Shown: piece by piece, positions 1 to 64,000 of the stretch
Position numbering within the stretch: position 1 is the first letter of the stretch
Layout of the letters: the number at the start of each line of letters is the position of its first letter
Assembly (NCBI GenBank): GCA_036490475.1
Contig: DASXDT010000006.1
Location: forward strand, 248,001 to 312,000
Direction of reading: 5' to 3'
Length of the DNA: 64,000 nucleotides
Origin: Candidatus Tumulicola sp.
GTDB lineage: Bacteria; Vulcanimicrobiota; Vulcanimicrobiia; Vulcanimicrobiales; Vulcanimicrobiaceae
Program-made: the position numbers and the translations under genes
Notes under the pieces: model-generated
What the model was told of the DNA's origin: nothing
Databases searched by the model: none
Seen by the model: only the letters and a program-made list of their open reading frames with translations

Positions 1-966
1 GCCCAGCAATTCGGCCGGCTGCGCCTTTCGGGCGGCCTCTACGAAGCCGACTACACGACGTTCGGCAGCACGCTGGATTGGCGGCTCGGACTCAGCTACG
101 ACCTCAACGCGTCGAACGTGATCCATGCCTCCGCAGGCACGGGATTTCGCGCTCCGCTGTTGATCGAACGCTACTATTTTCCTCCGGTGCTGGTGAACGG
201 CAAGCCGCAACCCAATCCGGGGCTACCGCCCCCCGATCAGAATTGCGTGGTCGCAGGACAAGGAAATCCGGACGAGCGTCCGGAGCACGCGACTGAATAC
301 GAGCTCGGATATTCGCATCTCTTTTCCACCCAATCCGATCTCGACGTGTCGTTGTACCGTTCCAATTTGCGCGACACGATCGAGAACTATTATCCCTTCG
401 GAGCGTGCAATTCGAAGCTGGAATATGCATACGAGATTCCGATCAACATCGGGAACGCGGTCTACGAGGGCGCCGAAGTGCGTTATCGCCAAGGATTTCC
501 AAGGCAGCACCTGACGATGGTGCTATCGTACGGCCTCAACGTCGCGTATCCGTACTCACTCGGACCGAATGTGTCGAATCCGACCTCGGGCGGCAGCTTG
601 GTCGACGACGAGCAGTTCCTCGGCGTTCCGCAGCAACAAGGGTCGGCAACACTGACATGGGCGCAAAACGGCTGGCACGCATCGACGGCAGCAACCTTCA
701 GCGGGAACAACAATCCGTTGAGCCAGCAGCCGTACACGATCGTCGACGGCGCGATCGGTCACGATTTCGGACGCCTCGACGTCACCCTAGCCGCATCGAA
801 CATGTTCAACGCAGTTTCCGGTCCGTTCACGCAGTATCTGGCCGGCGTTCCGTATCGAGGACTGTACGCGGGTCCAAACGGCTCGCAATACCAAGCCAAC
901 CTGCCCACCGACCAACTCAACGTGCAGCCGGCTTCAATTCGCTTCATCGTAACATTTCACGAGTGA
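1..966 (+). CDS. TonB-dependent outer-membrane receptor, C-terminal part
   Basis: The frame is open from base 1, so the 5' end lies outside the window; about 321 residues are visible. The protein is the beta-barrel end of a TonB-dependent receptor, which takes up a substrate (siderophore, vitamin or sugar) across the outer membrane. Supporting motifs are ASAGTGFRAPLL and, later, NPDERPEHATEYELGY, both typical of the second half of the barrel, with alternating strands such as LDVTLAASNMFNAVSGP. It ends in VTFHE rather than the usual aromatic residue. The substrate cannot be told. The next gene starts 22 bp downstream, so the two may be cotranscribed. Confidence 0.85.
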   Translation, partial: AQQFGRLRLSGGLYEADYTTFGSTLDWRLGLSYDLNASNVIHASAGTGFRAPLLIERYYFPPVLVNGKPQPNPGLPPPDQNCVVAGQGNPDERPEHATEYELGYSHLFSTQSDLDVSLYRSNLRDTIENYYPFGACNSKLEYAYEIPINIGNAVYEGAEVRYRQGFPRQHLTMVLSYGLNVAYPYSLGPNVSNPTSGGSLVDDEQFLGVPQQQGSATLTWAQNGWHASTAATFSGNNNPLSQQPYTIVDGAIGHDFGRLDVTLAASNMFNAVSGPFTQYLAGVPYRGLYAGPNGSQYQANLPTDQLNVQPASIRFIVTFHE

Positions 967-987
967 TCCGCTAGTAAGGGTGTAATC

Positions 988-3900
988 GTGCATCGATTTC
1001 TCATCGTACCGTTCGCAATCGTTCTGGCTCTTGGGCTCGTTTCGTCGAGCGCACGCGCCGCCGCTCAAGATCCGCAACAGCAATTGATGAGCCGGCTATC
1101 GTGGCGCACTATCGGTCCGTATATCGGCGGTCGCGTTGTGGCCGTTTCAGGCGTTCCGAGCAATCCCGACTTGTTCTACATGGGCGGCGTCCAAGGCGGC
1201 ATTTGGAAGAGCACCGACTACGGGCAAAACTGGTCGAACATTTCCGACGGAGAGCTGCCGGGCATCGCCAGCCCGATCGGCGCGTTGGCCGTCGCCGGAT
1301 CGAACCCAAAGGTGATCTACGCCGGGACCGGCGAGTCGGATATTCGCAACGATTTCGATACCGGCGACGGCATCTACAAATCGACCGATGCCGGCAAGAC
1401 GTGGCGATACGCCGGATTACGCGATACGCATATGACCACGAACCTGACGATCGATCCTCGCAACGCGAATATCGTCTACGCCGCTTCGATGGGGCACGTG
1501 TTCGCGCCAAACCCCGAGCGTGGAATTTTCAAAACGACCGATGGCGGAAAATCCTGGAAGCGAATTCTCTATGTGAATGCCGATACCGGCGGCGTCGACC
1601 TGTCGATGGACCAGCATCACCCGAACGTTCTCTACGCATCGATGTGGCAAGCGCGTCGCTTTCCGTGGAAACTCATCTCGGGCGGCCCGGGCAGTGGACT
1701 GTATAAAACGACCGACGGCGGTGCCCACTGGACGAACCTGTCGCGCAATCCCGGCTTTGCGACCGGCACGCTTGGAAAGATCGGCGTTTCGATCGCGCAG
1801 TCGGACCCGCGCAGAGTCTACGCCATCGTACAAGCAAAGGACGGAGGCGTGTTTCGATCGGACGACGGCGGGCGTACGTGGAAGCATCTCAACAATCAGT
1901 GGAAGCTGCGACAACGCGCGTTTTACTATATGGCGATCTTCGCGGACCCCACCGATCCGAATCGCGTGTACGCGCCCAACGTCGATGCGATGTATGTGTC
2001 GACCGACGGCGGCAAAGTCTGGGATGGATTGGAAGGCGATACGCACGGCGACCATCACATTCTGTGGATCAATCCGCGCCATCCAAACATCCTGCTGGAA
2101 GGCAACGACGGCGGCGCGACGGTGTCGGTCAATCGCGGCGATACCTTTAGCCGCGAGGACAATCAGCCAACCGGGCAGATCTACCACGTCGCTCTCGACA
2201 ATCAGTTCCCGTTTCATATTTTCGGCGCATCGCAAGACGAGGCGTCGTGGGAATACACCTCCGCATTCGTCGGCGGCTCGATACCGCCGAGCGAATTGCA
2301 TACGGTCGCACTGGGCGAAAGCACGTTCATCGCACCGGATCCGGATAATCCGCTGGTAACCTTCGGTTCCGGCTATTACAGCACGTTCGTCGAGCTAAAT
2401 CGCGTCACCGGACAAGAGAAAAACGTCAGCCCGTGGCCGCGCTTGATGTCAGGCGCGGCGGCAGCGGATTTGAAATATCGCTTTACTTGGACGCATCCAG
2501 CGCTGTTTGCACCGATGTTTTCCCCAGCCAATCCACGCGAGCTATTGCTGGTCGCACAGGTCGTCTTTTCGAGTCTCGACCGCGGCCGCACGTGGAAGGC
2601 GATTAGCCCGGATCTCACCCGCAACGATCCTTCCACCCAAGGGTTGTCGGGCGGTCCAATCGACTACGATAATACCGGGGCCGAACTCTTTCCCGATGTT
2701 TCTTCGCTCGCCGTGTCGCCGCTCGACGCTACCGTGCTGTGGGCCGGGTCGGCGGATGGCCTCGTGCACGTCACGACCGATCACGGCGCGCACTGGACCG
2801 ACGTCACGCCGCCACAACTGCCGCAGTGGGCGCAAATTAGTTCGATCGAACCGTCGCACGTCGCGCGCGGCGTCGCGTATCTCACGGCGTCGCGCTATCA
2901 GTGGGACGATTTTCGACCCTACGTGTATATGACGACCGATTTCGGCGCGCACTGGACGCCGATCGTAAGCGGCTTACCCAACGACCAATATGCATTCGTC
3001 GTGCGTCAAGACCCGCGCGAGCCGCGGCTGCTGTTTGCGGGCACGCGTAGCACGGTCTACGTTAGCCTCGATGGGGGTACGCGCTGGCAACCGTTGACGC
3101 TCAACCTGCCGGGTGTGCAAATCCGCGATCTGGCAATCGATGCGCGCGAAGGCGAACTCGTTGCCGCTACGCATGGACGCGCGTACTGGATCATGGATAA
3201 CCTCGCACTGCTCGAACAACTCGCGCGCCAGACGCAGTACTCGGTCGCCGGCGCGCAATTGTTCGCGCCGGAAGGTGCGTGGCTAACGCAATCCTACGGT
3301 GACTTCCCGTCCGCACTATCGGGGGAAAATCCGCGCTACGGTGCGCGCGTCTTCTTCACCCTGCCGGCCGGCTACAATGGCAGCGTGCCGGCCACGTTAT
3401 CTTTCGTCGATTCCACCGGCAAAGTTATTCGCGCGTTCGACCTGCATTTGGCGCCGAAGAAGCCGGTCGATCTCGACGAGGATCAACAAGACGAGATGGA
3501 TCAAGCCCACATCCGCGCCGTCGAGTATTCCGAAGCGACCGCAGTGAAGCCGGGCGTGAACGCGTTTCAGTGGGATATGAAGTATCCCCCGGCTTTCGAT
3601 GCGCCCGGCTATAAGATTGATGAGACCGACGATTTCTCCGACAACGGTGACGGGCCGACGACGTTACCGGGTGCATACACCGCGGTGCTACGATACGGCA
3701 CGCACGAGATGCGAGCGGCGTTTACGATTACGGTCGACCCACGCGTCCATCCGGCCGCCGGCGCCCTCGAAGCGCGTCTGTCGCTCGAGTTACAGCTCCT
3801 TGGCGAAATCGACCGGCTCGACCGCAGCATGGCCGCAGCGCTAGCCGCGCGGTCGCACGTTTCGCGCCAAACCGCTCGCGCGATCGACGAAGAGATCGCA

Positions 3901-4101
3901 CACCTCATGCTGCTCGGCAAGCGCTCGAGTGAATACGACTCAGTGCTTCCGACGCAAGTCCGCGAGCAGTTAGCGTTCCTGATGAATGCAATGGAAGGCG
4001 CGTATCAAGCGCCGACCCAGGCGGAGTATGATTCGTACGACGAGCTCAAAGGACTAGCCGACGCCGGAATCGCGAAGCTCGATCGCCTCGTCGCTCCCTA
4101 A
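988..4101 (+). CDS. Exported Asp-box (BNR/VPS10-sortilin-like) repeat protein, glycosyl hydrolase-like
   Basis: A 1037-residue protein with a signal peptide (MHRFLIVPFAIVLALGLVSS, cleavage after ARA). About ten Asp-box motifs of the S-x-D-x-G-x-T-W type occur through residues 70-700 (STDYGQNW, STDAGKTW, TTDGGKSW, SDDGGRTW, TTDHGAHW, SLDGGTRW), which is the hallmark of BNR/sortilin beta-propellers. Database entries of this architecture are often called 'glycosyl hydrolase', but no catalytic activity can be assigned from the sequence. The last 350 residues form a non-propeller domain with an acidic, helical end. GTG start. The stop overlaps the convergent lipoprotein gene by 4 bp. Confidence 0.85.
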   Translation: MHRFLIVPFAIVLALGLVSSSARAAAQDPQQQLMSRLSWRTIGPYIGGRVVAVSGVPSNPDLFYMGGVQGGIWKSTDYGQNWSNISDGELPGIASPIGALAVAGSNPKVIYAGTGESDIRNDFDTGDGIYKSTDAGKTWRYAGLRDTHMTTNLTIDPRNANIVYAASMGHVFAPNPERGIFKTTDGGKSWKRILYVNADTGGVDLSMDQHHPNVLYASMWQARRFPWKLISGGPGSGLYKTTDGGAHWTNLSRNPGFATGTLGKIGVSIAQSDPRRVYAIVQAKDGGVFRSDDGGRTWKHLNNQWKLRQRAFYYMAIFADPTDPNRVYAPNVDAMYVSTDGGKVWDGLEGDTHGDHHILWINPRHPNILLEGNDGGATVSVNRGDTFSREDNQPTGQIYHVALDNQFPFHIFGASQDEASWEYTSAFVGGSIPPSELHTVALGESTFIAPDPDNPLVTFGSGYYSTFVELNRVTGQEKNVSPWPRLMSGAAAADLKYRFTWTHPALFAPMFSPANPRELLLVAQVVFSSLDRGRTWKAISPDLTRNDPSTQGLSGGPIDYDNTGAELFPDVSSLAVSPLDATVLWAGSADGLVHVTTDHGAHWTDVTPPQLPQWAQISSIEPSHVARGVAYLTASRYQWDDFRPYVYMTTDFGAHWTPIVSGLPNDQYAFVVRQDPREPRLLFAGTRSTVYVSLDGGTRWQPLTLNLPGVQIRDLAIDAREGELVAATHGRAYWIMDNLALLEQLARQTQYSVAGAQLFAPEGAWLTQSYGDFPSALSGENPRYGARVFFTLPAGYNGSVPATLSFVDSTGKVIRAFDLHLAPKKPVDLDEDQQDEMDQAHIRAVEYSEATAVKPGVNAFQWDMKYPPAFDAPGYKIDETDDFSDNGDGPTTLPGAYTAVLRYGTHEMRAAFTITVDPRVHPAAGALEARLSLELQLLGEIDRLDRSMAAALAARSHVSRQTARAIDEEIAHLMLLGKRSSEYDSVLPTQVREQLAFLMNAMEGAYQAPTQAEYDSYDELKGLADAGIAKLDRLVAP

Positions 4102-5495
4102 AGTCGGTGGCTCGACCCGACGGTCAGCTGAAATAGCGTGCCGCATTCGCAAGGGGCCGATCCGCCGACCGACGCCGTTGCATATAGGTGGGATCCGATC
4201 AAAAGCACTGGCCCGTTCGGATAGGCGCCGTCGCTTCCGACGAACGAATGTAGAAGCGATTCGTTCCATTTGCTCCCCGAGCGAGCAATGGCGAAAATCG
4301 TACCGCAGCCAAACTGCGTGTTACAAACCGCCGACCCTCCGTACTGCGTCAAACCGTAGAATCCGGACGCCGCGTTGCCCGAAATCGAATTCGGTTGTTG
4401 GCCATCGGGAGTGCCTGTAAACGCATGTAGGATAGTATCGTGCATCTTTTTGCCGCCGTTGAACGGAATCGAATACAACGTTCCGCAACCGTACGGGCCA
4501 TTGACCTCGACTTCGCATTTCATTCCCGTGCCACCACCGCCACCGTAGGCGGTGACTCCATACAGTTTGCCATTGCCGCCGTCAAGGATCTGTCCGGGCA
4601 ATGCGCCGTCGTTTTGTGAGTCGCTCACGCTAAACGAATACACGAGGCGCTCGGAAGATCCGCTATCCGACAGCGCGATCTTATAGATCGTTCCGCAACC
4701 CGTTATGTAGGGGCACCTTTCGGACGCTCCGCCCAGCTCAGTCGTCCCGTACAGCGAGTTCCCTCTGGGCACTAACGAAGAGGTCGGAACCGCGCCATCG
4801 GTGGGAGTTCCTAAGAACGAGTGCAGAATCGATTCGTTCCAACTGCCGATCGGCTGCGATGGCGGCTGCAGTTCGAAGACCGTTCCGCAACCCGAACTTT
4901 CGTATAGGCACGCTCTTCCGGTGCCGCCCGAACGCGTGGTTCCGTAGAGGTCTCCACGCGCGTCGATGTATGCTAGGCCGGAAACGATGAAGCCGTCGGG
5001 AGCGCCTTTAAAGTTGTAGATCGTCGTCTCGATCCAGTCACCGCTCGCGTTTTGGCTCAGCGAAAAAACCATACCGTCATCGTATAGTCCGCCCTGCGCG
5101 GCGCCGTAGAACACTCCGTTTCGGGACAGCAAGCTCCCTACTGGATGAAACCCTTGCGGTTGCGGTTGAAACTCATACACAAGCTGGGCGGCGGAGTTCT
5201 GATATTCGTAGACCGTTCCACAACCGCTTCTCTTGCAGTCTCGTGGATGGATGTGACCGCCGTCGTTCGTCGTTCCAAGTAGCGAACCACCCGGACCCAG
5301 CACGACTCCTTGCGGCGATCCGCCGTCGCCGGGTCCCCCTTTGAAGTTATACAAAACGGCGAACGACTGGTCGAATCGCGTACGTGTCGCCGCCGCCGGT
5401 AAGGCCTTGGACGTGGGGACGTTCGCACCGCAAGCGGATAAAGCGACGATCGACGCGATCGAGCTAAAGAAGAGAAAGACGCGGGCCGTGTTCAT
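4098..5495 (-). CDS. GloVer tandem-repeat lipoprotein
   Basis: 465 residues. The N-terminus is a lipoprotein signal with lipobox LSAC (Cys at about residue 22). The rest is a tandem array of roughly 55-residue units carrying L-x-G-T-T-x-x-G-G and G-C-G-T-V-(F/Y) motifs, the pattern called 'choice-of-anchor tandem repeat GloVer'. The units probably build a beta-propeller on the cell surface; function unknown. The start is supported by GGAGGTG seven bases before the ATG. Paralogues lie at 11093-12355 and 36209-37438. Confidence 0.88.
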   Translation of the reverse strand: MNTARVFLFFSSIASIVALSACGANVPTSKALPAAATRTRFDQSFAVLYNFKGGPGDGGSPQGVVLGPGGSLLGTTNDGGHIHPRDCKRSGCGTVYEYQNSAAQLVYEFQPQPQGFHPVGSLLSRNGVFYGAAQGGLYDDGMVFSLSQNASGDWIETTIYNFKGAPDGFIVSGLAYIDARGDLYGTTRSGGTGRACLYESSGCGTVFELQPPSQPIGSWNESILHSFLGTPTDGAVPTSSLVPRGNSLYGTTELGGASERCPYITGCGTIYKIALSDSGSSERLVYSFSVSDSQNDGALPGQILDGGNGKLYGVTAYGGGGGTGMKCEVEVNGPYGCGTLYSIPFNGGKKMHDTILHAFTGTPDGQQPNSISGNAASGFYGLTQYGGSAVCNTQFGCGTIFAIARSGSKWNESLLHSFVGSDGAYPNGPVLLIGSHLYATASVGGSAPCECGTLFQLTVGSSHRL

Positions 5496-5560
5496 GTCGC
5501 GGCACCTCCGAAGATTATTAACTTCGACATTAGTCGTAGCTACTCATGGACGAAGGGTTG

Positions 5561-5610
5561 TTGACATTACTATCCATCATGTTATATATATCTAACATGA
5601 AGGTAGATAT
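5561..5610 (+). promoter_or_regulatory. Sigma-70-type promoter with overlapping inverted repeat
   Basis: TTGACA at 5561-5566 and TATATA at 5583-5588 are 16 bp apart, a near-consensus promoter. An inverted repeat ATATCTA (5588-5594) / TAGATAT (5604-5610) with a 9-base spacer covers the expected start site and the ATG at 5597. It is a plausible operator for the small HTH regulator encoded at the end of this operon (inference). The predicted transcript would begin almost at the ATG, that is, nearly leaderless. Confidence 0.5.
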
Positions 5611-6061
5611 TGCTAACACAGATTCAAAGCCCGGCCGGCAAATGGCATACCGCGAGAAGGTCGCTTGGCTGTCGCTCGGGGCGATAGTAGTGGCGTTCGT
5701 TCCGTACTTCACGATCGTTGCGCAGCGAATGCAGAACCAGACGGCGCTCATTCCGCAGCTCGAGCTCTATACGATCGCCGCCGCGATACAATTGCTCATT
5801 CTCGGAGCCGGGTACTGGTATCTTCGCCGGCAGTCCCCGGGGGACGCGGCCATGCCGCCGGACGAGCGCGACACCGCAATCGCTCATCGCAGCACAACCA
5901 CCGCGTACTATGTCTTGATGGCCGGTACGATCGTCGTAGGATGCATTATGCCGTTCAGCAATCGCGGCTTTGCGATCGTCAACGCGGCGTTCTTGGCAAT
6001 CATTCTGGCGCAGGTCGTACGCTATAGCGTCGCGGCTGCTACCTATCGCCGCCAAGCATGA
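5597..6061 (+). CDS. Small four-helix membrane protein (DUF2178-like)
   Basis: 154 residues from the ATG at 5597, with four hydrophobic segments ([74 protein letters not shown]). It resembles the small membrane proteins (DUF2178 type) that are often encoded with a short XRE regulator, as here: the stop overlaps the next start in ATGA. A longer start at 5546 would lie upstream of the strong promoter and is rejected; an ATG at 5642 also remains possible. Its role is unknown. Confidence 0.65.
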
Positions 6062-6273
6062 TCGCGGGAACGATTGCCAATCGGGTTAGGCTGCTTCGTT
6101 TTACGAACGGCGAGATGTCGCAGGAACAACTAGGCGTTAGCGTCGGGGTGACGCGGCAAACGATCGCGGCCATCGAGGCTGGGAAATACGCGCCTTCCCT
6201 AGAGACGGCGTTCCGAATCGCGCACGTCTTCGGAGTGCCGCTCGGCGATGTCTTCGATTGGTCGCCTAGCTAG
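6058..6273 (+). CDS. XRE/Cro-type HTH regulator
   Basis: 71 residues, almost entirely one helix-turn-helix domain of the Cro/C1 type ([20 protein letters not shown] followed by [20 protein letters not shown]). It belongs to the very short YozG-like group that commonly accompanies a small membrane protein. It overlaps the upstream gene by 4 bp (ATGA), so the two are translationally coupled. It likely regulates its own operon through the inverted repeat at 5588-5610 (inference). It also overlaps the convergent gene by 4 bp. Confidence 0.88.
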
Positions 6274-7205
6274 ATGCATATCCGAGGCATCGTGTCGACA
6301 TTTACGGCCAACACCCGATCTGTATCGTCAAACGTTATCTCGACGTGCGTCCGCGTCCCGCAAAAGAAATCGAAGGCGCCAAAAAAATACAGATCCACCT
6401 CTGGGCTGGCAATCGACTTCGGAGGATTCAATTTGAAAATGTCGCCACATGCGCCATCTTGTTTTGGCAACTGCTCGCCCTGATACGGCCACTCTCCGCT
6501 TGCAATATCGCTCGTATCGCAACTGGCGCCAAAAACGACGCCGTTCTTCTCTTGATTCATGGGTGCTGGAACTGGTTTGCCTTTGATAAACGACCAGTTA
6601 TATGCCGTCAAACCTTTGGAACGAAGCAACTGATAGGCAAACGAGCGTGACACGCCTGGTCGCACATGTCCTTGAATCCAGCTTACCTCGGCGGCCGCGA
6701 ACGCCGCCGACTGGTCGCTCGCCGATTGAAACGCTTGCACGACCGCGTGCGCTAGCGTGCGCCGTTCCTGTGCGTTGGTAGCCTTTGCATAAAGCGACTG
6801 AAGTTTCGGCCCTGCCCCTCCGCTATCCAGCACTGCGAGCGTCATCGCGAGAAGGTATTGATTGCCGGCATCGGGTGGGCTGTCGTGCTCCGAGTGTCCG
6901 GGAGCGATCCAAACGATCTCAGATGCGGGTGGACCCGAATCTAATCCCCTGTACGATGCGAACTGTTCATTCATAGGCATGTCCGAGCGTTTCTTCATCA
7001 CCTTTGTAATCGGTGGATACGGCGCACTCGGTGCATTCATCTGTTTCAAGAATGCACCAATGTCATCCCATCCAAATGGTTGTCCCTGTACGGTTACGTC
7101 GATCGGCGCAATGGGCTGTTTCGGCATATCCGACAGGGTCGGGACCGGCCAAAGAACGATCGTCCCGATGACCAGTGCAGCGATAGCACGCCGGACCCGC
7201 TTCAC
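6270..7205 (-). CDS. Secreted protein of unknown function
   Basis: 311 residues with an N-terminal signal peptide (basic MKRVRR, then [19 protein letters not shown]). I do not recognise the family. The C-terminal part contains paired cysteines ([32 protein letters not shown]) that could form disulfides outside the cytoplasm, and a final beta-strand pattern ([19 protein letters not shown]). It is translationally coupled (ATGA overlap) to the upstream secreted gene at 7202-7669, so the two products probably act together in the envelope. Confidence 0.7.
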
Positions 7206-7669
7206 TGCACCGGTACGAACCGAATCGCCGCCAACTTACCGTCTTTATCGAGACCAAACACTTCGTAGATAGAAGTCGACTTAAACGAAACCTTGTAAAT
7301 GTATGCCGTTACACCTTGGGTCGTTTGCTCGCCCGAAATCACGAACGTTACGGGTTCACCGAGCGGTGCCAGCTGCTGACTAACTTGCTTCACTAAATCC
7401 GGCGTTAGCGCAGTGTTCATTTCTGCATTGAGCTGCGTACGATCGAGGTTACCGGTCTGAAAACGGTGCAGCCACTCTTTTGCGCGAGCGGTTATCTCCG
7501 GTGCGACGGTCGGGGCCGGCGCCGTAGAAGCCGTAGCTGCCGTAGCCGGCGAGGGGCTTGCCGCAGGTGTGGGCGACGCTGCGATCGTGGATGCCGCCGC
7601 GTTCAAGGGCGCGAGAAACTTCGGTACAAACAAAACCGCCAAAACCGCGGCGAATAGTAGCTTGCTCAT
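7202..7669 (-). CDS. Secreted small protein with Ala/Pro/Thr linker
   Basis: 155 residues: signal peptide (KLLFAAVLAVLFVPKFLAPL), a low-complexity Ala-Ser-Pro-Thr linker (residues 25-55), then about 100 residues of folded domain (ITARAKEWLHRFQTGNLDRT through YEVFGLDKDGKLAAIRFVPV). The domain looks like an alpha+beta cone of the kind seen in exported NTF2-like or DUF3887-like proteins; this is a guess from pattern only. A similar architecture occurs at 29567-30064. It is the first gene of a two-gene operon with 6270-7205. Confidence 0.65.
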   Translation of the reverse strand: MSKLLFAAVLAVLFVPKFLAPLNAAASTIAASPTPAASPSPATAATASTAPAPTVAPEITARAKEWLHRFQTGNLDRTQLNAEMNTALTPDLVKQVSQQLAPLGEPVTFVISGEQTTQGVTAYIYKVSFKSTSIYEVFGLDKDGKLAAIRFVPVQ

Positions 7670-7742
7670 GCGCAGGGGTGCGTTTCTGGTGGCTTTTTTA
7701 CCTGCCGGTCTTTAACGCGCGCTAGAGGAAGTCGGGCAATCG

Positions 7743-8093
7743 ATGGTCGAGTCTGTATGCGTGATTACGGTTTTCATTCGCTACCAGATCGACCCGTTTC
7801 AACGCGAGGCGTTCAAGGAATACGCAGACGTTTGGGGACGTGTTATCCCCCGCTGCGGCGGCCGCCTTATCGGCTACTTCTTGCCGTACGAAGGCACGAA
7901 CGACATCGCTTGGGGCTTAATCGCATTCGATTCGCTGGCGGCGTACGAAGAGTATCGTCGCCGCCTACGCGAGGACGTGGAAGGGCGCGCGAACTTCGCG
8001 TTCGCTCAGGAACGAAAACTAATTCTGCGCGAAGAGCGAACCTTTACCGAGATCGTTCCTAGCACGTTTGGCACTACGACCAAAACGCCTTAA
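7743..8093 (+). CDS. NIPSNAP family protein
   Basis: 116 residues forming one ferredoxin-like NIPSNAP domain: [20 protein letters not shown], then [19 protein letters not shown] and the [11 protein letters not shown] helix. Family members are small dimeric alpha/beta-barrel proteins of unclear biochemical role. The gene stands alone between oppositely oriented genes, and its last 20 bases overlap the end of the convergent patatin-like gene. Confidence 0.82.
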
Positions 8094-9162
8094 TTTTTGC
8101 CGCGTCGGTGACACCGCGGTTGGTGCCGAACTCAATCGCCACTGGAATCAGTGCCGGATCGACTAAGTTGACTTTGGAATATCCGGGCGGGCAGCCGACG
8201 ACGATCAACTGAACTTGGGAGCCGCCAGCCTCGAGATTCTTGATCTCTTGATGGAGCGAGTTCGGAAAGTGGCTGAGGCGCAATCCCTGTGCGGCATCGC
8301 GCTCGTCGTCCCCCGACGCTAGGGATACGATCAGCACTCGTTTCGCGCCGCCGAGGACGTCGGAATGCGTTGAGGTTGCGCAGGTTCCGCCATCCATGCA
8401 GCGGCGATCTTTTAACCATGTTGGTCCCGCGAGTCCGGGCCATGACGAACTCGCCGATATTGCGTCGATTGCTGCAACGCCGTCTTTCTCGCCGACAATA
8501 AGGCGCTGTGCAGTGTAACAGTCGATCGCGCTCGTATGAAATTTGGGCGAGGGCCATGCCTTGCCGGCGCCCGTCAGGCGATTGATGAGCGACTGCCACT
8601 CTCCAACCGGATTCGTATGTGCGGCCATCGCGGCGCGACCCAACTCTTGAATGTTCTGAACGCTTGCGGTCGGCAGCGTGTTGCCGACATAATCGGCTCG
8701 TTTCGAACTGAACGGCGGATTGAGCGAGTAATTCATCGATGCGGGATTGCGGCCGAACGCTTCCATCTGGGCCTTCATGCGCGCGGCGGCGTCCTTTAGA
8801 ATCGCGTAAGTGCCCAATGTTCCGGCAGACGTTCCGATCATAACGTCGGCGATTTGCAGATCCACGCCGTTCTTTGCGAGCGATGTTAGATAGCCCGAAT
8901 AAAACGAGACGAGATAGATCGCGCCGCCACTCATTGCGAGTCCCCGCTCTTTTCCGACCCCAAGCGGCGGCGTGTACGGAATCGGATGCGCGAGTCCGTC
9001 GTTTGGCGGAATCCCGGTCGCGAGCGAAGACGGCTTCGTTGCGGTGGGCGTATCGGCAAACGCCCTGCCGGAACCGGCGAGTCCGAGCGCCGCAACCGCA
9101 CCCATTGCCGACGCAATCGCGCTACGGCGCGTTAACCCGGAGCTTTTAGATGGTGACGTCAT
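8074..9162 (-). CDS. Tat-exported patatin-like phospholipase
   Basis: 362 residues. The N-terminus has a twin-arginine signal ([20 protein letters not shown], cleavage after AFA). The patatin elements are present in order: an oxyanion-hole glycine stretch (AMSGGA, residues 76-81), the nucleophile elbow G-T-S-A-G (Ser112) and the dyad Asp in MDGGT (Asp257). It probably hydrolyses acyl lipids outside the cytoplasm. Specificity cannot be inferred. The gene is monocistronic as far as can be seen. Confidence 0.82.
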
Positions 9163-9320
9163 TTCTGCGTCAATTTTGCGCCCGGCGTGCGCTTGCTCCT
9201 CTTGCTATGGCGTGGGTAATCGCTAGCGGGCCAAGTCGCCAGCTGACTTGCTGCACGACATTGGCGCGTCCGGTGAGCGCCGACTGTTGCTAAACAAATG
9301 GTCGGTTCGAAGCGACGCTC

Positions 9321-10921
9321 TTATGCGTCTTCCGCGCATGACGTAATTGCCGGTGCGCTTCCGGTCAAGTCGAGAACGGCTAGCGGCAGATAGTGGTGGG
9401 TCACGCCCTCGGGAGCTTTGGCCACCGGATAGACCGTAACGGCGCCTAGAACATCGGTGTCGGTTTCCGTCGGCCAAATAACGTCGCCGGTTGCGACCCG
9501 CGCGGGGATTAACCAGTAATCGCCCGTTTGGTACGCAGCCTGGTCGCCGTTTGGAAAGCGCACTTGAACGCCATCTTCCAGGTCGAGCCATGTATCGCCG
9601 ACGATCTGTGCCGCGCCATTGACAAGTGTCAGACCGCCCGAAGCCGGATCACCGGCCTCTTGATTCCAAAGCCGAAGGAGCGGGTGCGCGGACGGATCCG
9701 TACCAGTCGTCGTTCCGCTGTTGCCGTTCAACGTGACCAACATGGCGGTTCGATCGATCGCCTGTACTTGCAACAACGGATACGCAGCATTAGCCAGCGC
9801 CGACGTATCGTCTTCGACTTCAACGTAATCACCGATGTGTAAACCGAAGCGATCGTCGCGACCCAGGCTTCCGAGTACGACCTGCGTCGTTCCGTCGGCC
9901 ACGTCGAGTTTGACGATCGGAAATACGACGGATCCGTTTTCGCGCGACCAGACGAACGTTGCCGGTTGCGCGGGATCGGCGGGCAGCGCGCGACCGTTGT
10001 GGATCTGGACTCGTATAGTTGGTTTTCCGGCCCACGATACTGCGAATCCGGTGCGATGGTGCAGGGGTCGGTCGACTCCACGCCCGGCAGCGCTCGTGCC
10101 TGCAACCAGCCACTCGCGTTTGGCTGCAAGGAAGTGGCAAGGGCTTGCACCGTCAAACACTTCGGCGGTGACGGCGCGGGAGCCGGCTTGCCTTTAATAG
10201 CACGGATTGGCGGAGGAGGCTGCATTTGCAGGGCGCGTACTTGCCACACAACTTGCGTGCGTGCAGCGGTGTCAGGACCGTTGAGCGCAACCTCGCGGAT
10301 CGAAGCGTCCTGCAGATACGTTATAATGCGTTCCCATACGTCGAGATAAATCTGGTAAAGATTTCCACTTGTAAGCGGCGAGCCGGTTAGACCGGGCTGG
10401 GAAACGTACGTTACCAAACGCTGCAAACGCAGACCGGTAGCATTCTGCAATGGGGTCACGTCTGCGTCCAGCGTTAGCGTGGACGAACCATAGGCCGTCG
10501 CCACGATTTTCCCATCGACTTCCACCGGCCCACCCGACGTATCGACCCCGGTCACCGAAACGTATTGTCCGACCCCGAAGGCGCGCTCGTCGACGGTCCA
10601 CGCAGCCACGGAAACGTTGTGCGGAGGGGTTACCGCCGTGACGGCAACTGGTGTAGACTCAGCTTCACAGAGGATGCCATCGACCCAACGATCGCCTGCG
10701 CCTATGATGAAGTCGTTCGTGAGATTGCCAAGCGGTGCTACGTTGAATCCGCCACCGCCGCCGTTTGGGAATACGGCCGCAGCCAGACGTCGAAGTATGT
10801 GCAGCTGGATATCGGCTTGCTCGTTCCAATCCGCATCCAGCTGCACGCGGCCTTGCTGCATGACCACGCGACTGAAATGCTTGATTGGGTCGAAGCTTTT
10901 GCGAGTGTTGTCGGCCCCCAC
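9321..10921 (-). pseudogene. DUF6519-like protein gene with a single-base frameshift
   Basis: Two overlapping frames together make one protein. The first (GTG start at 10921, SD GGAG) carries the family's N-terminal signature KHFSRVVMQQGRVQLDADWN and runs well to GPENQLY. The other frame then continues with RVQIHNGRALPADPAQPATF to the end at 9321. The break is at about 10012/10013, where one missing C (TACGAG instead of TACCGAG) would restore PENQLYRVQIH. Such proteins occur near phage-tail-like or surface genes, but nothing of the kind is adjacent here. The shift may be a real mutation or a sequencing error. Confidence 0.75.
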
Positions 10922-10932
10922 CTGATTGCTCC

Positions 10933-11035
10933 TTAGCTAGCGTAGATGATGCCGGTATCGGTTCCGGCCGGAGTGTACTCGTTGAGACGCTGCGCGAGTG
11001 CACCTAGGAGTGGAACCGGTTCCCGAAACGACCGA
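10933..11035 (-). pseudogene. Possible remnant of a gene 3' end
   Basis: An open stretch of about 33 codons without a usable start ends with EYTPAGTDTGIIYAS and a TAA at 10933-10935. That stop overlaps the ribosome-binding site of the DUF6519-like gene, an arrangement normal for an operon partner. It may be the surviving tail of a deleted upstream gene. There is no homologue in the window; weakly supported. Confidence 0.25.
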
Positions 11036-11092
11036 ACTTATACGGAGCGTTATGCACCCCGGCTGGGCTGCATTCGATGGACCTATCTTGTA

Positions 11093-12355
11093 CTATGGCG
11101 TGAGCTCGAAAATTGTTCCCTGGCCTTTCGTTCCTCCGGCGACGGTCGTGCCCACAAATTTTCCATTTGCTTCTTGCGTGAGGCCATAGTACGGATACTG
11201 TCCGTCGCTGGCTCCGCCGAAGCTATGCAGTACTTTCTCTTTGCCGGTTTTTGCGTTGACGCTGAAGATCGTACCGCAGTCGCACGAACCGCCTCCGCCG
11301 GATGTCGTGCCGTACAGTTGCGTGGTCGATCCAAAGATCAACGTGCTCGTACTCAAGCTGCCGTCGTTGCCACCCTTGAAATTATACAGAACCCGTTCGG
11401 AGTATTTGCTGCCCTTGCGAGCGAGTTCGAACACGGCGCCTAGACCGTTAGCGCCACCATAATAGGTGGTTCCATACAGATTGCCGGCCGCATCCGCGAC
11501 GAGCCCGCCGTATGGGGAACCGGCGTCGGGCGTCCCTTTGAACGTGTAGAGCGTCGTTAGCTTTCCCTTACCGTTCGCGCCGGTCGACACTCGATAGACC
11601 GTTCCGTTACCTGATTCGCCGCCGGTTTCGGTTACGCCGAAGAGATTTCCAGACGAATCGCGCAGCAACGCGCCAAGGCTGCCGGTTCCGCCATCGCGCT
11701 TTCCGGTAAATGCGTGTAGCACGTTCACTTTGCTTTTGCCGTTCTGCAACTCGTAAACCGTGCCGACGCCTGCCGTTCCACCGTCGGGCGCCGTGCTGTA
11801 GATATTTCCCGACTGGTCGATCGTTAGCGGAGTGCCGGGTCCGAAGCCGTCCTTTAAGCCGGTGAACCCATACAAGACGCGCTCGACACCCGATGCATAT
11901 TGGAAAACGACGCCGCAACCATCGCCGGTGCAGTATCCTGTACCGCCCGCAACGGTCGTTCCGTCGAGATTTCCCTTTGCGTCAATGGTGACGCCCCCGT
12001 GCGGGTTCTTACCGTCTCCGTAACACGTAAAGCTGTACAGCGCCGATTCTGTCCACGGCGGATTGGCCTGTGGCTGCGCTTCAAAGATCGTTCCGCACTG
12101 ATACGGCCCGCCGATCACCGTCGTGCCATACACGTTTCCGCTCTTGTCGAGAGCGAGCTGCGTCGCGGCATTGCCGCCGTCGTTCCCGCCCGTGAAATTG
12201 TAGACGACTTGCTCGTTACTGGAATTTCTTTGCGCGTGCGCGCTGGTTGCATTGGTGGCCGAAGGAACTAAGGCGGAGTTCTGGCCTCCGCAGCCGGCTA
12301 TCAAGAACGCAGCGATACCAATAGTCGATAGCTTATATAAGCGAGAAACGGTCAT
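11093..12355 (-). CDS. GloVer tandem-repeat lipoprotein
   Basis: 420 residues from the ATG at 12355, chosen because GAGGAG lies seven bases upstream and because it places the signal peptide (lipobox LIAGC) at the very N-terminus; a longer frame to 12406 lacks these. Six or more repeats follow with YGTTxxGG and CGTIF/GTVF signatures and the connecting YNFTGG or LYSF strands. Probably a surface-exposed beta-propeller; function unknown. Paralogue of 4098-5495 and 36209-37438. Confidence 0.88.
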   Translation of the reverse strand: MTVSRLYKLSTIGIAAFLIAGCGGQNSALVPSATNATSAHAQRNSSNEQVVYNFTGGNDGGNAATQLALDKSGNVYGTTVIGGPYQCGTIFEAQPQANPPWTESALYSFTCYGDGKNPHGGVTIDAKGNLDGTTVAGGTGYCTGDGCGVVFQYASGVERVLYGFTGLKDGFGPGTPLTIDQSGNIYSTAPDGGTAGVGTVYELQNGKSKVNVLHAFTGKRDGGTGSLGALLRDSSGNLFGVTETGGESGNGTVYRVSTGANGKGKLTTLYTFKGTPDAGSPYGGLVADAAGNLYGTTYYGGANGLGAVFELARKGSKYSERVLYNFKGGNDGSLSTSTLIFGSTTQLYGTTSGGGGSCDCGTIFSVNAKTGKEKVLHSFGGASDGQYPYYGLTQEANGKFVGTTVAGGTKGQGTIFELTP

Positions 12356-12422
12356 GACGTGCTCCTCATCATCTCCGCGGTGCAACAGATTTGGTTCTTT
12401 CAACATCGGCGCAAACCCACAT

Positions 12423-13295
12423 TCATTTTGGGATCGCCGACGGCCCGGGAACGAAATACGCCTGATAATGCGCGTAGTCGAACGTTATACTAAAAAATGA
12501 GAGAAGGTTTCGCCCAAGAATGCCGTCTTGCGAAGTTCGAGGTGGATTTGCGATCGCCACTTGGCAATGCGTGATCGTCACATTACCCAACGTTATGGGC
12601 GGACTGTCAAATATCGGTTCCAAACGGTCGCCATCGACGCCCGAGGTAGTGGCATTTCCGTGAAAAAAGCCCAGTCGGAGCGTTTTAGCAAACGTACCCT
12701 CCAACTCGTTTTGATCGGATCCGGTGTCGAGAAGAAACCGTCCTGGCTGCGACCCGATCGTCGCCGTTACAACAGGTGTGTTCGCCGAAAGATCGAGGGG
12801 CATCGGCACGATGCCCGGCGGTGGCACGTACGTTCTGGGCGGATAGAACGTTACAACTTGGTGCGGATAATCGATCGTGATGACGTTGGCATGAAAAAAA
12901 GCACCGCCTATTAGGCCGGATACGTGGTAACCGCGGGTTTCGAATCCGTAACGCGGAAGGACGAGAAATCGCGCGGTGGGAGCACGCACCGCACCGATAC
13001 TGACCGGAAGCGGTTGCGAATAGTGCGTAACCGGGTTCACCTTGGCGCCGATACTTGCGGCACTTTGGGCACCGAGGACGAGCGATGACGTTCCGGTGTC
13101 GAGATGCAGCCAAACTGGATGACCGTTAATCTCCGCCTTGAGAAGCACTCGCCCTACAAAAACGGCGGGGAGGACAACCGGCGTCGCACTGGTCGATGAA
13201 AAGAGCGGAACCTCACGCGGCAGTGGCGTCGGTGCCGCGCCATCGCCCACCGACGCCAACAGAACAGCAGCCAGCAAAAACGGAGCCGCTATCAT
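12423..13295 (-). CDS. Exported retropepsin-like aspartyl protease
   Basis: 290 residues from the ATG at 13295. This start gives a hydrophobic signal (MIAAPFLLAAVLLASVGDG); the frame continues further upstream but adds only charged residues. Two aspartyl-protease motifs are present, LHLDTGTSSLVLG and FLLDTGSDQNELEGTF, so both lobes are in one chain, plus LGRNLLSFFSITFDY near the end. The protein probably acts in the periplasm. It is the last of three minus-strand genes (15347 to 12423) with short gaps. Confidence 0.8.
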   Translation of the reverse strand: MIAAPFLLAAVLLASVGDGAAPTPLPREVPLFSSTSATPVVLPAVFVGRVLLKAEINGHPVWLHLDTGTSSLVLGAQSAASIGAKVNPVTHYSQPLPVSIGAVRAPTARFLVLPRYGFETRGYHVSGLIGGAFFHANVITIDYPHQVVTFYPPRTYVPPPGIVPMPLDLSANTPVVTATIGSQPGRFLLDTGSDQNELEGTFAKTLRLGFFHGNATTSGVDGDRLEPIFDSPPITLGNVTITHCQVAIANPPRTSQDGILGRNLLSFFSITFDYAHYQAYFVPGPSAIPK

Positions 13296-13320
13296 ACTCG
13301 AAACCCAGACCCTTGCCGGT

Positions 13321-14274
13321 CTACAATCCCTCGGGAGAAACGGCCACGCCATCGATCGACGTCGCACCGTTATTCAATGTGGTGATGTATTTACCCGATG
13401 GATAGTCGTACACTAGCACTCCGTCGACTTCGTCGTCTTGAATATAGAGATGTTTAAACGACGAATCGAATGCGATATTGACCGGATCTTGTAGTCCTTG
13501 TGTGATGGTTTGCGACGGCGAAGTGCTGCCTGGCGGAAAGACGTACACTGCCGCGGCATTCTGGTCTGCAACGAGTAGATTGCCGCTGCCGTCGGTCGCA
13601 TCACCGGCTGCCCAGCCGATTGAAAGATTGAGATTCTTACCGGTTTTCGAGCCAGGCGCATACTCGTTCACCGCACCTGGTCCTGCCCCGTGCGCTCCAG
13701 TGTTGTACGAAACATACACGTTGCCGTGCGAGTCGAGCGCTACGCCATGCGCCGGATATCCAATCGGAATAGTCAACTTCGAGCGCGTGCTGCCTTTTGG
13801 AAATTCGACCACTTTCTCGCCAATGAAATCTACGATATATACGAGTCCCTTCGAATCGACTACGACGTTCAATGGATACGCGAAGCCGGTATACCGAAGC
13901 TTCCACGTCGTACTTCCCGGCGGATACATCGTGACGGTAAAGTTAGAATCGTTCGCGACATACAAATTGCCGTACTTGTCGACAAAGCTCCCGGACGGAC
14001 CGGAAATACCGTCGGTTATTTGCCCGATCGGTGCCGGATTCGCGCCCGCACCGAGTTTCTTCGTATACAGGTAAACGATGTTACTCGTCGAGCTCGAGAG
14101 ATATAGTACGCCTTTGGACATCGAGTTTGGAGCGATCCAACCCATCGGGCGATGCGACGAACTGGCAGCGGCACTACTTGGCACGCCGGCAACCGGCGAC
14201 GAAGGCCCACTACACGCCGAGCCGAGCACGAGCAGCGCTATTGGAAGCGCGCCAAGTTTGTTTGCAAAGGTCAC
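13321..14274 (-). CDS. NHL/YncE-like beta-propeller lipoprotein
   Basis: 317 residues. The start is set at GTG 14274 because AAAGGAG lies nine bases upstream; the longer frame to 14295 would bury that site. Signal with lipobox LGSAC. The mature part has repeated strands with xxYVxNDxNxTVTxYPPGS, PxGVALDSHGNVYVSY and GNLLVADQNAAAVYVF units, a six-bladed NHL-like propeller. Its neighbour at 14289-15347 is a paralogue, and the two are probably cotranscribed. Function unknown. Confidence 0.82.
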   Translation of the reverse strand: MTFANKLGALPIALLVLGSACSGPSSPVAGVPSSAAASSSHRPMGWIAPNSMSKGVLYLSSSTSNIVYLYTKKLGAGANPAPIGQITDGISGPSGSFVDKYGNLYVANDSNFTVTMYPPGSTTWKLRYTGFAYPLNVVVDSKGLVYIVDFIGEKVVEFPKGSTRSKLTIPIGYPAHGVALDSHGNVYVSYNTGAHGAGPGAVNEYAPGSKTGKNLNLSIGWAAGDATDGSGNLLVADQNAAAVYVFPPGSTSPSQTITQGLQDPVNIAFDSSFKHLYIQDDEVDGVLVYDYPSGKYITTLNNGATSIDGVAVSPEGL

Positions 14275-14288
14275 GAACGATTTCTCCT

Positions 14289-15347
14289 TTACCACGGATG
14301 CTGCGACAGCGGCGCCGCCGGATAGAGCGCAACGCCTTCGGGGCCGTCGACGCCATCGGTGATGGTGTCGACGAGTTTTCCGCTCGGATAGCTGAAGACG
14401 TCGACCGCGTTATCGACCGAATCGCCGACGAAGATTCGCGATTCCGAATGATTGAGTCGCACGGAAATCGGGTTGTACATCGACTGCGCAAACGTCTTGG
14501 ACGGCGACGCCGAACCCGGCGGGAAAACGAGTACCCCGGGCAATCGCTGATCGGCCGTAACGATATCGCCGGATTTATCGAGGACGATACCACCCGGCGC
14601 TCCCGTATCTATGCCGAGATCGGTCCCCGGCGATTTTCCCGCTAGATATTCTAAAACGATCCCGTTCGAAAAGCTAGATGTATACGTCGTCACGTACGTG
14701 TTGCTCTTCGCGTCGACCGCAACGTCGATCGGGTACGGAATGCCGGTAAGCGTCGAACTTTGCGAGTTCGTGCCCTGAGGAAAGATCGCCACCGAACCAC
14801 CCCCAAGATTCGTCACATACACATTTTGCTTATCATCGACGGCGACGGCGCCGGGCGATGAGAGCCCTTGGGAATACGTAAAGCTCACGCTCGTACTGCC
14901 CGCCGCATATTCCGTGACCGTATTGCTGGGAGTGTTCGTAACGTACAGATTGCCTTTAGCATCGGTCGCGGCGCCTTCCGGGCCTCGAACGCCGGCGGTA
15001 ATCTCGCCGATCGGCGCTTGGTTTTGGCGCTTGCCGGTGACGCAGTAGATGCTCACATAGTCGAGCCAGTAACTCGAAACAAACAACTTCTGCTTGCACG
15101 TTTTCGCTGCCGGCGAGAGCCAGCCCGGACCCCGAGCGAGCGGATGTGTCGGCGGCCGCGTCTGCGCGAGTAGTTGCGGCGGCTCGAGCGAGACCGGAGC
15201 GGAGCCGTGGGCTCCCGGGGATAAACCGGCGTTCGCCGCGCCCGGCAACGCACTGGTTGCGGTGGTTTGTGCGGAGCACGCGGCGAGGAGCGTCAGCGTA
15301 CACGCCAGTGCCCCACCGGCCGCGAAGATAGCAATCCGATTCGTCAT
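14289..15347 (-). CDS. NHL/YncE-like beta-propeller lipoprotein
   Basis: 352 residues with a lipoprotein signal (lipobox LAAC) and a low-complexity region, then propeller blades such as GPEGAATDAKGNLYVTNTPS, SPGAVAVDDKQNVYVTN and GGIVLDKSGDIVTADQ, and an ending DGVDGPEGVALYPA that the other family members also show. It shares the phrase 'GWLSPxAK' before the propeller with the copies at 28523-29536 and 33375-34373. First gene of the 15347-12423 operon. Role unknown; presumably a surface-anchored binding protein. Confidence 0.82.
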   Translation of the reverse strand: MTNRIAIFAAGGALACTLTLLAACSAQTTATSALPGAANAGLSPGAHGSAPVSLEPPQLLAQTRPPTHPLARGPGWLSPAAKTCKQKLFVSSYWLDYVSIYCVTGKRQNQAPIGEITAGVRGPEGAATDAKGNLYVTNTPSNTVTEYAAGSTSVSFTYSQGLSSPGAVAVDDKQNVYVTNLGGGSVAIFPQGTNSQSSTLTGIPYPIDVAVDAKSNTYVTTYTSSFSNGIVLEYLAGKSPGTDLGIDTGAPGGIVLDKSGDIVTADQRLPGVLVFPPGSASPSKTFAQSMYNPISVRLNHSESRIFVGDSVDNAVDVFSYPSGKLVDTITDGVDGPEGVALYPAAPLSQHPW

Positions 15348-15374
15348 GCAAGAACATTCGGAAAGTAGCCGGCG

Positions 15375-15938
15375 TCAACCCCCACTAGCTAGCGACCCGT
15401 CACTGAGCCGACGCTCGAACTCGGCAAACTTCTCTAGACTTTGCTCGCGCGCGGACCATGATCTGAGTAATTCTATGTCGACATCTGCTATCTTCGCTGC
15501 AGCAACTCCCACAGCGGCCCCAAGTGCCGTGTAATCTCCCCAATGATAAAAGTGAGCTAGCCGATCGCGTACGCAGTCTGTTACATGTAGGATTCGCAGA
15601 GTTAGATCACCACGTGTCAGAGTTGCAGTCTCATGCACATAATCGCCGCCTATTGCGAGCGGGCCTCGAGGAAAGTCCAACGAGAAATTGGTTTCCGGAT
15701 GCACAAACATCCGCGATTTGCCGTCGCGTTCGAATCCGATCGAAGCGAGGGCTTCGACGATATCGGCAAGCGGTTCATCATTGGTAAGTACGAAATCGGC
15801 GTCTTCTGACGAATAGACATGTGCTGCGTACACCGTCGCCGCGCTGCCACCGGTGAGGACCGCGTTGATCCCATGCATTTCGAGAGCCTGAGAAACCGCG
15901 AAGCAAACCTCTGTCAGCGTACTTCGATTCGAGATCAA
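15375..15938 (-). CDS. Nucleotidyltransferase-fold protein, possible toxin
   Basis: 187 residues with the minimal nucleotidyltransferase signature: GGSAATVY (residues 30-37) followed by a D-x-D pair in SSEDADFVL (Asp46, Asp48) and a third acidic strand (FSLDFPRG). The family includes AbiEii-type and related toxins that modify tRNA or proteins, as well as kanamycin-type transferases. The start overlaps the stop of the upstream HTH gene by 4 bp, an arrangement typical of an antitoxin-toxin pair (inference). No other partner is present. Confidence 0.72.
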   Translation of the reverse strand: MISNRSTLTEVCFAVSQALEMHGINAVLTGGSAATVYAAHVYSSEDADFVLTNDEPLADIVEALASIGFERDGKSRMFVHPETNFSLDFPRGPLAIGGDYVHETATLTRGDLTLRILHVTDCVRDRLAHFYHWGDYTALGAAVGVAAAKIADVDIELLRSWSAREQSLEKFAEFERRLSDGSLASGG

Positions 15939-16303
15939 AGCGGTTTTCCTCGGCGGCGCGGTCGCGTCCGCCGCGACTCTTTGACAATCTGGTATTTTGG
16001 ATATCCCTCGGCGACGCGCAAAAGAAAGGCCCTCAGTTCCCGAAAGGCGGGATAGTTGGGATTGAGAGCCACGCGTCTAACTGCGATCTGCCGTGTGGCA
16101 ATCAGACCTTCTTCTTCCAGCTTGTCTAGCGTGCGCTGGATGGACGAAATGGTCGTATCAAGATAGCGACTGATTTCCGCCGGATAGGTTTCGCCGAGAA
16201 CGGCGACCAGCATGAGCAGCGCTGTCCGCATACGCGACCCGAACAACGCTGGCGCGGGCAGTTCCCACCTCGGCTCCCCGGAGAACGCTGTGACGTTTGC
16301 CAT
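15935..16303 (-). CDS. Winged-helix regulator, probable antitoxin of the nucleotidyltransferase pair
   Basis: 122 residues from the ATG at 16303; the frame runs to 16366 but that part is the operator region. The core is a winged helix (ALLMLVAVLGETYPAEISRY then TISSIQRTLDKLEEEGLIA), ArsR-like, with a basic C-terminal tail. It is translationally coupled to 15375-15938. The inverted repeats immediately upstream of the ATG suggest that it represses its own operon. Confidence 0.72.
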   Translation of the reverse strand: MANVTAFSGEPRWELPAPALFGSRMRTALLMLVAVLGETYPAEISRYLDTTISSIQRTLDKLEEEGLIATRQIAVRRVALNPNYPAFRELRAFLLRVAEGYPKYQIVKESRRTRPRRRGKPL

Positions 16304-16305
16304 GT

Positions 16306-16347
16306 AGTATACCTTCCGGTATACTATACTATACTTTTCAGTATACT
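16306..16347 (-). promoter_or_regulatory. Operator region of the HTH/nucleotidyltransferase operon
   Basis: A perfect inverted repeat AGTATACC / GGTATACT (16306-16313, 16318-16325, spacer TTCC) sits directly before the start codon. It is followed by two further TATACT steps and another AGTATACT (16340-16347). This AT-rich block is unlike its surroundings and is the likely promoter and autoregulatory site. Confidence 0.55.
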
Positions 16348-16412
16348 TCAACTGTCCCCGATACACCGGAATCCAGCACGTTTCTCGAAAAAGTACGCCC
16401 TTGCGGAGCGCC

Positions 16413-16970
16413 CTACGTAGCCCGCAGTCTTGCTAGAGCTTCGGCGGTCGTAGTCACTTCAGCGATGCGGGGGTAGACGGCGCTCATCGCGTGCTTATGA
16501 TTGTCGGCGCTCATGTCCGACATTGCATCCTCGACGACGACGACGTTGAAACCCAGGTCGTAGGCTTGGCGCGCAGTAGCTTCGACACCAACCGTCGTTG
16601 CGACGCCGGTCAGAAAAATCTGCGTTACACCGGCTCGGCGTAGGATCCGTTCGAGCGCGGTTCCGTAAAAGGCGCCGATTTGCAATTTGGTAACGATGTA
16701 ATCGCTCGGCTGGCGGTCTAACTCCGGCACGAGTTCCGCCCAGCCGGCGGGCGGGTTGAAACTGATCGTCGAGTCGACGCGCCCGGGCGCGCGGCCCTCG
16801 ACGTTGACGAGAATAACCGGCAAATTGCGCTTGCGGAATTCGCGTGCGAGTTCGGCGGTACGCTCGACGACATCGGCGGTCGCGTGCGGTCCGCACGGCA
16901 TGCCGACGATGCCTTTTTGAAGGTCGATCACGACGAGTGCGGCGGCCTGGTCGAGTTGCGTGAGCGGCAT
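16413..16970 (-). CDS. Isochorismatase-like hydrolase family protein lacking the catalytic Cys
   Basis: 185 residues with the cysteine-hydrolase fold: ALVVIDLQKG (Asp16), VTKLQIGAFYGT (Lys95) and the nucleophile loop, which reads VATTVGVEATARQAYDLG. The usual Cys of this loop is Gly128. A subset of annotated family members carries the same replacement, so it may be a binding protein or a different enzyme rather than a dead gene. It is the last gene of the marR-MFS operon, 12 bp after the transporter stop. Confidence 0.82.
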   Translation of the reverse strand: MPLTQLDQAAALVVIDLQKGIVGMPCGPHATADVVERTAELAREFRKRNLPVILVNVEGRAPGRVDSTISFNPPAGWAELVPELDRQPSDYIVTKLQIGAFYGTALERILRRAGVTQIFLTGVATTVGVEATARQAYDLGFNVVVVEDAMSDMSADNHKHAMSAVYPRIAEVTTTAEALARLRAT

Positions 16971-16982
16971 ACAATGGTTCCT

Positions 16983-18371
16983 TTATACGCGACCGCGCGG
17001 TAGCGTGCGATCGAAGATGGTGAGGATAAAAAGCACTGCGGCGGTCGCGGCCATAAGTATCGAAAGGGTGAGAAAACGACCGTTAGTCGCGCTCTGACCG
17101 TAGACGACGGCCAGAATGCTGGCGGCGACGATCGCGCCGAAGTACGACGCAGTACGTTGAAGGCCCGATGCCGCGCCGATTTCCTTCGCTTGCGCTTGAA
17201 TATAGACGGCGGCTTGCGTGCTTACGAAGAACATGCCTTGCGGAAAACCCAACAGCACAGCGGCTGCGACGATGAGCCAAACAGGCGCACCGAACGTGAC
17301 CGCACCGAGCGCGGCGCAGCCGAGCACCATCACGCCGATGCTGACGACGAACGGCATGCGAATGCCTTTCGTGCGTCCGCCGACGAACGATGAGATACCG
17401 GCGGCGACGGACATCGGGAGCATGATCGCGCCGGCTTGCGTACTCGAGAAGCCCGCGCCGCTTTCGAGCCATTGAGAAAATCCATACAGCATAGCATAGA
17501 CGATCGTCGAGAGGACGCATGCGCGCAGGTAGGTGATGACCAGCGGTGTGTTGCGCGCGAGCATATGCACGTCGAAGAACGGCGCTGTATGAGCGCGCGA
17601 GTGTGCAACGAGTGCACCGCCGAGTACGATGGTGATCGCGAGCACCCACCACATTGGGTGTGTGAGACGCATCAGGAAACTCATCAAGCCGAACAGCGTC
17701 GCGCCGAAGAGCGCCAAGCCGAGAACGTCCAGTCCTTTGAGAAGTTTGGCGATCGTGAGTTGTTGCGGGGCATCTCTTGGCGTCCAGATGAAGACGAGGA
17801 TTGCGGTGAGGAGCGCCAGCGGCAAGTTAACGGTGAAGATCGAGTGCCATCCAAACGCACCGGTGAGGATGCCACCGAGCAGCGGTCCGATCGCCATTGT
17901 GGAGATAGCTGCCAGCGAAAGAAAGCTCATCGCTGCGCGCGGCGGCGGAACGTTGAGATGATCGGCGCGGATGCGGAAAATTCGCATAGCGGCTGGATAT
18001 GCCCCCGACGTGCCGATGCCCAGCAGCACGCGCGCGACGATGAGCAGGTTCAGCGATGTTGAGAACCAGCCAACGACGCCCGAAAGCGCGACGAGTGTCA
18101 GCGCGCACAGTAAAACGCGGCGCGGGCCGAAGAGGTCGGCCAGGCGACCCATCGTCGGTTGAGCGATCGCGCTTGCAAGGTAGAGAGCGGCGATAAGCCA
18201 TCCGGCTTCGGCGGCGCTAACGTTGAGACCGTGTGAAATCGGAACGAGCGCCGTCGCGATCATGGTTGAGTTAATCGGATTCAAACACGAGCCGAGCGCG
18301 AGCGGCGCAACGAAGGTAAAGCCGAAGGCTTGTTGCTTCGACTTTACCACGGGGGCTGCAGTAGCGCTCAA
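16983..18371 (-). CDS. MFS drug/solute exporter (DHA2-like)
   Basis: 462 residues, nearly all hydrophobic, with 12-14 predicted helices. The MFS loop 2-3 motif is clear (GRLADLFGPRRVLL, about residues 75-88), as is the antiporter-type segment in helix 5 (AIGPLLGGILTGAFGWHSIF). This makes it a proton-coupled exporter of the DHA2/EmrB type, or a short relative. It overlaps the MarR regulator by 4 bp (ATGA), which is usual for a drug-responsive efflux operon. Confidence 0.87.
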   Translation of the reverse strand: MSATAAPVVKSKQQAFGFTFVAPLALGSCLNPINSTMIATALVPISHGLNVSAAEAGWLIAALYLASAIAQPTMGRLADLFGPRRVLLCALTLVALSGVVGWFSTSLNLLIVARVLLGIGTSGAYPAAMRIFRIRADHLNVPPPRAAMSFLSLAAISTMAIGPLLGGILTGAFGWHSIFTVNLPLALLTAILVFIWTPRDAPQQLTIAKLLKGLDVLGLALFGATLFGLMSFLMRLTHPMWWVLAITIVLGGALVAHSRAHTAPFFDVHMLARNTPLVITYLRACVLSTIVYAMLYGFSQWLESGAGFSSTQAGAIMLPMSVAAGISSFVGGRTKGIRMPFVVSIGVMVLGCAALGAVTFGAPVWLIVAAAVLLGFPQGMFFVSTQAAVYIQAQAKEIGAASGLQRTASYFGAIVAASILAVVYGQSATNGRFLTLSILMAATAAVLFILTIFDRTLPRGRV

Positions 18372-18817
18372 GAATTCGCCAGTTTGCGCATCGGTTCGGC
18401 GGCGGAGAGGAGAGTGCGAAGTTCATTCTGCGTCAGTTGCGCGAGAGCTCCGGAGAGCCACGTACGTTTGAGACGCGAGCGCGTCTTGCGGATGGCGATG
18501 CCAGCTGTGGTGAGGGCGAATAAGATTTGACGGCCATCGGTTGGGTGCGAGCGCCTCCCGACCAGGCCTTGTTCCTCGAGCACTGCGAGGGTCGCACTCA
18601 TCGATTGCGGCTTCACAGATTCTGTCCGCGCGAGATCGGCAGTCGTACTTGGACCGCGCTTTTCGAGCTGGCTGAGGACGACCGATTGCGACCAGGTTAG
18701 ATTGTCGCCGCCGGCTTCAGCGCGGAGGCGCCGCACAAGCTGCGCGGTCGCTTGCAACAGGTTCTCGACGGACGCCTCGACGGGAGCTTCTACGATCTTA
18801 GCCATGGATTCCAGCAT
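18368..18817 (-). CDS. MarR family transcriptional regulator
   Basis: 149 residues with the MarR winged helix: LSQLEKRGPSTTADLARTES, VKPQSMSATLAVLEEQGLVG and the wing RRSHPTDGRQILFALT. It heads the operon with the MFS exporter and the isochorismatase-like gene and probably represses it until an effector binds. A perfect 16-bp palindrome lies 15 bp upstream of the start. An alternative ATG at 18805 would shorten it by four residues. Confidence 0.9.
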   Translation of the reverse strand: MLESMAKIVEAPVEASVENLLQATAQLVRRLRAEAGGDNLTWSQSVVLSQLEKRGPSTTADLARTESVKPQSMSATLAVLEEQGLVGRRSHPTDGRQILFALTTAGIAIRKTRSRLKRTWLSGALAQLTQNELRTLLSAAEPMRKLANS

Positions 18818-18831
18818 ATCAGATTAGCAGG

Positions 18832-18847
18832 TAAACTTGCAAGTTTA
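18832..18847. promoter_or_regulatory. MarR-type operator palindrome
   Basis: TAAACTTGCAAGTTTA is a perfect 16-bp palindrome. It lies between the divergent marR gene and the small membrane protein gene starting at 18864. Its length, symmetry and place fit a MarR-dimer site controlling both directions. Confidence 0.65.
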
Positions 18848-18863
18848 ACTGAACACTTTGATC

Positions 18864-19187
18864 ATGTGGCTTCAGTATGTCGGCTATTTCCTCGGCGGCG
18901 CATTCTTGACCAACAGCATCCCGCATATCGTAAGCGGCGTGATGGGTCGCGCGTTTCAAACTCCGTTTGCGAAACCGCCAGGTCGAGGGCTATCGTCTTC
19001 AACCATCAATGTGCTGTGGGGCTTTTTCAATTTAACGCTCGCGTACGTCCTCATATGCCGTGTCGGGAATTTCGATCCACGCGCGTGGGACGCTCTCGCT
19101 GCGGGACTAGGCGCCCTCGCAATGGGTCTCTTCTCTGCCCGCACCTTCGGAGAACTTCACGGCGGGAATTCACCAAGCCGCTCGTAA
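18864..19187 (+). CDS. Small membrane protein
   Basis: 107 residues from the ATG at 18864 (a TTG two codons upstream is also possible). Three hydrophobic segments are visible: WLQYVGYFLGGAFLTNSIPH, INVLWGFFNLTLAYVLIC and a C-terminal LAAGLGALAMGLFSA. The family is not identified with certainty. It is divergent from marR across the palindromic operator, so it is likely part of the same regulon. Confidence 0.7.
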   Translation: MWLQYVGYFLGGAFLTNSIPHIVSGVMGRAFQTPFAKPPGRGLSSSTINVLWGFFNLTLAYVLICRVGNFDPRAWDALAAGLGALAMGLFSARTFGELHGGNSPSRS

Positions 19188-19281
19188 GTTGCTCCGCGAG
19201 CACATAGCTCATCTGTTCGCTCGGCGATTCGACAGCAAGAATCGGAATGTCGAGGGGATCGAAAACGCCTAGAATTTTGGT

Positions 19282-19752
19282 ATGAGCAATTTTAGGATCA
19301 TCGGTCTCCAGCCGGCTGCGTTTACCGAATATTTCGGGAAAAGTGATGACGAGCTCTCGGCCTTAGGCGCGCGTCGGTACGTGGTAGATGAGAAGCCGGG
19401 ATTTCCCGATCGCATCGAAATGCGCGATCTCGAGATCGGCGAAACGGCCATTTTGCTGAACTACGAGCATATGGATAAGCCGTCGCCCTATCGGGCGTCG
19501 CACGCGATTTTCGTTCTGGATGGTGCGAACCAGGCATACGATCGCGTGAATGAAATTCCGGAAGTGATGCGCTCGCGGCTTCTCAGCGCGCGATCGTTTT
19601 CTGCCGACGGGATGATGCTCGACGCCGACGTGTTCCCCGGCGCCGAGTTACGTGGATGGATTATGCAATCGTTCGCCGACCGCGCGGTCGACTTCATCGA
19701 CGTGCACAACGCGAAGCGAGGGTGCTTTTCCGGACGAGTCGTTCGGGCTTAG
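19282..19752 (+). CDS. DUF1203 domain protein
   Basis: 156 residues covering a complete DUF1203 domain: the opening FRIIGLQPAAF, the central GETAILLNYEHMDKPSPYRA followed by IFVLDG, and the closing VDFIDVHNAKRGCFSGRVVR. The function of this family is unknown. A truncated copy of its 3' third survives at 23180-23343, showing that this gene has been duplicated locally. Confidence 0.85.
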   Translation: MSNFRIIGLQPAAFTEYFGKSDDELSALGARRYVVDEKPGFPDRIEMRDLEIGETAILLNYEHMDKPSPYRASHAIFVLDGANQAYDRVNEIPEVMRSRLLSARSFSADGMMLDADVFPGAELRGWIMQSFADRAVDFIDVHNAKRGCFSGRVVRA

Positions 19753-19755
19753 ACG

Positions 19756-21084
19756 CTATTGCGTGCGTTTCACCGGAGGCGGCGCCCACTGTCCGTTTAG
19801 CACCTGGCTTTTCGGCGCATACAGACGCATTGTCAAGTTGAAGTCGTCTGCGGGGGCGGGCAACCAGTTCGATTCCTTTTCCTTACCCGGAGACGCATGT
19901 TGAATGTAGAGATCGAGCGAGCCGTCCGGGTTAAACTGCAGAGCATCGCGATCGCCGATCGCGTTCCGATGCAAATCGTTCGCTGTCGGGAAGCCTTCCT
20001 TGTCGTATAACGTTACCGACCAGAACGCTTCCACCGGCGGGATTTGGTCCTTAGCGAAGTGCAGAACGTATCGGTTGCTACCGGTCAGCGGCTTCCCATC
20101 GGCGTCACCGAGATTGAGCGGATAGACCGCGTCTTCCGGTAGGTTAGCTCCAAGACCAACCATTCCAACGATGGCGCGCTTCAGATAGTAGTTTCCGTAC
20201 ACTCCCATCGTGTCGGTGTTCATTTGCCAGGCGTTCACGACGCGGGCGAGTGTAGGGATTTTCGATCGCATAGCGGCGAGAGCGTCGGGCACAGCGCGTT
20301 CCAGTGCGCGCCGAACCGTCGTATCGGCCTTTCCGAGATCGAACGATTGACCGGCCTCGATGCCGATGCGCCGCATCCGCGCGACAATAGGCTGGTCCGT
20401 ACTGTGCGGCGGATGTAGTTTCAGGAGTTCGGCCGCGTAGGAGAAGAACGTGTCCGCAGCCATGCCCTCGATCTGGTGCATGGGAGCCGCTTTCATATCC
20501 ACCGTCGGATCGATCGTTACCGTCGTAGGCTGCGGCGGTTTTCCTAGCTGGGAAAGCGGCGTGATGACGTAGCCATTCTGCACTTCATGAACGGCCTCGT
20601 AATCTTTTGTTCCATTGGTCTGCGTACGACCGATGATCCAAACGTATCGGGTCGGGGCATCGATGCGCTCGAGACCACTGGGAAGTTCCCCCCTCCATCC
20701 TGGCGGAACGACGGCAAATTGTACGGCACCAGTCCCCGTCGTGCGCTTTCCAGGGCAGGCAAAGACGTCCGACCACATGTCCAGCATCGGGAGCATGTAA
20801 TACCGTCCGTGCGTGTCGGCGGCAGAAACGACCATCGGCTCCCGCGTAAGATCGAGCCACCCTATGGAGTACAACGTATCAAAGTTGGGTCTCACGACAT
20901 CGCGAAAATCGGCCGGCGGAAACGACCGCACGCTCGTAAACGCGTTCATCGGTCCGCGTCCGATGACCTTACCTGCTTCCACGTTGACGGCTTGACGCCG
21001 CGTCGCGTCCATCAATGCTAGCGGATAAAAATAGGTGTACGCCTCGATTCCAATTTCGTAGGCTTGCTGTTCGTCGATCGTCAA
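19756..21084 (-). CDS. DUF1254/DUF1214 domain protein
   Basis: 442 residues. The N-terminal DUF1254 part contains EIGIEAYTYFYPLALMDATR and RPNFDTLYSIGWLDLT; the C-terminal DUF1214 part contains FWSVTLYDKEGFPTANDLHR and LDLYIQHASPG. TTG at 21084 is preferred as start because AGGAG lies seven bases before it. An ATG at 21108 has no ribosome-binding site and would contain that one. No signal peptide is seen with this start. The biochemical role of these widespread proteins is unknown. Confidence 0.87.
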   Translation of the reverse strand: MTIDEQQAYEIGIEAYTYFYPLALMDATRRQAVNVEAGKVIGRGPMNAFTSVRSFPPADFRDVVRPNFDTLYSIGWLDLTREPMVVSAADTHGRYYMLPMLDMWSDVFACPGKRTTGTGAVQFAVVPPGWRGELPSGLERIDAPTRYVWIIGRTQTNGTKDYEAVHEVQNGYVITPLSQLGKPPQPTTVTIDPTVDMKAAPMHQIEGMAADTFFSYAAELLKLHPPHSTDQPIVARMRRIGIEAGQSFDLGKADTTVRRALERAVPDALAAMRSKIPTLARVVNAWQMNTDTMGVYGNYYLKRAIVGMVGLGANLPEDAVYPLNLGDADGKPLTGSNRYVLHFAKDQIPPVEAFWSVTLYDKEGFPTANDLHRNAIGDRDALQFNPDGSLDLYIQHASPGKEKESNWLPAPADDFNLTMRLYAPKSQVLNGQWAPPPVKRTQ

Positions 21085-21185
21085 ATCAATTCTCCTAAAG
21101 TAATCCAATCTTCAACGCCTGCCTGTCTCCACCCGTTTCAAAGAAGGGCCGGGAAGGTGGCTACCAGGGATCGTCTCCCAAGCGT

Positions 21186-22277
21186 TTAGATTTCTTGCTT
21201 CGCCCGAAGCGTTGTACGGTCGACGGTGTATTTGACAGGTGATGTCGGCGACCGTAGCGGCAGTGCCCAGATCCGATATGCGTGGCCGCTCCGCTCGTTA
21301 AAGAGAATCTCACAGGTGAACTGCGGAGCGCTTCCACACGCTTTCGTTTCGAGTACGGCAGCAATTGCACGCACGCCGTCTGCAGACACCGCAACCTCTT
21401 TGACTACGTGGGACGATTGGTGCGCCCAATCCGGCTTTCCCGAAATCCATGGAAGATTGTCGACGACGCGCGTTCGCGAATCGGTAATCAACGGCTTGCG
21501 CTCTCGAGCCAGAGCAGCAATCTCGCCAAGATATGCGCGACCGACTAAAACGCTTCGCCCATCGTTTGGTGCGACCGAGTCGGCAACATCGGCGACGCCG
21601 GAATATCCGCGGTGAGATTCGACTCGGTACAATCTCGGCAGCGACTGTGCAAGACTATCCGAAGGCGTTGAGTGCTGCATCGCGGCCTCGACGTGCGCTT
21701 GCCTTGCAAAATTGCTTCGATCCGAAAAAATGACCGTCTCACCACCGACGCTCCAATGCTTCACGGTTGCGACCGGCGTCTTACTGCCGTTCGGAAGCAG
21801 AGGATTCGCGCCGTGCTCGATCACCGACGAGTCGGCCAGCGTCCAAGTCCATGCACTCCCGGTCTTGCCATTCTCATATTCGACCAAGATGACGTTCGGA
21901 TGGTCTGCAGGGGAGAAGACGAGAAGATTTAGATGCAAATCCTCCGGCACGCCTAGCGGAAGTACGACGGGAAACGTCGCGGCGGCGACGACTCTACGCA
22001 GATCTTCGGGCGCCGGGTGCGTAATGGTGGCAAACGAGGTGATCGTCCCCGTCTCGCTGTTTCCCCAGAGCCAAATACGCATGCCGGACATCCTTGCTGC
22101 GAAGACCGAACCCGATCCAAGAACCGCAAGCGCTACAAGTGCGCAAGCAACGACTAGATGCGAACGATGCTGCGCGCGTCTCGCTCGAGAGCGGTCGCGG
22201 ATCGAAGCGATGGGCAGTTTCGGAACCGGAATAGCCGCCTGCAAGCGCCGGCCGGCCTCTACAAAATCAGATGGCAT
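21186..22277 (-). CDS. Membrane-anchored probable anti-sigma factor
   Basis: 363 residues from the ATG at 22277, which overlaps the upstream sigma-factor stop by 11 bp. A short cytoplasmic N-terminus is followed by one transmembrane helix (HLVVACALVALAVLGSGSVF) and a roughly 280-residue extracytoplasmic domain. No zinc anti-sigma motif is visible. The assignment rests on position and topology: the gene is coupled to an ECF sigma gene, and 24488-25117 has the same layout. Confidence 0.6.
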   Translation of the reverse strand: MPSDFVEAGRRLQAAIPVPKLPIASIRDRSRARRAQHRSHLVVACALVALAVLGSGSVFAARMSGMRIWLWGNSETGTITSFATITHPAPEDLRRVVAAATFPVVLPLGVPEDLHLNLLVFSPADHPNVILVEYENGKTGSAWTWTLADSSVIEHGANPLLPNGSKTPVATVKHWSVGGETVIFSDRSNFARQAHVEAAMQHSTPSDSLAQSLPRLYRVESHRGYSGVADVADSVAPNDGRSVLVGRAYLGEIAALARERKPLITDSRTRVVDNLPWISGKPDWAHQSSHVVKEVAVSADGVRAIAAVLETKACGSAPQFTCEILFNERSGHAYRIWALPLRSPTSPVKYTVDRTTLRAKQEI

Positions 22278-22818
22278 TGCGCTGAACCTCCCACGTTGTC
22301 TTATATGGTTTGACATCATAGTCGCTCAGCAGCGAACGAAGCCGTTCGCGCGCTCTCGAAAGGCGAACGCGCACGCTGCCGTGTGAAATGCGCAGCGCGG
22401 CCGCGATCTCCTCACCACTGAGGCCTTCGAAGTAAAATAAGACGGTGACTTCGCGCAACTCGCTAGAAAGCGCCGCGAGCGACCGCCAGATGTCGAGAGA
22501 TAACGTATCGACGGCAACGGTGACTTCTTCAATTGTTTCGGCAACCCGGCCGTGACGATGCCGAACGCGCGCCGATTCACGCATCACAACGCGATAGAGC
22601 CATCCATCAAAGGCCTCGACGCGTCGAAGGCGGCGAATCGTTCGATCCACGATTACGCAGGTTTCCTGGGCCGCGTCTTCGGCAAGGCCACGGTCGCCGG
22701 TCACCATAACCGCTAGCCGAAAGCATCCAGGCCAAATTCCGGAAATTAAATCCTCAACGGCGCTTTCACTACCGTTAACGGCGCGAGCGACGGTTTCTGG
22801 GGATGCCCACTGTCCCAT
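22267..22818 (-). CDS. ECF-type RNA polymerase sigma factor
   Basis: 183 residues with region 2 (LAEDAAQETCVIVDRTIRRL) and region 4 (REVTVLFYFEGLSGEEIAAA, then LRISHGSVRVRLSRARERL). There is no region 3, as in ECF sigma factors. The start at 22818 has GGAGG nearby. It probably directs transcription of a stress regulon while held by the coupled membrane protein. It is a paralogue of 23947-24498, which points the other way. Confidence 0.9.
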   Translation of the reverse strand: MGQWASPETVARAVNGSESAVEDLISGIWPGCFRLAVMVTGDRGLAEDAAQETCVIVDRTIRRLRRVEAFDGWLYRVVMRESARVRHRHGRVAETIEEVTVAVDTLSLDIWRSLAALSSELREVTVLFYFEGLSGEEIAAALRISHGSVRVRLSRARERLRSLLSDYDVKPYKTTWEVQRNAI

Positions 22819-22932
22819 AGGCCTCCTTTTTTGTGGATGATTCTTGTTCTATTATAGATATAGAGACTCGAAATGGTTCGAAATGTTACTAGTTCGAAAA
22901 AATACGTCCAACATGTCGCCCTTCGTACGAAA

Positions 22933-22958
22933 AAAAGCCCAGTTGATACAGGGCTTTT
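22933..22958. terminator. Terminator-like hairpin
   Basis: AAAAGCCC (22933-22940) pairs with GGGCTTTT (22951-22958) around a 10-base loop, with A- and T-rich flanks. It is the diverged copy of the terminator at 25146-25177. No gene obviously needs it here, so it may be a relic of the duplication. Confidence 0.45.
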
Positions 22959-22988
22959 CACAGTGTCTCCAAGGCAGATTCCGGCATC

Positions 22989-23019
22989 TACCGTTATCTG
23001 CGTATTTTACCCGGTACCT
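22989..23019. repeat. TACCGNTATCT repeat pair, copy A
   Basis: TACCGTTATCT at 22989-22999, followed by a degenerate partner TACCCGGTACCT at 23008-23019. The same paired motif occurs at 23778-23818 and 25202-25231, always intergenic. Confidence 0.4.
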
Positions 23020-23045
23020 AGTCGATAGATACCGCAAACGAGTCC

Positions 23046-23120
23046 ATTAGAAGGGGATCACCACCACGGTGGCTTTGCGCCTGTTTCCGTCCTTGTCGTC
23101 CTAAGAGCGGATCACGTCGC
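23046..23120 (-). pseudogene. Degenerate ssb fragment
   Basis: The stretch 23058-23118 matches the intact ssb gene at 25441-25505 with several substitutions (GGTGGCTTT, then CCGTCCTTGTCGTC and GAGCGGATCACG are shared). The ssb stop region is also recognisable at 23046 (ATTAGAA-GG). The middle and 5' parts are missing. It is non-functional and a product of segmental duplication. Confidence 0.6.
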
Positions 23121-23179
23121 ACGCGATTTACGTGCGCCAAGGAGCGAGCCGAACGTGCGATCGAGTCGATGAAGCTCCG

Positions 23180-23343
23180 GAGGTGATGACGTCTCGGCTT
23201 CTCAGCGCGCGATCGTTTTTGACCGTCCCGGTACCGAGTTACGCGATGGGATTTTGAAATCGTTTGCCGATCCAGCGGTCGACTTCATCGACGTGCATAA
23301 CGCAAAGCGCGGATGCTTTTCGAGACGGGTGCTGCGCGCGTAG
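23180..23343 (+). pseudogene. Degenerate 3' fragment of a DUF1203 gene
   Basis: Matches 19561-19752 of the intact DUF1203 gene: the SRLLSARSF segment, then after an internal deletion FADPAVDFIDVHNAKRGCF and a stop at 23341-23343. The deletion of about 30 bases breaks the frame, and the first two thirds of the gene are absent. Confidence 0.7.
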
Positions 23344-23408
23344 TAGCCCGAGGACGCGCGCCTCGCGCAATTCGGAGGATGTTTGTCGCCGCGTCTTAAG
23401 CTAGCAAA

Positions 23409-23654
23409 GTGGACGATGCAAAAAGACTCGCGGCGGCGTTGAACGCACTGGTAAAGTCCCCCCAATTCTCCAATAGCAGAGCGCGAGCCGCGGCGCGGCA
23501 GGAGCCGCGGGTGAATTGGCCTGCAACCAAAGTTCAGAACGCCGACTTCAATCCCGACGTCGAAGGGTTCGAGTCGTTCGTGATGGCCGACGGCAGCACG
23601 TGCGAGTGGCTCGCCGGTCAGTTTCGATACGTTGCGAAGCCGGCGCGCCTTTAA
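23409..23654 (+). CDS. Small hypothetical protein
   Basis: 81 residues (GTG start), soluble, rich in Ala and Arg in the first half, with FNPDVEGFESFVMADGSTCE and WLAGQFRYV at the end. No family recognised. Codon use resembles that of neighbouring genes, but it lies among gene fragments and may itself be a remnant. Confidence 0.4.
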   Translation: MDDAKRLAAALNALVKSPQFSNSRARAAARQEPRVNWPATKVQNADFNPDVEGFESFVMADGSTCEWLAGQFRYVAKPARL

Positions 23655-23682
23655 TTCCTCGCTTCAAACGTACAAAGAGAAA

Positions 23683-23704
23683 GGCCCGGTCGCAAGACCG
23701 AGCC
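23683..23704. terminator. GC-rich hairpin
   Basis: GGCCCGGTC and GACCGAGCC pair around a GCAA tetraloop. The minus-strand reading is followed by a T-rich stretch. It lies 30 bp downstream of the small gene ending at 23654. Confidence 0.45.
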
Positions 23705-23777
23705 CTTCCAAAAAAGCGTTGGGAACACGCAAGATTTCGCTGTTTTAGAACGGGGCTGTCTCACGAATTCCCGGATT

Positions 23778-23818
23778 TACCGCTATCTGAGCCAGGGGGC
23801 GGGATTTTCACGGTATCT
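23778..23818. repeat. TACCGNTATCT repeat pair, copy B
   Basis: TACCGCTATCT at 23778-23788 and TCACGGTATCT at 23808-23818, with wider spacing than in the other two copies. Confidence 0.35.
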
Positions 23819-23946
23819 CGGGCCTAAGACGGGTGGCCGAGATTAGGCTCCGGCATCAGCGGCTGAACGTCTTTCTCGGACGAATCAAACACTTCAACCC
23901 CTTTTGCGCTCTATAGGTCGATGTTACATATTGTACTAAGGAAAAA

Positions 23947-24498
23947 ATGATGGGGCCTCAGGTACCGAAAGAGATCATCGAGGCAGCCCGCTCCGGGGGT
24001 CCGGCCGACGTCGAGCGGCTGCTCGAGGCCGTATGGGTCGACGCCTATCGCCTCGCGGTGGCGATCTTGCCTCATCGGCAGAGCGCCGAGGACGTCGCAC
24101 AAGAAGCATGCGTTATCATGTTTCGCAGCATTGCGTCGTTGCGAAACCCCGAGGCCTTTCGCACCTGGTTCTATCGGATCGTAGTACGCGAGGCGCTTAA
24201 GCAGAAAAAGCTAGAGGCGGCATCCATGACGCTGTCGACGGACGTAGGCTACTGCGATGATCGCTCAGATCTCATCGATCTGTGGCGCGCCCTTGGGACG
24301 CTGTCCGATAAGTTGCGCACCGTCATCGTGCTCCATTATTTCGAAGCCCTCACGAGCCGCGAGATCGGTAGGATTCTGGGGATTCCTGAAGCCACCGTGC
24401 GGTTTAGATTGCTCACGGCAAGGCGTAAACTTCGACCGCTCCTCAAGGAACACGCTTCATCCACTCATTCGAAAGGCGAAGAGGTCTATGCACTCTGA
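23947..24498 (+). CDS. ECF-type RNA polymerase sigma factor
   Basis: 183 residues with sigma region 2 (SAEDVAQEACVIMFRSIASL, then RNPEAFRTWFYRIVVREAL) and region 4 (RTVIVLHYFEALTSREIGRI, then PEATVRFRLLTARRKLRPLL). The start has AAGGAA upstream. It overlaps the next gene by 11 bp, the same overlap as in the divergent paralogous pair at 22818-21186. Confidence 0.9.
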   Translation: MMGPQVPKEIIEAARSGGPADVERLLEAVWVDAYRLAVAILPHRQSAEDVAQEACVIMFRSIASLRNPEAFRTWFYRIVVREALKQKKLEAASMTLSTDVGYCDDRSDLIDLWRALGTLSDKLRTVIVLHYFEALTSREIGRILGIPEATVRFRLLTARRKLRPLLKEHASSTHSKGEEVYAL

Positions 24499-25117
24499 TC
24501 TATTGGTCATGAGTCGCGATGCGCGCGACCGGATCGAAGCCCCCCCGTTTCCGCTAGCGGCAATTCGTGCCGCAACCGGAGGTCCTGTGCGGCGCCCGTC
24601 GCGGCGGCGCTCCATCATAGCAATCTTTGTCACGGGCTTCTCGATCGCCGCGATTGCGGCAGCCGCTGAGGTGACGCATCAGGCGCATCTGACCTTCCTC
24701 CCGTCGGGTGGAATGGTCGTCTCGGCCGGCACTGCAAAATTTTCGTCGCGGGAGATTCATTCGGAAGCCGATATTCAAGACGCGACCAAGCAACTCGACT
24801 TTCAAGCCATTATCCCGACTGGCTTACCCAATGGCGCCACACCGGTGAAGATCGACATGGCCGGGACCGGCTTACTGGTCATAACGTATGCTCTCGCGGA
24901 CCCACACGACGGCAAAGGTCATAAACTGTGGATATTCTTGGCGAATCCGGCAACGATTTCGCAATCCGCTGTGGCGCACTATCGCTCGCGCCATGGGTAT
25001 GCGACCGAGCAATGGCGCCTAGGTACGGAGCAAGTCATCGTCGTCTCCGATGGTTTGACAAAGTCGGAGTTTGGAGCAATCAGAAACGCAACGGAGCGCT
25101 CCGCCTCCAATCCTTAA
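24488..25117 (+). CDS. Membrane-anchored probable anti-sigma factor
   Basis: 209 residues from the ATG at 24488, coupled to the sigma gene. An N-terminal cytoplasmic stretch of about 40 residues precedes one helix (IIAIFVTGFSIAAIAAAAEV) and an extracytoplasmic domain of about 150 residues. The domain includes LDFQAIIPTGLPNGATPV, comparable in place to FPVVLPLGVPEDLHLNLL in the other pair. The role is inferred from coupling and topology. Confidence 0.6.
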   Translation: MHSDLLVMSRDARDRIEAPPFPLAAIRAATGGPVRRPSRRRSIIAIFVTGFSIAAIAAAAEVTHQAHLTFLPSGGMVVSAGTAKFSSREIHSEADIQDATKQLDFQAIIPTGLPNGATPVKIDMAGTGLLVITYALADPHDGKGHKLWIFLANPATISQSAVAHYRSRHGYATEQWRLGTEQVIVVSDGLTKSEFGAIRNATERSASNP

Positions 25118-25145
25118 CGCAAAATCGAATGATCCGGAGCAAGAA

Positions 25146-25177
25146 AGAGAGCCCCGTTGATTCAGGGCTCTCTTTTT
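25146..25177 (+). terminator. Rho-independent terminator
   Basis: AGAGAGCCC (25146-25154) pairs with GGGCTCTCT (25165-25173) and is followed by TTTT. It closes the sigma/anti-sigma operon. The A-rich left flank lets it work for the convergent rpsF-ssb transcript as well. Confidence 0.8.
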
Positions 25178-25201
25178 GCTTCTGACGCGGACTACGCCAT
25201 T

Positions 25202-25231
25202 TACCGTTATCTACCTATTTTACCGGTATCT
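25202..25231. repeat. TACCGNTATCT repeat pair, copy C
   Basis: TACCGTTATCT at 25202-25212 and TACCGGTATCT at 25221-25231, 19 bp apart start to start. This is the best-conserved copy, located between convergent transcripts downstream of ssb. Confidence 0.45.
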
Positions 25232-25263
25232 AGGCGAAAATCGCTAGACACCGTGAGACAACA

Positions 25264-25731
25264 TTAGAACGGAATCTCGTCTTCGATCTCCCCTTCGAAA
25301 CCGCCGCCGCCAGACGAACCCGCGCCGGCCGGAGACGACGCTCCGCGGTTGTAACCGCCGCCGTTACCGCCCCCACTATACTCGCCGCCTTCTTCGCCCG
25401 ATCCGCCGCTACCGGTGCGCGAGCCGAGCATCTGCATGTTGTCGATCACGACCTCGGTGGCTTTACGCTTGTTGCCGTCCTTGTCGTCGTACGAGCGGAT
25501 CACGAGCCGGCCTTCGACCAGCGTGTTCGTGCCCTTCTTGAGATACGTGTTGCAGGTTTCACCGAGGCGGTCCCACGCAACGATGTCGACGAATGTCGTC
25601 TCTTCTTTGTTGCGCGGGTTGTTAACGGCGAGCGTGAACTTGGTCACGCCTTTGCCGGACTGCGTGTAGCGGATCTCCGGGTCGCGCGTTAGGTTGCCGA
25701 CCAGGATGACGCGGTTGTACGAACCTGCCAT
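25264..25731 (-). CDS. ssb: Single-stranded DNA-binding protein
   Basis: 155 residues. The OB fold opens with NRVILVGNLTRDPEIRYTQS and includes FTLAVNN, FVDIVAWDRLGETC and KGTNTLVEGRLVIRSYDDKD. A Gly-rich linker (residues 115-145) leads to the acidic tip DEIPF, which recruits partner proteins. The start at 25731 follows a GAGAGAAC stretch; the frame extends upstream to 25791 into the rpsF end. It lies 19 bp downstream of rpsF, the usual order. Confidence 0.96.
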   Translation of the reverse strand: MAGSYNRVILVGNLTRDPEIRYTQSGKGVTKFTLAVNNPRNKEETTFVDIVAWDRLGETCNTYLKKGTNTLVEGRLVIRSYDDKDGNKRKATEVVIDNMQMLGSRTGSGGSGEEGGEYSGGGNGGGYNRGASSPAGAGSSGGGGFEGEIEDEIPF

Positions 25732-25750
25732 CGCGTTCTCTCTTTCGCTA

Positions 25751-26101
25751 TTAGTAGGGTAGTGTCGGCGGCGGCGGCGTTGCGGCAACAACCGCGGCCA
25801 TGTGCCGGATCATTTTCTCGTCGAGCCGGACGACCAGCGCGCGCAAAACATCCTCGTGCAGTTTCAACAGCCGTTCGAGTTCCTTGGAGGCCGCGCCGTC
25901 GCTCTTGAACTGCATAACGACGTAGTTCCCCTCACGCACGTCATCGATCTCATAGGCCAGACGTTTTTTGCCCATGCGCTCGATGCCAACGACTTCGCCC
26001 TGCTGATTGCGGATGATGTCGGCGATTGCGTTGGAGCGCTCCTCGACCTCGTTCTCTTCGAGGGAGGGGCGGAGAATGTACGTTACTTCATAGTCGGTCA
26101 T
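25751..26101 (-). CDS. rpsF: 30S ribosomal protein S6
   Basis: 116 residues. The S6 fold is recognisable from YEVTYILRPSLEENEVEER, then GEVVGIERMGKKRLAYEIDD and EGNYVVMQFKSDGAASKELE and the closing LRALVVRLDEK. It is somewhat longer at the C-terminus than usual. It is followed by ssb, but the rpsR gene that normally comes next is not there. Confidence 0.95.
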   Translation of the reverse strand: MTDYEVTYILRPSLEENEVEERSNAIADIIRNQQGEVVGIERMGKKRLAYEIDDVREGNYVVMQFKSDGAASKELERLLKLHEDVLRALVVRLDEKMIRHMAAVVAATPPPPTLPY

Positions 26102-26266
26102 TGTGATCCCATCTGCGGACACCCGGCAAGCGGGCGGCCCGCCCACGCGGCGGGCAGCGGGTCGGATCGGGCCGGTTAAAGCCGGTCCCGGAACCTACGA
26201 ATCCTATCACACGCTTCCGGGCGGCAGCAATGCCCCCATGGCGCGCAACGGTCCGTCCAGGGAAAG

Positions 26267-28429
26267 CTAGGGAGCGACCCGCTCGCGCTTGGTCACCCGA
26301 TACACGCGACGGACCTCGGGCAGGCCCTGAAGGCGCATCAAAATCTTGTGCAGGTGGTCCAAGTCGTGGATCTGGATCGTCAGGCTGGTCACCGCTACCC
26401 GGTCGCGCCGGACCCGCGCCGTCACCGAGCTGACCCGCGTCTTGAACTCGGCAAACACGCTCATAATATCTTGCAGTAGCTGCGCGCGGTCCTCGGCTTC
26501 GACCTCGATATCGACCGAATGCAATACCTCTTCTTGGACGTTCCACTGCGCTTGCAAGATACGCTCGGGCGTCGCGTTCATGTACGCGACGTTTGGGCAA
26601 TCTGCGCGATGGACGCTCACGCCGCGTCCGATCGTCACGTAGCCCATGATCGGATCGCCCGGTACCGGCGAACAACATTTCGATAGCCGCACCAGCATGT
26701 CGTCGATGCCCGCGACGCGCACGCCGCTCAAGCGGCGCGTGCTGCGGCGTGCTGCAGGGCGTCGCGCCATTTTCGTAAGATCGACCACGTTGTCGCTCTT
26801 GAGCTCGTCGCGAATGCGATTGACCACTGCCTGCGCGGATTGGTCGCCGAAGCCGATCGCCGCATAGAGATCTGCCGGCGTCGCGCAGTTGAGCCGGTGC
26901 GCGATGGTTTCGATCAGCGACCCGCGCGCCGTATCGACGCGTACGCCGGCGCGTGCCAACTCGTTCTCTAACGCTTCTTGTCCGGCCAGCACGTTTTCTT
27001 CGCGCCGTTCTTTGCGGAACCACTGCTTGATCTTATGCTTTGCACTCGACGTCTTAACGATCGATAACCAGTCGAGCGATGGTCGACCGCTCGTCTTGTT
27101 GACGAGAATCTCGCAGATATCGCCGTTATTTAGTTGCGAATCCAGCGGCACGATGCGCCCGTTGACTTTGGCGCCGACGCAATGGTTGCCGACATCGGTA
27201 TGCACGAGATAGGCGAAATCGAGGGGCGTACCATCGGCCGGCATCGAGAACACGTCGCCGCGTGGAGAGAACGCGAACACTTGCGAATCGAAGAGGTCGA
27301 GCTTGAGATTTTCCATGAACAAGCGCGAGTCGCGCATGTCTTTTTGCCATTCCAGCAAGGCTCGCAGCCAGGAAAGCTTATTCTCGAATTGGTCGGCCTT
27401 GCCGCCTTCTTTGTAACGCCAATGCGCGGCGATGCCGTATTCGCTGGTGCGATGCATCTCGAGCGTGCGGATCTGAATCTCGAGCGGTTCGCCGGTCGGA
27501 CCAACGACGGTCGTGTGCAGCGACTGATACATGTTTGGCTTTGGCATCGCGATGTAATCTTTGAATCGTCCAGGCAACGGCGTCCAAAGCGCGTGGACGG
27601 CGCCGAGCGCGGCGTAACAATCCTTGACGCTATCGACGATGATGCGGATCGCCGTGAGATCGTAAATCGTCGAAAAGTCGCGACCGCTCTTGAGCTTGGT
27701 ATAGATCGAATAAAAATGTTTCGGACGGCCCTGGATTTCGGCCTCGACGTGCATCTCGCCGAACTCGCCGCGCAAACGATCGATGACGGAGTCGACGTCG
27801 GCTTCGCGCTGGTTGCGCGTCTTCGCAACGCGCTCGACGATATCGCGATAGGCCTCGGGATCCAGATAACGCAGGCAATCGTCCTCGATTTCCCACTTGA
27901 TCTTCCAAATGCCTAAACGATGCGCGATCGGAGCGTAGATATCGAGCGTTTCGCGAGCGATCGAAATGCGCTTGGCCGGTGGTAGGCTGGCCAGGGTGCG
28001 CATGTTGTGCAAGCGGTCTGCCAACTTGATGATGATGACGCGAATATCGCGAGCCATCGCCATGAACATCTTGCGAAGGTTCTCGACTTGCGCGTCTTCC
28101 TTCGATTGATACGGAATGCGCGTGAGTTTCGTCACGCCCTCCACCAACCGCGCGATCTCGTCGCCAAACTCGGAGGCAACCTGTTCGTTGGTGATCGACG
28201 TATCTTCGACCACATCGTGCAGCAGCGCCGCAGCGATCGTCTCGCGGTCCATTTCCAGCTCGGCCAACACGCCCGCGACGGCCAGCGGATGCTCGATGTA
28301 CGACTCCCCAGAGGCACGGTGCTGGCCCGCATGGGCAGCATCGGCTACCTCATACGCGCGCCGCAGCAGCACATCGTCGAGGTCAGGGTCGTACCGCCGA
28401 ACGCGGTCGGTCAGCTCCTGAATGGTCAT
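26267..28429 (-). CDS. rel: Bifunctional (p)ppGpp synthetase/hydrolase
   Basis: 720 residues with the full RelA/SpoT layout. The HD hydrolase domain has the intact HDVVEDT motif at about residues 71-77. The synthetase domain contains LKSGRDFSTIYDLTAIRIIV and PKPNMYQSLHTTVVGP. A TGS domain (VFSFSPRGDVFSMPADGTPL-like region) and a C-terminal ACT domain follow. It makes and degrades the stringent-response alarmone. The start at 28429 is chosen over 28444 for its better fit to the family N-terminus. It is probably transcribed alone. Confidence 0.95.
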   Translation of the reverse strand: MTIQELTDRVRRYDPDLDDVLLRRAYEVADAAHAGQHRASGESYIEHPLAVAGVLAELEMDRETIAAALLHDVVEDTSITNEQVASEFGDEIARLVEGVTKLTRIPYQSKEDAQVENLRKMFMAMARDIRVIIIKLADRLHNMRTLASLPPAKRISIARETLDIYAPIAHRLGIWKIKWEIEDDCLRYLDPEAYRDIVERVAKTRNQREADVDSVIDRLRGEFGEMHVEAEIQGRPKHFYSIYTKLKSGRDFSTIYDLTAIRIIVDSVKDCYAALGAVHALWTPLPGRFKDYIAMPKPNMYQSLHTTVVGPTGEPLEIQIRTLEMHRTSEYGIAAHWRYKEGGKADQFENKLSWLRALLEWQKDMRDSRLFMENLKLDLFDSQVFAFSPRGDVFSMPADGTPLDFAYLVHTDVGNHCVGAKVNGRIVPLDSQLNNGDICEILVNKTSGRPSLDWLSIVKTSSAKHKIKQWFRKERREENVLAGQEALENELARAGVRVDTARGSLIETIAHRLNCATPADLYAAIGFGDQSAQAVVNRIRDELKSDNVVDLTKMARRPAARRSTRRLSGVRVAGIDDMLVRLSKCCSPVPGDPIMGYVTIGRGVSVHRADCPNVAYMNATPERILQAQWNVQEEVLHSVDIEVEAEDRAQLLQDIMSVFAEFKTRVSSVTARVRRDRVAVTSLTIQIHDLDHLHKILMRLQGLPEVRRVYRVTKRERVAP

Positions 28430-28522
28430 AACGGTTCCGCCCATTATAGCGCGGAACCGAAAAATCGCCAGCTTTTAAGAACACGGGCCGGAATAAACCG
28501 GCCCGCATCTCGCGTTTTGCTC

Positions 28523-29536
28523 TTATTTTCCGAGGACGTTGTTGGGGTTAACGGAGATCGGCCAACCGCCGACGTTCGTGCTCAGTTTGGTCTTCGGCGC
28601 CGTGCCGTTCGGATACCTGAGCGTTTGAACGAGGAAGTTTGAGCCTTCTGAGTTGCTTATGTAGATCTGCTTGTTGTTTTTGCTCAGAGCGATCCCGAAG
28701 GGGAAGCCCCCCAGCGCAACTTGCTTCGACGGCAACGTCTTTCCAACCGGGAAATAGTCGAGATCGTCGTTGCTCTCGTCGAGGACGATGATGGTGCCCT
28801 TGCCGTCTACTTCCAGAGCACCCGGCGATCCAATGGACAAACCCAGGCTGGTGCCGCTGCTAGAGCCTTTCGCATACTCCTCGACGTTCGGGTACTCGGC
28901 GGCGTACAGGTTATCGTTGGCGTCGGTTGCGAGATATTCGGCCGATGCATCGATCGTAATCGACGGAGCGGTCTTGCCTTTGGGATATTCGGTAATCGTA
29001 TCGGTATTCACGTTGGCAACGTACACCGTTCCGGCCGCATCGACGGTCAGACCGGTTGGACCGTCGATGCCGGTGCTGATTGTCAAGAAGGGCGTCGTTG
29101 CGCCGGCTTTGTATGCGGTGACGGTATTGTTGCCGATATTGGTAGCATAGACGCTGCCGTTCTTATCGACGAAGAGTCGCTCCGGGTTACTGAGGCCGGT
29201 CGTTATCTGGCCCAACTCTTTACCGTTGACACCTTTCGACGAGTAAATCGTGATCGTGTTGGTATCATAGTTGCCCCAATAGATTGCGTTACTATCGGTT
29301 TTTGCCTCAGGTGACATCCAGCCGCGGATTAATGCGGGGGATGCCTCCAATCGTATCCCCTGTCCGTTCGAAAGGGCGCGATACTGACTCAACGATCTAC
29401 GTTGGCCGGCCACAGAGTTGCCGGCGCCGGCACTGGAACCGGTTGGAGCGATACTATTGCCGGAACAGCCGGCCATCATCAGCGCGATAAGGAAAGCGCC
29501 CGCCGCGGTGCGGCGGGCTGTTGGAAAAGTAGACAA
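28523..29536 (-). CDS. NHL/YncE-like beta-propeller lipoprotein
   Basis: 337 residues, TTG start with GGGAGG nine bases upstream. Lipoprotein signal (lipobox MAGC), then the shared 'GWMSPEAK' phrase and propeller blades such as SNPERLFVDKNGSVYATNIG, GPTGLTVDAAGTVYVANVN and GALEVDGKGTIIVLDESND. It belongs to the same paralogous group as 13321-14274, 14289-15347 and 33375-34373. Cell-surface location is inferred; function unknown. Confidence 0.84.
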   Translation of the reverse strand: MSTFPTARRTAAGAFLIALMMAGCSGNSIAPTGSSAGAGNSVAGQRRSLSQYRALSNGQGIRLEASPALIRGWMSPEAKTDSNAIYWGNYDTNTITIYSSKGVNGKELGQITTGLSNPERLFVDKNGSVYATNIGNNTVTAYKAGATTPFLTISTGIDGPTGLTVDAAGTVYVANVNTDTITEYPKGKTAPSITIDASAEYLATDANDNLYAAEYPNVEEYAKGSSSGTSLGLSIGSPGALEVDGKGTIIVLDESNDDLDYFPVGKTLPSKQVALGGFPFGIALSKNNKQIYISNSEGSNFLVQTLRYPNGTAPKTKLSTNVGGWPISVNPNNVLGK

Positions 29537-29566
29537 CTCGTGATCCTCCCTAGTGAGTAGCAGAAG

Positions 29567-30064
29567 CTACGGTGGCGGCGGCGATGCTCCGGCCGACGCA
29601 CCGGGTTCGCCGGGACGTTCGACCGTTTCGACGTCGAATTTGTCCTTATAGAAAATGGTCGCGATCTTGCCGTCGGAATCGAGAATCATCCAGAGATACA
29701 CGTTGCCGGCCGAGCAGCGCATCTGATAGATATAACCGCGCGCTTCCGGCGGAATATCGGGCGCGGAAAACGGTCCCATGTAGACGGTGTCGATGAGCGG
29801 CCCAAGACCCTCTAGAGCATGGGACGTCTGGTCGATTTTGTCTTGTGTAAGTTTCGGCAACACTTCCGGCGCGTAGAGCTTCAGATTGATACTGCCGGCC
29901 TGCCAGGCCACAAACTGTTGGCGCACGATCTTCGTGATTTGCGGATCTGCAACGGGCGTCGGTGTCGGTGCAGGCGTCGGCGTTGCCGACGGCCGCGCTA
30001 CCGTTACCAACGGCAGCATAGCGACGGCGGCCAGCATCAGCAGCACCGCCCATAACCGGGTCAT
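29567..30064 (-). CDS. Exported small protein with Pro/Thr linker
   Basis: 165 residues from the ATG at 30064, one base after the apt stop codon. Signal peptide (LWAVLLMLAAVAMLPLVTVA), a Pro-Thr linker, a folded domain of about 100 residues (KIVRQQFVAWQAGSINLKLY, then GYIYQMRCSAGNVYLWMILD and GKIATIFY), and a Pro/Gly-rich end. Architecture and several positions (WL-Q.G-, DG-KIA) recall 7202-7669, so the two may be distant paralogues. Function unknown. Confidence 0.68.
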   Translation of the reverse strand: MTRLWAVLLMLAAVAMLPLVTVARPSATPTPAPTPTPVADPQITKIVRQQFVAWQAGSINLKLYAPEVLPKLTQDKIDQTSHALEGLGPLIDTVYMGPFSAPDIPPEARGYIYQMRCSAGNVYLWMILDSDGKIATIFYKDKFDVETVERPGEPGASAGASPPPP

Positions 30065-30065
30065 T

Positions 30066-30578
30066 TTAACGTTCAATAAACGATACCACTTCCGCGCCGG
30101 TCAACGCTTCGCGTCCACCCAGGCCGCGCAGCTCCAATAAAAATGCGAAGGCTTCCACCGTCACGCCCATCCTTTCGAGCAGACGACCCGTCGCAGCAGC
30201 CGTGCCGCCGGTAGCCAGCAAATCGTCGACCACCACGACGCGTTCGCCGCGTGGTATTGCATCGGCATGAATTTGCAGCGCGTTGGTGCCGTACTCCAGC
30301 GCGTATTCTTCGGTCAGCGTCTCGTGCGGAAGCTTACCGGGTTTTCTAATCGGAATGAAACCGGCGCCGATGGCGTAGGCCAACGGCGCGCCGAAGATGT
30401 ATCCCCGCGCTTCGATGCCGACGACCCAGCTGACGCCACGATTCTCGAACCGCTTAACGAACAGGTCGATTGCGTCCCGGAATCCTAGTTTATCCTTGAG
30501 CAACGGGGTAATGTCGTGGAACATAATGCCCGGAATCGGAAAATCCGGAATCGTTCGAATAAAAGCGTCGACTGGCAC
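30066..30578 (-). CDS. apt: Adenine phosphoribosyltransferase
   Basis: 170 residues, GTG start. The family signature FPIPGIMFHDITPLLKD is near the N-terminus. GIEARGYIFGAPLAYAIG and the PRPP loop VVVVDDLLATGGTA are intact. It converts adenine plus PRPP to AMP in the cytoplasm (purine salvage). It shares a transcript with the exported protein just downstream, for which no functional link is evident. Confidence 0.95.
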   Translation of the reverse strand: MPVDAFIRTIPDFPIPGIMFHDITPLLKDKLGFRDAIDLFVKRFENRGVSWVVGIEARGYIFGAPLAYAIGAGFIPIRKPGKLPHETLTEEYALEYGTNALQIHADAIPRGERVVVVDDLLATGGTAAATGRLLERMGVTVEAFAFLLELRGLGGREALTGAEVVSFIER

Positions 30579-30607
30579 GGTGTGCGGGGTTCGAGGAGCG
30601 CATCGGC

Positions 30608-31390
30608 GTGCCTTTCCGGCTTAACCGCGGCGCGAGACGGTTGCTTGCCGCGACCATCGGAGCGTTCGCACTGCATGGAGCAGTCGCGTCCATCGTTCCG
30701 GCGCTGCGGACGAATCTAGGCCCGGAAACGGTCGCGCCCGTCACGCTCGCTCGCATCGAACGGCACCCGAACCCAACGCCGTCACCGATTGCTACGGCGA
30801 CGGCGCCGCCGGTTATAGGAGCGCGACCGGCGCGTTCGACGCCGCCAACGGACGTGCACGTGCGGCATGCGCCGGCTCTCAGGGCCGGATCGCTACGTCC
30901 GATCGTTCGATCGACGGCCCACGCGCGCCCGGAGGTCGACCTACCGTCGGGCGGAAGCGGCGCCGGTAGCGGTTCGCAAACCGGAACCGGCGGAGGCGGA
31001 GCGAGTGGTTCGGGAAGCGGCGATCGCGGCGGCAACGGAACCGGCGGTGCGCAGCCCTGCGGGTTCGTGACCTTTTCCGATCCCGAAGGATCGCGATACG
31101 ATGCGGCCACCGGCGGATTTTACGTCACCATTGCGATGACCGTTCACTATTCGAACGGTGGCACGGGGTCGATCGCACTCGATTATCAGTGGTACTATCC
31201 GAGCGAAGCAGCTAATCCGTGGTCGCGCCGCAACCGCGACGATCCGAACTTCCCCACAACATTTCAACAGCCGCCGCCGGACAAGCGCGATGCGGAGCCA
31301 TCGATCGTGCGCTACGTTATGGACCACACCAGCGCCGATGGCTACACGCTGCTGAAAGAATGCCCGTCAGCCTCGCCGCCTCCGTCGTGA
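30608..31390 (+). CDS. Proline/glycine-rich membrane-anchored protein, TonB-like layout
   Basis: 260 residues. A short basic N-terminus and one hydrophobic helix (LLAATIGAFALHGAVASIVP) are followed by a Pro/Thr-rich stretch, a Gly/Ser-rich stretch (residues 113-150) and a C-terminal domain of about 100 residues (GGFYVTIAMTVHYSNGGTGS, then IALDYQWYYPSEAANPW). The layout recalls TonB or periplasm-spanning linkers, but no TonB C-terminal motif is seen. Divergent from apt; function unknown. Confidence 0.6.
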   Translation: MPFRLNRGARRLLAATIGAFALHGAVASIVPALRTNLGPETVAPVTLARIERHPNPTPSPIATATAPPVIGARPARSTPPTDVHVRHAPALRAGSLRPIVRSTAHARPEVDLPSGGSGAGSGSQTGTGGGGASGSGSGDRGGNGTGGAQPCGFVTFSDPEGSRYDAATGGFYVTIAMTVHYSNGGTGSIALDYQWYYPSEAANPWSRRNRDDPNFPTTFQQPPPDKRDAEPSIVRYVMDHTSADGYTLLKECPSASPPPS

Positions 31391-31893
31391 CCCGCGACCG
31401 TGAGGTGCTCGAGCACGCGCCCGGATCCGCCATCGTTCCAACGATCGACGAACTCGTGTAGAATCCGTGCCGTCAAACCCCAAATGCGGCGGCCTTCAAA
31501 ATCGATGGACGATTCGTGACCGGCAAATGCCAGCACGCGCACGAGCGGCACCACGAAGACCCCGGCCGTTTCGCTTGCGTCGATGCGCAGTTCGCCGGGC
31601 TCGACTACCGCAACGAACGGCGTGACGTCGAAGTTATTGGCGATGCGTTGGCGGATCACGGGCAGTTCGTCGACCAGCCGCACGCGCGAAGCATCGATGC
31701 CGACTTCTTCGTCGAGTTCGCGTACGGCGGTGTCTGCAAGCGTCGCGTCCTCGGCATGCACGCCGCCACCCGGTAATCCGATCTGACCGGGATGATCGCG
31801 TAAATGAGCGGCACGCTCAACAAAGACGATACCGTGCGGCGCGGTACGGAAAATCGCGATGACGACGGCTGCACGTCGTCGCGGCCCAAGCAT
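31342..31893 (-). CDS. NUDIX hydrolase (CoA pyrophosphatase-like)
   Basis: 183 residues. The Nudix box G-x5-E-x7-R-E-L-x-E-E-x-G is intact (GGVHAEDATLADTAVRELDE then EVGI). The preceding DHPGQIGLPGG is characteristic of the NudL/CoA-pyrophosphatase group. It probably cleaves CoA or related dinucleotides. It overlaps the convergent gene by 49 bp. Confidence 0.88.
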   Translation of the reverse strand: MLGPRRRAAVVIAIFRTAPHGIVFVERAAHLRDHPGQIGLPGGGVHAEDATLADTAVRELDEEVGIDASRVRLVDELPVIRQRIANNFDVTPFVAVVEPGELRIDASETAGVFVVPLVRVLAFAGHESSIDFEGRRIWGLTARILHEFVDRWNDGGSGRVLEHLTVAGHDGGGEADGHSFSSV

Positions 31894-31961
31894 AGCCTGG
31901 ATGATACCACAGCCCGCTTTGGCCGGTAGGGTTTTCTAGGGGGGCCGTCGCAGGCGACAGC

Positions 31962-33314
31962 ATGCGTTCTTCGAACGCGGTAGCCGCCGTTATCCGCAGT
32001 GCTGGAATAGGCCGCGACGGCGACGATCCGTCGGGGCGCGCCGTTTTTGACGCGTTGCGGCGCCTTCGCCACGAACCTCGCGGCGAGCGTCTGCATGCCA
32101 TCGTTACGCGCTGCGATTTAGCCAACGAACCACACAAATCGGTCGTCGGCGATTTGGCAATCTCGCGCCGGCAATTCTATCGCGATCTCGACGAGGCACG
32201 GCGCCGCGTCGCAACGTTTTTACAGGAACGTCCGGGAGTCCGCGACGATCGCACGATCGGCGATTGGAGGCTGGCAGCAGCTGTTTCGCTGACCGCTGAC
32301 GGGCACGTGGACGCAGCCCGGAAATTGTCGGCGCTCATCGGCGAAGGCGGCGACCCAGCCGAGGCGGCCGCATGGCGTTCTATCGGTCGAGCAGCAGAGC
32401 TTCGAGACACTGGCCGATCTGCCGAAGCCGCCGCCTTGCTGGAGCGCTGTATTCAGGAGTTTCGAGTGCGAGACGACGGAATGTCGATCGACGCCGACAT
32501 GCGCAGCTATTGCTACACCTCGCTGACGTTTCTCTATTTCGAGTTCGGCAAGCTGCGGGAAGCCATCCGGACACACGCGCGGAATCCCGCCGCCGCGTCC
32601 GGCGCCGTGTCAACGCTGACACGCAAACAGTATCTCAACGTCGACGCTATGCTCGCTATCGACGGGCGATCGGGTGCGGAGCGAGCGCGCGCGATCTGCG
32701 TCGCCTTCTATCGATTCGCGATGGAACAAGGTTTCGTCGACGACATTTCATCGTCGCTGTTGCTGCTGGCCGGGATCGCCCGCTCGGAACGGCGCTACGA
32801 AGAGGCCGAACGATTAGCACGAGAGTCGCTGATGCTTCACCAAGCCATCGGCGCCCCGGTCGCACCAATCTTCAGCATGCTAAGCGGCATCGCCATCGAT
32901 CGCGGCGATGCAAGCGCCGGAATCGCCCTGGCGCGCGAAAGCAGAACGCAAGCGACCGCGCAATCGCACGCGTGGTGGGCGTCGCACTTGTTCGAAGCCG
33001 AAGCGACGAATTTGCTGGGGCGACCGGCAGCCGCATTAGCGATTTGCGCGATGGTCGAACGCGAATCCGATTCGTCCGACGCTCGCATTCGTTCGTGGAC
33101 GCATCGCGTGCGGGCTGGAAGCCTGGGTCTGCAAGGAGAGAACGCTGCCGCCCGGCGTTCTGCCGAAACCGCTCTGGAAATCGCAGGCCCAGACGGACCG
33201 GCGTATCAACGACTCAAACATTTGCTCGTTGCCAACAACCTGTCGCCGCGGCCCCAACGGACGGATGAAATCAAAGATCTTGCCGCGCTTCTCGGCTGGA
33301 ATCGGCGAGTCTAA
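31962..33314 (+). CDS. HTH plus TPR-like repeat regulator
   Basis: 450 residues. Residues 60-90 (GDLAISRRQFYRDLDEARRR) look like a sigma-region-4 or LuxR-type helix-turn-helix. The rest is helical repeat (AAAWRSIGRAAELRDTGRSA, ERRYEEAERLARESLMLHQA and LFEAEATNLLGRPAAALAIC), TPR-like. It is probably a cytoplasmic transcription regulator with a protein- or ligand-sensing repeat domain. The start is uncertain: no clear ribosome-binding site precedes 31962. Confidence 0.62.
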   Translation: MRSSNAVAAVIRSAGIGRDGDDPSGRAVFDALRRLRHEPRGERLHAIVTRCDLANEPHKSVVGDLAISRRQFYRDLDEARRRVATFLQERPGVRDDRTIGDWRLAAAVSLTADGHVDAARKLSALIGEGGDPAEAAAWRSIGRAAELRDTGRSAEAAALLERCIQEFRVRDDGMSIDADMRSYCYTSLTFLYFEFGKLREAIRTHARNPAAASGAVSTLTRKQYLNVDAMLAIDGRSGAERARAICVAFYRFAMEQGFVDDISSSLLLLAGIARSERRYEEAERLARESLMLHQAIGAPVAPIFSMLSGIAIDRGDASAGIALARESRTQATAQSHAWWASHLFEAEATNLLGRPAAALAICAMVERESDSSDARIRSWTHRVRAGSLGLQGENAAARRSAETALEIAGPDGPAYQRLKHLLVANNLSPRPQRTDEIKDLAALLGWNRRV

Positions 33315-33374
33315 ACGCGGTTCCCGAGTAACCGTAGGCATAGGTACGCTCCCGCCACAGGCGAAGCAACCGCG

Positions 33375-34373
33375 ATGTCGTTACGCACACTACCAACCGC
33401 GGCGTACGCAGTGGGCGTCGCCGCCCTGCTATCGGGCTGTTCGCAGTCCGCATCATCGCCACTGGTGGCGCAATCGCAACCTCAATCGCTTTCCCAAAAC
33501 GGCGTCCTCGGCGCGCGGCCGGCGAGCGGCGCGGCGGTTCGCGCGCCCGGCTGGCTTTCGCCCGAAGCCAAAGCCGGCAAAGGCCTGCTCTACGTTTCGG
33601 ATCAGTTCAATCAGCGAATCGCGATCTTCTCGACGAAGAAATCGTCGAGCCCCGAGCCGGTCGGCCAAATCACCGACGGCATCTCAGCCCCCGACGGAGC
33701 GTTCGTCGATCCGAAGGGTACGCTGTACGTTTGCAACTTCGGCGCCGGTACGGTGACCGAATACGCTAAGGGCAAGACCAAACTTTCTAAGACGCTCACC
33801 GGTGCGGGTTCACCGAAATACGTCGTTGCTGGGACCGACGGAACGGTGTACGTGTCGAACTTCAACGGCAGCTTCGATGGAGATGTCTTGGAATACGCCA
33901 AAGGCAAGAAGACGCCGACGCAAACCATTCCGTTTAGCACGTTCCCGGCCGGCCTTGCGCTCGACAAGAGCAACAACTTGTACGTCGCGTACAACGATTC
34001 GCAACAGGGCGACATCGAAGTGCTCGAATTCGCGCCCGGATCGACCAATGGGACGAATCTTGGCATCCACATCGCCTTCGGGTACGCCGGCAGCATGACC
34101 ATCGACAAGAAAGGCGAGCTGCTGATCGCCGACCAGGAAGACGCCATCGTGTACGTCTTTCCGTCCGGTGCAACGAAGCCGTCGACAACCTACTCGGCTA
34201 CTGCGGCGTATGCAGTCGCGTTAGACGCCGCCAATAAGCACCTGTTCATCAGCGCTCCGTTCGCCCCGGCGGTTTCGGAAATAACCTATCCGAAGGGCGT
34301 TCCGGTTCAGACCTACAGCAATAGCTTGAGCGCCGCCTTCGGCGTCGCCACCAGCCCCGACAGCGCGTTGTAA
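33375..34373 (+). CDS. NHL/YncE-like beta-propeller lipoprotein
   Basis: 332 residues with lipobox LLSGC at residues 18-22, the shared 'GWLSPEAKAGKGLLYVSD' phrase, and blades such as PDGAFVDPKGTLYVCNFGAG, FPAGLALDKSNNLYVAYNDS and GSMTIDKKGELLIADQEDA. Paralogue of three other genes in this window. It ends 71 bp before the clostripain-like gene at 34445. Confidence 0.84.
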   Translation: MSLRTLPTAAYAVGVAALLSGCSQSASSPLVAQSQPQSLSQNGVLGARPASGAAVRAPGWLSPEAKAGKGLLYVSDQFNQRIAIFSTKKSSSPEPVGQITDGISAPDGAFVDPKGTLYVCNFGAGTVTEYAKGKTKLSKTLTGAGSPKYVVAGTDGTVYVSNFNGSFDGDVLEYAKGKKTPTQTIPFSTFPAGLALDKSNNLYVAYNDSQQGDIEVLEFAPGSTNGTNLGIHIAFGYAGSMTIDKKGELLIADQEDAIVYVFPSGATKPSTTYSATAAYAVALDAANKHLFISAPFAPAVSEITYPKGVPVQTYSNSLSAAFGVATSPDSAL

Positions 34374-34444
34374 CCAAAACTAACCCCTAGCCAGCGGTCG
34401 CGAACGAAGCAGAAGCTTCCTGACAACTTGCGTCAGGAGGCTTT

Positions 34445-35104
34445 ATGCTGCAGAACGTTACGATCACACCGTCACGCCGATCGCTGGAATTCGGTATCTA
34501 CCGCGACGGCGACAACAATCTCGACGACATTCAAGGTGCGACGCTATCGCAAGCGCTGGCCGCGAGCCGCAGCGACGAACGCATCGATTTCACCGTCGAA
34601 GATACGACGTCGCGTCACAGCGGAGACTTGCACACCGACCGGTACACGATTGCAGACGGATCCATCGGAAACGTGCACAGCGGAGCGCCCGACGACATGA
34701 GCGATGAGGGCACGCTCGCGCGCTTCGTTTCCCGCACGCTCGATAACGCCGAAGCCAACGGTGCCAAGCAGACGTGGATCGATCTGGTCGATCACGGCGG
34801 CGGGGATGGTGGTGGACTCGAAACCGGCGACGGATCGTGCATGTCGATGCCCGACATCGCCAAAGCAATCGCCGGCGGCATCGCACAACACGCGCGCGAA
34901 CACCCCGAAGACGCGGGGCGTAACGTCGATGGCGTCGTCGCCAATCAATGTTTGATGGACACGATGGGTTTCGCAGAGGGATATTACAAAGTGGCTTCAA
35001 ACTTCCGGTCCCTCTCGCAGTCGGGATCAAACATTTCCGGAACTCTGATCCGCCCGGCCGCTCTACCGACTGACCTTCCGACCCTTGCAAAAGCACCGGA
35101 CTAA
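34445..35104 (+). CDS. Clostripain-like (C11) cysteine peptidase, 3'-truncated
   Basis: 219 residues, with AGGAGG ahead of the ATG. C11 hallmarks are present: FGIYRDGDNNLDD (residues 16-28), the catalytic His region IDLVDHGGGDGGG (His117) and the catalytic Cys region VANQCLMDTMGF (Cys169). Family proteins normally continue well past the Cys. Here the recognisable sequence stops near residue 188 (YYKVASNFR), and the last 31 residues look unrelated. The change coincides with the end of the 46-bp sequence repeated at 50230-50275, so the gene was probably broken by the island that follows. Likely inactive or altered. Confidence 0.75.
   Translation: MLQNVTITPSRRSLEFGIYRDGDNNLDDIQGATLSQALAASRSDERIDFTVEDTTSRHSGDLHTDRYTIADGSIGNVHSGAPDDMSDEGTLARFVSRTLDNAEANGAKQTWIDLVDHGGGDGGGLETGDGSCMSMPDIAKAIAGGIAQHAREHPEDAGRNVDGVVANQCLMDTMGFAEGYYKVASNFRSLSQSGSNISGTLIRPAALPTDLPTLAKAPD
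34964..35009 (+). repeat. 46-bp segment repeated at 50230-50275
   Basis: This stretch inside the clostripain-like gene (begins ATGGGTTTCGCAGAGG, ends AACTTCCGGT) recurs at 50230-50275 with one mismatch. Its last 32 bases also occur inverted and exact at 50198-50229. Coding homology in the peptidase gene appears to end at its right edge. Confidence 0.85.
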
Positions 35105-35130
35105 TCTATGCAGCGTCGAACTCGCGCCGT

Positions 35131-35436
35131 ATGTTTGACGCTTCAATAAAATATGAAATTGACGGTAGAGAGGTCTCCCGTGAAGCATTCGTGGGCAAGA
35201 TGGAAAACAATTTTCACAAAATGGCTGCAGAGAACTTAGTGGCCTTACTAACGGCTCGACTCGCTGACGTTAATTGCCGAATACACGGCCGAGCGCCGAC
35301 AGCCGTGATGGTCGAGCAGTCAAGAGCAAATGCCTCATTTGTTTTCCGCGATCTATGCTGTGACGGTCTCAGAGCGCAATGTGAAACAGCTGTTAAATCT
35401 TTGCGAGGCTCATCCTCGGACGGGCCGCTGTCTTAA
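35131..35436 (+). CDS. Hypothetical protein
   Basis: 101 residues, soluble, with YEIDGREVSREAFVGKMENN, a helical middle (ENLVALLTARLADVNCRIHG) and three cysteines near FRDLCCDGLRAQC. Base composition is lower in GC than in the chromosomal part. No family recognised. It starts 26 bp after the truncated peptidase gene. Confidence 0.5.
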   Translation: MFDASIKYEIDGREVSREAFVGKMENNFHKMAAENLVALLTARLADVNCRIHGRAPTAVMVEQSRANASFVFRDLCCDGLRAQCETAVKSLRGSSSDGPLS

Positions 35437-35452
35437 GACGCAAGAGACTCGA

Positions 35453-35620
35453 TTAGAGGTGACCTTCAAAATCTAGGTCTCTAACGACATGACCGAGTTC
35501 TTCAAGTTTTATTAGATAGTCATAGGTTTTGGTAAGAAGATCGTTAGCGATGTAGGCAAGGACTAGTGCGCTCTTGCTAAACGAGGTCAGGTCTGTTCCT
35601 ACAAAGGGTACGCGACTCAC
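35453..35620 (-). CDS. Small hypothetical protein downstream of the PIN gene
   Basis: 55 residues from GTG 35618-35620 (preceded by GAGGAAAC) to TAA at 35453. The sequence VSRVPFVGTDLTSFSKSALV followed by LAYIANDLLTKTYDYLIKLE looks like a helical protein with normal composition. The frame is open further upstream without a usual start, so the start is uncertain. It is downstream of and in line with the PIN gene, possibly cotranscribed. Confidence 0.4.
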   Translation of the reverse strand: MSRVPFVGTDLTSFSKSALVLAYIANDLLTKTYDYLIKLEELGHVVRDLDFEGHL

Positions 35621-35672
35621 GTTTCCTCGCAGAGTCGCATCATCATAGGGAAGGCTTGAGATCTATCTTTCA

Positions 35673-36086
35673 CTAGTGGCGCATCATGGCTATGAAATAT
35701 GCCTGCTCAAAGTCACTGTCGTATGTCACAGCGTCCGTAATGCCTAGATCAAGCATAATGACTACACTGGAACAATCGGTAAAGCTCCAGATCTTGTCTT
35801 TGTACTCTTCGTATCTCTGCAACGCGCGCTCGACGTAGTCTGGGCTTCCCTCTACGAAAACTACGTCGGTCCTGATTCTCAGATCGTCTACTAGAGACTT
35901 TGCCGCGGCGCGCACTGCGGCTCCATATTTCGAGAATCGATCGAGAACCTCGGCTACGATGTACGAACTTGTGACAAGGGTGACTTTTTTGTCTTGCAAC
36001 TCTGCCGTCAGGACCTTCGCGATGTCATTCAGACTTTCTCTGGGGCTCAGCAACGCTACCCAGTACGAGGTATCCGCGAATGCCAT
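35673..36086 (-). CDS. PIN-domain ribonuclease-like protein
   Basis: 137 residues from the ATG at 36086, where the PIN domain begins (MAFADTSYWVALL). The acidic residues follow in IVAEVLDRF, in FTDCSSVVIMLDLGITDAVT and in YDSDFEQA, as in VapC-like RNases. The frame extends to an ATG at 36164 with 26 more basic residues, which may be the true start. No VapB-like gene is visible upstream, so a toxin role is possible but unproven. Confidence 0.75.
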   Translation of the reverse strand: MAFADTSYWVALLSPRESLNDIAKVLTAELQDKKVTLVTSSYIVAEVLDRFSKYGAAVRAAAKSLVDDLRIRTDVVFVEGSPDYVERALQRYEEYKDKIWSFTDCSSVVIMLDLGITDAVTYDSDFEQAYFIAMMRH

Positions 36087-36208
36087 GAGCACTTGGCGTT
36101 TTGCGCTGCGGCCGCCGAATCGAGTCCGTGGCAAGTAAACACGGCCCGCGAATCGCGAAGCCATGTCGAGTTCTCTTTATCTAAACCGGCGAATGATCTA
36201 TCCGCGTT

Positions 36209-37438
36209 TTAAGGCGTTAATGAAAAGACGTTCCCGTGCGTACTTTGGCGGGCACCATACGTCGTGCCGTATAGCGTGCCACCTACTTCAAGCAGGCCTG
36301 CTTGAGGGTTCACGCCACCTCCGGCGCGGAAGCTGTGCAGCACATGCTCTTCGCCGCCCGTGGTAACGCTGAAGACCGTGCCTCGATTCTTTGCGCCGCC
36401 CATTGCGGTGGTGCCATAGAGCAAGCCCTTTACTTCGATTAGGCCCGCGAGGGGTCCACTGCCGTCTCGTCCTCCGAAATTATGGGTGGTTTTTTCTGTG
36501 CCGTCGGCAGTGACGCTGAAGACCGCGCCGCCTGAGCCACCGCCCGACGCCGTGCCGTAGAGCGTGCCTTGCACGTCAATCAGGTCAGACATAGGATTTC
36601 CACCATCATTTTCGTTTGTCCCGAAGCTGTATAGCAGATGATACTTTCCAGCCGTGGTGATACTAAAAACCGTTCCATAGCCGCCCTTGCCACCATAGTA
36701 CGTCGTGCCGTAAAGTGTGCCGTTGACGTTGACCAGGGCTGCCGCAGGGTTCGCGCCGTCGGTGCCTGCGCCAAAGTTGTGCAGTACGTTATGCTTACCG
36801 CGGGTCGTGATGCTAAAAACCGTACCGCAGGCCCGAGTGACACAATGAGAGCCACCATCATAGGTGGTTCCGTAGAGCACGCCATCGACATCGATTAAGC
36901 CTGCAAAAGGGAACGTGCCGTCGTTTCGGTCGTATGAGTATGCGGAATCGAAACTATATAGCACTTTTTCCTTTCCGGCCCTTGTGATACTGAAGACGGT
37001 ACCCGAGTCGTTTTTCCCGCCGTCGGCTGTCGTGCCGTACAGCGTACCGTTGACGCTAAGAAGCCTCGCCATGGGATTCACTCCGTCGCCGGGCGTGCCG
37101 AAACTGTGCAGCACGGTTTCCTGACCGCTCTTTGTGATGGAGAAGACCGTCCCGTAAAGATGCGAGCCTCCGGTAAGCGTCGTACCATAGAGTATACCTC
37201 TGACGTTGATAAGGCTCGCAACCGGATTCTTTCCGTCTCCCGGCGAGTTGCCGAACTCGTGGAGTATGTCGTACGCCTTATCCGGCCGCGATTGCTGGGA
37301 CGCCATTCCTCGCGGCGAGGCGCCGAGCGGGGGTTGCGATCCGCCGCAGCCCGCAAGCAACGCAGCCGCCGCGCTAAGACTCACGCCAAAACGTACGAAA
37401 GCCGTTGCGATAGCGGCCTGTGCGGCTGGTCGGTTCAT
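36209..37438 (-). CDS. GloVer tandem-repeat lipoprotein
   Basis: 409 residues; AGGAG eight bases before the ATG. The N-terminus is a lipoprotein signal with lipobox LLAGC. Seven or more repeats of about 45 residues have the form LxxVNGTLYGTTxxGG, then GTVFSIT, then LHSFG. Compared with the other two GloVer proteins the units are more uniform and less Cys-rich. Surface-anchored propeller; function unknown. Confidence 0.87.
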   Translation of the reverse strand: MNRPAAQAAIATAFVRFGVSLSAAAALLAGCGGSQPPLGASPRGMASQQSRPDKAYDILHEFGNSPGDGKNPVASLINVRGILYGTTLTGGSHLYGTVFSITKSGQETVLHSFGTPGDGVNPMARLLSVNGTLYGTTADGGKNDSGTVFSITRAGKEKVLYSFDSAYSYDRNDGTFPFAGLIDVDGVLYGTTYDGGSHCVTRACGTVFSITTRGKHNVLHNFGAGTDGANPAAALVNVNGTLYGTTYYGGKGGYGTVFSITTAGKYHLLYSFGTNENDGGNPMSDLIDVQGTLYGTASGGGSGGAVFSVTADGTEKTTHNFGGRDGSGPLAGLIEVKGLLYGTTAMGGAKNRGTVFSVTTGGEEHVLHSFRAGGGVNPQAGLLEVGGTLYGTTYGARQSTHGNVFSLTP

Positions 37439-37644
37439 TTGTAAAACTCCTAACGCTCGAAAGAGATCGCATTGGGTGCGGGGACTCGTCGAGACCGAGT
37501 ATGCGCCCGGTACGGAACGCCCGTCAATCCGGAGTGGGGCAATCCAAAACGAGCGAAACCAGACTACTCCGAGCGACCGACACGTGAAGGCCGCTCCGCG
37601 AGACTGGCTGGCCTCACCACTTAAATCGATCTAACGTGCATGTG

Positions 37645-39117
37645 TCAGTAATCGTAGGCTGGTGCAAATGCGAGATAATCCAACTTGCCCGATGAAGTCA
37701 CTGCATACTGGAAATCGACTACGTCCCTTGGAAATGTAACGTGGTACTCAAAAGACTGCACACCCGGCGGGCTGTCGCGACTTACAAGTTGGAACGAGAT
37801 TGGTGCGCCGAGACGGTCACCTAAGGCTCTCAAGTCGGCTGTGACTGACGCTTGTGCCGCCGCCGACGGCATTATCCAGCTCATAAAATCAGGATCTGCG
37901 TTTGTCGCGTTGATCCTGCCGCCAAGAGCGCGTTCTAACCACGCGCGAGCTTGTTGCTCTTCGATTTCGCTATGCGGTAACGCTTTTGACGGACTGTGAG
38001 GTAGCGGCTGCGCGTAGATCGCGGCGATGATGTCGTGCGCTATAGGGACGGGATTGAAGGTATCGCTGTTGCTCAGCAAGACCACTGCGACATGGTCGGA
38101 CGGGATAGTAATATCCTCACTAATAAAACCTGAGAAACCACCAAGGTGCCCTACTATAGCGTGACCGATAAAAGAGTTACCGGCACCAAGCCCGTAACCG
38201 TATCCGGTGCTCGTCCCGTCTGGTAAGGTTTTTGGCGTAGACATTTTTTCGAATGACTCTGGCGAAATCACGGCACCGGAATCTAACGCGATATCCCATT
38301 GGGCAAGGTCGGCCGCGCTCATCATGAGATCTCCCGTTCCCTGAAACCAACTATAGTCAGTCGGAGCAGCCTCGTGCGCCGTCCCCATTGCGAATGAGCT
38401 GTATCCAAGCGCCTCGTGCGGTGCAGTTTGCGAGTTGCTCTCGAACGCGGCCGTATGAAGGTTAGCAGACTCTAGGATCTCGTTGCGGACGAACGTCTGG
38501 TACGGCTCACCTGATGCTTTTGCAATCACCATGGAGAGCAGTAGGTAATTCGTGTTGGAATATTGCCAACTCGTGCCGGGTTTAAATGAAAGCGGTAAAT
38601 CTCGAATCGTCGCGAGCATCGCGCGTGGCGTCGTGCTCCTTGAGGAGTTCTTCCCAAACTCAGGCGTTTGCGTATAGTCTAGCAGTCCGGAGACTTGTCC
38701 CAGGAGCTGTGCAAGCGTGATGTCGTTCGCGTGCGGAGCCTCAGGCACGTACTTTGATAAAGGATCGTCCAACGCGAGTTGGCCCCGCTGCTGCAGAAGT
38801 AAGATGGCGGCGGCGGTAAATTGTTTGGTATTCGAGCCGATGGGATAGATCGTCTGAATACTTGCTTCTGTCTTTGAAGAAAGGTCTTGAACGCCGTACC
38901 CTCTCGCATAGACGACTCGGCCGTTCAGGGCGATCGCAAGCGAAGCACCAGGAACTCCCTGGCGTATCAACGCCGCGTTCATCGTCGCATCGACGTGAGA
39001 TTTCATCTGCGGCGTGAGCGCCGAAGGGACTGTCAAAGAGTCGGCCATTGCTTCCTGGACCGCCACAACGCTAATTGACAGCAACAATGCTACTACAATC
39101 GCCTGTCTGTGATTCAA
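37645..39117 (-). CDS. Serine hydrolase of the beta-lactamase/class C PBP family
   Basis: 490 residues with a signal peptide (AIVVALLLSISVVAVQEAMA). The catalytic motifs are present: S-x-x-K in YPIGSNTKQF (Ser95, Lys98), Y-S-N in SWQYSNTNY (Tyr186) and the HxG-type GHLGGFSGF. The C-terminal domain of about 130 residues is extra. It may be a D-Ala-D-Ala peptidase, an esterase or a weak beta-lactamase. It sits 21 bp downstream of a blaI-type repressor gene and is therefore likely inducible. Confidence 0.87.
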   Translation of the reverse strand: MNHRQAIVVALLLSISVVAVQEAMADSLTVPSALTPQMKSHVDATMNAALIRQGVPGASLAIALNGRVVYARGYGVQDLSSKTEASIQTIYPIGSNTKQFTAAAILLLQQRGQLALDDPLSKYVPEAPHANDITLAQLLGQVSGLLDYTQTPEFGKNSSRSTTPRAMLATIRDLPLSFKPGTSWQYSNTNYLLLSMVIAKASGEPYQTFVRNEILESANLHTAAFESNSQTAPHEALGYSSFAMGTAHEAAPTDYSWFQGTGDLMMSAADLAQWDIALDSGAVISPESFEKMSTPKTLPDGTSTGYGYGLGAGNSFIGHAIVGHLGGFSGFISEDITIPSDHVAVVLLSNSDTFNPVPIAHDIIAAIYAQPLPHSPSKALPHSEIEEQQARAWLERALGGRINATNADPDFMSWIMPSAAAQASVTADLRALGDRLGAPISFQLVSRDSPPGVQSFEYHVTFPRDVVDFQYAVTSSGKLDYLAFAPAYDY

Positions 39118-39138
39118 GAGACCCCAAATTTTATGAAG

Positions 39139-39516
39139 CTAGTATTCAAGGAGCGAGACCTCGAGCCGGGGCTCGGGTAAGGATGCGTTCACATGGAGAG
39201 CATCATCGAGAAGCGACGCTACAAGTGCGATGTGTGAACCGTTGAAGAATCGATTGACAACATCAGCAACCGCAAAGCAAGCTGCCTTGTCGCGCGTAAC
39301 ACGAGGATAGTAAACGTAGGCCCTGGCTATCTTTTCGTGGGCGATATAGCCCTTGTTCTCCAGCGTGCGCAACGTCGTCAACACGGTACTGTAAGCTAGC
39401 AGTGGCGGGGGCAGTGCAACGACCACCATGCCGACAGTCACGCGCTCGCGAGCCCACAGCACCTCCATCAAGCGTATTTCGTGATCGCTGAGCACGAGAG
39501 ATTTCTTCCGGGGCAC
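39139..39516 (-). CDS. blaI: BlaI/MecI-type transcriptional repressor
   Basis: 125 residues from the GTG at 39516, chosen for GGAGGAGC just upstream, for the family length and for an operator right before it; the open frame runs on to 39672. Winged-helix features are LVLSDHEIRLMEVLWARERV, then AYSTVLTTLRTLENKGYIAH and ARAYVYYPRVTRD. It should repress itself and the serine hydrolase. No blaR1/mecR1 sensor-protease gene is nearby, so the inducer route is unknown. Confidence 0.85.
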   Translation of the reverse strand: MPRKKSLVLSDHEIRLMEVLWARERVTVGMVVVALPPPLLAYSTVLTTLRTLENKGYIAHEKIARAYVYYPRVTRDKAACFAVADVVNRFFNGSHIALVASLLDDALHVNASLPEPRLEVSLLEY

Positions 39517-39532
39517 CGCTCCTCCGAGAGTG

Positions 39533-39552
39533 ACTACTACGAATCTAGTAGT
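39533..39552. promoter_or_regulatory. BlaI-type operator
   Basis: Inverted repeat ACTACTA (39533-39539) / TAGTAGT (39546-39552) with a six-base spacer, 16 bp upstream of the blaI start. Size and sequence resemble the TACTA/TAGTA-rich sites bound by BlaI and MecI. Confidence 0.65.
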
Positions 39553-39714
39553 CAGTATCAACTCTTTGGGAAACTTTGTCAAGTCGACTGGTGGAAGGTT
39601 GGATTTTGCGCCACTGCTATCAGATCCAGGCACCGGTAAGGCGCGCCGGTTGCGTACAGCTAAGATGCCCACGGCAATCGGAGTGCCCAGCTGTGGGTTG
39701 CGGTGGACCTTGCG

Positions 39715-42585
39715 CTACTCAATCCAGCGCTGTGCCGCCAGAGCCTTGATCCGACGCGCCGTCTCGCAACGCGGTTCGGAAAAGCGCTTAACGATGTTGC
39801 GCCACGCCCGTTCCGAGATCTGGAGCGCGGCAGCGATCTCCCTCTGGGGCAACTTAGCCAAAAGGGCGATGCACTCGGCCAGGTCGTCGCGCTCGTACTC
39901 GATGGGCAGAACGAAGGTTAAACTGGATCCACGATCTGCGTCGAGGCGATCAACTTCCTTTCCGATGTGTGAAACCGGAACCGACTCGATTGCGAGGCGT
40001 GAAAGCAATCCGATGGTGTGCTCTCCTGCGGGATTCCCATCCTGATCGGCAGCCTTTGCTTCGGGATGCATCTGATACTTTTCAATATACTTATCCAACC
40101 GCATCACGCTGATGGTATCGGCGTGCCCCGTTCCGAACCAGTCGAGGTCAATGCGTTTGCCCGTTCGGAAATCGATCCATTGCAGCTTCATCGATGCATG
40201 AGCATCGTCTTCGCGTGGTGCAATCGGCAATATATCCTTGGGACCAAGTTGAGTGTCTGGCGTTACCGACTGTACGAATCCGAATGGTTTGACGGATTGA
40301 TCGTAGGAACAACCTTCGTTGAATGCTTTCATGCGTTGGTAGATCGCCGGCTGGCTGATGGGGAACCTACGTCGCATCGGAAGGTCGAAGTCGATCAGGG
40401 CTTTTGATTCCTCTCGTTGCGCTTTACTCACCCTCAGATTGTCAATCAGGATCTTGAGCCAGGCATTGCGCGCGAGGTTCTTCGTTGTTTCGGACGGCGT
40501 TCGTCCGATGATTGCTCCCAACGCGCTTTCCATCGCTTTCACGATCTCGATACGTCGATTGGGCAACCATTTGAATAGCACATACCGTTTGGCTGAGATT
40601 GCAAAGCATCGAAGGTTCGGATGCTTCGGATGCTCTCTCTTAAGTAGATGTGGAACGACCGAACGGTCATAGGGACTAAGGGCGTTGAACTGCTCGCGAA
40701 TCTCTTCGACTTCTGCCTCCGAGATCGCGGGAATGTCTTTCGGGCAGTCCGGCCCGCAGGTGATTGCCAGACTGTCGGTATCGCAGAACGCGAACGATCC
40801 GCCTCGTTTGGTGACTTCCGATTCGAGCATTGCTAGCATCAAGCGGGCGCCGCCGGTCACGAGGGTTGCAATGATCGGATTGAAATAGCTGCCGGGCCGT
40901 TCATCGTGAATATTGGGCGATGGAAAAATCTCGTCCGAGAACACCGTGCCCGGTGTTACGGTCTTGCGCGTGTTTCCGGGCTTCACGTTGACCTCAGCAT
41001 ATATTCCGTATGAGCCGCTGTTCAGGAACAGCTTGAGTCCCATCTCTAACGGCTTCAGGGCTTCGTCCGCTTCTGGATCATTCTTGATCTTTTGGCGTTC
41101 CTCCACAATGGTCTTGAAAAACGGCTGGCTCGAACGCAACGGAAATTTGTTGCGAAACAAGACCGTCTTCGAACGGCGCTTGCCTCTGGTGACGACGCGC
41201 ATCGCTTTGTGGATGGTCGGCGATGGTCCGCCAAGCAGCATTCCCGCCAGGACATCGGCCAATGTATACCAGCGCAGTTCCTTCGTCCGAATGGGCGACA
41301 CGGCAATCGTATACGGGTCCTTGTCCTTCTCGCGCATGCGGATCGGCAAGATGGCGCCGTTCGGGTCCAGCTGGACCAAGCAGTTGAGCTTCGGCCAGAT
41401 CTTCGGATCGAACAGCGAGATGTAGCGGCTACCGCTATCCATTCGGGCCACAAGGGCCGTCACGTCGGCTGTTGCGTCTTCCAGGTCGATTACCGGGGAA
41501 GTCAACACTCTGTCGAGCCGCTGTAGGCAAAAGATCGTCGGGTACATCGAGGTGAAGTCGAGCACCCAAACCGGAACGTCCGTCTTGCGAACGCGCACAT
41601 CTGATCTCCCACCGAAGTACGCAGAAAGAAACCAGCCGAGATGCTCGGGCGAGAAGTCCGGTTGCTTTTCGAGCAGTGGAACGATGCCTAGTTGTTGCAG
41701 ATAGGCTTTCGCTACGCTGGCCGTCGAGTACAGGCGCCCCATGTAGCGCGAATGCTTCGGCTTTCTTCGTTCGTTCGCAAACGTCGCGAAGGGATGCATC
41801 GAATATTCCTCGCGCAACGCTCTGTACAATGCCCAGGTGGCTCGCACGTCCTGACGGCCGTAGGTCAATGCCGCGCGACTAATCGATCCAAGTTCGGGCG
41901 CTTCCATCTTGTGGGTGAATGCATTGAATGCTTTCCCGGCGCTTTTGAGCCTATGCCGTTCTCCGGTAAAGGCTCGCGTGACGGCGCTGAGATCGCAAAA
42001 GCGCCCATGGAAGAATGGCGTTTCCCAGTCGTAGAGTTTACGTTTCGGCGTGAAGCCGATGAAGGCGGCATTCCCAGATGGAGATTCGATTCGAAGATCG
42101 TGCCACGTCAAGCGACGGCTCAAGGCGAATGTGAACTTGCGGCGATTGCGCCCGGATCCGCATCGAGCAAGATAGGCGATCCGGCTCAGATCGAATGGGA
42201 GATTGAAGCCGACGCAGACCGCTCCACGCAGATAGACCTCCGGGTAGAACATGTCTTCTACGAATTGCTCGCGGCTGTACAGCTTCAGATTACATCGCGC
42301 GGCGTATTCGGTTACGCATTCCATTTCGGATTGATCCAGCAGATCTGAGACTATCATCGCTTCCTGCACCATTCGATCCCGGATGTATAGCCGAAAGAAG
42401 CCGAAGAGAAGGCGCTGGGCGGTGTCTGTCGTGGTTTCCGTATCAAATACTAGGGCGCGCTCGCCGTAGGGCGTCTTGCGCCATCCAGGGCCTTTTGTTC
42501 GGTTCTTCGGTTCGACGCGTTCGGGCTTGTTTGGCTCCACCCAGGCGCGCACGGCGCTTTGCCGAGTAACCCATGGTGCACTCAT
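39715..42585 (-). CDS. Family B DNA polymerase with 3'-5' exonuclease
   Basis: 956 residues with all family B motifs. Exo I is FDTET (Asp48, Glu50), Exo II GFNLPFD (Asn128, Asp132), Exo III YGRQD (Asp246), motif A DFTSMYPTIF (Asp343), motif B KLFLNSGSYG (Lys518 to Gly527) and motif C FCDTDS (Asp602, Asp604), then SAKRY (Lys666). It is therefore probably an active proofreading polymerase. The 175-residue spacing between motifs A and B is large and could hold an insertion such as TPR1 of protein-primed enzymes; priming mode is undecided. Overlaps the HNH gene by 4 bp. Presumed role: replicating or repairing the element around integration. Confidence 0.88.
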   Translation of the reverse strand: MSAPWVTRQSAVRAWVEPNKPERVEPKNRTKGPGWRKTPYGERALVFDTETTTDTAQRLLFGFFRLYIRDRMVQEAMIVSDLLDQSEMECVTEYAARCNLKLYSREQFVEDMFYPEVYLRGAVCVGFNLPFDLSRIAYLARCGSGRNRRKFTFALSRRLTWHDLRIESPSGNAAFIGFTPKRKLYDWETPFFHGRFCDLSAVTRAFTGERHRLKSAGKAFNAFTHKMEAPELGSISRAALTYGRQDVRATWALYRALREEYSMHPFATFANERRKPKHSRYMGRLYSTASVAKAYLQQLGIVPLLEKQPDFSPEHLGWFLSAYFGGRSDVRVRKTDVPVWVLDFTSMYPTIFCLQRLDRVLTSPVIDLEDATADVTALVARMDSGSRYISLFDPKIWPKLNCLVQLDPNGAILPIRMREKDKDPYTIAVSPIRTKELRWYTLADVLAGMLLGGPSPTIHKAMRVVTRGKRRSKTVLFRNKFPLRSSQPFFKTIVEERQKIKNDPEADEALKPLEMGLKLFLNSGSYGIYAEVNVKPGNTRKTVTPGTVFSDEIFPSPNIHDERPGSYFNPIIATLVTGGARLMLAMLESEVTKRGGSFAFCDTDSLAITCGPDCPKDIPAISEAEVEEIREQFNALSPYDRSVVPHLLKREHPKHPNLRCFAISAKRYVLFKWLPNRRIEIVKAMESALGAIIGRTPSETTKNLARNAWLKILIDNLRVSKAQREESKALIDFDLPMRRRFPISQPAIYQRMKAFNEGCSYDQSVKPFGFVQSVTPDTQLGPKDILPIAPREDDAHASMKLQWIDFRTGKRIDLDWFGTGHADTISVMRLDKYIEKYQMHPEAKAADQDGNPAGEHTIGLLSRLAIESVPVSHIGKEVDRLDADRGSSLTFVLPIEYERDDLAECIALLAKLPQREIAAALQISERAWRNIVKRFSEPRCETARRIKALAAQRWIE

Positions 42586-43247
42586 GGCGTGCTCGCGGTC
42601 GGATGCGGTAGCTCCAGAACAGGAGTTGCGGGAAGCATGGTCCCGTAGTCCCTGCCGTACCTGGATACGAGGTGGGCATCAGCCCGGACGTTCCACAAGG
42701 CCCACAGGATAAGACCGGCACTGAGGACACCAAGAAAGACGGCGCGCGGCATCTGGTCATTGGCGCCGTCCCAGAAGGCTATCATCCCAATGATGGCGGC
42801 GGCGCCGAACTCAAACGCCGCCTGCAGTTCCAGCGCGCGCCGATTCGAATCGCGTAACCGTAGCGCGGCCATCGGCCCAACCTCGGCGCTTTGCGACTTG
42901 ATCGCGTGGTGATTGGAGCAAAGAGGCACTCGGAACTCGCTGTTGGCGGCGTTCTCGACGTGGTCCAGTTCCAGGATCCGGACCTCCGACTCACCGCACA
43001 CCACGCACATTGGTTTGGAGTAGCCGGCCATTTCGAAACGCCGCATCTTTTGCTTGCGGCTCTTGTCCGTCACCGTCTTGTTCCGCCCCTTACAGTTGCG
43101 GCACAAAATCGATTCGCAAGCATTACGGGGCTGGCACAGCATGCCGATCTCAGCATTGCCACACGTTACGCATTGTGGATCATCGACGCCGAAGCGCTGC
43201 TCCTTGCGGATTCGCGCGTCCTTTAATGCGGTAGAGTAGTCGTTCAT
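42582..43247 (-). CDS. HNH endonuclease with zinc ribbon and two membrane segments
   Basis: 221 residues. A zinc-binding part (CVTCG at 26-30, LCRNCKGR at 48-55) precedes an HNH core: CVVCG (81-85), LELDHVENAAN (His96) and LCSNHH (Cys110, His113, His114). After residue 140 come two hydrophobic helices (FEFGAAAIIGMIAFW and AVFLGVLSAGLILWALW). HNH nucleases cut DNA and are common casposon cargo; a membrane-anchored one is unusual. It overlaps both neighbours by 4 bp, so all three minus-strand products are coupled. Confidence 0.85.
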   Translation of the reverse strand: MNDYSTALKDARIRKEQRFGVDDPQCVTCGNAEIGMLCQPRNACESILCRNCKGRNKTVTDKSRKQKMRRFEMAGYSKPMCVVCGESEVRILELDHVENAANSEFRVPLCSNHHAIKSQSAEVGPMAALRLRDSNRRALELQAAFEFGAAAIIGMIAFWDGANDQMPRAVFLGVLSAGLILWALWNVRADAHLVSRYGRDYGTMLPATPVLELPHPTASTP

Positions 43248-43738
43248 GCCGCTGCCTCCGGCGCATAGATATCAGCAAATGAAACTGCACCAGCGCGGCC
43301 CAGGCGATCCAGCACCTTTGGATCCGTGACGAACTCGAACGTCTCACCTTTGCTCCGAACGTGCTTCCCTCGAAAGCGTTCCAGCGCGGTGGTTTCGCCG
43401 TTGCGGTAGTAGTCCCGGGCAGCGTTGTTAAAGTCGCTCACCCGCGACGCCGTTCGAGAGCTGCGCGTGGTGACCGTCACTTCGCCCTGGGCCGTCAGCA
43501 TTCGTAAGCGCCGCACCAGATGATCGGTGCGCTTCACATCCAGCCGTCCGGAGCGGACCTCCAGCGCTGACCCTGCATGGCGCTTCACCGTCTTGAGGGT
43601 GGTGCCCGTCAGTTTGGCCGCCTTCGTCATGGAGAGGGCTGGGTTGCGCCGCTTCATGCTAATTGCGTCGAGCGCCCGGCGCCGGGCGTCCTCTTTGAAG
43701 AATATCGCGCGTAGGTCGAGCGTTTGCTGTACTGCCAT
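43244..43738 (-). CDS. HTH DNA-binding protein of the module
   Basis: 164 residues from the ATG at 43738, which has AAAGGAGG nine bases upstream and matches the only possible start in copy 2; the frame runs on to 43867. A helix-turn-helix is visible at about residues 36-60 (MTKAAKLTGTTLKTVKRHAG), followed by a basic region (RTDHLVRRLRML) and a C-terminal domain with VSDFNNAARDYYRNGETTAL and FRGKH. First gene of the minus-strand operon; probably a regulator or an end-binding accessory protein (inference). Confidence 0.78.
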   Translation of the reverse strand: MAVQQTLDLRAIFFKEDARRRALDAISMKRRNPALSMTKAAKLTGTTLKTVKRHAGSALEVRSGRLDVKRTDHLVRRLRMLTAQGEVTVTTRSSRTASRVSDFNNAARDYYRNGETTALERFRGKHVRSKGETFEFVTDPKVLDRLGRAGAVSFADIYAPEAAA

Positions 43739-43844
43739 CGAGCGGGCCTCCTTTGACCCGATGCCATCTAACGTACCGCCGAAATAGACTTCTAGCTCGA
43801 CAGTTTCGCGCGGAGCCAAAACGGATCGGGTCGAATACTGACAG
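43739..43844. promoter_or_regulatory. Divergent promoter region, copy 1
   Basis: This 106-bp gap separates the two operons of the module. A stretch of 21 bp at 43804-43824 (TTTCGCGCGGAGCCAAAACG and one more G) is identical to 59115-59135 in copy 2, while the rest of the gap has diverged. It probably holds a shared regulator or polymerase site. Confidence 0.5.
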
Positions 43845-44846
43845 GTGGAATCACGCATTCGGGTCACCGAAGCGATGGCAGTCTTGAAGGGGAATGGCGT
43901 TCAGATCAGCCCCGATAAGCTTCAGCGTTGGCGCTGCTTCGGAATCGAGTCCGTTCGAGTAGGGCGCGCCAACTATCTTGATCCGCCCGTCTACCGAAAT
44001 CTGCAGTATATCCTAGAGATCGAACGGAGATTTGGATTCTCGCGCGACCACGACGGGTTAGCGCTCGAACTCGCTTATAGAAGATATCCGACCGTCCCGT
44101 GGGATCGCGTACATGACGGGGCTTGCAAAGAGCTACGAATAATGTTTAACAAGTTCAGCCGTGAGCTCTACCGCATCGATAACTCCAGCGGCTTCGTAGC
44201 GCCGCGTGCGAATCATCTAGCCCGCATGATTGCGCGCCGATACATCCCGGACCGCAAAATAAAAGAAGGTCCGTCTCGGAAAGTCGCGCGCGACATTCTG
44301 GTCAGAGTTGCTGAACTGTGGCTCCGTGTAACCTATAACAACGAATCTATCAAGGATTATCAAATTCGCCCAATCTTGTACATAATGGGTGGCCACGACC
44401 CACTTGTCATCCCGTTGGCGGCCAGCATTGCGGTACTACTGAACATCGTCGTTCCGATACTACGAGTAAATCATCGTAACTCGTTGCATGAGGTTTTGGA
44501 ATCAGATTTCGATATTGCTAGAATTCAGGCGACGGTTTCGGCTATGCGTAGTATCTTCGCCCTCAATCAACAGCTCTGGATCGCCGGCGTCGCTGCCTTC
44601 GAGTCTCATACAGTGGACTATCCATCGATTGAAGACGTCGAACTTGGTTCGGACAGAACCGATATTTCGCTGCGCAGCATGATCTATGCCGGGGCGGCGT
44701 ATCTCGAAGCTGACCCAGCGGCAAAACCGGCTATGGACTTGTTTAAGGCTGGCACGCCACCGGACTTGTCTGTGCCGATCGCACAGCTCGCCGGACTCAA
44801 GAATGCTATCACGACCGTTTTTTCCGGGAGCTTGTCGAATGACTGA
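43845..44846 (+). CDS. MerR-like HTH protein preceding Cas1
   Basis: 333 residues, GTG start. The first 35 residues resemble a MerR/excisionase winged helix (VTEAMAVLKGNGVQISPDKL then QRWRCFGIESV). The next block (YRNLQYILEIERRFGFSRDH) is shared with copy 2. The remainder is helical and has no recognisable domain; a hydrophobic stretch (LVIPLAASIAVLLNIVVPIL) lies near residues 185-205. Its end overlaps the Cas1 start by 8 bp, as in copy 2. It is far less conserved between the copies than Cas1, so it may carry element-specific binding. Confidence 0.72.
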   Translation: MESRIRVTEAMAVLKGNGVQISPDKLQRWRCFGIESVRVGRANYLDPPVYRNLQYILEIERRFGFSRDHDGLALELAYRRYPTVPWDRVHDGACKELRIMFNKFSRELYRIDNSSGFVAPRANHLARMIARRYIPDRKIKEGPSRKVARDILVRVAELWLRVTYNNESIKDYQIRPILYIMGGHDPLVIPLAASIAVLLNIVVPILRVNHRNSLHEVLESDFDIARIQATVSAMRSIFALNQQLWIAGVAAFESHTVDYPSIEDVELGSDRTDISLRSMIYAGAAYLEADPAAKPAMDLFKAGTPPDLSVPIAQLAGLKNAITTVFSGSLSND

Positions 44847-46200
44847 CACGATTCTGACCGTCGACGGTTACAACGCGTCGTTGAACGTTGAGCGTGGCCA
44901 TCTGATTGTACGCGATGGGTTCACACAAGGTGACCGGCGTGAGATTCGCTTTCCACGCGGCCGCTGTAGAGTGAACCGGATCGTGGTCCGTGCCCCAGGC
45001 GGGACGGTCACAATGGACGCGATCAGGTGGTGCGCCGATATGGGCATCGCACTTTCGTTCATGGACTCGGACAGCCGCCTCCTGAACTGTATGGTTCCGG
45101 ACGCCCCGCACGACGGTCCAGTGAAACGTGCCCAGGCAATTTCCGCCGTCACTGACGATGCGCCGCACCTGGCACGGTATCTCCTCGGGAAGAAGATGGA
45201 CTCGCAGATTCATGCCATGGAACGAGACTTTCCGCGTCTCGGAATAGGAACAGTCTCGGGGAATTCCGCGAGTACCGCGCAAGTCCACGCTTGCAAAGCG
45301 GGACTTTCGAAGGCGACAACGCTCGTAGACTTCCTGGGACTGGAAGGGCGTGCTGCGCAGTTCTATTGGGACGTGCTGGTCGAGACGCCGCTTCCGTGGA
45401 GACCGTGGGCTTTGTCTCGGATTCCGGCCCATTGGGCCGCGATCTCGCCGCGAACTTCCGGACGCCGCGACAGGGTTCGAGACGCTACGGACCCGTTCAA
45501 CGCCGTACTCAACTATGCGTATACATTGCTAGAGGTCGAGACTCGGATCGCCTGCGAGGCTGTTGGCCTGGATCCAGACCTGGGACTGATCCACATTGAC
45601 GACCGACTTCGAGAGTCGTTCATTTACGATCTGCTGGAACCGTTGCGAGCAAAAGCCGATGTCTGGGCTCTGGAACTATTGCGGAAAGAGACGATGCGAC
45701 CGGTGATGTTCCATGAGCTGCGAGATGGCATCGTGCGCTTAGATCCTGACCTCGCCGGTCTTCTCGCGAAGTCGCTGATGCCGCGCTTCCGGAGCGCTGC
45801 GCTGGATCTCTCTAGCGACTATGCAAAGCAGCTACGTCGGATCACAGTACAGCGGCGATTGCTACGTGAGGCACCGAAGCCGATTGAGCAGCGTCGCGAC
45901 ATGTGCGAGAACTCGCGCTGCGGATACTGCAAAGAACGGTTACCGCGAAAGCGGTTAAAATACTGCGGTCGTACCTGCTATCTGAAGTACAGCACTGAAG
46001 TTGCCAGACCTATAGAGAAGGCGCATGCGCGACTTGCGGAGCTACGGGCTTCTGGGTTAAGCCCAGGGCATGGAGGCGAAGCGGCGAAGCGGCGCGGCTC
46101 TGCCCTCTCTGAGAATAATAGACTTGGGATTACCGGGAGGCGAGCTCGGCCGGTGGGCGAGAATGCGTCGATACGTTCAAAAAGGCCCACGCAAAAATAG
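44839..46200 (+). CDS. cas1: Cas1-family integrase (casposase-like) with C-terminal zinc finger
   Basis: 453 residues from the ATG at 44839. The N-terminal beta domain (TILTVDGYNASLNVERGHL, then GGTVTMDAIRWCADMGIALS) and the helical catalytic domain are those of Cas1. The metal ligands align as Glu169 (GLEGRAAQFYW), His252 (DLGLIHIDD) and Asp264 (FIYDLLEPLR). After residue 355 comes a non-Cas1 tail: a C-x2-C...C-x3-C zinc finger (Cys361, 364, 376, 380) and a basic end (LSPGHGGEAAKRRG). No Cas2 or CRISPR array accompanies it. By family knowledge it should catalyse DNA integration; casposases often have an extra C-terminal DNA-binding domain. Confidence 0.87.
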   Translation: MTDTILTVDGYNASLNVERGHLIVRDGFTQGDRREIRFPRGRCRVNRIVVRAPGGTVTMDAIRWCADMGIALSFMDSDSRLLNCMVPDAPHDGPVKRAQAISAVTDDAPHLARYLLGKKMDSQIHAMERDFPRLGIGTVSGNSASTAQVHACKAGLSKATTLVDFLGLEGRAAQFYWDVLVETPLPWRPWALSRIPAHWAAISPRTSGRRDRVRDATDPFNAVLNYAYTLLEVETRIACEAVGLDPDLGLIHIDDRLRESFIYDLLEPLRAKADVWALELLRKETMRPVMFHELRDGIVRLDPDLAGLLAKSLMPRFRSAALDLSSDYAKQLRRITVQRRLLREAPKPIEQRRDMCENSRCGYCKERLPRKRLKYCGRTCYLKYSTEVARPIEKAHARLAELRASGLSPGHGGEAAKRRGSALSENNRLGITGRRARPVGENASIRSKRPTQK

Positions 46201-46332
46201 CCCGATGAGGCGTCGAGCTCTCGCTCGTCAATCGTCGTGCCGGGTGGAGCGCGAACTTAGTCTCGGAGGGTAGCCCTACGATTGAACGAATCCTTTTGGT
46301 GGCATGAAAACGTTATGGATGAGGAACCACCC

Positions 46333-46584
46333 ATGACCACAGCACTCGCTTCTCCCGCAAGTCCGCCTGCTCTCGACCCCGCCTACGCCGAATCGATCAC
46401 TCAGCGACTCAGCGATCTTGGGGTGAAGCCCGTCGGAATAGTCAATCGGCAGCTCGTTCTACGCATCGAGGATACCGGGAGTGTAAACGCGCTCGGCCCG
46501 GACCGTTTCGTTGAAACGCTGCTGGATCGATTGAGAAGTGAGCAGCGGCTTTGGGAAAGCATTGATTCAATCAACTTTACCTAA
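46333..46584 (+). CDS. Small hypothetical protein
   Basis: 83 residues from the ATG at 46333 (GAGGA upstream); the frame is open from 46282. Ala/Pro-rich start, then PAYAESITQRLSDLGVKPVG, IVNRQLVLRIEDTGSVNALG and an amphipathic end. No family recognised. First of four overlapping plus-strand genes directly after module 1, so it could be cargo of that module. Confidence 0.5.
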   Translation: MTTALASPASPPALDPAYAESITQRLSDLGVKPVGIVNRQLVLRIEDTGSVNALGPDRFVETLLDRLRSEQRLWESIDSINFT

Positions 46585-47374
46585 ATCGTCCGCTCCGCGG
46601 TTGCCGAGGGTTGCCGTGATTCTAACGAGCGCGTGCTACGCCGCGCTCGTTTTTTCTATCTGCGCTTTCGCATTTTGGCTTCCCGAACACCCGCCGTTTT
46701 TTCGCTGTCTCTTCGCCCAGGCGGAGTGCTCCGCCGCACTCGCAACCTGGGCGCTCGTCGCAGTTAGCACCGTAGCATTCCTGGCCGCATACTATGCGGC
46801 TCTAAAAGCCTCGGAGGCCTTCTTGGTGTCTGCTCAAGCGTTGGAAGTCTCGCAGAACGCTTTTGACCTTGAAAGCCGAGCAATTCTTGGCCAGTCGTTA
46901 TGCGATCATAACGACAATCAAAAACCGCGCGTCACATTGTACGTGGACACTCAAGCGCGAACGGTTGAGTATGCAGCGCCGACCGTTTTAGACGACAAGG
47001 ACTATTTCTCGATCCACTACGATTTTCTAAGCCTAGGTCGCACCCCGCTTGAGCAGGTATTCGCTACCGTGGAAATTTTCCCGACAGCCGCGGAATCATT
47101 TAAGTCGGAAATATTAGTTGGAAACCTGACATCACAAAAAGATGCGCACATAGAGCTTCGTATCAAGCGGGTTCTAAACCCACCGCAGATAGAGTGGCAT
47201 TCAGTAGCGCGCGATACGCGAGGCGAATTGGCGTATCACCCGGTACCGCGGATCGCTGTGCAAGTCGTCATTGATAAGAATTCGGTCGCTGACATTAAGT
47301 ACTTTCCCGTGTTGGCGCCGCCCGATGAACAGATCTCACAAAAGCAAGTAGACCCGGCGGATAAGAGTGCCTGA
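46538..47374 (+). CDS. Membrane protein of unknown function
   Basis: 278 residues with two transmembrane helices near the N-terminus (VAVILTSACYAALVFSICAF and TWALVAVSTVAFLAAYYAAL) and a cytoplasmic or periplasmic domain of about 180 residues with beta pattern (KPRVTLYVDTQARTVEYAAP). GTG start overlapping the preceding gene by 47 bp; a later start is possible. It overlaps the next gene by 8 bp. The layout, two helices plus a soluble domain, is common in unassigned defence cassettes, but nothing specific is recognised. Confidence 0.6.
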   Translation: MSSGFGKALIQSTLPKSSAPRLPRVAVILTSACYAALVFSICAFAFWLPEHPPFFRCLFAQAECSAALATWALVAVSTVAFLAAYYAALKASEAFLVSAQALEVSQNAFDLESRAILGQSLCDHNDNQKPRVTLYVDTQARTVEYAAPTVLDDKDYFSIHYDFLSLGRTPLEQVFATVEIFPTAAESFKSEILVGNLTSQKDAHIELRIKRVLNPPQIEWHSVARDTRGELAYHPVPRIAVQVVIDKNSVADIKYFPVLAPPDEQISQKQVDPADKSA

Positions 47375-47657
47375 TCAACCAAAGTCGCCTCAAGACTACA
47401 GACTCGACAGCTACCTCTGTTGGCCAAAAACTTGGTTCTGGCGGGGAGTCTTGGTACTGGTGCCGCTCGCGCTCGCGTGGATCTCGTACCATCAGGGAGC
47501 CGAGCTAGGGAATAATTCTTGCCCCACGGAGGATGCGGCTAGTTACAGCAGACAAAACTGCCAAACGATTCTTCGTAAGAACTTCGAGCACCATTTAAAC
47601 AGTATCGATTACACCGTGCGGAGCATATTGAAAAAGGAACGATTCCGTGGCCATTAG
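47367..47657 (+). CDS. Single-pass membrane protein
   Basis: 96 residues, GTG start, with one transmembrane segment (WRGVLVLVPLALAWISYHQG) and a soluble C-terminal half containing two cysteines (NNSCPTEDAASYSRQNCQTI). It overlaps both neighbours (8 and 11 bp). Function unknown. Confidence 0.55.
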   Translation: MPDQPKSPQDYRLDSYLCWPKTWFWRGVLVLVPLALAWISYHQGAELGNNSCPTEDAASYSRQNCQTILRKNFEHHLNSIDYTVRSILKKERFRGH

Positions 47658-47991
47658 CGTTTACGCGTCAGCGTCGGCAACGCCCGAGAGTCTACTTGAA
47701 AGCCTCAAACAGAAGGTTCGCGTGGGCGATATTGAGACCTGGAGTATCGACTCGGACGGCGACTTTACTCACACACCGCAACAATGGAAGGACCAAGCTT
47801 ACTTGCGTCCGCGTATCGTGAATGGCGTCCTGCAATTCTTCTTAATCGGACGAAAAAGCGTTAAAATGTCCAAGGAAGTGTACGGAGTCTATCATGGACG
47901 CTTCTCCGAAATGCTTTTAACACACTTTGACACTTCGATGCGCGAACTGAAACTTTCGTCCCTGCGGGCACCTGGCGACGTATTTACATAG
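47647..47991 (+). CDS. Small soluble hypothetical protein
   Basis: 114 residues, GTG start overlapping the previous gene by 11 bp. The fold appears alpha/beta (ISVYASASATPESLLESLKQ, then YLRPRIVNGVLQFFLIGRKS and a final amphipathic helix MLLTHFDTSMRELK). Family unknown. It ends the four-gene cassette, with a terminator-like hairpin 24 bp downstream. Confidence 0.55.
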   Translation: MAISVYASASATPESLLESLKQKVRVGDIETWSIDSDGDFTHTPQQWKDQAYLRPRIVNGVLQFFLIGRKSVKMSKEVYGVYHGRFSEMLLTHFDTSMRELKLSSLRAPGDVFT

Positions 47992-48355
47992 AATATGGAG
48001 CCCAGTAATCATTGAGGCCAGAAACTGGCCTTTGGTGTTTCTCGCGCGGCCACGCAGATAGCGTTGCTCATGAGTTTATCCACTGCAGTGGCCGACCAAC
48101 TCAGGGAAACAGCGAACGCTCCTAGCCGACTGCGTCTAACAAGCTGGGCATCGCCGGAGCCGAAATAGACCCCAAGAGAGCTTTATCACGTGGGTATCCG
48201 ATTGCGAGATCTAGCATGCCTGGGAAAGAAGGGGGCGGCCTCCCTTTTGGCGAGTTCACATACACGCTTCATCGTCTGACCTATCTTGGCGGTTTGAAAA
48301 TCCAATGGACGTACAAGATTATCGCCGGAGCGTGAAGGGGAAATATACTTAACTC
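47992..48355. other. Intergenic region
   Basis: These 364 bp have no convincing gene. They hold the hairpin at 48015-48031 near the left edge and an AT-rich stretch before 48356 that probably contains the promoter of the OLD-like gene (GGGGAAATATACTTAACTC). Nothing else was recognised. Confidence 0.5.
48015..48035 (+). terminator. Terminator-like hairpin
   Basis: AGGCCAG / CTGGCCT pair with an AAA loop, followed by a short T-containing stretch (TTTGGTGTTT). It ends the 46333-47991 cassette. Confidence 0.55.
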
Positions 48356-50098
48356 ATGCCATGCGTGATTGAAACGCTGTCATTTAGCGACGGTTCCGAT
48401 GTAAAACTGTCCAGATTGACGATTATCGTAGGCCCTAATAATGGAGGCAAGAGCAGAGCCCTTCGCGACATCGAAGCGGTTGTCACAAATAACATTCATC
48501 ATCGCCCGCAGGTTGTGACGGGAGCAAGGCTCATTCTGCCAAGTACCCTTGAGGAGGCCGTGAAACTAAGTGGCTTTCGATATACCGAAAAAGGGCTTGA
48601 CGGTTTTAGAGTGGAGGGCCTTGCATCATCTATGTCGGAGCCCTTCGCCCGAGATAATCTCTCAAAAAAGGCGGTGGTCGATATTTTCTCGGCTGCAGCA
48701 TCCGCGGCACAACGAACGCAGCAGATACTCAGTATTTTTGGCCAAGGATTCGTTATGCGTCTCGGAACCGAGGAACGTCTGGCAATATCGAGCCTGAAGC
48801 AAGTCGCCCCGGCGGGAGCCCCCACTTCGCTAATAGATCTTTTGTTTCGTGGAGGTGCGAACGCGGAGCGATCACTTGCCTCCGCAATATTGCAAGCATT
48901 TCCAAGCTCTTATTTAAGGCTTGATTATAGCACTCAGTCGCGCGTCACTCTACGCGTCGGTGATTCGGACATCTTAACAGTAAGCATCGATCCTCGCGAA
49001 CAAGTCCTAGACTTCGAGCCATTTTCGATGTTAGAGTCGCAAGGAGACGGGCTCAGGAGCTACGCGGCACTTTGCTTAGGCCTCGATATTGCGAAACGTC
49101 CGGTGACACTGATAGATGAGCCTGAGACTTTCTTACACCCGCCGCAAATCCAGGCTCTGGGCAGATATATCCATGAATCTGGAAGTCAACAGATTATAAT
49201 CTCAACACACAGCGTCGACCTAGTCCAAAGCATAGCTCATGCCTCGTCTGAAGCGACAATTATTCGTCTCACCCGAACGGAGAACGTAAATCACGCACGA
49301 GTTGTCTCGCCAAGCAGATTAGAAGATTTAATTTCAGACCCGTTGGTCTCATCCGCTCGTTGCCTCGATGCGATGTTCTACCGCGGGGCTGTAATTACAG
49401 AGGGCGACTCGGATAGACTGCTCTACCAACGAGTGTATGATCGTCAGTTTAGAGGTGATGATATTCATTTCCTAAATGCTCAAAGCAAGCAAACTATTCA
49501 CAAAATAGCACGCGCTTACAACGAAATGGGAGTTCCTTGCGCTGCCATAGTGGATTTCGACATATTAAACGACGCTCGAACCTTCACCGAGTTACTGAAT
49601 GCCTTGAGTATTGAGGGCTCTTCAAGAGAAAAAGCGATTGCTTTGCGAGCACGGATTGCTGGAGATATAGAGGGGCCCGGAAAGCTTGAAGAAAGGCGCG
49701 CCAGCTATGTCAAGCAAGTTGAAACGACCCAAAGAAGAATCGACTCAACGACTGATGTTCAAGCACAAATGCAAGACCTCTCCGACCTGGGTGATAAACT
49801 ACGCTTTGCAAACGATCCCTGGCTTGACGCAAAGCGCAATGGCGCCGGCGCACTACAGGATGATTCGAGCGTTGCTTTTTTCGAGCTGTGTGACATTGTC
49901 GAGCGTTCAGGTTTGTTCATCGTTCCAGTAGGCGAACTCGAGGGTTGGCTCCATGACGCGGTGAGTACATCGCGTAAGAACAAGGCAAACTGGCTAGCAG
50001 CCTCGCTGAAAGCACTTCCCCATCTTTTAACGGAGCCGACAGATGTCTGGGCTTTCATTGCGCGCGTTCGCGAATATTTGATCGGTCAGAGTAATTAG
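48356..50098 (+). CDS. OLD-family ATPase/TOPRIM nuclease
   Basis: 580 residues. The N-terminal ABC/SMC-type ATPase has Walker A VGPNNGGKS (residues 25-33), Walker B TLIDEPETFLHPPQ (about 250-263) and the H-loop ISTHSVD (about 282). The C-terminal TOPRIM domain shows AVITEGDSDRLLY (Glu at about 349) and a downstream VDFDILND (about 400). OLD nucleases act in anti-phage defence, alone or with a helicase as in Gabija; no helicase is adjacent. Base composition is lower in GC than in the chromosomal half. Convergent with the SIR2 gene. Confidence 0.85.
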   Translation: MPCVIETLSFSDGSDVKLSRLTIIVGPNNGGKSRALRDIEAVVTNNIHHRPQVVTGARLILPSTLEEAVKLSGFRYTEKGLDGFRVEGLASSMSEPFARDNLSKKAVVDIFSAAASAAQRTQQILSIFGQGFVMRLGTEERLAISSLKQVAPAGAPTSLIDLLFRGGANAERSLASAILQAFPSSYLRLDYSTQSRVTLRVGDSDILTVSIDPREQVLDFEPFSMLESQGDGLRSYAALCLGLDIAKRPVTLIDEPETFLHPPQIQALGRYIHESGSQQIIISTHSVDLVQSIAHASSEATIIRLTRTENVNHARVVSPSRLEDLISDPLVSSARCLDAMFYRGAVITEGDSDRLLYQRVYDRQFRGDDIHFLNAQSKQTIHKIARAYNEMGVPCAAIVDFDILNDARTFTELLNALSIEGSSREKAIALRARIAGDIEGPGKLEERRASYVKQVETTQRRIDSTTDVQAQMQDLSDLGDKLRFANDPWLDAKRNGAGALQDDSSVAFFELCDIVERSGLFIVPVGELEGWLHDAVSTSRKNKANWLAASLKALPHLLTEPTDVWAFIARVREYLIGQSN

Positions 50099-50197
50099 AA
50101 GGTGGATGACACTCTAGAAGAGGCAGGTGAGCAGTCCAGGCCACTAACTTATGTTTTCGGGGACACGGTGAGCGCCGGAATAGCGAAGGTGAAGCGG

Positions 50198-50275
50198 ACC
50201 GGAAGTTTGAAGCCACTTTGTAATATCCCATGGGTTTCGCAGAGGGATATTACAAAGTGACTTCAAACTTCCGGT
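50198..50275. repeat. Fold-back palindrome made of clostripain-gene sequence
   Basis: Left arm 50198-50229 (starts ACCGGAAGTTTGAAGCC) pairs with 50244-50275 over 32 bp with one mismatch; the loop is 14 bases. The loop plus right arm, 50230-50275, equals 34964-35009 of the truncated peptidase gene with one mismatch. The left arm is the exact reverse complement of 34978-35009. It lies between two convergent genes and could also act as a terminator, but its origin is clearly gene-derived. Confidence 0.85.
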
Positions 50276-50301
50276 TTCTACTTGATCCTCGACACGCAGT
50301 T

Positions 50302-52446
50302 CTAATCATCCTCGCTCCCATCGAGGATATCTTTCGCATACTCTAGCGACTCCTCAGCGGTAAGCATGCCGTCTCCTTCGGATTTCGCAGTAGCATCTGA
50401 ACGATACGCCTTTGCGCTTTCAATATCTCCACGCTCCTCTTGCAATTTAGCTAGCGTTGCAAGGAGCTCGACAGCATTCTCGAGTGGAAGTTTCGGATTT
50501 GATCCGACCAAGCGAGAAGCAGTAGTTAGTATAAGAAAAGCGGCGTCAAGATTTCCCTCCTTCCAACAAATCAAACTTATATGCGAAGCGACGGTATAAA
50601 TCATCTCGATTGCAGTTCTCGACAGATCGCCGACAGATAGATCCGCCGCCTCATTGAACAGCTTAATTGCCTCCACTATATTGATTTTTGCGTCGTACGA
50701 GGCTTCAGCCATCATCAGGGTTACCATTTTGGAACGAACCTCGGTTCGTTCATCCTGCGCATAGCGTCGGATGATGTCGATTGCACTCTCTTCCGATGTG
50801 AAATCCATCGATAACCGCGACCATCGCACTTCGGCGTCTAGTCTAAGTGCGACATCGATGGGACGATCAGACGTTTCTAGCGCAGCCGCAACTTGTGCGT
50901 ACAAAGTCCGGGCCTGCTCCGATTCGTCATGCTGTTCGAACCAGTAACCTAGGCCGACTTGAGCCAAGAAAACAAAATACGAGGTCTGTTCGAAGGCTCT
51001 GTAGCGATTTATAAGCTCTTCCAGAAGATCTCTTGTCCTTGCGCTCTGCCCAGCAGCAACGATCTCCGAAATTAATGCGGACGCACCTACTTCAAGAAGG
51101 GTAGCGTCGTTGTGTATTTCAAATAGTTGCCAGCAAAATTGTTCGATTAACTCGTTGGCCCGTCGTTGGTCTTCCTTCTGTAGATGCCTGCCCAGTCGTT
51201 GCAAGCCGACGACAAGGAACTTCAATTCATCCGCCTTGAGCAGTGGTATTCTCGCTACGAGCGAATTTGCGGCCTGAAGAGCCAACTTTTCATTCAGTTC
51301 CAGTAAATGCTTTCGAAAGACGTTTAAATACGATTCAGGCGAATCGCTCAGAAGCAGTTGACGAGCTCGCTGGACTTGATCGACAACATGTCTGAAATCG
51401 TAAATGTCCGCCGTACGGTTGTCATTCGTCGGAGGCATCACATCGCTAAACTTCTTCGCCAACGATCCAAGCGGGTCTAGAACGAAACTAGGTAGGGGAG
51501 CTTTCGTCACTTTTATTAGTTCTTGAAGGACCTCCGCTGCGTCAAGCGATTCGGAAACATCAACAATTCGCTGATCGACCGGATCCGTTAATGTAACCTT
51601 CGTAAAGTTGGCTTGGGGATTGTCGGTGTTGATAAGGCTCTCATCGGATGAAACGAAAGTGATGTCTTCACTGTTGCGAACATCAAGTGGTAGTAACCGG
51701 ATCTGTTGCCGATTGTGAAGAAACCAATAAGCAGTAAAGCGAAGTGGATCTTTAAGTCTTCTTCGAAAGGCCGTCATGAAGACGTCGTTTGCCCAGCCCG
51801 AGTAGCCGATAATAATGGGTGCCGTTTGGGCTAGCCATCGATCGAGCAGTGACATCATCGATGACGATGTTGCTCTGTCTTCCCGCCTGCGTTCTTGTAC
51901 GCGACCCTTCAAATTAGCGCAGTCATAGAACCGGAACGAGCCGTGAATGTGAACTATTTGTGTTTCCTCCACGTTAACCTGAATTCTTTCGGTCGTTCTA
52001 GGGTGGTCGCACAACGTATAACGCTGCTCGAAAAGATCGAGGGATCGCGTCAATAGATCATCAAAATTGGTTGTAAATGCAGTATTTGCCACTTTGCCAG
52101 CACAAAGCAGATGGGCAAGACGCAAGTTAGCTGGAGTGATATACGCGGAGTCCACTAGCGTAGTTAAGTAGGGTTTCAACAGCGATGGGTCCGGGAAGGC
52201 CGAGTTGAGCCAGTATGAGTAGGTGTCAAGGGCGTTTCCAGACGGCGCTGCTGGTTCCGGGTAACGCTCGTCGGATGCCCGCAGATCCGCGTATTTCTGT
52301 TCACACTGCTTGACGATTTCAGACGCAGTCGGGATTGACGGGAACGACAGTCCAGCGCCCACCATGAAAAAGTAAGGTGTCCAGCGGGACTCAGCTAGCG
52401 TGCGCTGGATGTTCGCCATCGCGTGGGGTAAACTGATTACTCGCAA
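50302..52446 (-). CDS. SIR2-domain NADase-like protein with TPR-like C-terminus
   Basis: 714 residues, TTG start (ATG at 52419 is an alternative). The SIR2 fold is shown by FFMVGAGLSFPSIPTASEIV (GAG at 30-32), FTTNFDDLL (Asn127, Asp129), IVHIHGSFRF (His168) and IIIGYSGWANDVFM. The C-terminal 350 residues are helical repeats, TPR-like, as in sensor parts of defence proteins. Bacterial SIR2 proteins of this kind deplete NAD during phage infection; that role is inferred here. No dedicated partner is adjacent besides the convergent OLD-like gene. Confidence 0.83.
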   Translation of the reverse strand: MRVISLPHAMANIQRTLAESRWTPYFFMVGAGLSFPSIPTASEIVKQCEQKYADLRASDERYPEPAAPSGNALDTYSYWLNSAFPDPSLLKPYLTTLVDSAYITPANLRLAHLLCAGKVANTAFTTNFDDLLTRSLDLFEQRYTLCDHPRTTERIQVNVEETQIVHIHGSFRFYDCANLKGRVQERRREDRATSSSMMSLLDRWLAQTAPIIIGYSGWANDVFMTAFRRRLKDPLRFTAYWFLHNRQQIRLLPLDVRNSEDITFVSSDESLINTDNPQANFTKVTLTDPVDQRIVDVSESLDAAEVLQELIKVTKAPLPSFVLDPLGSLAKKFSDVMPPTNDNRTADIYDFRHVVDQVQRARQLLLSDSPESYLNVFRKHLLELNEKLALQAANSLVARIPLLKADELKFLVVGLQRLGRHLQKEDQRRANELIEQFCWQLFEIHNDATLLEVGASALISEIVAAGQSARTRDLLEELINRYRAFEQTSYFVFLAQVGLGYWFEQHDESEQARTLYAQVAAALETSDRPIDVALRLDAEVRWSRLSMDFTSEESAIDIIRRYAQDERTEVRSKMVTLMMAEASYDAKINIVEAIKLFNEAADLSVGDLSRTAIEMIYTVASHISLICWKEGNLDAAFLILTTASRLVGSNPKLPLENAVELLATLAKLQEERGDIESAKAYRSDATAKSEGDGMLTAEESLEYAKDILDGSEDD

Positions 52447-52561
52447 TTTATGTGCAGCTCGCTTCTTGTAAGAGGAGTTGGGTCGTCCGAAGGTGTCGCA
52501 GCGGCGTCGCTCGCTCTAGCGACTACAGAATCAGACCTAGGATTCTGCGTCGTCAGGCTGC

Positions 52562-52849
52562 TTAGATAAGTCCGTTGTCTCTTACATCATTGCGGTTAAT
52601 AAGGTTCAACAACATCTTAGCGGCGCGAGCGCTCTTTTTGATAGGCGTGGGAAGTACTCCGCACCCAATGTGCGTGACAAAGAGGAGATTAAGCGTAGAC
52701 GCCACTTCCGATTCCGTCGGATCGCTCTCTAACAAATTTAGAACGTCCGTTATGCAGTCGTCATACTCATGAGGCACTTTCGCCCAGGTGCGCAGACCCA
52801 GCGGATCCCAGGTCTTCCACAAGATGTTGCGGACATCGGCGGAATGCAT
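52562..52849 (-). CDS. Small protein, possibly DUF1871-like
   Basis: 95 residues. The pattern WDPLGLRTWAKVPHEYDDCI followed by TDVLNLLESDPTESEVASTL resembles small helical proteins with a DP-hG...DEYD-x-Y signature (DUF1871-like), some of which accompany toxins or secreted proteins. The identification is weak. Its ATG follows the stop of the upstream secreted gene without a gap, so the two are cotranscribed. Confidence 0.5.
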   Translation of the reverse strand: MHSADVRNILWKTWDPLGLRTWAKVPHEYDDCITDVLNLLESDPTESEVASTLNLLFVTHIGCGVLPTPIKKSARAAKMLLNLINRNDVRDNGLI

Positions 52850-53545
52850 TTACCGTGTCCTCTGTCGGGGCAAGCCCGGAGAAGGCGATGGGGACGGAAC
52901 AGCCTGCGCACCACTGCTTTGTATATCTGTTTGTGAGGCGCTTCTAACTGTCACTAGATTCCAGTTGATTGCCGCCGGCCTTGTACCATATGTTATGGAC
53001 GGTATTTCCGTGGTGCTTGACACGGCAACGTGAAACATCGTCCCGTCCTTGATAAGGATGTCGTTGCCTCGGTGAGTGAACACCCCAGCAAGGCCGAACA
53101 GTAGATATTGTCCTACTTCGTTCCCGTTCTTTTCTGAGTTTTTGTCGGCATCTGCCGTAGCGCCATTGGTTTCAACGTCGAGGGTGCTCCCGTCCGGAGC
53201 GACAAGCCTTTTTACGGTAAAGCTCAACTCGCCGCCGGAGTGCCACATCCCGGCTCGCTTCAGGTGGGTTATAACTCCATAGCCCGGCGAGCCTTTTGGC
53301 AGCACGAGGTTTCCCCGGAAGTAGTAATCCTCACTAGTGATTACTGCGAAAGTATCATTCTCGTTCGATATTCGCGATCCGATGTCTCCGCCGATCAGTT
53401 GAACGCTGATGAGATCTCCTGATGTGACTCGTACCAGCGGCGTTGAAGTAGGGGCAGGCGAGGGGGCAGGCCGGGCGACAGCGGTTTGACCAAAGAGGTA
53501 GAATAACGCAACGATGACAGAAAGAAAAAGTGCTGGCTTTTGCAA
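52850..53545 (-). CDS. Secreted hypothetical protein
   Basis: 231 residues with a signal peptide (ALFLSVIVALFYLFGQTAVA) and Pro-rich linkers at both ends. The middle is beta-rich (LISVQLIGGDIGSRISNEND, then NLVLPKGSPGYGVITHLKRA and ELSFTVKRLVAPDGS) and reminiscent of conjugation- or pilus-type 'TrbI/VirB10-like' or LPG-barrel folds; this is a pattern impression only. Second gene of the 54802-52562 operon. Confidence 0.6.
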   Translation of the reverse strand: MQKPALFLSVIVALFYLFGQTAVARPAPSPAPTSTPLVRVTSGDLISVQLIGGDIGSRISNENDTFAVITSEDYYFRGNLVLPKGSPGYGVITHLKRAGMWHSGGELSFTVKRLVAPDGSTLDVETNGATADADKNSEKNGNEVGQYLLFGLAGVFTHRGNDILIKDGTMFHVAVSSTTEIPSITYGTRPAAINWNLVTVRSASQTDIQSSGAQAVPSPSPSPGLPRQRTR

Positions 53546-53572
53546 AAGAAATCCTTTTCTTAGCGCGACAGC

Positions 53573-54802
53573 TTAGAACTCTACATTGATGGAGGTAGCG
53601 CAGGTTCGGACGGCGTCTAGGTCGACAGCGTTTGCCATCGCAGGGCTACGATAGTTGGATCGGAGCACTCTGAAAGACTCGGCAATCAATCCACGCGCGG
53701 TACTGTACGTTTTCGAATCTGAATGAATATTGGGAGAACTGCACAAATCAAGCGCGGTTGTTATTTCATTTCGCTCCGCATTGGACCAGTCTCCGCTAAG
53801 TCGAGCCTGTGCGATCCTCAGCACTTGCTGACCCATCAACTCGGAAGTCTCGACGATGACGTGCGCAGTATCGTTGCAAGGCGACACCCCTTGGCAGTTT
53901 TGATATAAGGACATGACGCAAGTATTAGATAATTCGACGGCCTGACGAGCGTCGGAACTCGCTGTAGGATAGTCATTCCCATTCAACTCGGCGTATGAAC
54001 GCTGCAGGGTGGTTACTATCGTGTTGCTGGATCCAGGACCACAGTGCGAGTCAATGAGCGACGCCACTGAGCCGGGAGTCACGGAAACCGTTGTTCGGGT
54101 ACCGGTGGAACCTGATGTGAAGCTGACGTTTGCCTTAGCATTATCAAGAAATGTCTGCAAAGCAGGAAGCGATAAGGCTATGTTGTTTTGAAGCGCTCCC
54201 GTCGTCCCGGTGTTGACCGCAGTAACCATGCCATATACTACCCCTGTTTGCATATCGAACAAAGGACTGCCACTATTGCCGTGATCGGTCTGAGCGTCGT
54301 ATTCAATAAACGACCCGTCACCGGCCACTGAGCTAACCGATCCTTCATGGAACGATGGCTGTAGGCTGTTGAGATCGTTGGCTAGAGAAAACTGAAACGC
54401 TGGGAATCCCGCGATTCCGATTTGAGTTCCGACTGGGGGCGCCGTTGCACTAAGCGTCAGCGGATGGCACGATGAATGATAAACCGCAAGGACAACCGCA
54501 TCCAATGTGGCCGTTCGTACAACCTGTCCATGCTGCAAGCTATCTCGATCAGAAAGCATTATCACTCGAGGGAATGAATCGGTACCTACGACATGTCGAT
54601 TGGTTAATAAATAGGCCGTGTCGTCGTGGCTTCCGATGCAGAACGCAGTCCCCGCTCCCACGTGCTTGCCGTCTTTCGAAATTACCAAAGCCAGGGAGGG
54701 TTCTATTGACGCGAACGTTTCAGTAGCCGCCGACCCGATAATCGGCTCAGACGCGAACGAGCATACAACGATGACGCATATGAATGCGTAAATGATGCGC
54801 AT
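53573..54802 (-). CDS. Secreted trypsin-like (S1C) serine protease
   Basis: 409 residues with a signal peptide (IIYAFICVIVVCSFAS). The triad is visible: His in AYLLTNRHVVG, Asp in ATLDAVVLAV and Ser in DAQTDHGNSGSPLFD. No PDZ domain follows. Instead there is a C-terminal region of about 190 residues with several cysteines (SHCGPGSS, NTCVMSLYQNCQGVSPCND). It probably acts outside the cytoplasm. First gene of the operon ending at 52562. Confidence 0.83.
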   Translation of the reverse strand: MRIIYAFICVIVVCSFASEPIIGSAATETFASIEPSLALVISKDGKHVGAGTAFCIGSHDDTAYLLTNRHVVGTDSFPRVIMLSDRDSLQHGQVVRTATLDAVVLAVYHSSCHPLTLSATAPPVGTQIGIAGFPAFQFSLANDLNSLQPSFHEGSVSSVAGDGSFIEYDAQTDHGNSGSPLFDMQTGVVYGMVTAVNTGTTGALQNNIALSLPALQTFLDNAKANVSFTSGSTGTRTTVSVTPGSVASLIDSHCGPGSSNTIVTTLQRSYAELNGNDYPTASSDARQAVELSNTCVMSLYQNCQGVSPCNDTAHVIVETSELMGQQVLRIAQARLSGDWSNAERNEITTALDLCSSPNIHSDSKTYSTARGLIAESFRVLRSNYRSPAMANAVDLDAVRTCATSINVEF

Positions 54803-54979
54803 ACTTAACTCCTCAGCGCGCTTAGGTTAACTCGAACGATTGAACCGGACCGTGACTGATAATGGCTTTACATCGCGGGTGGTCCAGGCGCCTCCCTTCC
54901 ATGGCCCGGGTGCCCCGAACGGGTCGAAAGCCTGATCGTTCAAACGCGGTTGACGTCCGGACGACCCCCACCCGACAGT

Positions 54980-57895
54980 TCATGCAGACCTTGGTGCCCG
55001 GACAGCCGGAAATCCGTCCGTGGCGGAAAGAGCAACTTGGCGTCGCCGTGCGGATGCTCTGATCTTTCGCGCCGTTGCGTCACGCGGCTGAGAGGCGCTC
55101 TTTACGATGCTTCGCCACGCGCGTTCCGAAATCGCGATCTCAGCCGCCACCTCGGCTTGCGGAAACCTAGAGAGCGACACGATGCATTCATCGAGATCGT
55201 CGCGCTCGTATTCGACGGGAAGGATTGACACGATACTCGACCCTCGATCTTCGTCGAGGCGATCCACTTCCTTCCCGATGTGCCAAACAGGCTCCGACTG
55301 AATGGCAAGCCGCGACAGCAGTCCGATGGTAAGCCCCCCCGCGACATTGCCGTGCTGATCGGCGGCTTTAGCTTCGGGATGCTCCTGATACTTTTTGATA
55401 TACTCGTCTAATCGCATCACACTAACGGTGCCCGCATGCCCCGTTCCGAACCAATCGAGTTTAACGCGCTTCCCCGTTCTAAAATCGATCCATTGCAGCT
55501 TCATTGACGCCTGGGCGTCGTCTTCGCGTGGCGCGATGGGCAATACATCCTTGCGCCCTACTTGCGTTTCAGGCGTCACCGTCTGTACGAATCCGAATGG
55601 TTTAACGGATTGGTCGTAAGAACGGTCTTTGTTGAATGCAGCCATGCGTTTGTAGATCGCCGGTTGGTTGATTGGAAACTTGCGACGCATCGGAAGATCG
55701 AAGTTGATCGATGCTTCGGACTCCCTTCGTTGTGCATCACTTACGTTCAAATTATCCATCAGGATCTTGAGCCAGACATTTCGCGCGAATGCCTCCGTTC
55801 GTTCGGTTGGCGTTCGACCGATGATCGCTCCCAGGGCGCTTTCCGATGCTTTCACGATCTCGATACGCCGATTGGGCAACCACTTGAATAGGACGTACCG
55901 TTTGGCTGAGATGGCAAAGCATCGAAGGTTCGGATGCTCCGTATGCTCCTTCTTGAGCAGATTGGGGACAATCGAACGATGGTACGGATTCAATGCATTA
56001 AACTGCTCTATGATCTCATCGACATCCGATTCACTTATCGATGGAATGCCTTTGGGGCAATCGGGTCCACCATTGATGGCAAGGCTATCGGTATCGCAGA
56101 AGGTGAAGCTGCCGCCCCGCTTGGCGACCTCCGATTCGAGCAAAGCCAGCATAAGACGAGCGCCGCCCGTCACTAGCGTTGCAATGATCGGATTGAAGTA
56201 GGCGCCGGGGCGTTCGTCATGGATATTAAGCGACGGGTAATTCGTGTCCGAAAAGACGTTCCCCGGCGCGTCGGTCTTCCCGGTTTTGGTCGGCTGCACG
56301 TTGATCTCCGCGAAGATTCCGTACGCACCACTGTTTGCGAATATTTTTAAGCCCAGTTCTAACGGCTTGAGGGTCTTGTCGGCTTCGCTCTCGCTCTTTG
56401 CTTTTTGACGTTCCTCCACGATCGTCTTGAAGAAAGGGAGGTTCGAATGCAACGGGATTAACCCGCGAAAGAGCGCCACCTTCGACTTGCGCCGTCCTTT
56501 CGGCACAACACGAACGGCTTTGAGAATGGTCGGCGCTGAACCACCTAACAGCATTCCCGCCAAAACGTCGGCCAATGTATACCAACGCGGCTCTTTGGTC
56601 TGGATCGGTGACACGGCAATCGTATACGGTTCGTTATCCTCTGCCCGCATCCGAATGGGTAGGATCGCGCCGTGCGGATCGAGCTGTACCAAACAGTTGA
56701 GTTTCAGCCACAGCTTCGGATCGAAGAGTGAGACGTAGCGGCTACCGCTAGCCATTTGCGTCACAAGGGCCGTCACGTCGTCCGTCGCGTCTTCTAGGTC
56801 GATCTCCGGCGCCGTGAGCACCCTGTCGAGCCGCTGAAGGCAGAAGATCGTTGGATACATGGACACGAAGTCCAGCAGCCAGACTGGCACGTCCAACTTA
56901 CGGACCCGCACATCCGCTCGTCCACCGAAATAAGCGGAAAGGAACCATCCAAGATACTCGCGAGAAAAGCGCGGCTGCTTTTCCAAGAGCGGCGCGATGC
57001 CCAGCTGGCGGAGATACTCCTTTGCCACGCTGGCCGTCGAACTTAAACGACCCATGTACCTCGAATGCTTCGGTTTCTTTCGCTCGTTGGCAAACGTTGC
57101 AAACGGATGGTGGATGTATTCCGTTCGTAGGGCCTTGTAGAGCGCCCAGGTCGCTCGTACATCTTGACGACCATAGGTCAGTGATGCGCGCGTGACTGAT
57201 CCGAGTTCCGGAGCCTCCATCTTGCGAGTATATGCACGGTACGCTTTCCCGGCGCTCTTGAGTGTATTCCGCTTCCCGTTAAAAGCCCGCGCAACGGCGC
57301 TGAGATCGCAGAAGCGGCCATTGAAAAACGGCTGTTCCCAATCGTATAGCTTGCGCTTAGGTGTGAAACCGATGAATGCAGCGCTGCCCGTGGTTGATTC
57401 GATGCGAAGATCGTGCCACGTCAACCGACGGCTCAACGCAAAGGTAAACTTGCGCCGATTGCGCCCGGAACCGCATCGAGCCAAATATGCGATCCGGCTG
57501 AGGTCGAATGGGAGATTGAAGCCGACGCAGACGGCACCCCGAAGGTAGACTTCCGGATAGAAGATCTGTTCAACGAACTGCTCGCGACTGTACATCTTGA
57601 GCCCGCATCGCGCGGCGTATTCTGTGACGCATTCCATTTCGGATTGATCGAGCACGTCCGAGACGATCAATGCCTCTTCGGCCAATCCATCGTGAATGTA
57701 TAGTCGAAAGAAGCCAAACAGAAGGCGCTGTGCTGTGTCGGTCGTTGTTTCCGTATCAAATACCAGGACGCGATCACCATAGGGCGTCTTGCGCCATCCA
57801 GGGCCTTTCTTGGCTTCCTTACGCTCGGGGCGTTCCGAGTGCGGCTCTACCCAGGCGCGCACTGCGCTTTGCCGAGTCACCCATGGCGGCGTCAT
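54980..57895 (-). CDS. Family B DNA polymerase with 3'-5' exonuclease
   Basis: 971 residues from the ATG at 57895, which overlaps the HNH gene by 4 bp as in copy 1; a longer frame to 58084 lies inside that gene. All motifs are intact: FDTET (exo I), GFNLPFD (exo II), YGRQD (exo III), DFVSMYPTIF (A), KIFANSGAYG (B), FCDTDS (C) and SAKRY. The C-terminus is about 17 residues longer than in copy 1 and diverges there (VALSATDGFPAVRAPRSA). Probably active. Confidence 0.88.
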   Translation of the reverse strand: MTPPWVTRQSAVRAWVEPHSERPERKEAKKGPGWRKTPYGDRVLVFDTETTTDTAQRLLFGFFRLYIHDGLAEEALIVSDVLDQSEMECVTEYAARCGLKMYSREQFVEQIFYPEVYLRGAVCVGFNLPFDLSRIAYLARCGSGRNRRKFTFALSRRLTWHDLRIESTTGSAAFIGFTPKRKLYDWEQPFFNGRFCDLSAVARAFNGKRNTLKSAGKAYRAYTRKMEAPELGSVTRASLTYGRQDVRATWALYKALRTEYIHHPFATFANERKKPKHSRYMGRLSSTASVAKEYLRQLGIAPLLEKQPRFSREYLGWFLSAYFGGRADVRVRKLDVPVWLLDFVSMYPTIFCLQRLDRVLTAPEIDLEDATDDVTALVTQMASGSRYVSLFDPKLWLKLNCLVQLDPHGAILPIRMRAEDNEPYTIAVSPIQTKEPRWYTLADVLAGMLLGGSAPTILKAVRVVPKGRRKSKVALFRGLIPLHSNLPFFKTIVEERQKAKSESEADKTLKPLELGLKIFANSGAYGIFAEINVQPTKTGKTDAPGNVFSDTNYPSLNIHDERPGAYFNPIIATLVTGGARLMLALLESEVAKRGGSFTFCDTDSLAINGGPDCPKGIPSISESDVDEIIEQFNALNPYHRSIVPNLLKKEHTEHPNLRCFAISAKRYVLFKWLPNRRIEIVKASESALGAIIGRTPTERTEAFARNVWLKILMDNLNVSDAQRRESEASINFDLPMRRKFPINQPAIYKRMAAFNKDRSYDQSVKPFGFVQTVTPETQVGRKDVLPIAPREDDAQASMKLQWIDFRTGKRVKLDWFGTGHAGTVSVMRLDEYIKKYQEHPEAKAADQHGNVAGGLTIGLLSRLAIQSEPVWHIGKEVDRLDEDRGSSIVSILPVEYERDDLDECIVSLSRFPQAEVAAEIAISERAWRSIVKSASQPRDATARKIRASARRRQVALSATDGFPAVRAPRSA

Positions 57896-58557
57896 GACGC
57901 GCTCCCTGTGGACGCCGGTAGCTCCAGCACCGGGGTCGCAGGAAGCAGCGCCCCATAATCCGAGCCGTACGTGGAAGCTAGGTGTGCGTCGGCTCGCAGG
58001 TTCCACAACGCCCACAGGATCAGACCTGCGCTGAAGACACCAAGAATCACCGCGCGCTCCGCCTGCTCGTTGGCGCCGTCCCACACGGCAATCATGCCGA
58101 TGATCGCGGCAGCGCCGAACTCGAATACTGCCTGCAGTTCAAGTGCACGCCTGTTTCGGTCGCGCAGACGCAGTTGAGCCATCGGGCCCACCTCGGCGCT
58201 TTGCGACTTGATCGCGTGATGATTGGAACACAGAGGAGCCAGAAGCATGCTGTTGGCGGCGTTCTCCACATGGTCCAGTTCCAGGATCCGGATCTCCGGC
58301 TCACCGCACACCACGCACGATGGTTTGAAGTAACCAGCCTTTTCGAACCGCCGCATTTTTTGCTTGCGGCTCTTCTCCGTCACAGTCTTTGCACGTCCCT
58401 TACAGTTGCGGCACACAATCGTCTCGCAGTCTTTGGGCGGCTGGCACAGCATGCCGATGTCAGCATTGCCGCACGTCACGCATTGTGGGTCATCGACGCC
58501 GAAGCGCTGCTCCTTGCGGATTCGTGCGTCTTCCAGTGCGGTTGAGTATTCGATCAT
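57892..58557 (-). CDS. HNH endonuclease with zinc ribbon and two membrane segments
   Basis: 221 residues, the same length as in copy 1. The zinc ribbon (CVTCG, VCRNCKGR), the HNH core (CVVCGEPEIRILELDHVENA, then LCSNHH) and both helices (FEFGAAAIIGMIAVW, AVILGVFSAGLILWALW) are kept. Conservation of the membrane segments in both copies argues that membrane attachment matters. Overlaps polB and the HTH gene by 4 bp each. Confidence 0.85.
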   Translation of the reverse strand: MIEYSTALEDARIRKEQRFGVDDPQCVTCGNADIGMLCQPPKDCETIVCRNCKGRAKTVTEKSRKQKMRRFEKAGYFKPSCVVCGEPEIRILELDHVENAANSMLLAPLCSNHHAIKSQSAEVGPMAQLRLRDRNRRALELQAVFEFGAAAIIGMIAVWDGANEQAERAVILGVFSAGLILWALWNLRADAHLASTYGSDYGALLPATPVLELPASTGSAS

Positions 58558-59048
58558 GCCGCCGCCTCTGGCGCGTAGATTTCAGCGAACGAAACCGCTC
58601 CGGCGCGGCCCAGGCGATCCAGCACCTTTGGATCCGTGACGAACTCGAACGTCTCACCCTTGCTCCGAATGTGCTTGCCGCGAAAGCGTTCCAGCGCTGA
58701 GGTATCGCCATTGCGGTAGTAATCCCGCACCGCGTTGTTAAAGTCGCTCACCCGCGACGCCGTTCGAGAGCTGCGCGTGGTGATCGTCGCTTCGCCCTGG
58801 GCCGTCAGCATTCGTAAGCGCCGCACCAGATGATCGGTGCGCTTCACGTCGAGCCGTCCAGAGCGGACCTCCAGCGCTGCCCCAGCATGGCGCTTCACTG
58901 TTTTGAGGGTGGTGCCCACGAGTTTGGCCGCTTTCGTCATGGAGAGGGCTGGGTTGCGCCGCTTCATGCTAATCGCGTCGAGCGCCCGGCGCCTGGCATC
59001 CTCTTTGAAGAATATCGCTCGCAGATCGAGCACTTGGTTCTTGGGCAT
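58554..59048 (-). CDS. HTH DNA-binding protein of the module
   Basis: 164 residues, TAGGAGG upstream of the ATG. It is almost identical to the copy 1 protein after the first few residues (MTKAAKLVGTTLKTVKRHAG; VSDFNNAVRDYYRNGDTSAL). First gene of the minus-strand operon. Confidence 0.78.
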   Translation of the reverse strand: MPKNQVLDLRAIFFKEDARRRALDAISMKRRNPALSMTKAAKLVGTTLKTVKRHAGAALEVRSGRLDVKRTDHLVRRLRMLTAQGEATITTRSSRTASRVSDFNNAVRDYYRNGDTSALERFRGKHIRSKGETFEFVTDPKVLDRLGRAGAVSFAEIYAPEAAA

Positions 59049-59155
59049 ATTATCGGGCCTCCTATGGTCCCTGTGATCTTAAAATACCGTGGGCAGAGAC
59101 CGAAAACTCGGCACTTTCGCGCGGAGCCAAAACGGGCGCCGCCGAATACCCATAG
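59049..59155. promoter_or_regulatory. Divergent promoter region, copy 2
   Basis: This 107-bp gap is almost the same length as in copy 1. The 21 bp at 59115-59135 are identical to 43804-43824; the remainder has little similarity apart from the ribosome-binding site of the HTH gene. Confidence 0.5.
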
Positions 59156-60163
59156 ATGGCTTCAGACGTCCGAGTGAGCGAGGCGATTACTCGTCTCCGG
59201 AGCGACGGCTTTCAGATCAGCGGCGACAAGGTGCAGCGCTGGCGTTGCTTTGGGATCACATCATTTCGCAAAAGCCGCGCCAACTATTTTAAGCCTACCG
59301 TCTACCGCAATCTGCAGTATGTGCTTCAGATCGAGCGGCAGTTCGGATTCGAGCGTGACCATGATGGGTTGGCACTCGAACTCGCGTACCGGCAGTTTCC
59401 AGTTGTTCCGTTGGACCGCGTCCACGACGGCGCTCGTAAAGAACTAGCAACCATGTTCAGCGGTCTCAATCGTGAACTGCATAAAATCGACGATTCCGGA
59501 GGGCTAACATTCGCGCCGCGCCGCATTCCGCACGCAGCGCGTAACCTTGTGCGACGATACCTTCCTAACCGAAAAATTCGAGAGAATCCAGCACTTGCGA
59601 ATGGGCGCAATATTCTCGAGAAGATCGTACACCTATGGTTGCGAGTCGCATACGAAAACGAGGTCATCAACGAGGCCGAGCTGCTTCCCATTCTCTATGC
59701 AATGGGCGCGCGAGATCCGGCGGCCGTGCAGGTCGCGATAACGCTCGCTAAAATAGCGGTGCCGGTTGTCCCATTGTTGCGACCCGTCAATCAAGGACCG
59801 CTGTCAGCGCTACTGGATCGACCGTTTGAGGTTGATGAAGTGCGATACACCATCGCCACAATGCGCATCATCTACGGCATGAATGCGCATATGTCAGCAG
59901 CCGGCGTTTCCGTATTCCAGTCGTTTACCCTCGACTATCCAAAAATCGAAAGCGAAGACACCGATCCGATACGTGCAGATGTAGCATTACGAAGCTTGAT
60001 GTATGCTGGCGCAGTATTCCTTGCAAGCATCCCAATGGGAAAGGCGATGATCGATCACGTAGCGGCTGGGAATCCTTACGATCCTTCTGTCCCAATCGCG
60101 ACACTCGTCGCAATGAAGAACGTGATCTTGCCCACGATCTTTGGAGAATCAATAGATGCCTGA
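59156..60163 (+). CDS. MerR-like HTH protein preceding Cas1
   Basis: 335 residues. The N-terminal winged-helix-like part (VSEAITRLRSDGFQISGDKV, then QRWRCFGITSF) and the YRNLQYVLQIERQFGFERDH block match copy 1; beyond residue 100 similarity falls to roughly half. A hydrophobic stretch (AVQVAITLAKIAVPVVPLL) is kept at the same place. Its end overlaps the Cas1 start by 8 bp. Confidence 0.72.
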   Translation: MASDVRVSEAITRLRSDGFQISGDKVQRWRCFGITSFRKSRANYFKPTVYRNLQYVLQIERQFGFERDHDGLALELAYRQFPVVPLDRVHDGARKELATMFSGLNRELHKIDDSGGLTFAPRRIPHAARNLVRRYLPNRKIRENPALANGRNILEKIVHLWLRVAYENEVINEAELLPILYAMGARDPAAVQVAITLAKIAVPVVPLLRPVNQGPLSALLDRPFEVDEVRYTIATMRIIYGMNAHMSAAGVSVFQSFTLDYPKIESEDTDPIRADVALRSLMYAGAVFLASIPMGKAMIDHVAAGNPYDPSVPIATLVAMKNVILPTIFGESIDA

Positions 60164-61475
60164 AACCATCCTCACCGTTGATGGCTACAACGCTTCACTG
60201 CACGTTGAACGTGGCCACTTGGTCGTTCGAGACGGCTTCACTCAAGCGGAGAGGCGCGAGGTACGGTTCCCACGCGGTCGTTGCAAGGTCAACCGCATCG
60301 TGGTTCGGGCACCGGGCGGGACGATCACGATGGATGCCATCAGGTGGTGCGCCGATATGGGGGTCGCGCTGTCGTTCGTGGACTCGGACAGCCGCCTCCT
60401 GAACTGTATGGTTCCCGACGCCTCGCACGATGGTCCAGTGAAACGAGCCCAGGCAGTTTCCGCCGTCACGGACGATGCGCTGCACCTGGCACGGTATCTC
60501 CTCGCGAAGAAGATGGACTCGCAGATCCACGCGATGGAACGGGACTTTCCGCGTCTCGGAATAGGGACAGTCTCGGGGAATTCCGCGAGTACAGCCCAAG
60601 TCCACGGGTGCAAAGCTGCACTTTCGAAGGCGACAACGCTCGTGGACTTCTTGGGACTGGAGGGACGCGCGGCGCAGTTCTATTGGGACGTGCTGGTCGA
60701 GACGCCGCTCCCGTGGCGACCGTGGGCCTTGTCTCGGATTCCGGCCCATTGGGCCGCGATCTCTTCGCGAACTTCCGGACGCCGCGACCGGGTTCGCGAT
60801 GCTACCGATCCGTTCAACGCCGTACTGAACTATGCGTATACGTTGCTGGAAGTCGAGACACGTATCGCGTGCGAGGCTACTGGTCTGGATCCGGACCTCG
60901 GGCTGATCCACATCGATGACCGGCTTCGAGAGTCGTTTATTTACGACGTGCTCGAGCCACTCCGCGCGAACGCCGATGTGTGGGCGTTAGAACTGTTACG
61001 CAAACAAACGATGAGGCCAGAGATGTTCCATGAGCTGCGCGATGGCGTCGTGCGCTTAGATCCTGACCTCGCCGGTCTTCTCGCGAAGTCGCTGATGCCG
61101 CGGTTCCGGAGCGCTGCGCTCGATCTCGCGAACGACTACGCCAGGCAGTTGCGACGGGTCACGATATCGCGGCGCCTCGTTCGCGCGACAGTAAGGCCTG
61201 TAGGGCAGCGACGCAACGATTGGGAGCGTTCCTCGTGCGGATATTGCAAAGGGCCGCTGCCACGAAAAGGTCTGAAGTATTGCGGGCGGGATTGCTACGT
61301 TCGGTACTCCGTCGAGATTGCTAAGCCGATCGAGAAGGCGCAGAAACGTCTTGCTGAGATGCGCGCTTCGGGACTGAATCCTGGTCACGGCGGTGCGGCG
61401 GCAAGGAAGCGAGGAGCCGCGCTGGCCGAGAACAATCGAAAAGGCATTACAGGCAGAAGGACTCGCGCGGTCTAA
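60156..61475 (+). CDS. cas1: Cas1-family integrase (casposase-like) with C-terminal zinc finger
   Basis: 439 residues. It is nearly identical to copy 1 through the catalytic core, including the Glu (GLEGRAAQFYW), His (DLGLIHIDD) and Asp (FIYDVLEPLR) metal ligands. The zinc finger (CGYCK...YCGRDCY) and the tail motif LNPGHGGAAARKRG are also kept, but the final 14 residues of copy 1 are missing. No CRISPR array or Cas2 nearby. Probable integrase of the element. Confidence 0.87.
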   Translation: MPETILTVDGYNASLHVERGHLVVRDGFTQAERREVRFPRGRCKVNRIVVRAPGGTITMDAIRWCADMGVALSFVDSDSRLLNCMVPDASHDGPVKRAQAVSAVTDDALHLARYLLAKKMDSQIHAMERDFPRLGIGTVSGNSASTAQVHGCKAALSKATTLVDFLGLEGRAAQFYWDVLVETPLPWRPWALSRIPAHWAAISSRTSGRRDRVRDATDPFNAVLNYAYTLLEVETRIACEATGLDPDLGLIHIDDRLRESFIYDVLEPLRANADVWALELLRKQTMRPEMFHELRDGVVRLDPDLAGLLAKSLMPRFRSAALDLANDYARQLRRVTISRRLVRATVRPVGQRRNDWERSSCGYCKGPLPRKGLKYCGRDCYVRYSVEIAKPIEKAQKRLAEMRASGLNPGHGGAAARKRGAALAENNRKGITGRRTRAV

Positions 61476-61530
61476 GGTTCGCGACCAACGACCCGTCGCT
61501 AGCGTTGGCATTCCAGTTAAGGAGGAAGGC

Positions 61531-62196
61531 GTGGATTATGCGGTTGACCAGCCACGACTAACTATACGATCCCTTGTCGATTATCTCACAGCTACGGGAG
61601 CCCATCAGCGGTTCACCCTGCTTCAAAATATGAAGAGTCAATTAGGTAAGAGGTTCTTCGCCCCTTACTACCAGGCGTCGCGAAGAGCCATTCGAGATTT
61701 CCATCGCGGGGATCCCGATGCTTTAGATCGTGAAGTGATGCGGCTGCTGCGGGCGCAACGCGAGGCTCTGCGGGCATCGGAGACGGCGCGGCTCGAAAAC
61801 AACTTACGCGTAATCGCTGACTACCGTGACGCTTTTTCCGACGAGGCTTTACAATATATCCCTCGTAGATTCCAGCCTCTCATAATACACGGGGTTCGCA
61901 TTTCTACAGAACCCACGCTGTCAGGGATAATTCCGCACGGCAAGAAACTAATCGCGTGTAACGTCCTTGTCGATACTCAGGCAGATGAACCTGATGATGC
62001 AGAGATCGACTATGCTCTGGAGCTACTGCATCGCGGTTCAGGGCTAACAAATCCTACCACTGCGGCAGGGGCGCAATATTGGCACCCGTCATCCAGGGGA
62101 GCGTGGATCCTGGACCGCCCCAGCATACGACGCTGGCGGGATATTCAAGACGGTGTTGCGGAGATTGCAGCGCGGTGGCCAACGATCAGCAAATGA
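61531..62196 (+). CDS. Hypothetical protein downstream of Cas1 copy 2
   Basis: 221 residues from GTG 61531 with AAGGAGG just upstream; the longer frame to 61393 lies inside Cas1. The N-terminal half is helical and basic (LTIRSLVDYLTATGAHQRFT, ASRRAIRDFHRGDPDALDRE). The C-terminal half has a beta pattern (QPLIIHGVRISTEPTLSGII, KKLIACNVLVDTQADEPDDA). Not recognised. No counterpart follows Cas1 copy 1, so it belongs either to copy 2 or to the ATPase-PIN cassette downstream. Confidence 0.6.
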   Translation: MDYAVDQPRLTIRSLVDYLTATGAHQRFTLLQNMKSQLGKRFFAPYYQASRRAIRDFHRGDPDALDREVMRLLRAQREALRASETARLENNLRVIADYRDAFSDEALQYIPRRFQPLIIHGVRISTEPTLSGIIPHGKKLIACNVLVDTQADEPDDAEIDYALELLHRGSGLTNPTTAAGAQYWHPSSRGAWILDRPSIRRWRDIQDGVAEIAARWPTISK

Positions 62197-62299
62197 CGCG
62201 CTGAAGCTTAAGCCATTAGCCATTGGTACACGGTCAGTAGGAGTCCACACGCGCTTACGTTAGAGGCCTCCATCCATTGCACCACCGAAATGAGAACAT

Positions 62300-63691
62300 A
62301 TGAATCCGGCTAGCGACAAAGTTTACCTTATTCCAGCATTGAGGGCTGCCTCGACGAGTGAACAGGAGCACTCGCTATCGGGTATCACAGTTCTTGGCTT
62401 TAAATCAATCGAGCGTGAACGTACTTTGAGATTCAACAGGCTGACGATATTAGCAGGCGCGAACAGTTCGGGTAAGTCCAGCATTATGCAGCCCCTCCTC
62501 CTGCAAAAGCAAACTGTCGAGGCAGAGTACGATGCTTCACCCTTCGCTCTCGATGGACCGAATGTAAGCTTTGACCGACGAGAACAGTTGCTATCACGGA
62601 ATGCGACCTCGATGCGTATCGGGCTCGAATCCTCATCGGGACGATCCATTGCAGTCGAATACAGGTCAAGCCCCAAAGAAAGCAAAGGCAAAGCCTTTGA
62701 TGTTTGTTGGCAACAATTTAAGGATCTAGACGGAACGTTCACCTTCAGAGAAGGTATGTCGCCAAAAGAGATCGATCAACTCGTCGAGCCTCAAGTTGCG
62801 ACGACTGTTCGCGATCAACTTCGGATAAACCAAACTGTCCCATGGGAGCTCCTCCAGGACCGAAGCTTCCTTAGCATCGGCCTCGGGGTTCGTGGCGTTC
62901 CTCAGAGTTTATATTACTCGAGTCCGGGGCGATTTGTGTTTTGGAATCACCTGACTAATATTATTCACCTACCTGGTCTTCGAACGTCGCCACAACGCAA
63001 CTATCCGGTTGCGAACGTCACCGGGAAATACCGGGGGACCTTTGATAGGTACACAGCTAGTGTGATCGCCCGATGGGAAGATAGCGATTCTGACCGGATA
63101 AAGGCTCTTGCCGGGGATTTACTATGGCTTGGTTTAACGAATGCGATTCGTACTGATTATGTTAGCGACAGCAGCGTCGGTATTCTTGTAGGGAGAACGA
63201 CTCGACCGCGACCGGTACCAAAGAGACGAAGTCACAAGCGTGACTCGGAAGACCTCGTCAATATTGCTGACGTCGGTTTAGGAGTTTCGCAAGTTCTGCC
63301 GGTCCTCGTTGCGCTGATTGCTGCAGTGCGGAATCAAATTGTCTACCTGGAACAACCGGAGATCCACCTCCATCCGCTTGCGCAGCTGCGACTCGCACGA
63401 ATCATCGCAAGGGCCGTTCGAAGTGGCGTAAAAGTCGTAGTTGAAACGCACAGCTCTGTCTTGCTTCGTGGACTACAAACGGAAATAGCTCGCGGCACCA
63501 TCCCGTTCGATGCCGCAAACCTTTATTGGTTCCGCAAACGCGGTACAGCGACACAGATAGATCTAGCCGTTCTCGATGAGCGCGGGTCTTTTGGCGACTG
63601 GCCCTTGAATTTTGGGGACGTCAGATTACAAGCAGATCGGGATTACTTATTAGCAGTGCAAAAGCAATCCGACTCGACCGCATCATCGTAA
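62300..63691 (+). CDS. SMC/OLD-like AAA ATPase (DUF3696-like)
   Basis: 463 residues. Walker A is AGANSSGKSS (residues 52-61), the signature region VGLGVSQVLPVLVAL, Walker B VYLEQPEIHLHP (about 348-359) and the H-loop ETHSSVLL. No TOPRIM domain follows, so it is an ATPase without its own nuclease. The PIN-domain gene starts at the next base after its stop, which suggests an ATPase-nuclease pair as found in several defence systems (inference). Confidence 0.83.
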   Translation: MNPASDKVYLIPALRAASTSEQEHSLSGITVLGFKSIERERTLRFNRLTILAGANSSGKSSIMQPLLLQKQTVEAEYDASPFALDGPNVSFDRREQLLSRNATSMRIGLESSSGRSIAVEYRSSPKESKGKAFDVCWQQFKDLDGTFTFREGMSPKEIDQLVEPQVATTVRDQLRINQTVPWELLQDRSFLSIGLGVRGVPQSLYYSSPGRFVFWNHLTNIIHLPGLRTSPQRNYPVANVTGKYRGTFDRYTASVIARWEDSDSDRIKALAGDLLWLGLTNAIRTDYVSDSSVGILVGRTTRPRPVPKRRSHKRDSEDLVNIADVGLGVSQVLPVLVALIAAVRNQIVYLEQPEIHLHPLAQLRLARIIARAVRSGVKVVVETHSSVLLRGLQTEIARGTIPFDAANLYWFRKRGTATQIDLAVLDERGSFGDWPLNFGDVRLQADRDYLLAVQKQSDSTASS

Positions 63692-64000
63692 ATGGAAAGA
63701 CTCGTGATCGATACGAGCTTGATGTATTGCGCCAATCCAGAAGCTACTGGAGAAGGCGGATTGGTGGCGTTGGTGCTTATGGAGATCGCCATCGGGCGCC
63801 AGTTTCGGATTGTGCTACCGTCCGGATTAGAAGAGGAGTGGGAGCGGCACATGTCCTCCTGGTCAACGAGCTGGTTGGCAGAGTTGGAATCGCAACGAAG
63901 GGTCGTCCGGCGATTTTCAGTGGCTCTCGATGGCGCAGCAGAAAATAGACTTAATCAGTTGGTCTCCTACGACTTTGATGGTAAAGCTATGCAGCACGAA
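63692..64000 (+). CDS. PIN-domain-like protein, partial
   Basis: The ATG directly follows the ATPase stop codon, and the frame is open to the window end (103 residues visible). The start MERLVIDTSLMYCANPEATG fits a PIN fold (Asp7), and VLPSGLEEEWERHM could hold the second acidic residue. Probably the RNase effector coupled to the ATPase. The C-terminal acidic residues lie outside the window. Confidence 0.6.
   Translation, partial: MERLVIDTSLMYCANPEATGEGGLVALVLMEIAIGRQFRIVLPSGLEEEWERHMSSWSTSWLAELESQRRVVRRFSVALDGAAENRLNQLVSYDFDGKAMQHE

Follow-up and report, generated by a model that had tools for sequence, protein, structure and literature searches.

The palindromic segment at positions 50198-50275 is almost certainly the seam of two casposons inserted in tandem into a conserved peptidase-like gene of the soil bacterium Candidatus Tumulicola sp. 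It consists of the right terminal inverted repeat (TIR) of casposon 1, a single 14-bp target-site duplication (TSD) shared by both elements and the left TIR of casposon 2. The stretch of DNA analysed comprises 64,000 nucleotides (G000:C6:248001-312000) and is referred to as the window. CRISPR adaptation is proposed to descend from casposons, which are mobile elements that carry Cas1.

Anatomy of the palindromic segment

Sequence comparison within the window reproduced what an earlier note on this DNA had described, i.e., a 46-bp direct repeat with one mismatch (34964-35009 versus 50230-50275) and, at 50198-50229, an exact reverse complement of its last 32 bp. The inverted match even extends to 34 bp (50196-50229 versus 34978-35011), and a perfect match of 32-34 bp far exceeds chance expectation. 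The possibility of a dispersed repeat could be dismissed, because in the genome as a whole (3.3 Mb, 7 contigs) further copies turned up at C6:314041-314086 only. At this third place, just the first 14 bp come after the inverted 32 bp, and the 46 bp therefore separate into a 14-mer and a 32-mer. The order on the contig is gene 5' half, TSD-TIR...TIR-TSD-TIR...TIR-TSD, gene 3' half, with three identical 14-mers and four copies of the TIR. Since the gene continues with its 3' half after the third 14-mer and an intact relative reads through, the 14-mer ATGGGTTTCGCAGA is a TSD and as such host sequence, and the 32-mer GGGATATTACAAAGTGGCTTCAAACTTCCGGT is the TIR of two different tandem elements and as such element sequence. 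Of the palindrome, the host contributes just the 14-bp spacer between the arms. The features are collected in Table 1.

The earlier note had placed the apparent end of the peptidase gene's similarity to its family where the 46 bp end (35009). The similarity in fact stops at 34977, the last of the first 14 bp: past the third 14-mer the gene reads MGFADALSHAGVRWLAASPETMLAPG..., as in intact relatives, whereas the window reads GYYKVASNF..., which is the element end. The idea that the TIR mimics the peptidase gene arose from protein matches running to residues 181-195 and was rejected, because the real gene continues with DALSHAGVRW.

In principle, the local geometry of a direct and an inverted copy with a 14-bp spacer would also fit the earlier proposal of fold-back or template-switch repair, by which a piece of the peptidase gene would have been copied 15 kb away, part of it in inverted orientation. 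This explanation is effectively excluded by the third junction at C6:314041-314086, where another inverted copy and the 14-mer are followed by the in-frame 3' half of the gene, and by the junctions in relatives, in which the TIR-TSD-TIR arrangement recurs with different TSDs. In addition, the 32 bp do not belong to the gene. Of the other earlier suggestion, an integration by-product with captured host sequence, the integration stands but the capture does not: the 32 bp constitute the element's TIR, which marks each of the four element ends in this genome and, in diverged form, element ends in relatives.

Table 1 Features of the split gene and of the two casposons. Positions above 64,000 lie beyond the window.
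Feature	Position	Strand	Basis
Peptidase-like gene, 5' part, codons 1-178, through TSD	34445..34977	+	related to relatives' genes; frame open
TSD copy 1, ATGGGTTTCGCAGA	34964..34977	+	repeat comparison, genome search
Casposon 1, leader-proximal, 15,252 bp	34978..50229		exact 32-bp TIRs, identical 14-bp TSDs
Left TIR, casposon 1	34978..35009	+	repeat comparison
Cargo PIN-domain protein	35673..36164	-	Pfam PIN 2.6e-9
Cargo beta-lactamase-fold serine hydrolase	37645..39117	-	PF00144 1.1e-64
Cargo BlaI/MecI-type repressor	39139..39672	-	PF03965 4.6e-23
Family-B-like DNA polymerase, C-terminal HTH	39715..42585	-	PHROG DNA polymerase 5.4e-13; motifs DFTSMYP, CDTDS read in sequence
HNH-type nuclease	42582..43247	-	PHROG HNH 4.9e-5; sequence LELDH..CSNHH
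Conserved casposon protein p206	43244..43867	-	conserved in most related elements
Variable protein p333, possible DNA-binding factor	43845..44846	+	MerR-like N-terminus by eye
Cas1 integrase (casposase), C-terminal zinc-like motif	44839..46200	+	protein comparison, profile search, alignment
Cargo OLD-type ATPase-TOPRIM nuclease, defence-like	48356..50098	+	profile searches
Right TIR, casposon 1	50198..50229	-	repeat comparison
TSD copy 2, common to both casposons	50230..50243	+	repeat comparison, tandem-junction pattern
Casposon 2, 15,829 bp, ending 2.1 kb beyond window	50244..66072 (G000:C6:314072)		genome search for ends
Left TIR, casposon 2, one mismatch	50244..50275	+	repeat comparison
Cargo SIR2-domain protein, defence-like	50302..52446	-	profile searches
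DNA polymerase	55034..57895 (ORF 54980-58084)	-	79% identical to casposon 1 polymerase
HNH-type nuclease	57892..58557	-	83% identical to casposon 1 HNH
p206	58554..59048	-	92% identical to casposon 1 p206
p333	59156..60163	+	50% identical to casposon 1 p333
Cas1 integrase (casposase), 439 aa	60156..61475	+	PF01867 1.2e-37; best match 6opm casposase 1.7e-20
Cargo AAA ATPase, NsnB-like, defence-like	62300..63691	+	profile searches
TSD copy 3, followed by gene 3' half	66073..66086		genome search

Gene content and comparison with known casposons

The core genes follow each other in the same order in both elements, i.e., polymerase, HNH protein, p206, p333 and Cas1. Together with the shared TSD, this order could be taken to mean that a single casposon was duplicated to give the array, instead of two different casposons having inserted. 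We consider this very improbable, because the core proteins are 50-92% identical (Cas1 86%, polymerase 79%, HNH protein 83%, p206 92%, p333 50%) and the cargo differs, that of casposon 2 also including a trypsin-like protein. Two casposons are thus present, not one duplicated. Among related elements, the conserved core comprises Cas1 with polymerase, HNH protein and p206; matches to p333 were weak or not found.

The best match of Cas1 among solved structures is the casposase of Methanosarcina mazei bound to its integration product (6opm), both by sequence (1.7e-20, up to residue 306 of 439) and by fold (4.9e-13, with a structure model of moderate quality). In an alignment of ten Cas1 proteins of relatives, E169, H252 and D264 proved invariant along with the C-terminal cysteines 361, 364, 376 and 380. 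We take the former three residues to be the Cas1 catalytic set. The polymerase matched Pfam weakly but gave a PHROG match of 5.4e-13, and polymerase motifs are present in every aligned copy; its structure model was poor. CRISPR-like repeats were not found between 30 and 64 kb of the window, and Cas1 thus occurs without a linked CRISPR array. The elements combine the traits that define casposons, i.e., Cas1 without a CRISPR array, a family B DNA polymerase, TIRs at both ends and a TSD of about 14-15 bp. On the basis of sequence we are highly confident that they belong to this known kind of element, with transposition by Cas1 as the predicted mode of movement.

A fixed site, direct repeats and defence-like cargo would likewise be expected for an island mobilized by a tyrosine recombinase, in which the 14-mer would be the att core and the Cas1 genes mere passengers. 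However, Pfam scans, which covered the main genes and not every ORF, matched no recombinase family. Moreover, matching TIRs together with a TSD that is always 14 bp long resemble casposons and not att cores, and it is Cas1 with polymerase, HNH protein and p206 that forms the conserved core, all of which renders such an island extremely unlikely.

The elements resemble family 3 casposons, which likewise live in bacterial hosts, encode Cas1, PolB, HNH and HTH proteins and have TIRs and a TSD of about 15 bp; a zinc-binding domain at the Cas1 C-terminus is shared with AceAut-C1 (Krupovic et al. 2014, PMC4046053). By gene content they are candidate members of this family, with weak HNH and HTH matches. 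The reported family 3 sites are intergenic (PMC6614799), whereas here the middle of a protein gene is hit. With MetMaz-C1 of M. mazei, the elements share a TIR beginning GGGATA, a 14-bp TSD and tandem insertion at the same TSD, which for MetMaz-C1 was demonstrated in vivo (PMC10359463, PMC6977970); tandem casposons are already known in Methanosarcina (PMC10359463). MetMaz-C1 differs in its reported target, which is a tRNA-Leu gene at its 3' end (PMC9939771), and the match to its Cas1 ends before the C-terminal zinc-like part. Family 1 casposons at the aEF-2 gene of Nitrosopumilus also target a protein-coding gene, but at its 3' end and with its integrity kept, and they encode a protein-primed polymerase (PMC4046053). 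The casposons surveyed in 2014 adjoin tRNA or aEF-2 3' ends or are intergenic, and the gene is left intact (PMC4046053). CRISPR arrays, too, would yield the order TSD-element-TSD-element if Cas1 integration is directed by a leader and duplicates the leader-proximal site. The inserts described here, in contrast, are elements of 4-19 kb with TIRs, and the island contains no CRISPR-like repeats. What is new here is the phylum, the target, the recurrent splitting of a gene and the defence-like cargo; a literature search returned no paper joining a casposon with Eremiobacter or WPS-2, although such an absence does not prove that none exists.

The split peptidase-like gene

The 5' part of the target gene is clearly related to the 5' parts of genes for proteins of about 410-450 aa in relatives. 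The 3' half starts in frame within the third 14-mer and stays open for 228 codons, and an intact relative reads CLMDTMGFADALSRAGVRYLAASPETMLAPG at the place of insertion. The earlier note had advised looking for an intact gene in relatives and for the missing 3' half past the window, and both were found. It had also rightly taken the palindrome as a tie between the broken gene and the island. The gene is widely kept, with matches in 51 of 60 genomes searched. A second copy was not found in this genome, and the intact gene is lost to the host. Its label as a clostripain must be regarded as putative: the match to PF03415 (peptidase C11; 11.9 bits, E 0.16) lies under the curated cut-off of 25.8 for membership, leaving only motif-like DHGGG and NQC. 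Just upstream of the split gene (33375-34373 / 34400-34444) lies what is presumably an ordinary chromosomal neighbour, judged by eye to be an NHL-repeat-type protein. ARAGORN detected tRNA genes neither in the window nor in the loci of eight relatives.

The elements reside just downstream of the NQCLM codons, which include the putative catalytic cysteine, and both gene halves are open in all four genomes where both were read, i.e., the present one, G004, G050 and G025. Precise excision is thereby rendered directly testable, and excision of a casposon with an empty target site left behind has been reported for M. mazei (PMC10359463). A reversible switch can be envisaged, in which CRISPR-like, leader-directed insertion beside the codons for the putative catalytic cysteine and precise excision would switch the gene between off and on, with the array growing from its leader side, but we rate this as rather unlikely.

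Two further observations concern this gene in relatives. In G022 (contig C30, L068), one intact copy and one that a casposon interrupts point in opposite directions, about 1.4 kb from each other. In G047 and G048, which belong to another family (L070, L071), the gene breaks off about 60 bp further downstream, after SPET/SPDT codons with ACATGAG. Casposon ends are absent from this break and the sequences past it are dissimilar to each other; it is possibly a second insertion site, used by another element.

Recurrence in relatives and proposed mechanism

In six further genomes of Candidatus Eremiobacterota (G067, G050, G025, G022, G004 and G108), G050 belonging to another family of the class, an element whose TIR begins with GGGATA interrupts the peptidase-like gene at the identical codon. 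At least six other species are affected in this way, at the corresponding 14 bases. A pattern for the site junction gave 13 matches in 117 genomes, compared with 0 for the reversed control. The TSD copies are identical within G004, G050 and G025, for which both ends were read, and within the window's genome but differ between genomes (CTCGGCTTTTCGTC, CTTGGGTTCGCAGA, CTCGGATTTGCCGA), which points to separate insertions at this codon. When named genomes were scanned with a single protein, no match was obtained; alignment then found five Candidatus Eremiobacterota loci. A scan of IMG/VR also returned no match.

The insert in the peptidase gene of G025 (L063/L078, contig C6 near 249-253 kb) has a size of 4,015 bp, diverged TIRs (23/32) and neither Cas1 nor polymerase. 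It is likely a non-autonomous casposon and, lacking Cas1, probably depended on mobilization in trans. A full element resides elsewhere in G025 at a site unrelated to the peptidase-gene target, and target choice is therefore not absolute. Ectopic sites share a motif that spans the 18-bp leader (-18..-1) and the TSD, and most have no clear similarity further upstream. This agrees with the requirement of the A. boonei casposase for a leader to -15 and the leader-TSD border (PMC6614799). The sites in G018, G107 (contig C91) and G099 (L057, L058, L100, L093) appear intergenic, and they resemble the gene over about 40-50 bp upstream of the TSD and no further; for this reason they look like relics of the peptidase gene and not like chance matches.

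The tandem-junction pattern TATCCC-N14-GGGATANTA matched nine times in six genomes (control, 0), and in G062 a run of two complete elements is joined by the end of a third one. We asked whether the leader-proximal element is always the younger one. Identity between left and right TIR is consistent with this in the present genome (32/32 for leader-proximal casposon 1, 30/32 for casposon 2), but not in G062 (25/32 versus 27/32).

We propose that the Cas1 integrase would recognise the leader of about 18 bp and the 14-bp site in the peptidase-like gene, the leader presumably staying conserved because it encodes the NQCLM motif. Cas1 would then join the TIR ends across a 14-bp stagger, and fill-in would duplicate the 14 bp. 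A further casposon could reuse the same leader and site, giving rise to a tandem array with a palindrome at the seam. Three points of this scheme are inferred: site choice by Cas1 alone, copying of the element by the polymerase, and the order of the two insertions. A bacterial casposon lineage thus repeatedly splits a conserved protein gene mid-way, unlike the surveyed casposons, which spare their target genes (PMC4046053). Its elements also line up in tandem at a single leader, with defence-like genes as cargo, and its several natural and ectopic sites provide a data set on leader and target recognition by a Cas1 integrase.

The phylum also harbours a second Cas1 lineage, about 35% identical and about 500-600 aa in length, with a C-terminal zinc-like motif (G000:C6:1735742-1736503; L116, L118, L128, L130, L132-L134). 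A search for the ends of its elements gave no clear TIR. At least six copies are present in G076, and a polymerase is encoded nearby in G020, G062 and on two G076 contigs; the lineage probably represents a second casposon family.

What the first reader, a model, noticed from the sequence alone, without database searches (positions are those of the whole stretch)
54980..61475. Second, diverged copy of the module 9 kb away
All five genes recur with the same order, orientation and overlaps. Cas1, polB and the HTH protein are highly similar, but the MerR-like protein is much less so and the flanks do not match. This argues against a recent tandem duplication and for independent insertion, or for two elements co-residing at a favoured site.
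Basis: seen in the sequence. Interest (0 to 1): 0.75.

Follow-up and report, generated by a model that had tools for sequence, protein, structure and literature searches.

The report
Two casposons in tandem at one site
The repeated gene block is the core of two separate Cas1-driven transposons (casposons) that inserted one after the other into exactly the same spot of a protease gene in a soil bacterium, forming a small array of large mobile elements built by a relative of the enzyme that builds CRISPR arrays.

Summary
Confirmed and resolved. The five-gene block at 54980-61475 is the core of a complete casposon, B, 50244-66072 (its last 2 kb lie past the window). It abuts a second complete casposon, A, 34978-50229. 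The array reads TSD-A-TSD-B-TSD: three identical 14-bp repeats (ATGGGTTTCGCAGA) and four facing 32-bp terminal inverted repeats, the only four in the genome. Both sit inside a clostripain-family (C11) protease gene, which is intact at this site in most relatives. Modules A and B differ by dS about 0.3-1.2 and their cargo is unrelated, so this is two insertions of already diverged elements, not a duplication. Other Vulcanimicrobiota genera carry casposons at the same nucleotide, and longer arrays exist (three elements in palsa_1517). Bacterial casposons and archaeal tandem casposons are known. New here, as far as the held papers show: a bacterial lineage with a mid-gene attachment site, arrays of unlike casposons, a natural Cas1/PolB recombinant showing that the target follows Cas1, and a different defence-like cassette in almost every element of this phylum that I inspected. 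Growth at the leader end (A younger than B) is plausible but not shown.

The parts
34445..34977 (+). Left part of the interrupted target gene (clostripain/C11-family protease), including the DHG and NQCLM motifs; the right part is window-equivalent 66073-66759 (L007:2073-2759)
   Evidence: tblastn of both parts against intact homologues; Peptidase_C11 in 4 of 7 homologues, best E 0.0046
34964..34977 (+). TSD copy 1, ATGGGTTTCGCAGA, preceded by the leader GTCGCCAATCAATGTTTGATGGACACG
34978..35011 (+). Left TIR of casposon A
   Evidence: 34/34 identical to the right TIR of A
34978..50229 (.). Casposon A, 15,252 bp
   Evidence: 14/14 TSD and 20/20 TIR, best de novo hit in 76 kb; best unrelated hit scores 26 against 34
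35673..39672 (-). Left cargo of A: PIN-domain protein 35673-36164, repeat protein 36209-37438, PF00144 serine hydrolase 37645-39117, BlaI-like repressor 39139-39672
   Evidence: Pfam
39715..42585 (-). A: family B DNA polymerase (956 aa)
   Evidence: Invariant SMYPT, NSxYG and DTDS motifs; 79% to B
42582..43247 (-). A: HNH-like protein with C-terminal hydrophobic segments
   Evidence: B copy matches phage HNH models, E 2.6e-4; 82% to B
43244..43738 (-). A: small HTH-like protein
   Evidence: 92% to B; no Pfam match for the B copy
43845..44846 (+). A: all-helical 'MerR-like' / HTH-HEAT-position protein
   Evidence: 50% to B; position as in family 2/3 casposons; fold not confirmed
44839..46200 (+). 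A: Cas1 casposase with C-terminal Cys4 motif
   Evidence: Pfam Cas_Cas1 E 1e-34; 86% to B
48356..50098 (+). A cargo: OLD-like AAA ATPase with TOPRIM domain
   Evidence: Pfam AAA_21 and OLD-like_TOPRIM; PADLOC Old E 2e-26
50196..50229 (-). Right TIR of casposon A
50230..50243 (+). TSD copy 2, shared between A and B
50244..50277 (+). Left TIR of casposon B
   Evidence: right TIR at 66039-66072 (L007:2039-2072), 32/34 identical
50244..64000 (.). Casposon B, 15,829 bp; true end 66072 (L007:2072), followed by TSD copy 3 at 66073-66086
   Evidence: 14/14 TSD, 18/20 TIR
50302..52446 (-). B cargo: SIR2-domain protein with TPR-like C-terminus
   Evidence: Pfam SIR2_2 E 1e-8; PADLOC SIR2 models E 1e-15
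53573..54802 (-). B cargo: trypsin-like peptidase
   Evidence: Pfam Trypsin_2 E 2e-19
54980..57895 (-). B: family B DNA polymerase (971 aa) with exonuclease motifs
   Evidence: phrog_1907 DNA polymerase E 2e-12; motifs
57892..58557 (-). B: HNH-like protein
   Evidence: phrog HNH E 2.6e-4
58554..59048 (-). B: small HTH-like protein
   Evidence: 92% to A; no Pfam match
59156..60163 (+). B: all-helical 'MerR-like' / HTH-HEAT-position protein
   Evidence: no Pfam match; low-confidence all-helical model
60156..61475 (+). B: Cas1 casposase, 439 aa
   Evidence: Pfam Cas_Cas1 E 1e-37; best solved relative is the M. mazei casposase 6OPM, E 1.7e-20
62300..63691 (+). B cargo: AAA_21 ATPase
   Evidence: Pfam; PADLOC NsnB E 2e-49

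Best explanation
The two modules are the cores of two complete, related but long-diverged casposons (Cas1-driven, self-synthesising transposons) that inserted separately at one attachment site inside a clostripain-family protease gene, giving TSD-A-TSD-B-TSD. Inferred mechanism, by homology with the M. mazei and A. boonei casposases: Cas1 reads a leader of about 18-27 bp upstream plus the start of the 14-bp target, joins both element ends across the 14-bp stagger, and repair duplicates the 14 bp. The leader and one TSD copy stay intact, so the same site can be used again. PolB copies the element; the HNH and HTH proteins probably assist excision or regulation. Shown: element ends, TSDs, empty sites, independent re-use of the site in other genera, Cas1 phylogeny. 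Inferred: enzyme activity, polarity (A inserted after B, about 0.65), defence function of the cargo.
For: Three identical 14-bp repeats and four facing 32-bp TIRs, the only TIR copies in the genome. Relatives mostly carry the gene once and uninterrupted. Elements sit at the same base in G074, G018, G004 and G025. Three insertions outside the gene still match the leader+TSD profile built from 29 empty sites, each in the top 5e-6 of the background. Cas1 is closest to the casposase 6OPM. The core gene set is that of family 2/3 casposons (PMC4046053). The same TSD/TIR search hits 20 of 72 loci against 0 of 72 shuffled. Cas1 places A, B and all site users in one clade (support 100), while the G004 PolB belongs elsewhere (AU p 0.0018), so the target follows Cas1.
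Against: No movement was observed. The G025 autonomous element sits at a site without leader similarity. G018 also has an intact gene copy on another contig, and its occupied copy lies at a contig end. Order of insertion rests only on small signs: TIRs of A identical, those of B with 2 mismatches, leader-distal TIR tips mutated in G018 and G098.
Confidence: 0.93

Rival explanations
1. Tandem segmental duplication of one casposon followed by divergence.
For: Same order, orientation and overlaps; A and B are each other's closest known relatives.
Against: The three TSDs, under no known constraint, are identical and the TIRs nearly so, while coding dS is about 0.3-1.2; cargo on both sides is unrelated.
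Confidence: 0.02
2. The array arose by homologous recombination through TSD/TIR homology (incoming DNA or a circle carrying one casposon recombining with a resident one), not by a second casposase reaction.
For: 46 bp of shared TSD+TIR; gene-wise mosaic divergence suggests that casposons of this group do recombine.
Against: The incoming element would have to carry the same 14-bp TSD, so it must itself come from this site in a near-identical host; each element keeps its own matching pair of ends. In vivo tandem integration by the enzyme is documented (PMC10359463).
Confidence: 0.1
3. A was resident first and B was added later at the leader-distal TSD.
For: The final structure is the same; A. 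[quoted passage not shown]
Against: The distal TSD lacks the leader, which characterised casposases need, and the M. mazei mini-casposon entered the left TSD. The A TIR pair is identical, the B pair is not.
Confidence: 0.3
4. A domesticated Cas1-PolB genomic island, no longer mobile.
For: Relics of other casposons lie in the same genome, so elements do decay here.
Against: Intact ends, exact TSDs, open reading frames and a shared attachment site across genera.
Confidence: 0.05

Closest known systems
Family 2/3 casposons (Krupovic et al. 2014, PMC4046053)
   Same: Cas1, PolB, HNH and two HTH proteins; TIRs and TSDs; Cas1 with C-terminal zinc motif as in AceAut-C1
   Different: Vulcanimicrobiota lineage with its own attachment site in mid-gene; two unlike elements share it; target recognition follows Cas1 and not PolB or TIR type
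Tandem casposons of Methanosarcina (in vivo: PMC10359463)
   Same: TIR begins GGGATA, 14-bp TSD, second element enters an existing TSD
   Different: Archaeal; arrays reported at other target sites, including tRNA-Leu; here a bacterium and a coding sequence
Nitrosopumilus adriaticus casposons NitNF5-C1/C2 (PMC6563490)
   Same: Two different casposons in tandem in one protein-coding gene; one carries an OLD nuclease
   Different: Family 1 with protein-primed PolB; published family 1 targets are 3'-distal (ef-2); here mid-gene beside the presumed catalytic Cys codon
CRISPR array growth by Cas1-Cas2
   Same: Cas1-family integrase, leader plus repeat, repeat duplicated at each insertion
   Different: Repeats of 14 bp, 'spacers' are whole elements of 6-16 kb, no Cas2, no crRNA
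Tn7-like transposons (cargo: PMC8649781)
   Same: Site-specific, tandem islands, defence genes as cargo
   Different: Unrelated recombinase; target at the end of glmS, outside the coding part

Membership tests
Casposons | cas1 and polB together in one element | tested here: met
   72 of the PolB-bearing sources examined also hold Cas1
Casposons | Terminal inverted repeats | tested here: met
   A 34/34, B 32/34
Casposons | Target-site duplication, typically 14-15 bp | tested here: met
   14/14 for A and for B
Casposons | Cas1 of casposase type, catalytic residues kept | tested here: met
   6OPM best hit, E 1.7e-20; E, H and D positions conserved
Casposons | Casposase activity / mobility | not testable with these tools
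   needs biochemistry or strain comparison
Casposon family 2/3 | HNH nuclease plus two HTH proteins | tested here: met
   gene positions and sizes; HNH at E 2.6e-4; the HTH proteins have no Pfam hit, so their naming is by position and by eye
Casposon family 2 | One HTH protein with C-terminal HEAT repeats | tested here: inconclusive
   all-helical model but pLDDT 47
Casposon family 2 | Cas1 with C-terminal HTH | tested here: inconclusive
   A and B have a Cys4 motif and a basic tail with no evident HTH by eye; the HTH-like C-terminus is seen in the other Vulcanimicrobiota subfamily
Casposon family 1 | Protein-primed PolB | tested here: inconclusive
   Exonuclease and polymerase motifs present; no Pfam DNA_pol_B hit, model pLDDT 36; PolB is related to those of other bacterial casposons
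CRISPR-Cas | Cas2 and effector genes beside cas1 | tested here: not met
   no such gene among the Pfam/PADLOC-searched ORFs of A and B

The most novel reading that the evidence does not exclude
In Vulcanimicrobiota, casposons form leader-polarised arrays at a dedicated site: a casposase that reads the conserved DNA encoding a protease active site keeps adding whole elements next to the leader, each bringing a different defence cassette, so a Cas1 relative builds an ordered store of immune systems as CRISPR does of spacers.
Probability: 0.3. Interest if true: 0.8.

Novelty: new variant of a known kind. Interest (0 to 1): 0.62.

Why it matters
Casposons are the proposed source of CRISPR adaptation, yet published bacterial examples are few and their targeting is poorly known. 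This family gives a natural comparative set: one attachment site with about 30 sequenced empty versions, occupied sites in several genera, arrays of two to three unlike elements, and a Cas1/PolB recombinant that separates target choice from TIR type. It makes two questions testable: what in Cas1 reads the leader, and whether casposon arrays grow from the leader end as CRISPR arrays do.

Tried and rejected
Segmental duplication: rejected (identical TSDs against dS about 0.3-1.2, unrelated cargo). tRNA target: no tRNA in the window. The 'MerR-like' protein as target selector: disfavoured, since it is only 13-29% identical between most elements of this family while Cas1 is much better conserved. 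HEAT fold and PolB fold: AlphaFold models unusable (pLDDT 47 and 36), so no fold search was run. A solved relative of the target protein: none found by profile. PolB relatives in viral contigs or plasmids: none. General enrichment of defence genes outside Vulcanimicrobiota: 63 PADLOC models hit in cargo against 4 in flanks, but the listed models hit one protein each and are redundant, so this is not a significance test.
Full report
OBSERVATION. It and the block at 39715-46200 hold the same five genes in the same order and orientation, with identical overlaps of 4, 4 and 8 bases. blastn aligns them at 78-81% and finds nothing shared beyond them. Amino-acid identity is 79% for PolB, 82% for the HNH-like protein, 92% for the small HTH protein, 50% for the 'MerR-like' protein and 86% for Cas1.

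WHAT IT IS. A self-comparison exposed a 46-bp repeat at 34964, a palindrome at 50196-50275 and a third copy at 66041-66086, 2 kb past the window. Read base by base this is TSD-TIR...TIR-TSD-TIR...TIR-TSD: three identical 14-mers ATGGGTTTCGCAGA and four facing TIRs GGGATATTACAAAGTGRCTTCAAACTTCCGGT (one copy reads AATGG). A de novo search for a 14-bp direct repeat plus an inverted end gives casposon A (34978-50229, 15,252 bp) and casposon B (50244-66072, 15,829 bp) as the two best hits in 76 kb, scoring 34 and 32 of 34; the next scores 26. The genome holds no other copy of the TIR within 3 mismatches. The ends of A match each other 34/34, those of B 32/34.

CORE GENES. Cas1 is a clear Cas1 (E 1e-37). 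Its best solved relative is the M. mazei casposase 6OPM, ahead of CRISPR Cas1. The catalytic E, H and D positions are kept, and the C-terminus has a Cys4 zinc-type motif. PolB has the exonuclease motifs and invariant SMYPT, NSxYG and DTDS and matches a phage DNA polymerase family (E 2e-12), though no Pfam model. The set Cas1, PolB, HNH plus two HTH proteins is the published core of family 2 casposons, largely shared by family 3 (PMC4046053). HEAT repeats in the fifth protein could not be confirmed.

TARGET. A and B interrupt a gene whose left part is 34445-34977 and right part 66073-66759. Intact homologues are about 410-450 aa; 62 of 78 related genomes have a match, most with a single open copy. 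Four of seven homologues match Pfam Peptidase_C11 (clostripain), best E 0.0046, and they carry DGDNNLD, DHGGG and NQCLM motifs. The insertion point lies a few codons after the NQC cysteine (inferred catalytic), so the gene is cut in the middle.

SAME SITE IN OTHER GENERA. G074 (18.7 kb), G018 (6.4 kb) and G004 (18.8 kb) were found de novo with 14/14 TSDs, and a 4.0-kb element without cas1 in G025. All sit at the same nucleotide, after GTYGC[CG]AAYCAATG. Three further insertions, in G001 contig 92, G059 and L143, lie outside a recognisable copy of the gene. They still score 18-24 on a leader+TSD profile built from 29 empty sites, each in the top 5e-6 of 200,000 background 41-mers. The site is therefore read as DNA. 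A. boonei casposase is known to need a leader motif at -14 to -9 and the first two TSD bases (PMC6614799).

NOT A DUPLICATION. The TSDs lie in a broken gene and are identical in all three copies, yet dS between the modules is 0.3 for HTH, 0.8 for HNH, 0.9 for Cas1, 1.2 for PolB and saturated for the fifth gene. A common origin by tandem duplication would have scrambled the TSDs. Window-wise pS varies more than in all 2000 shuffles, so the modules look mosaic. The HTH gene, 92% here but 42-52% with relatives, looks recently exchanged; the fifth gene is the least conserved in every comparison. Trees place A and B as sisters within a Vulcanimicrobiota clade.

CAS1 SETS THE TARGET. In the Cas1 tree, A, B, L143, L144, G018, G025, G074 and G004 form one clade (support 100). 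In the PolB tree G004 falls outside, near Acidobacteria-type elements; holding it with the others is rejected (AU p 0.0018). Its TIR (GGGATAGGAGACAG) is also of that second type. Yet it sits at the C11 site. The target goes with Cas1, not with PolB or TIR. This rests on one recombinant. An element with the other Cas1 type in the window's own genus (G001 contig 24) sits at a tRNA-Ser gene.

ARRAYS. G018 has leader-TSD-element-TSD-TIR of a second, decayed element whose tip is mutated. L143 (Candidatus Eremiobacterota palsa_1517; phylum Vulcanimicrobiota) shows three elements: a decayed end, then an 8.7-kb element without cas1, then the autonomous 14.9-kb element, then the leader, with TSDs at 8662, 17363 and 32303 of its contig. 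In both cases the element next to the leader is intact and the far one has a mutated TIR tip. This fits growth at the leader end, as in CRISPR and as in the M. mazei mini-casposon experiment (PMC10359463), but two or three arrays are not a test.

CARGO. A carries an OLD-like ATPase-TOPRIM gene; B a SIR2 protein, a trypsin-like peptidase and an AAA ATPase. L143 carries a SIR2-HerA pair (E 1e-122 and 8e-155), G025 a type IIG restriction enzyme, G001 a ThsB-like TIR protein, G004 a protein matching the 'cll' model and G074 a STAND-Mrr protein. Only the 6.4-kb G018 element showed none, and not all its genes were scanned. Function is inferred from family names.

KNOWN OR NEW. Casposons in bacteria, tandem casposons in archaea and Sir2-like, OLD and modification genes on casposons are published (PMC4046053, PMC6563490, PMC9939771). 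No held paper joins casposons with Eremiobacterota; the 2016 M. mazei paper was not held, so priority on arrays is judged from reviews. One scan of species genomes found PolB relatives in Acidobacteria, Actinomycetota, Alphaproteobacteria, Chloroflexi, Gemmatimonadetes and DPANN archaea, mostly with Cas1 nearby. TSD/TIR structure was found in 20 of 72 sequences (two of the 20 look spurious) against 0 of 72 shuffled.

Noticed in passing
L177:239-14922: An Actinomycetes casposon ends beside the 3' end of a tmRNA gene (14946-15302), which may be a casposon attachment site.
   Followed up: partly
L156:4407-14714 and L222:1676-8650: Micrarchaeota casposons at tRNA-Glu and tRNA-Pro ends, each followed by TSD and another TIR, so tandem arrays occur in DPANN archaea too.
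   Followed up: partly
G000:C4:1155-10713 and G000:C6:1735742-1744490: Degraded PolB and Cas1 copies of other casposons in the same genome; no TIRs found.
   Followed up: partly
window 37645-39672; L228:2314-3480: Casposon A carries a PF00144 serine hydrolase beside a BlaI-like repressor; in palsa_1517 a similar-looking gene lies just outside the middle element of its array.
   Followed up: no
L074:131-6535; L228:3677-12363; L128 (4.0-kb element): Elements with casposon ends and 14-bp TSDs but without cas1 and/or polB, apparently non-autonomous; the first two contain IS3-type transposase-like genes.
   Followed up: partly
L148-L222: A single PolB scan found casposon candidates in many bacterial phyla, far more than the few bacterial casposons in the held literature.
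   Followed up: partly
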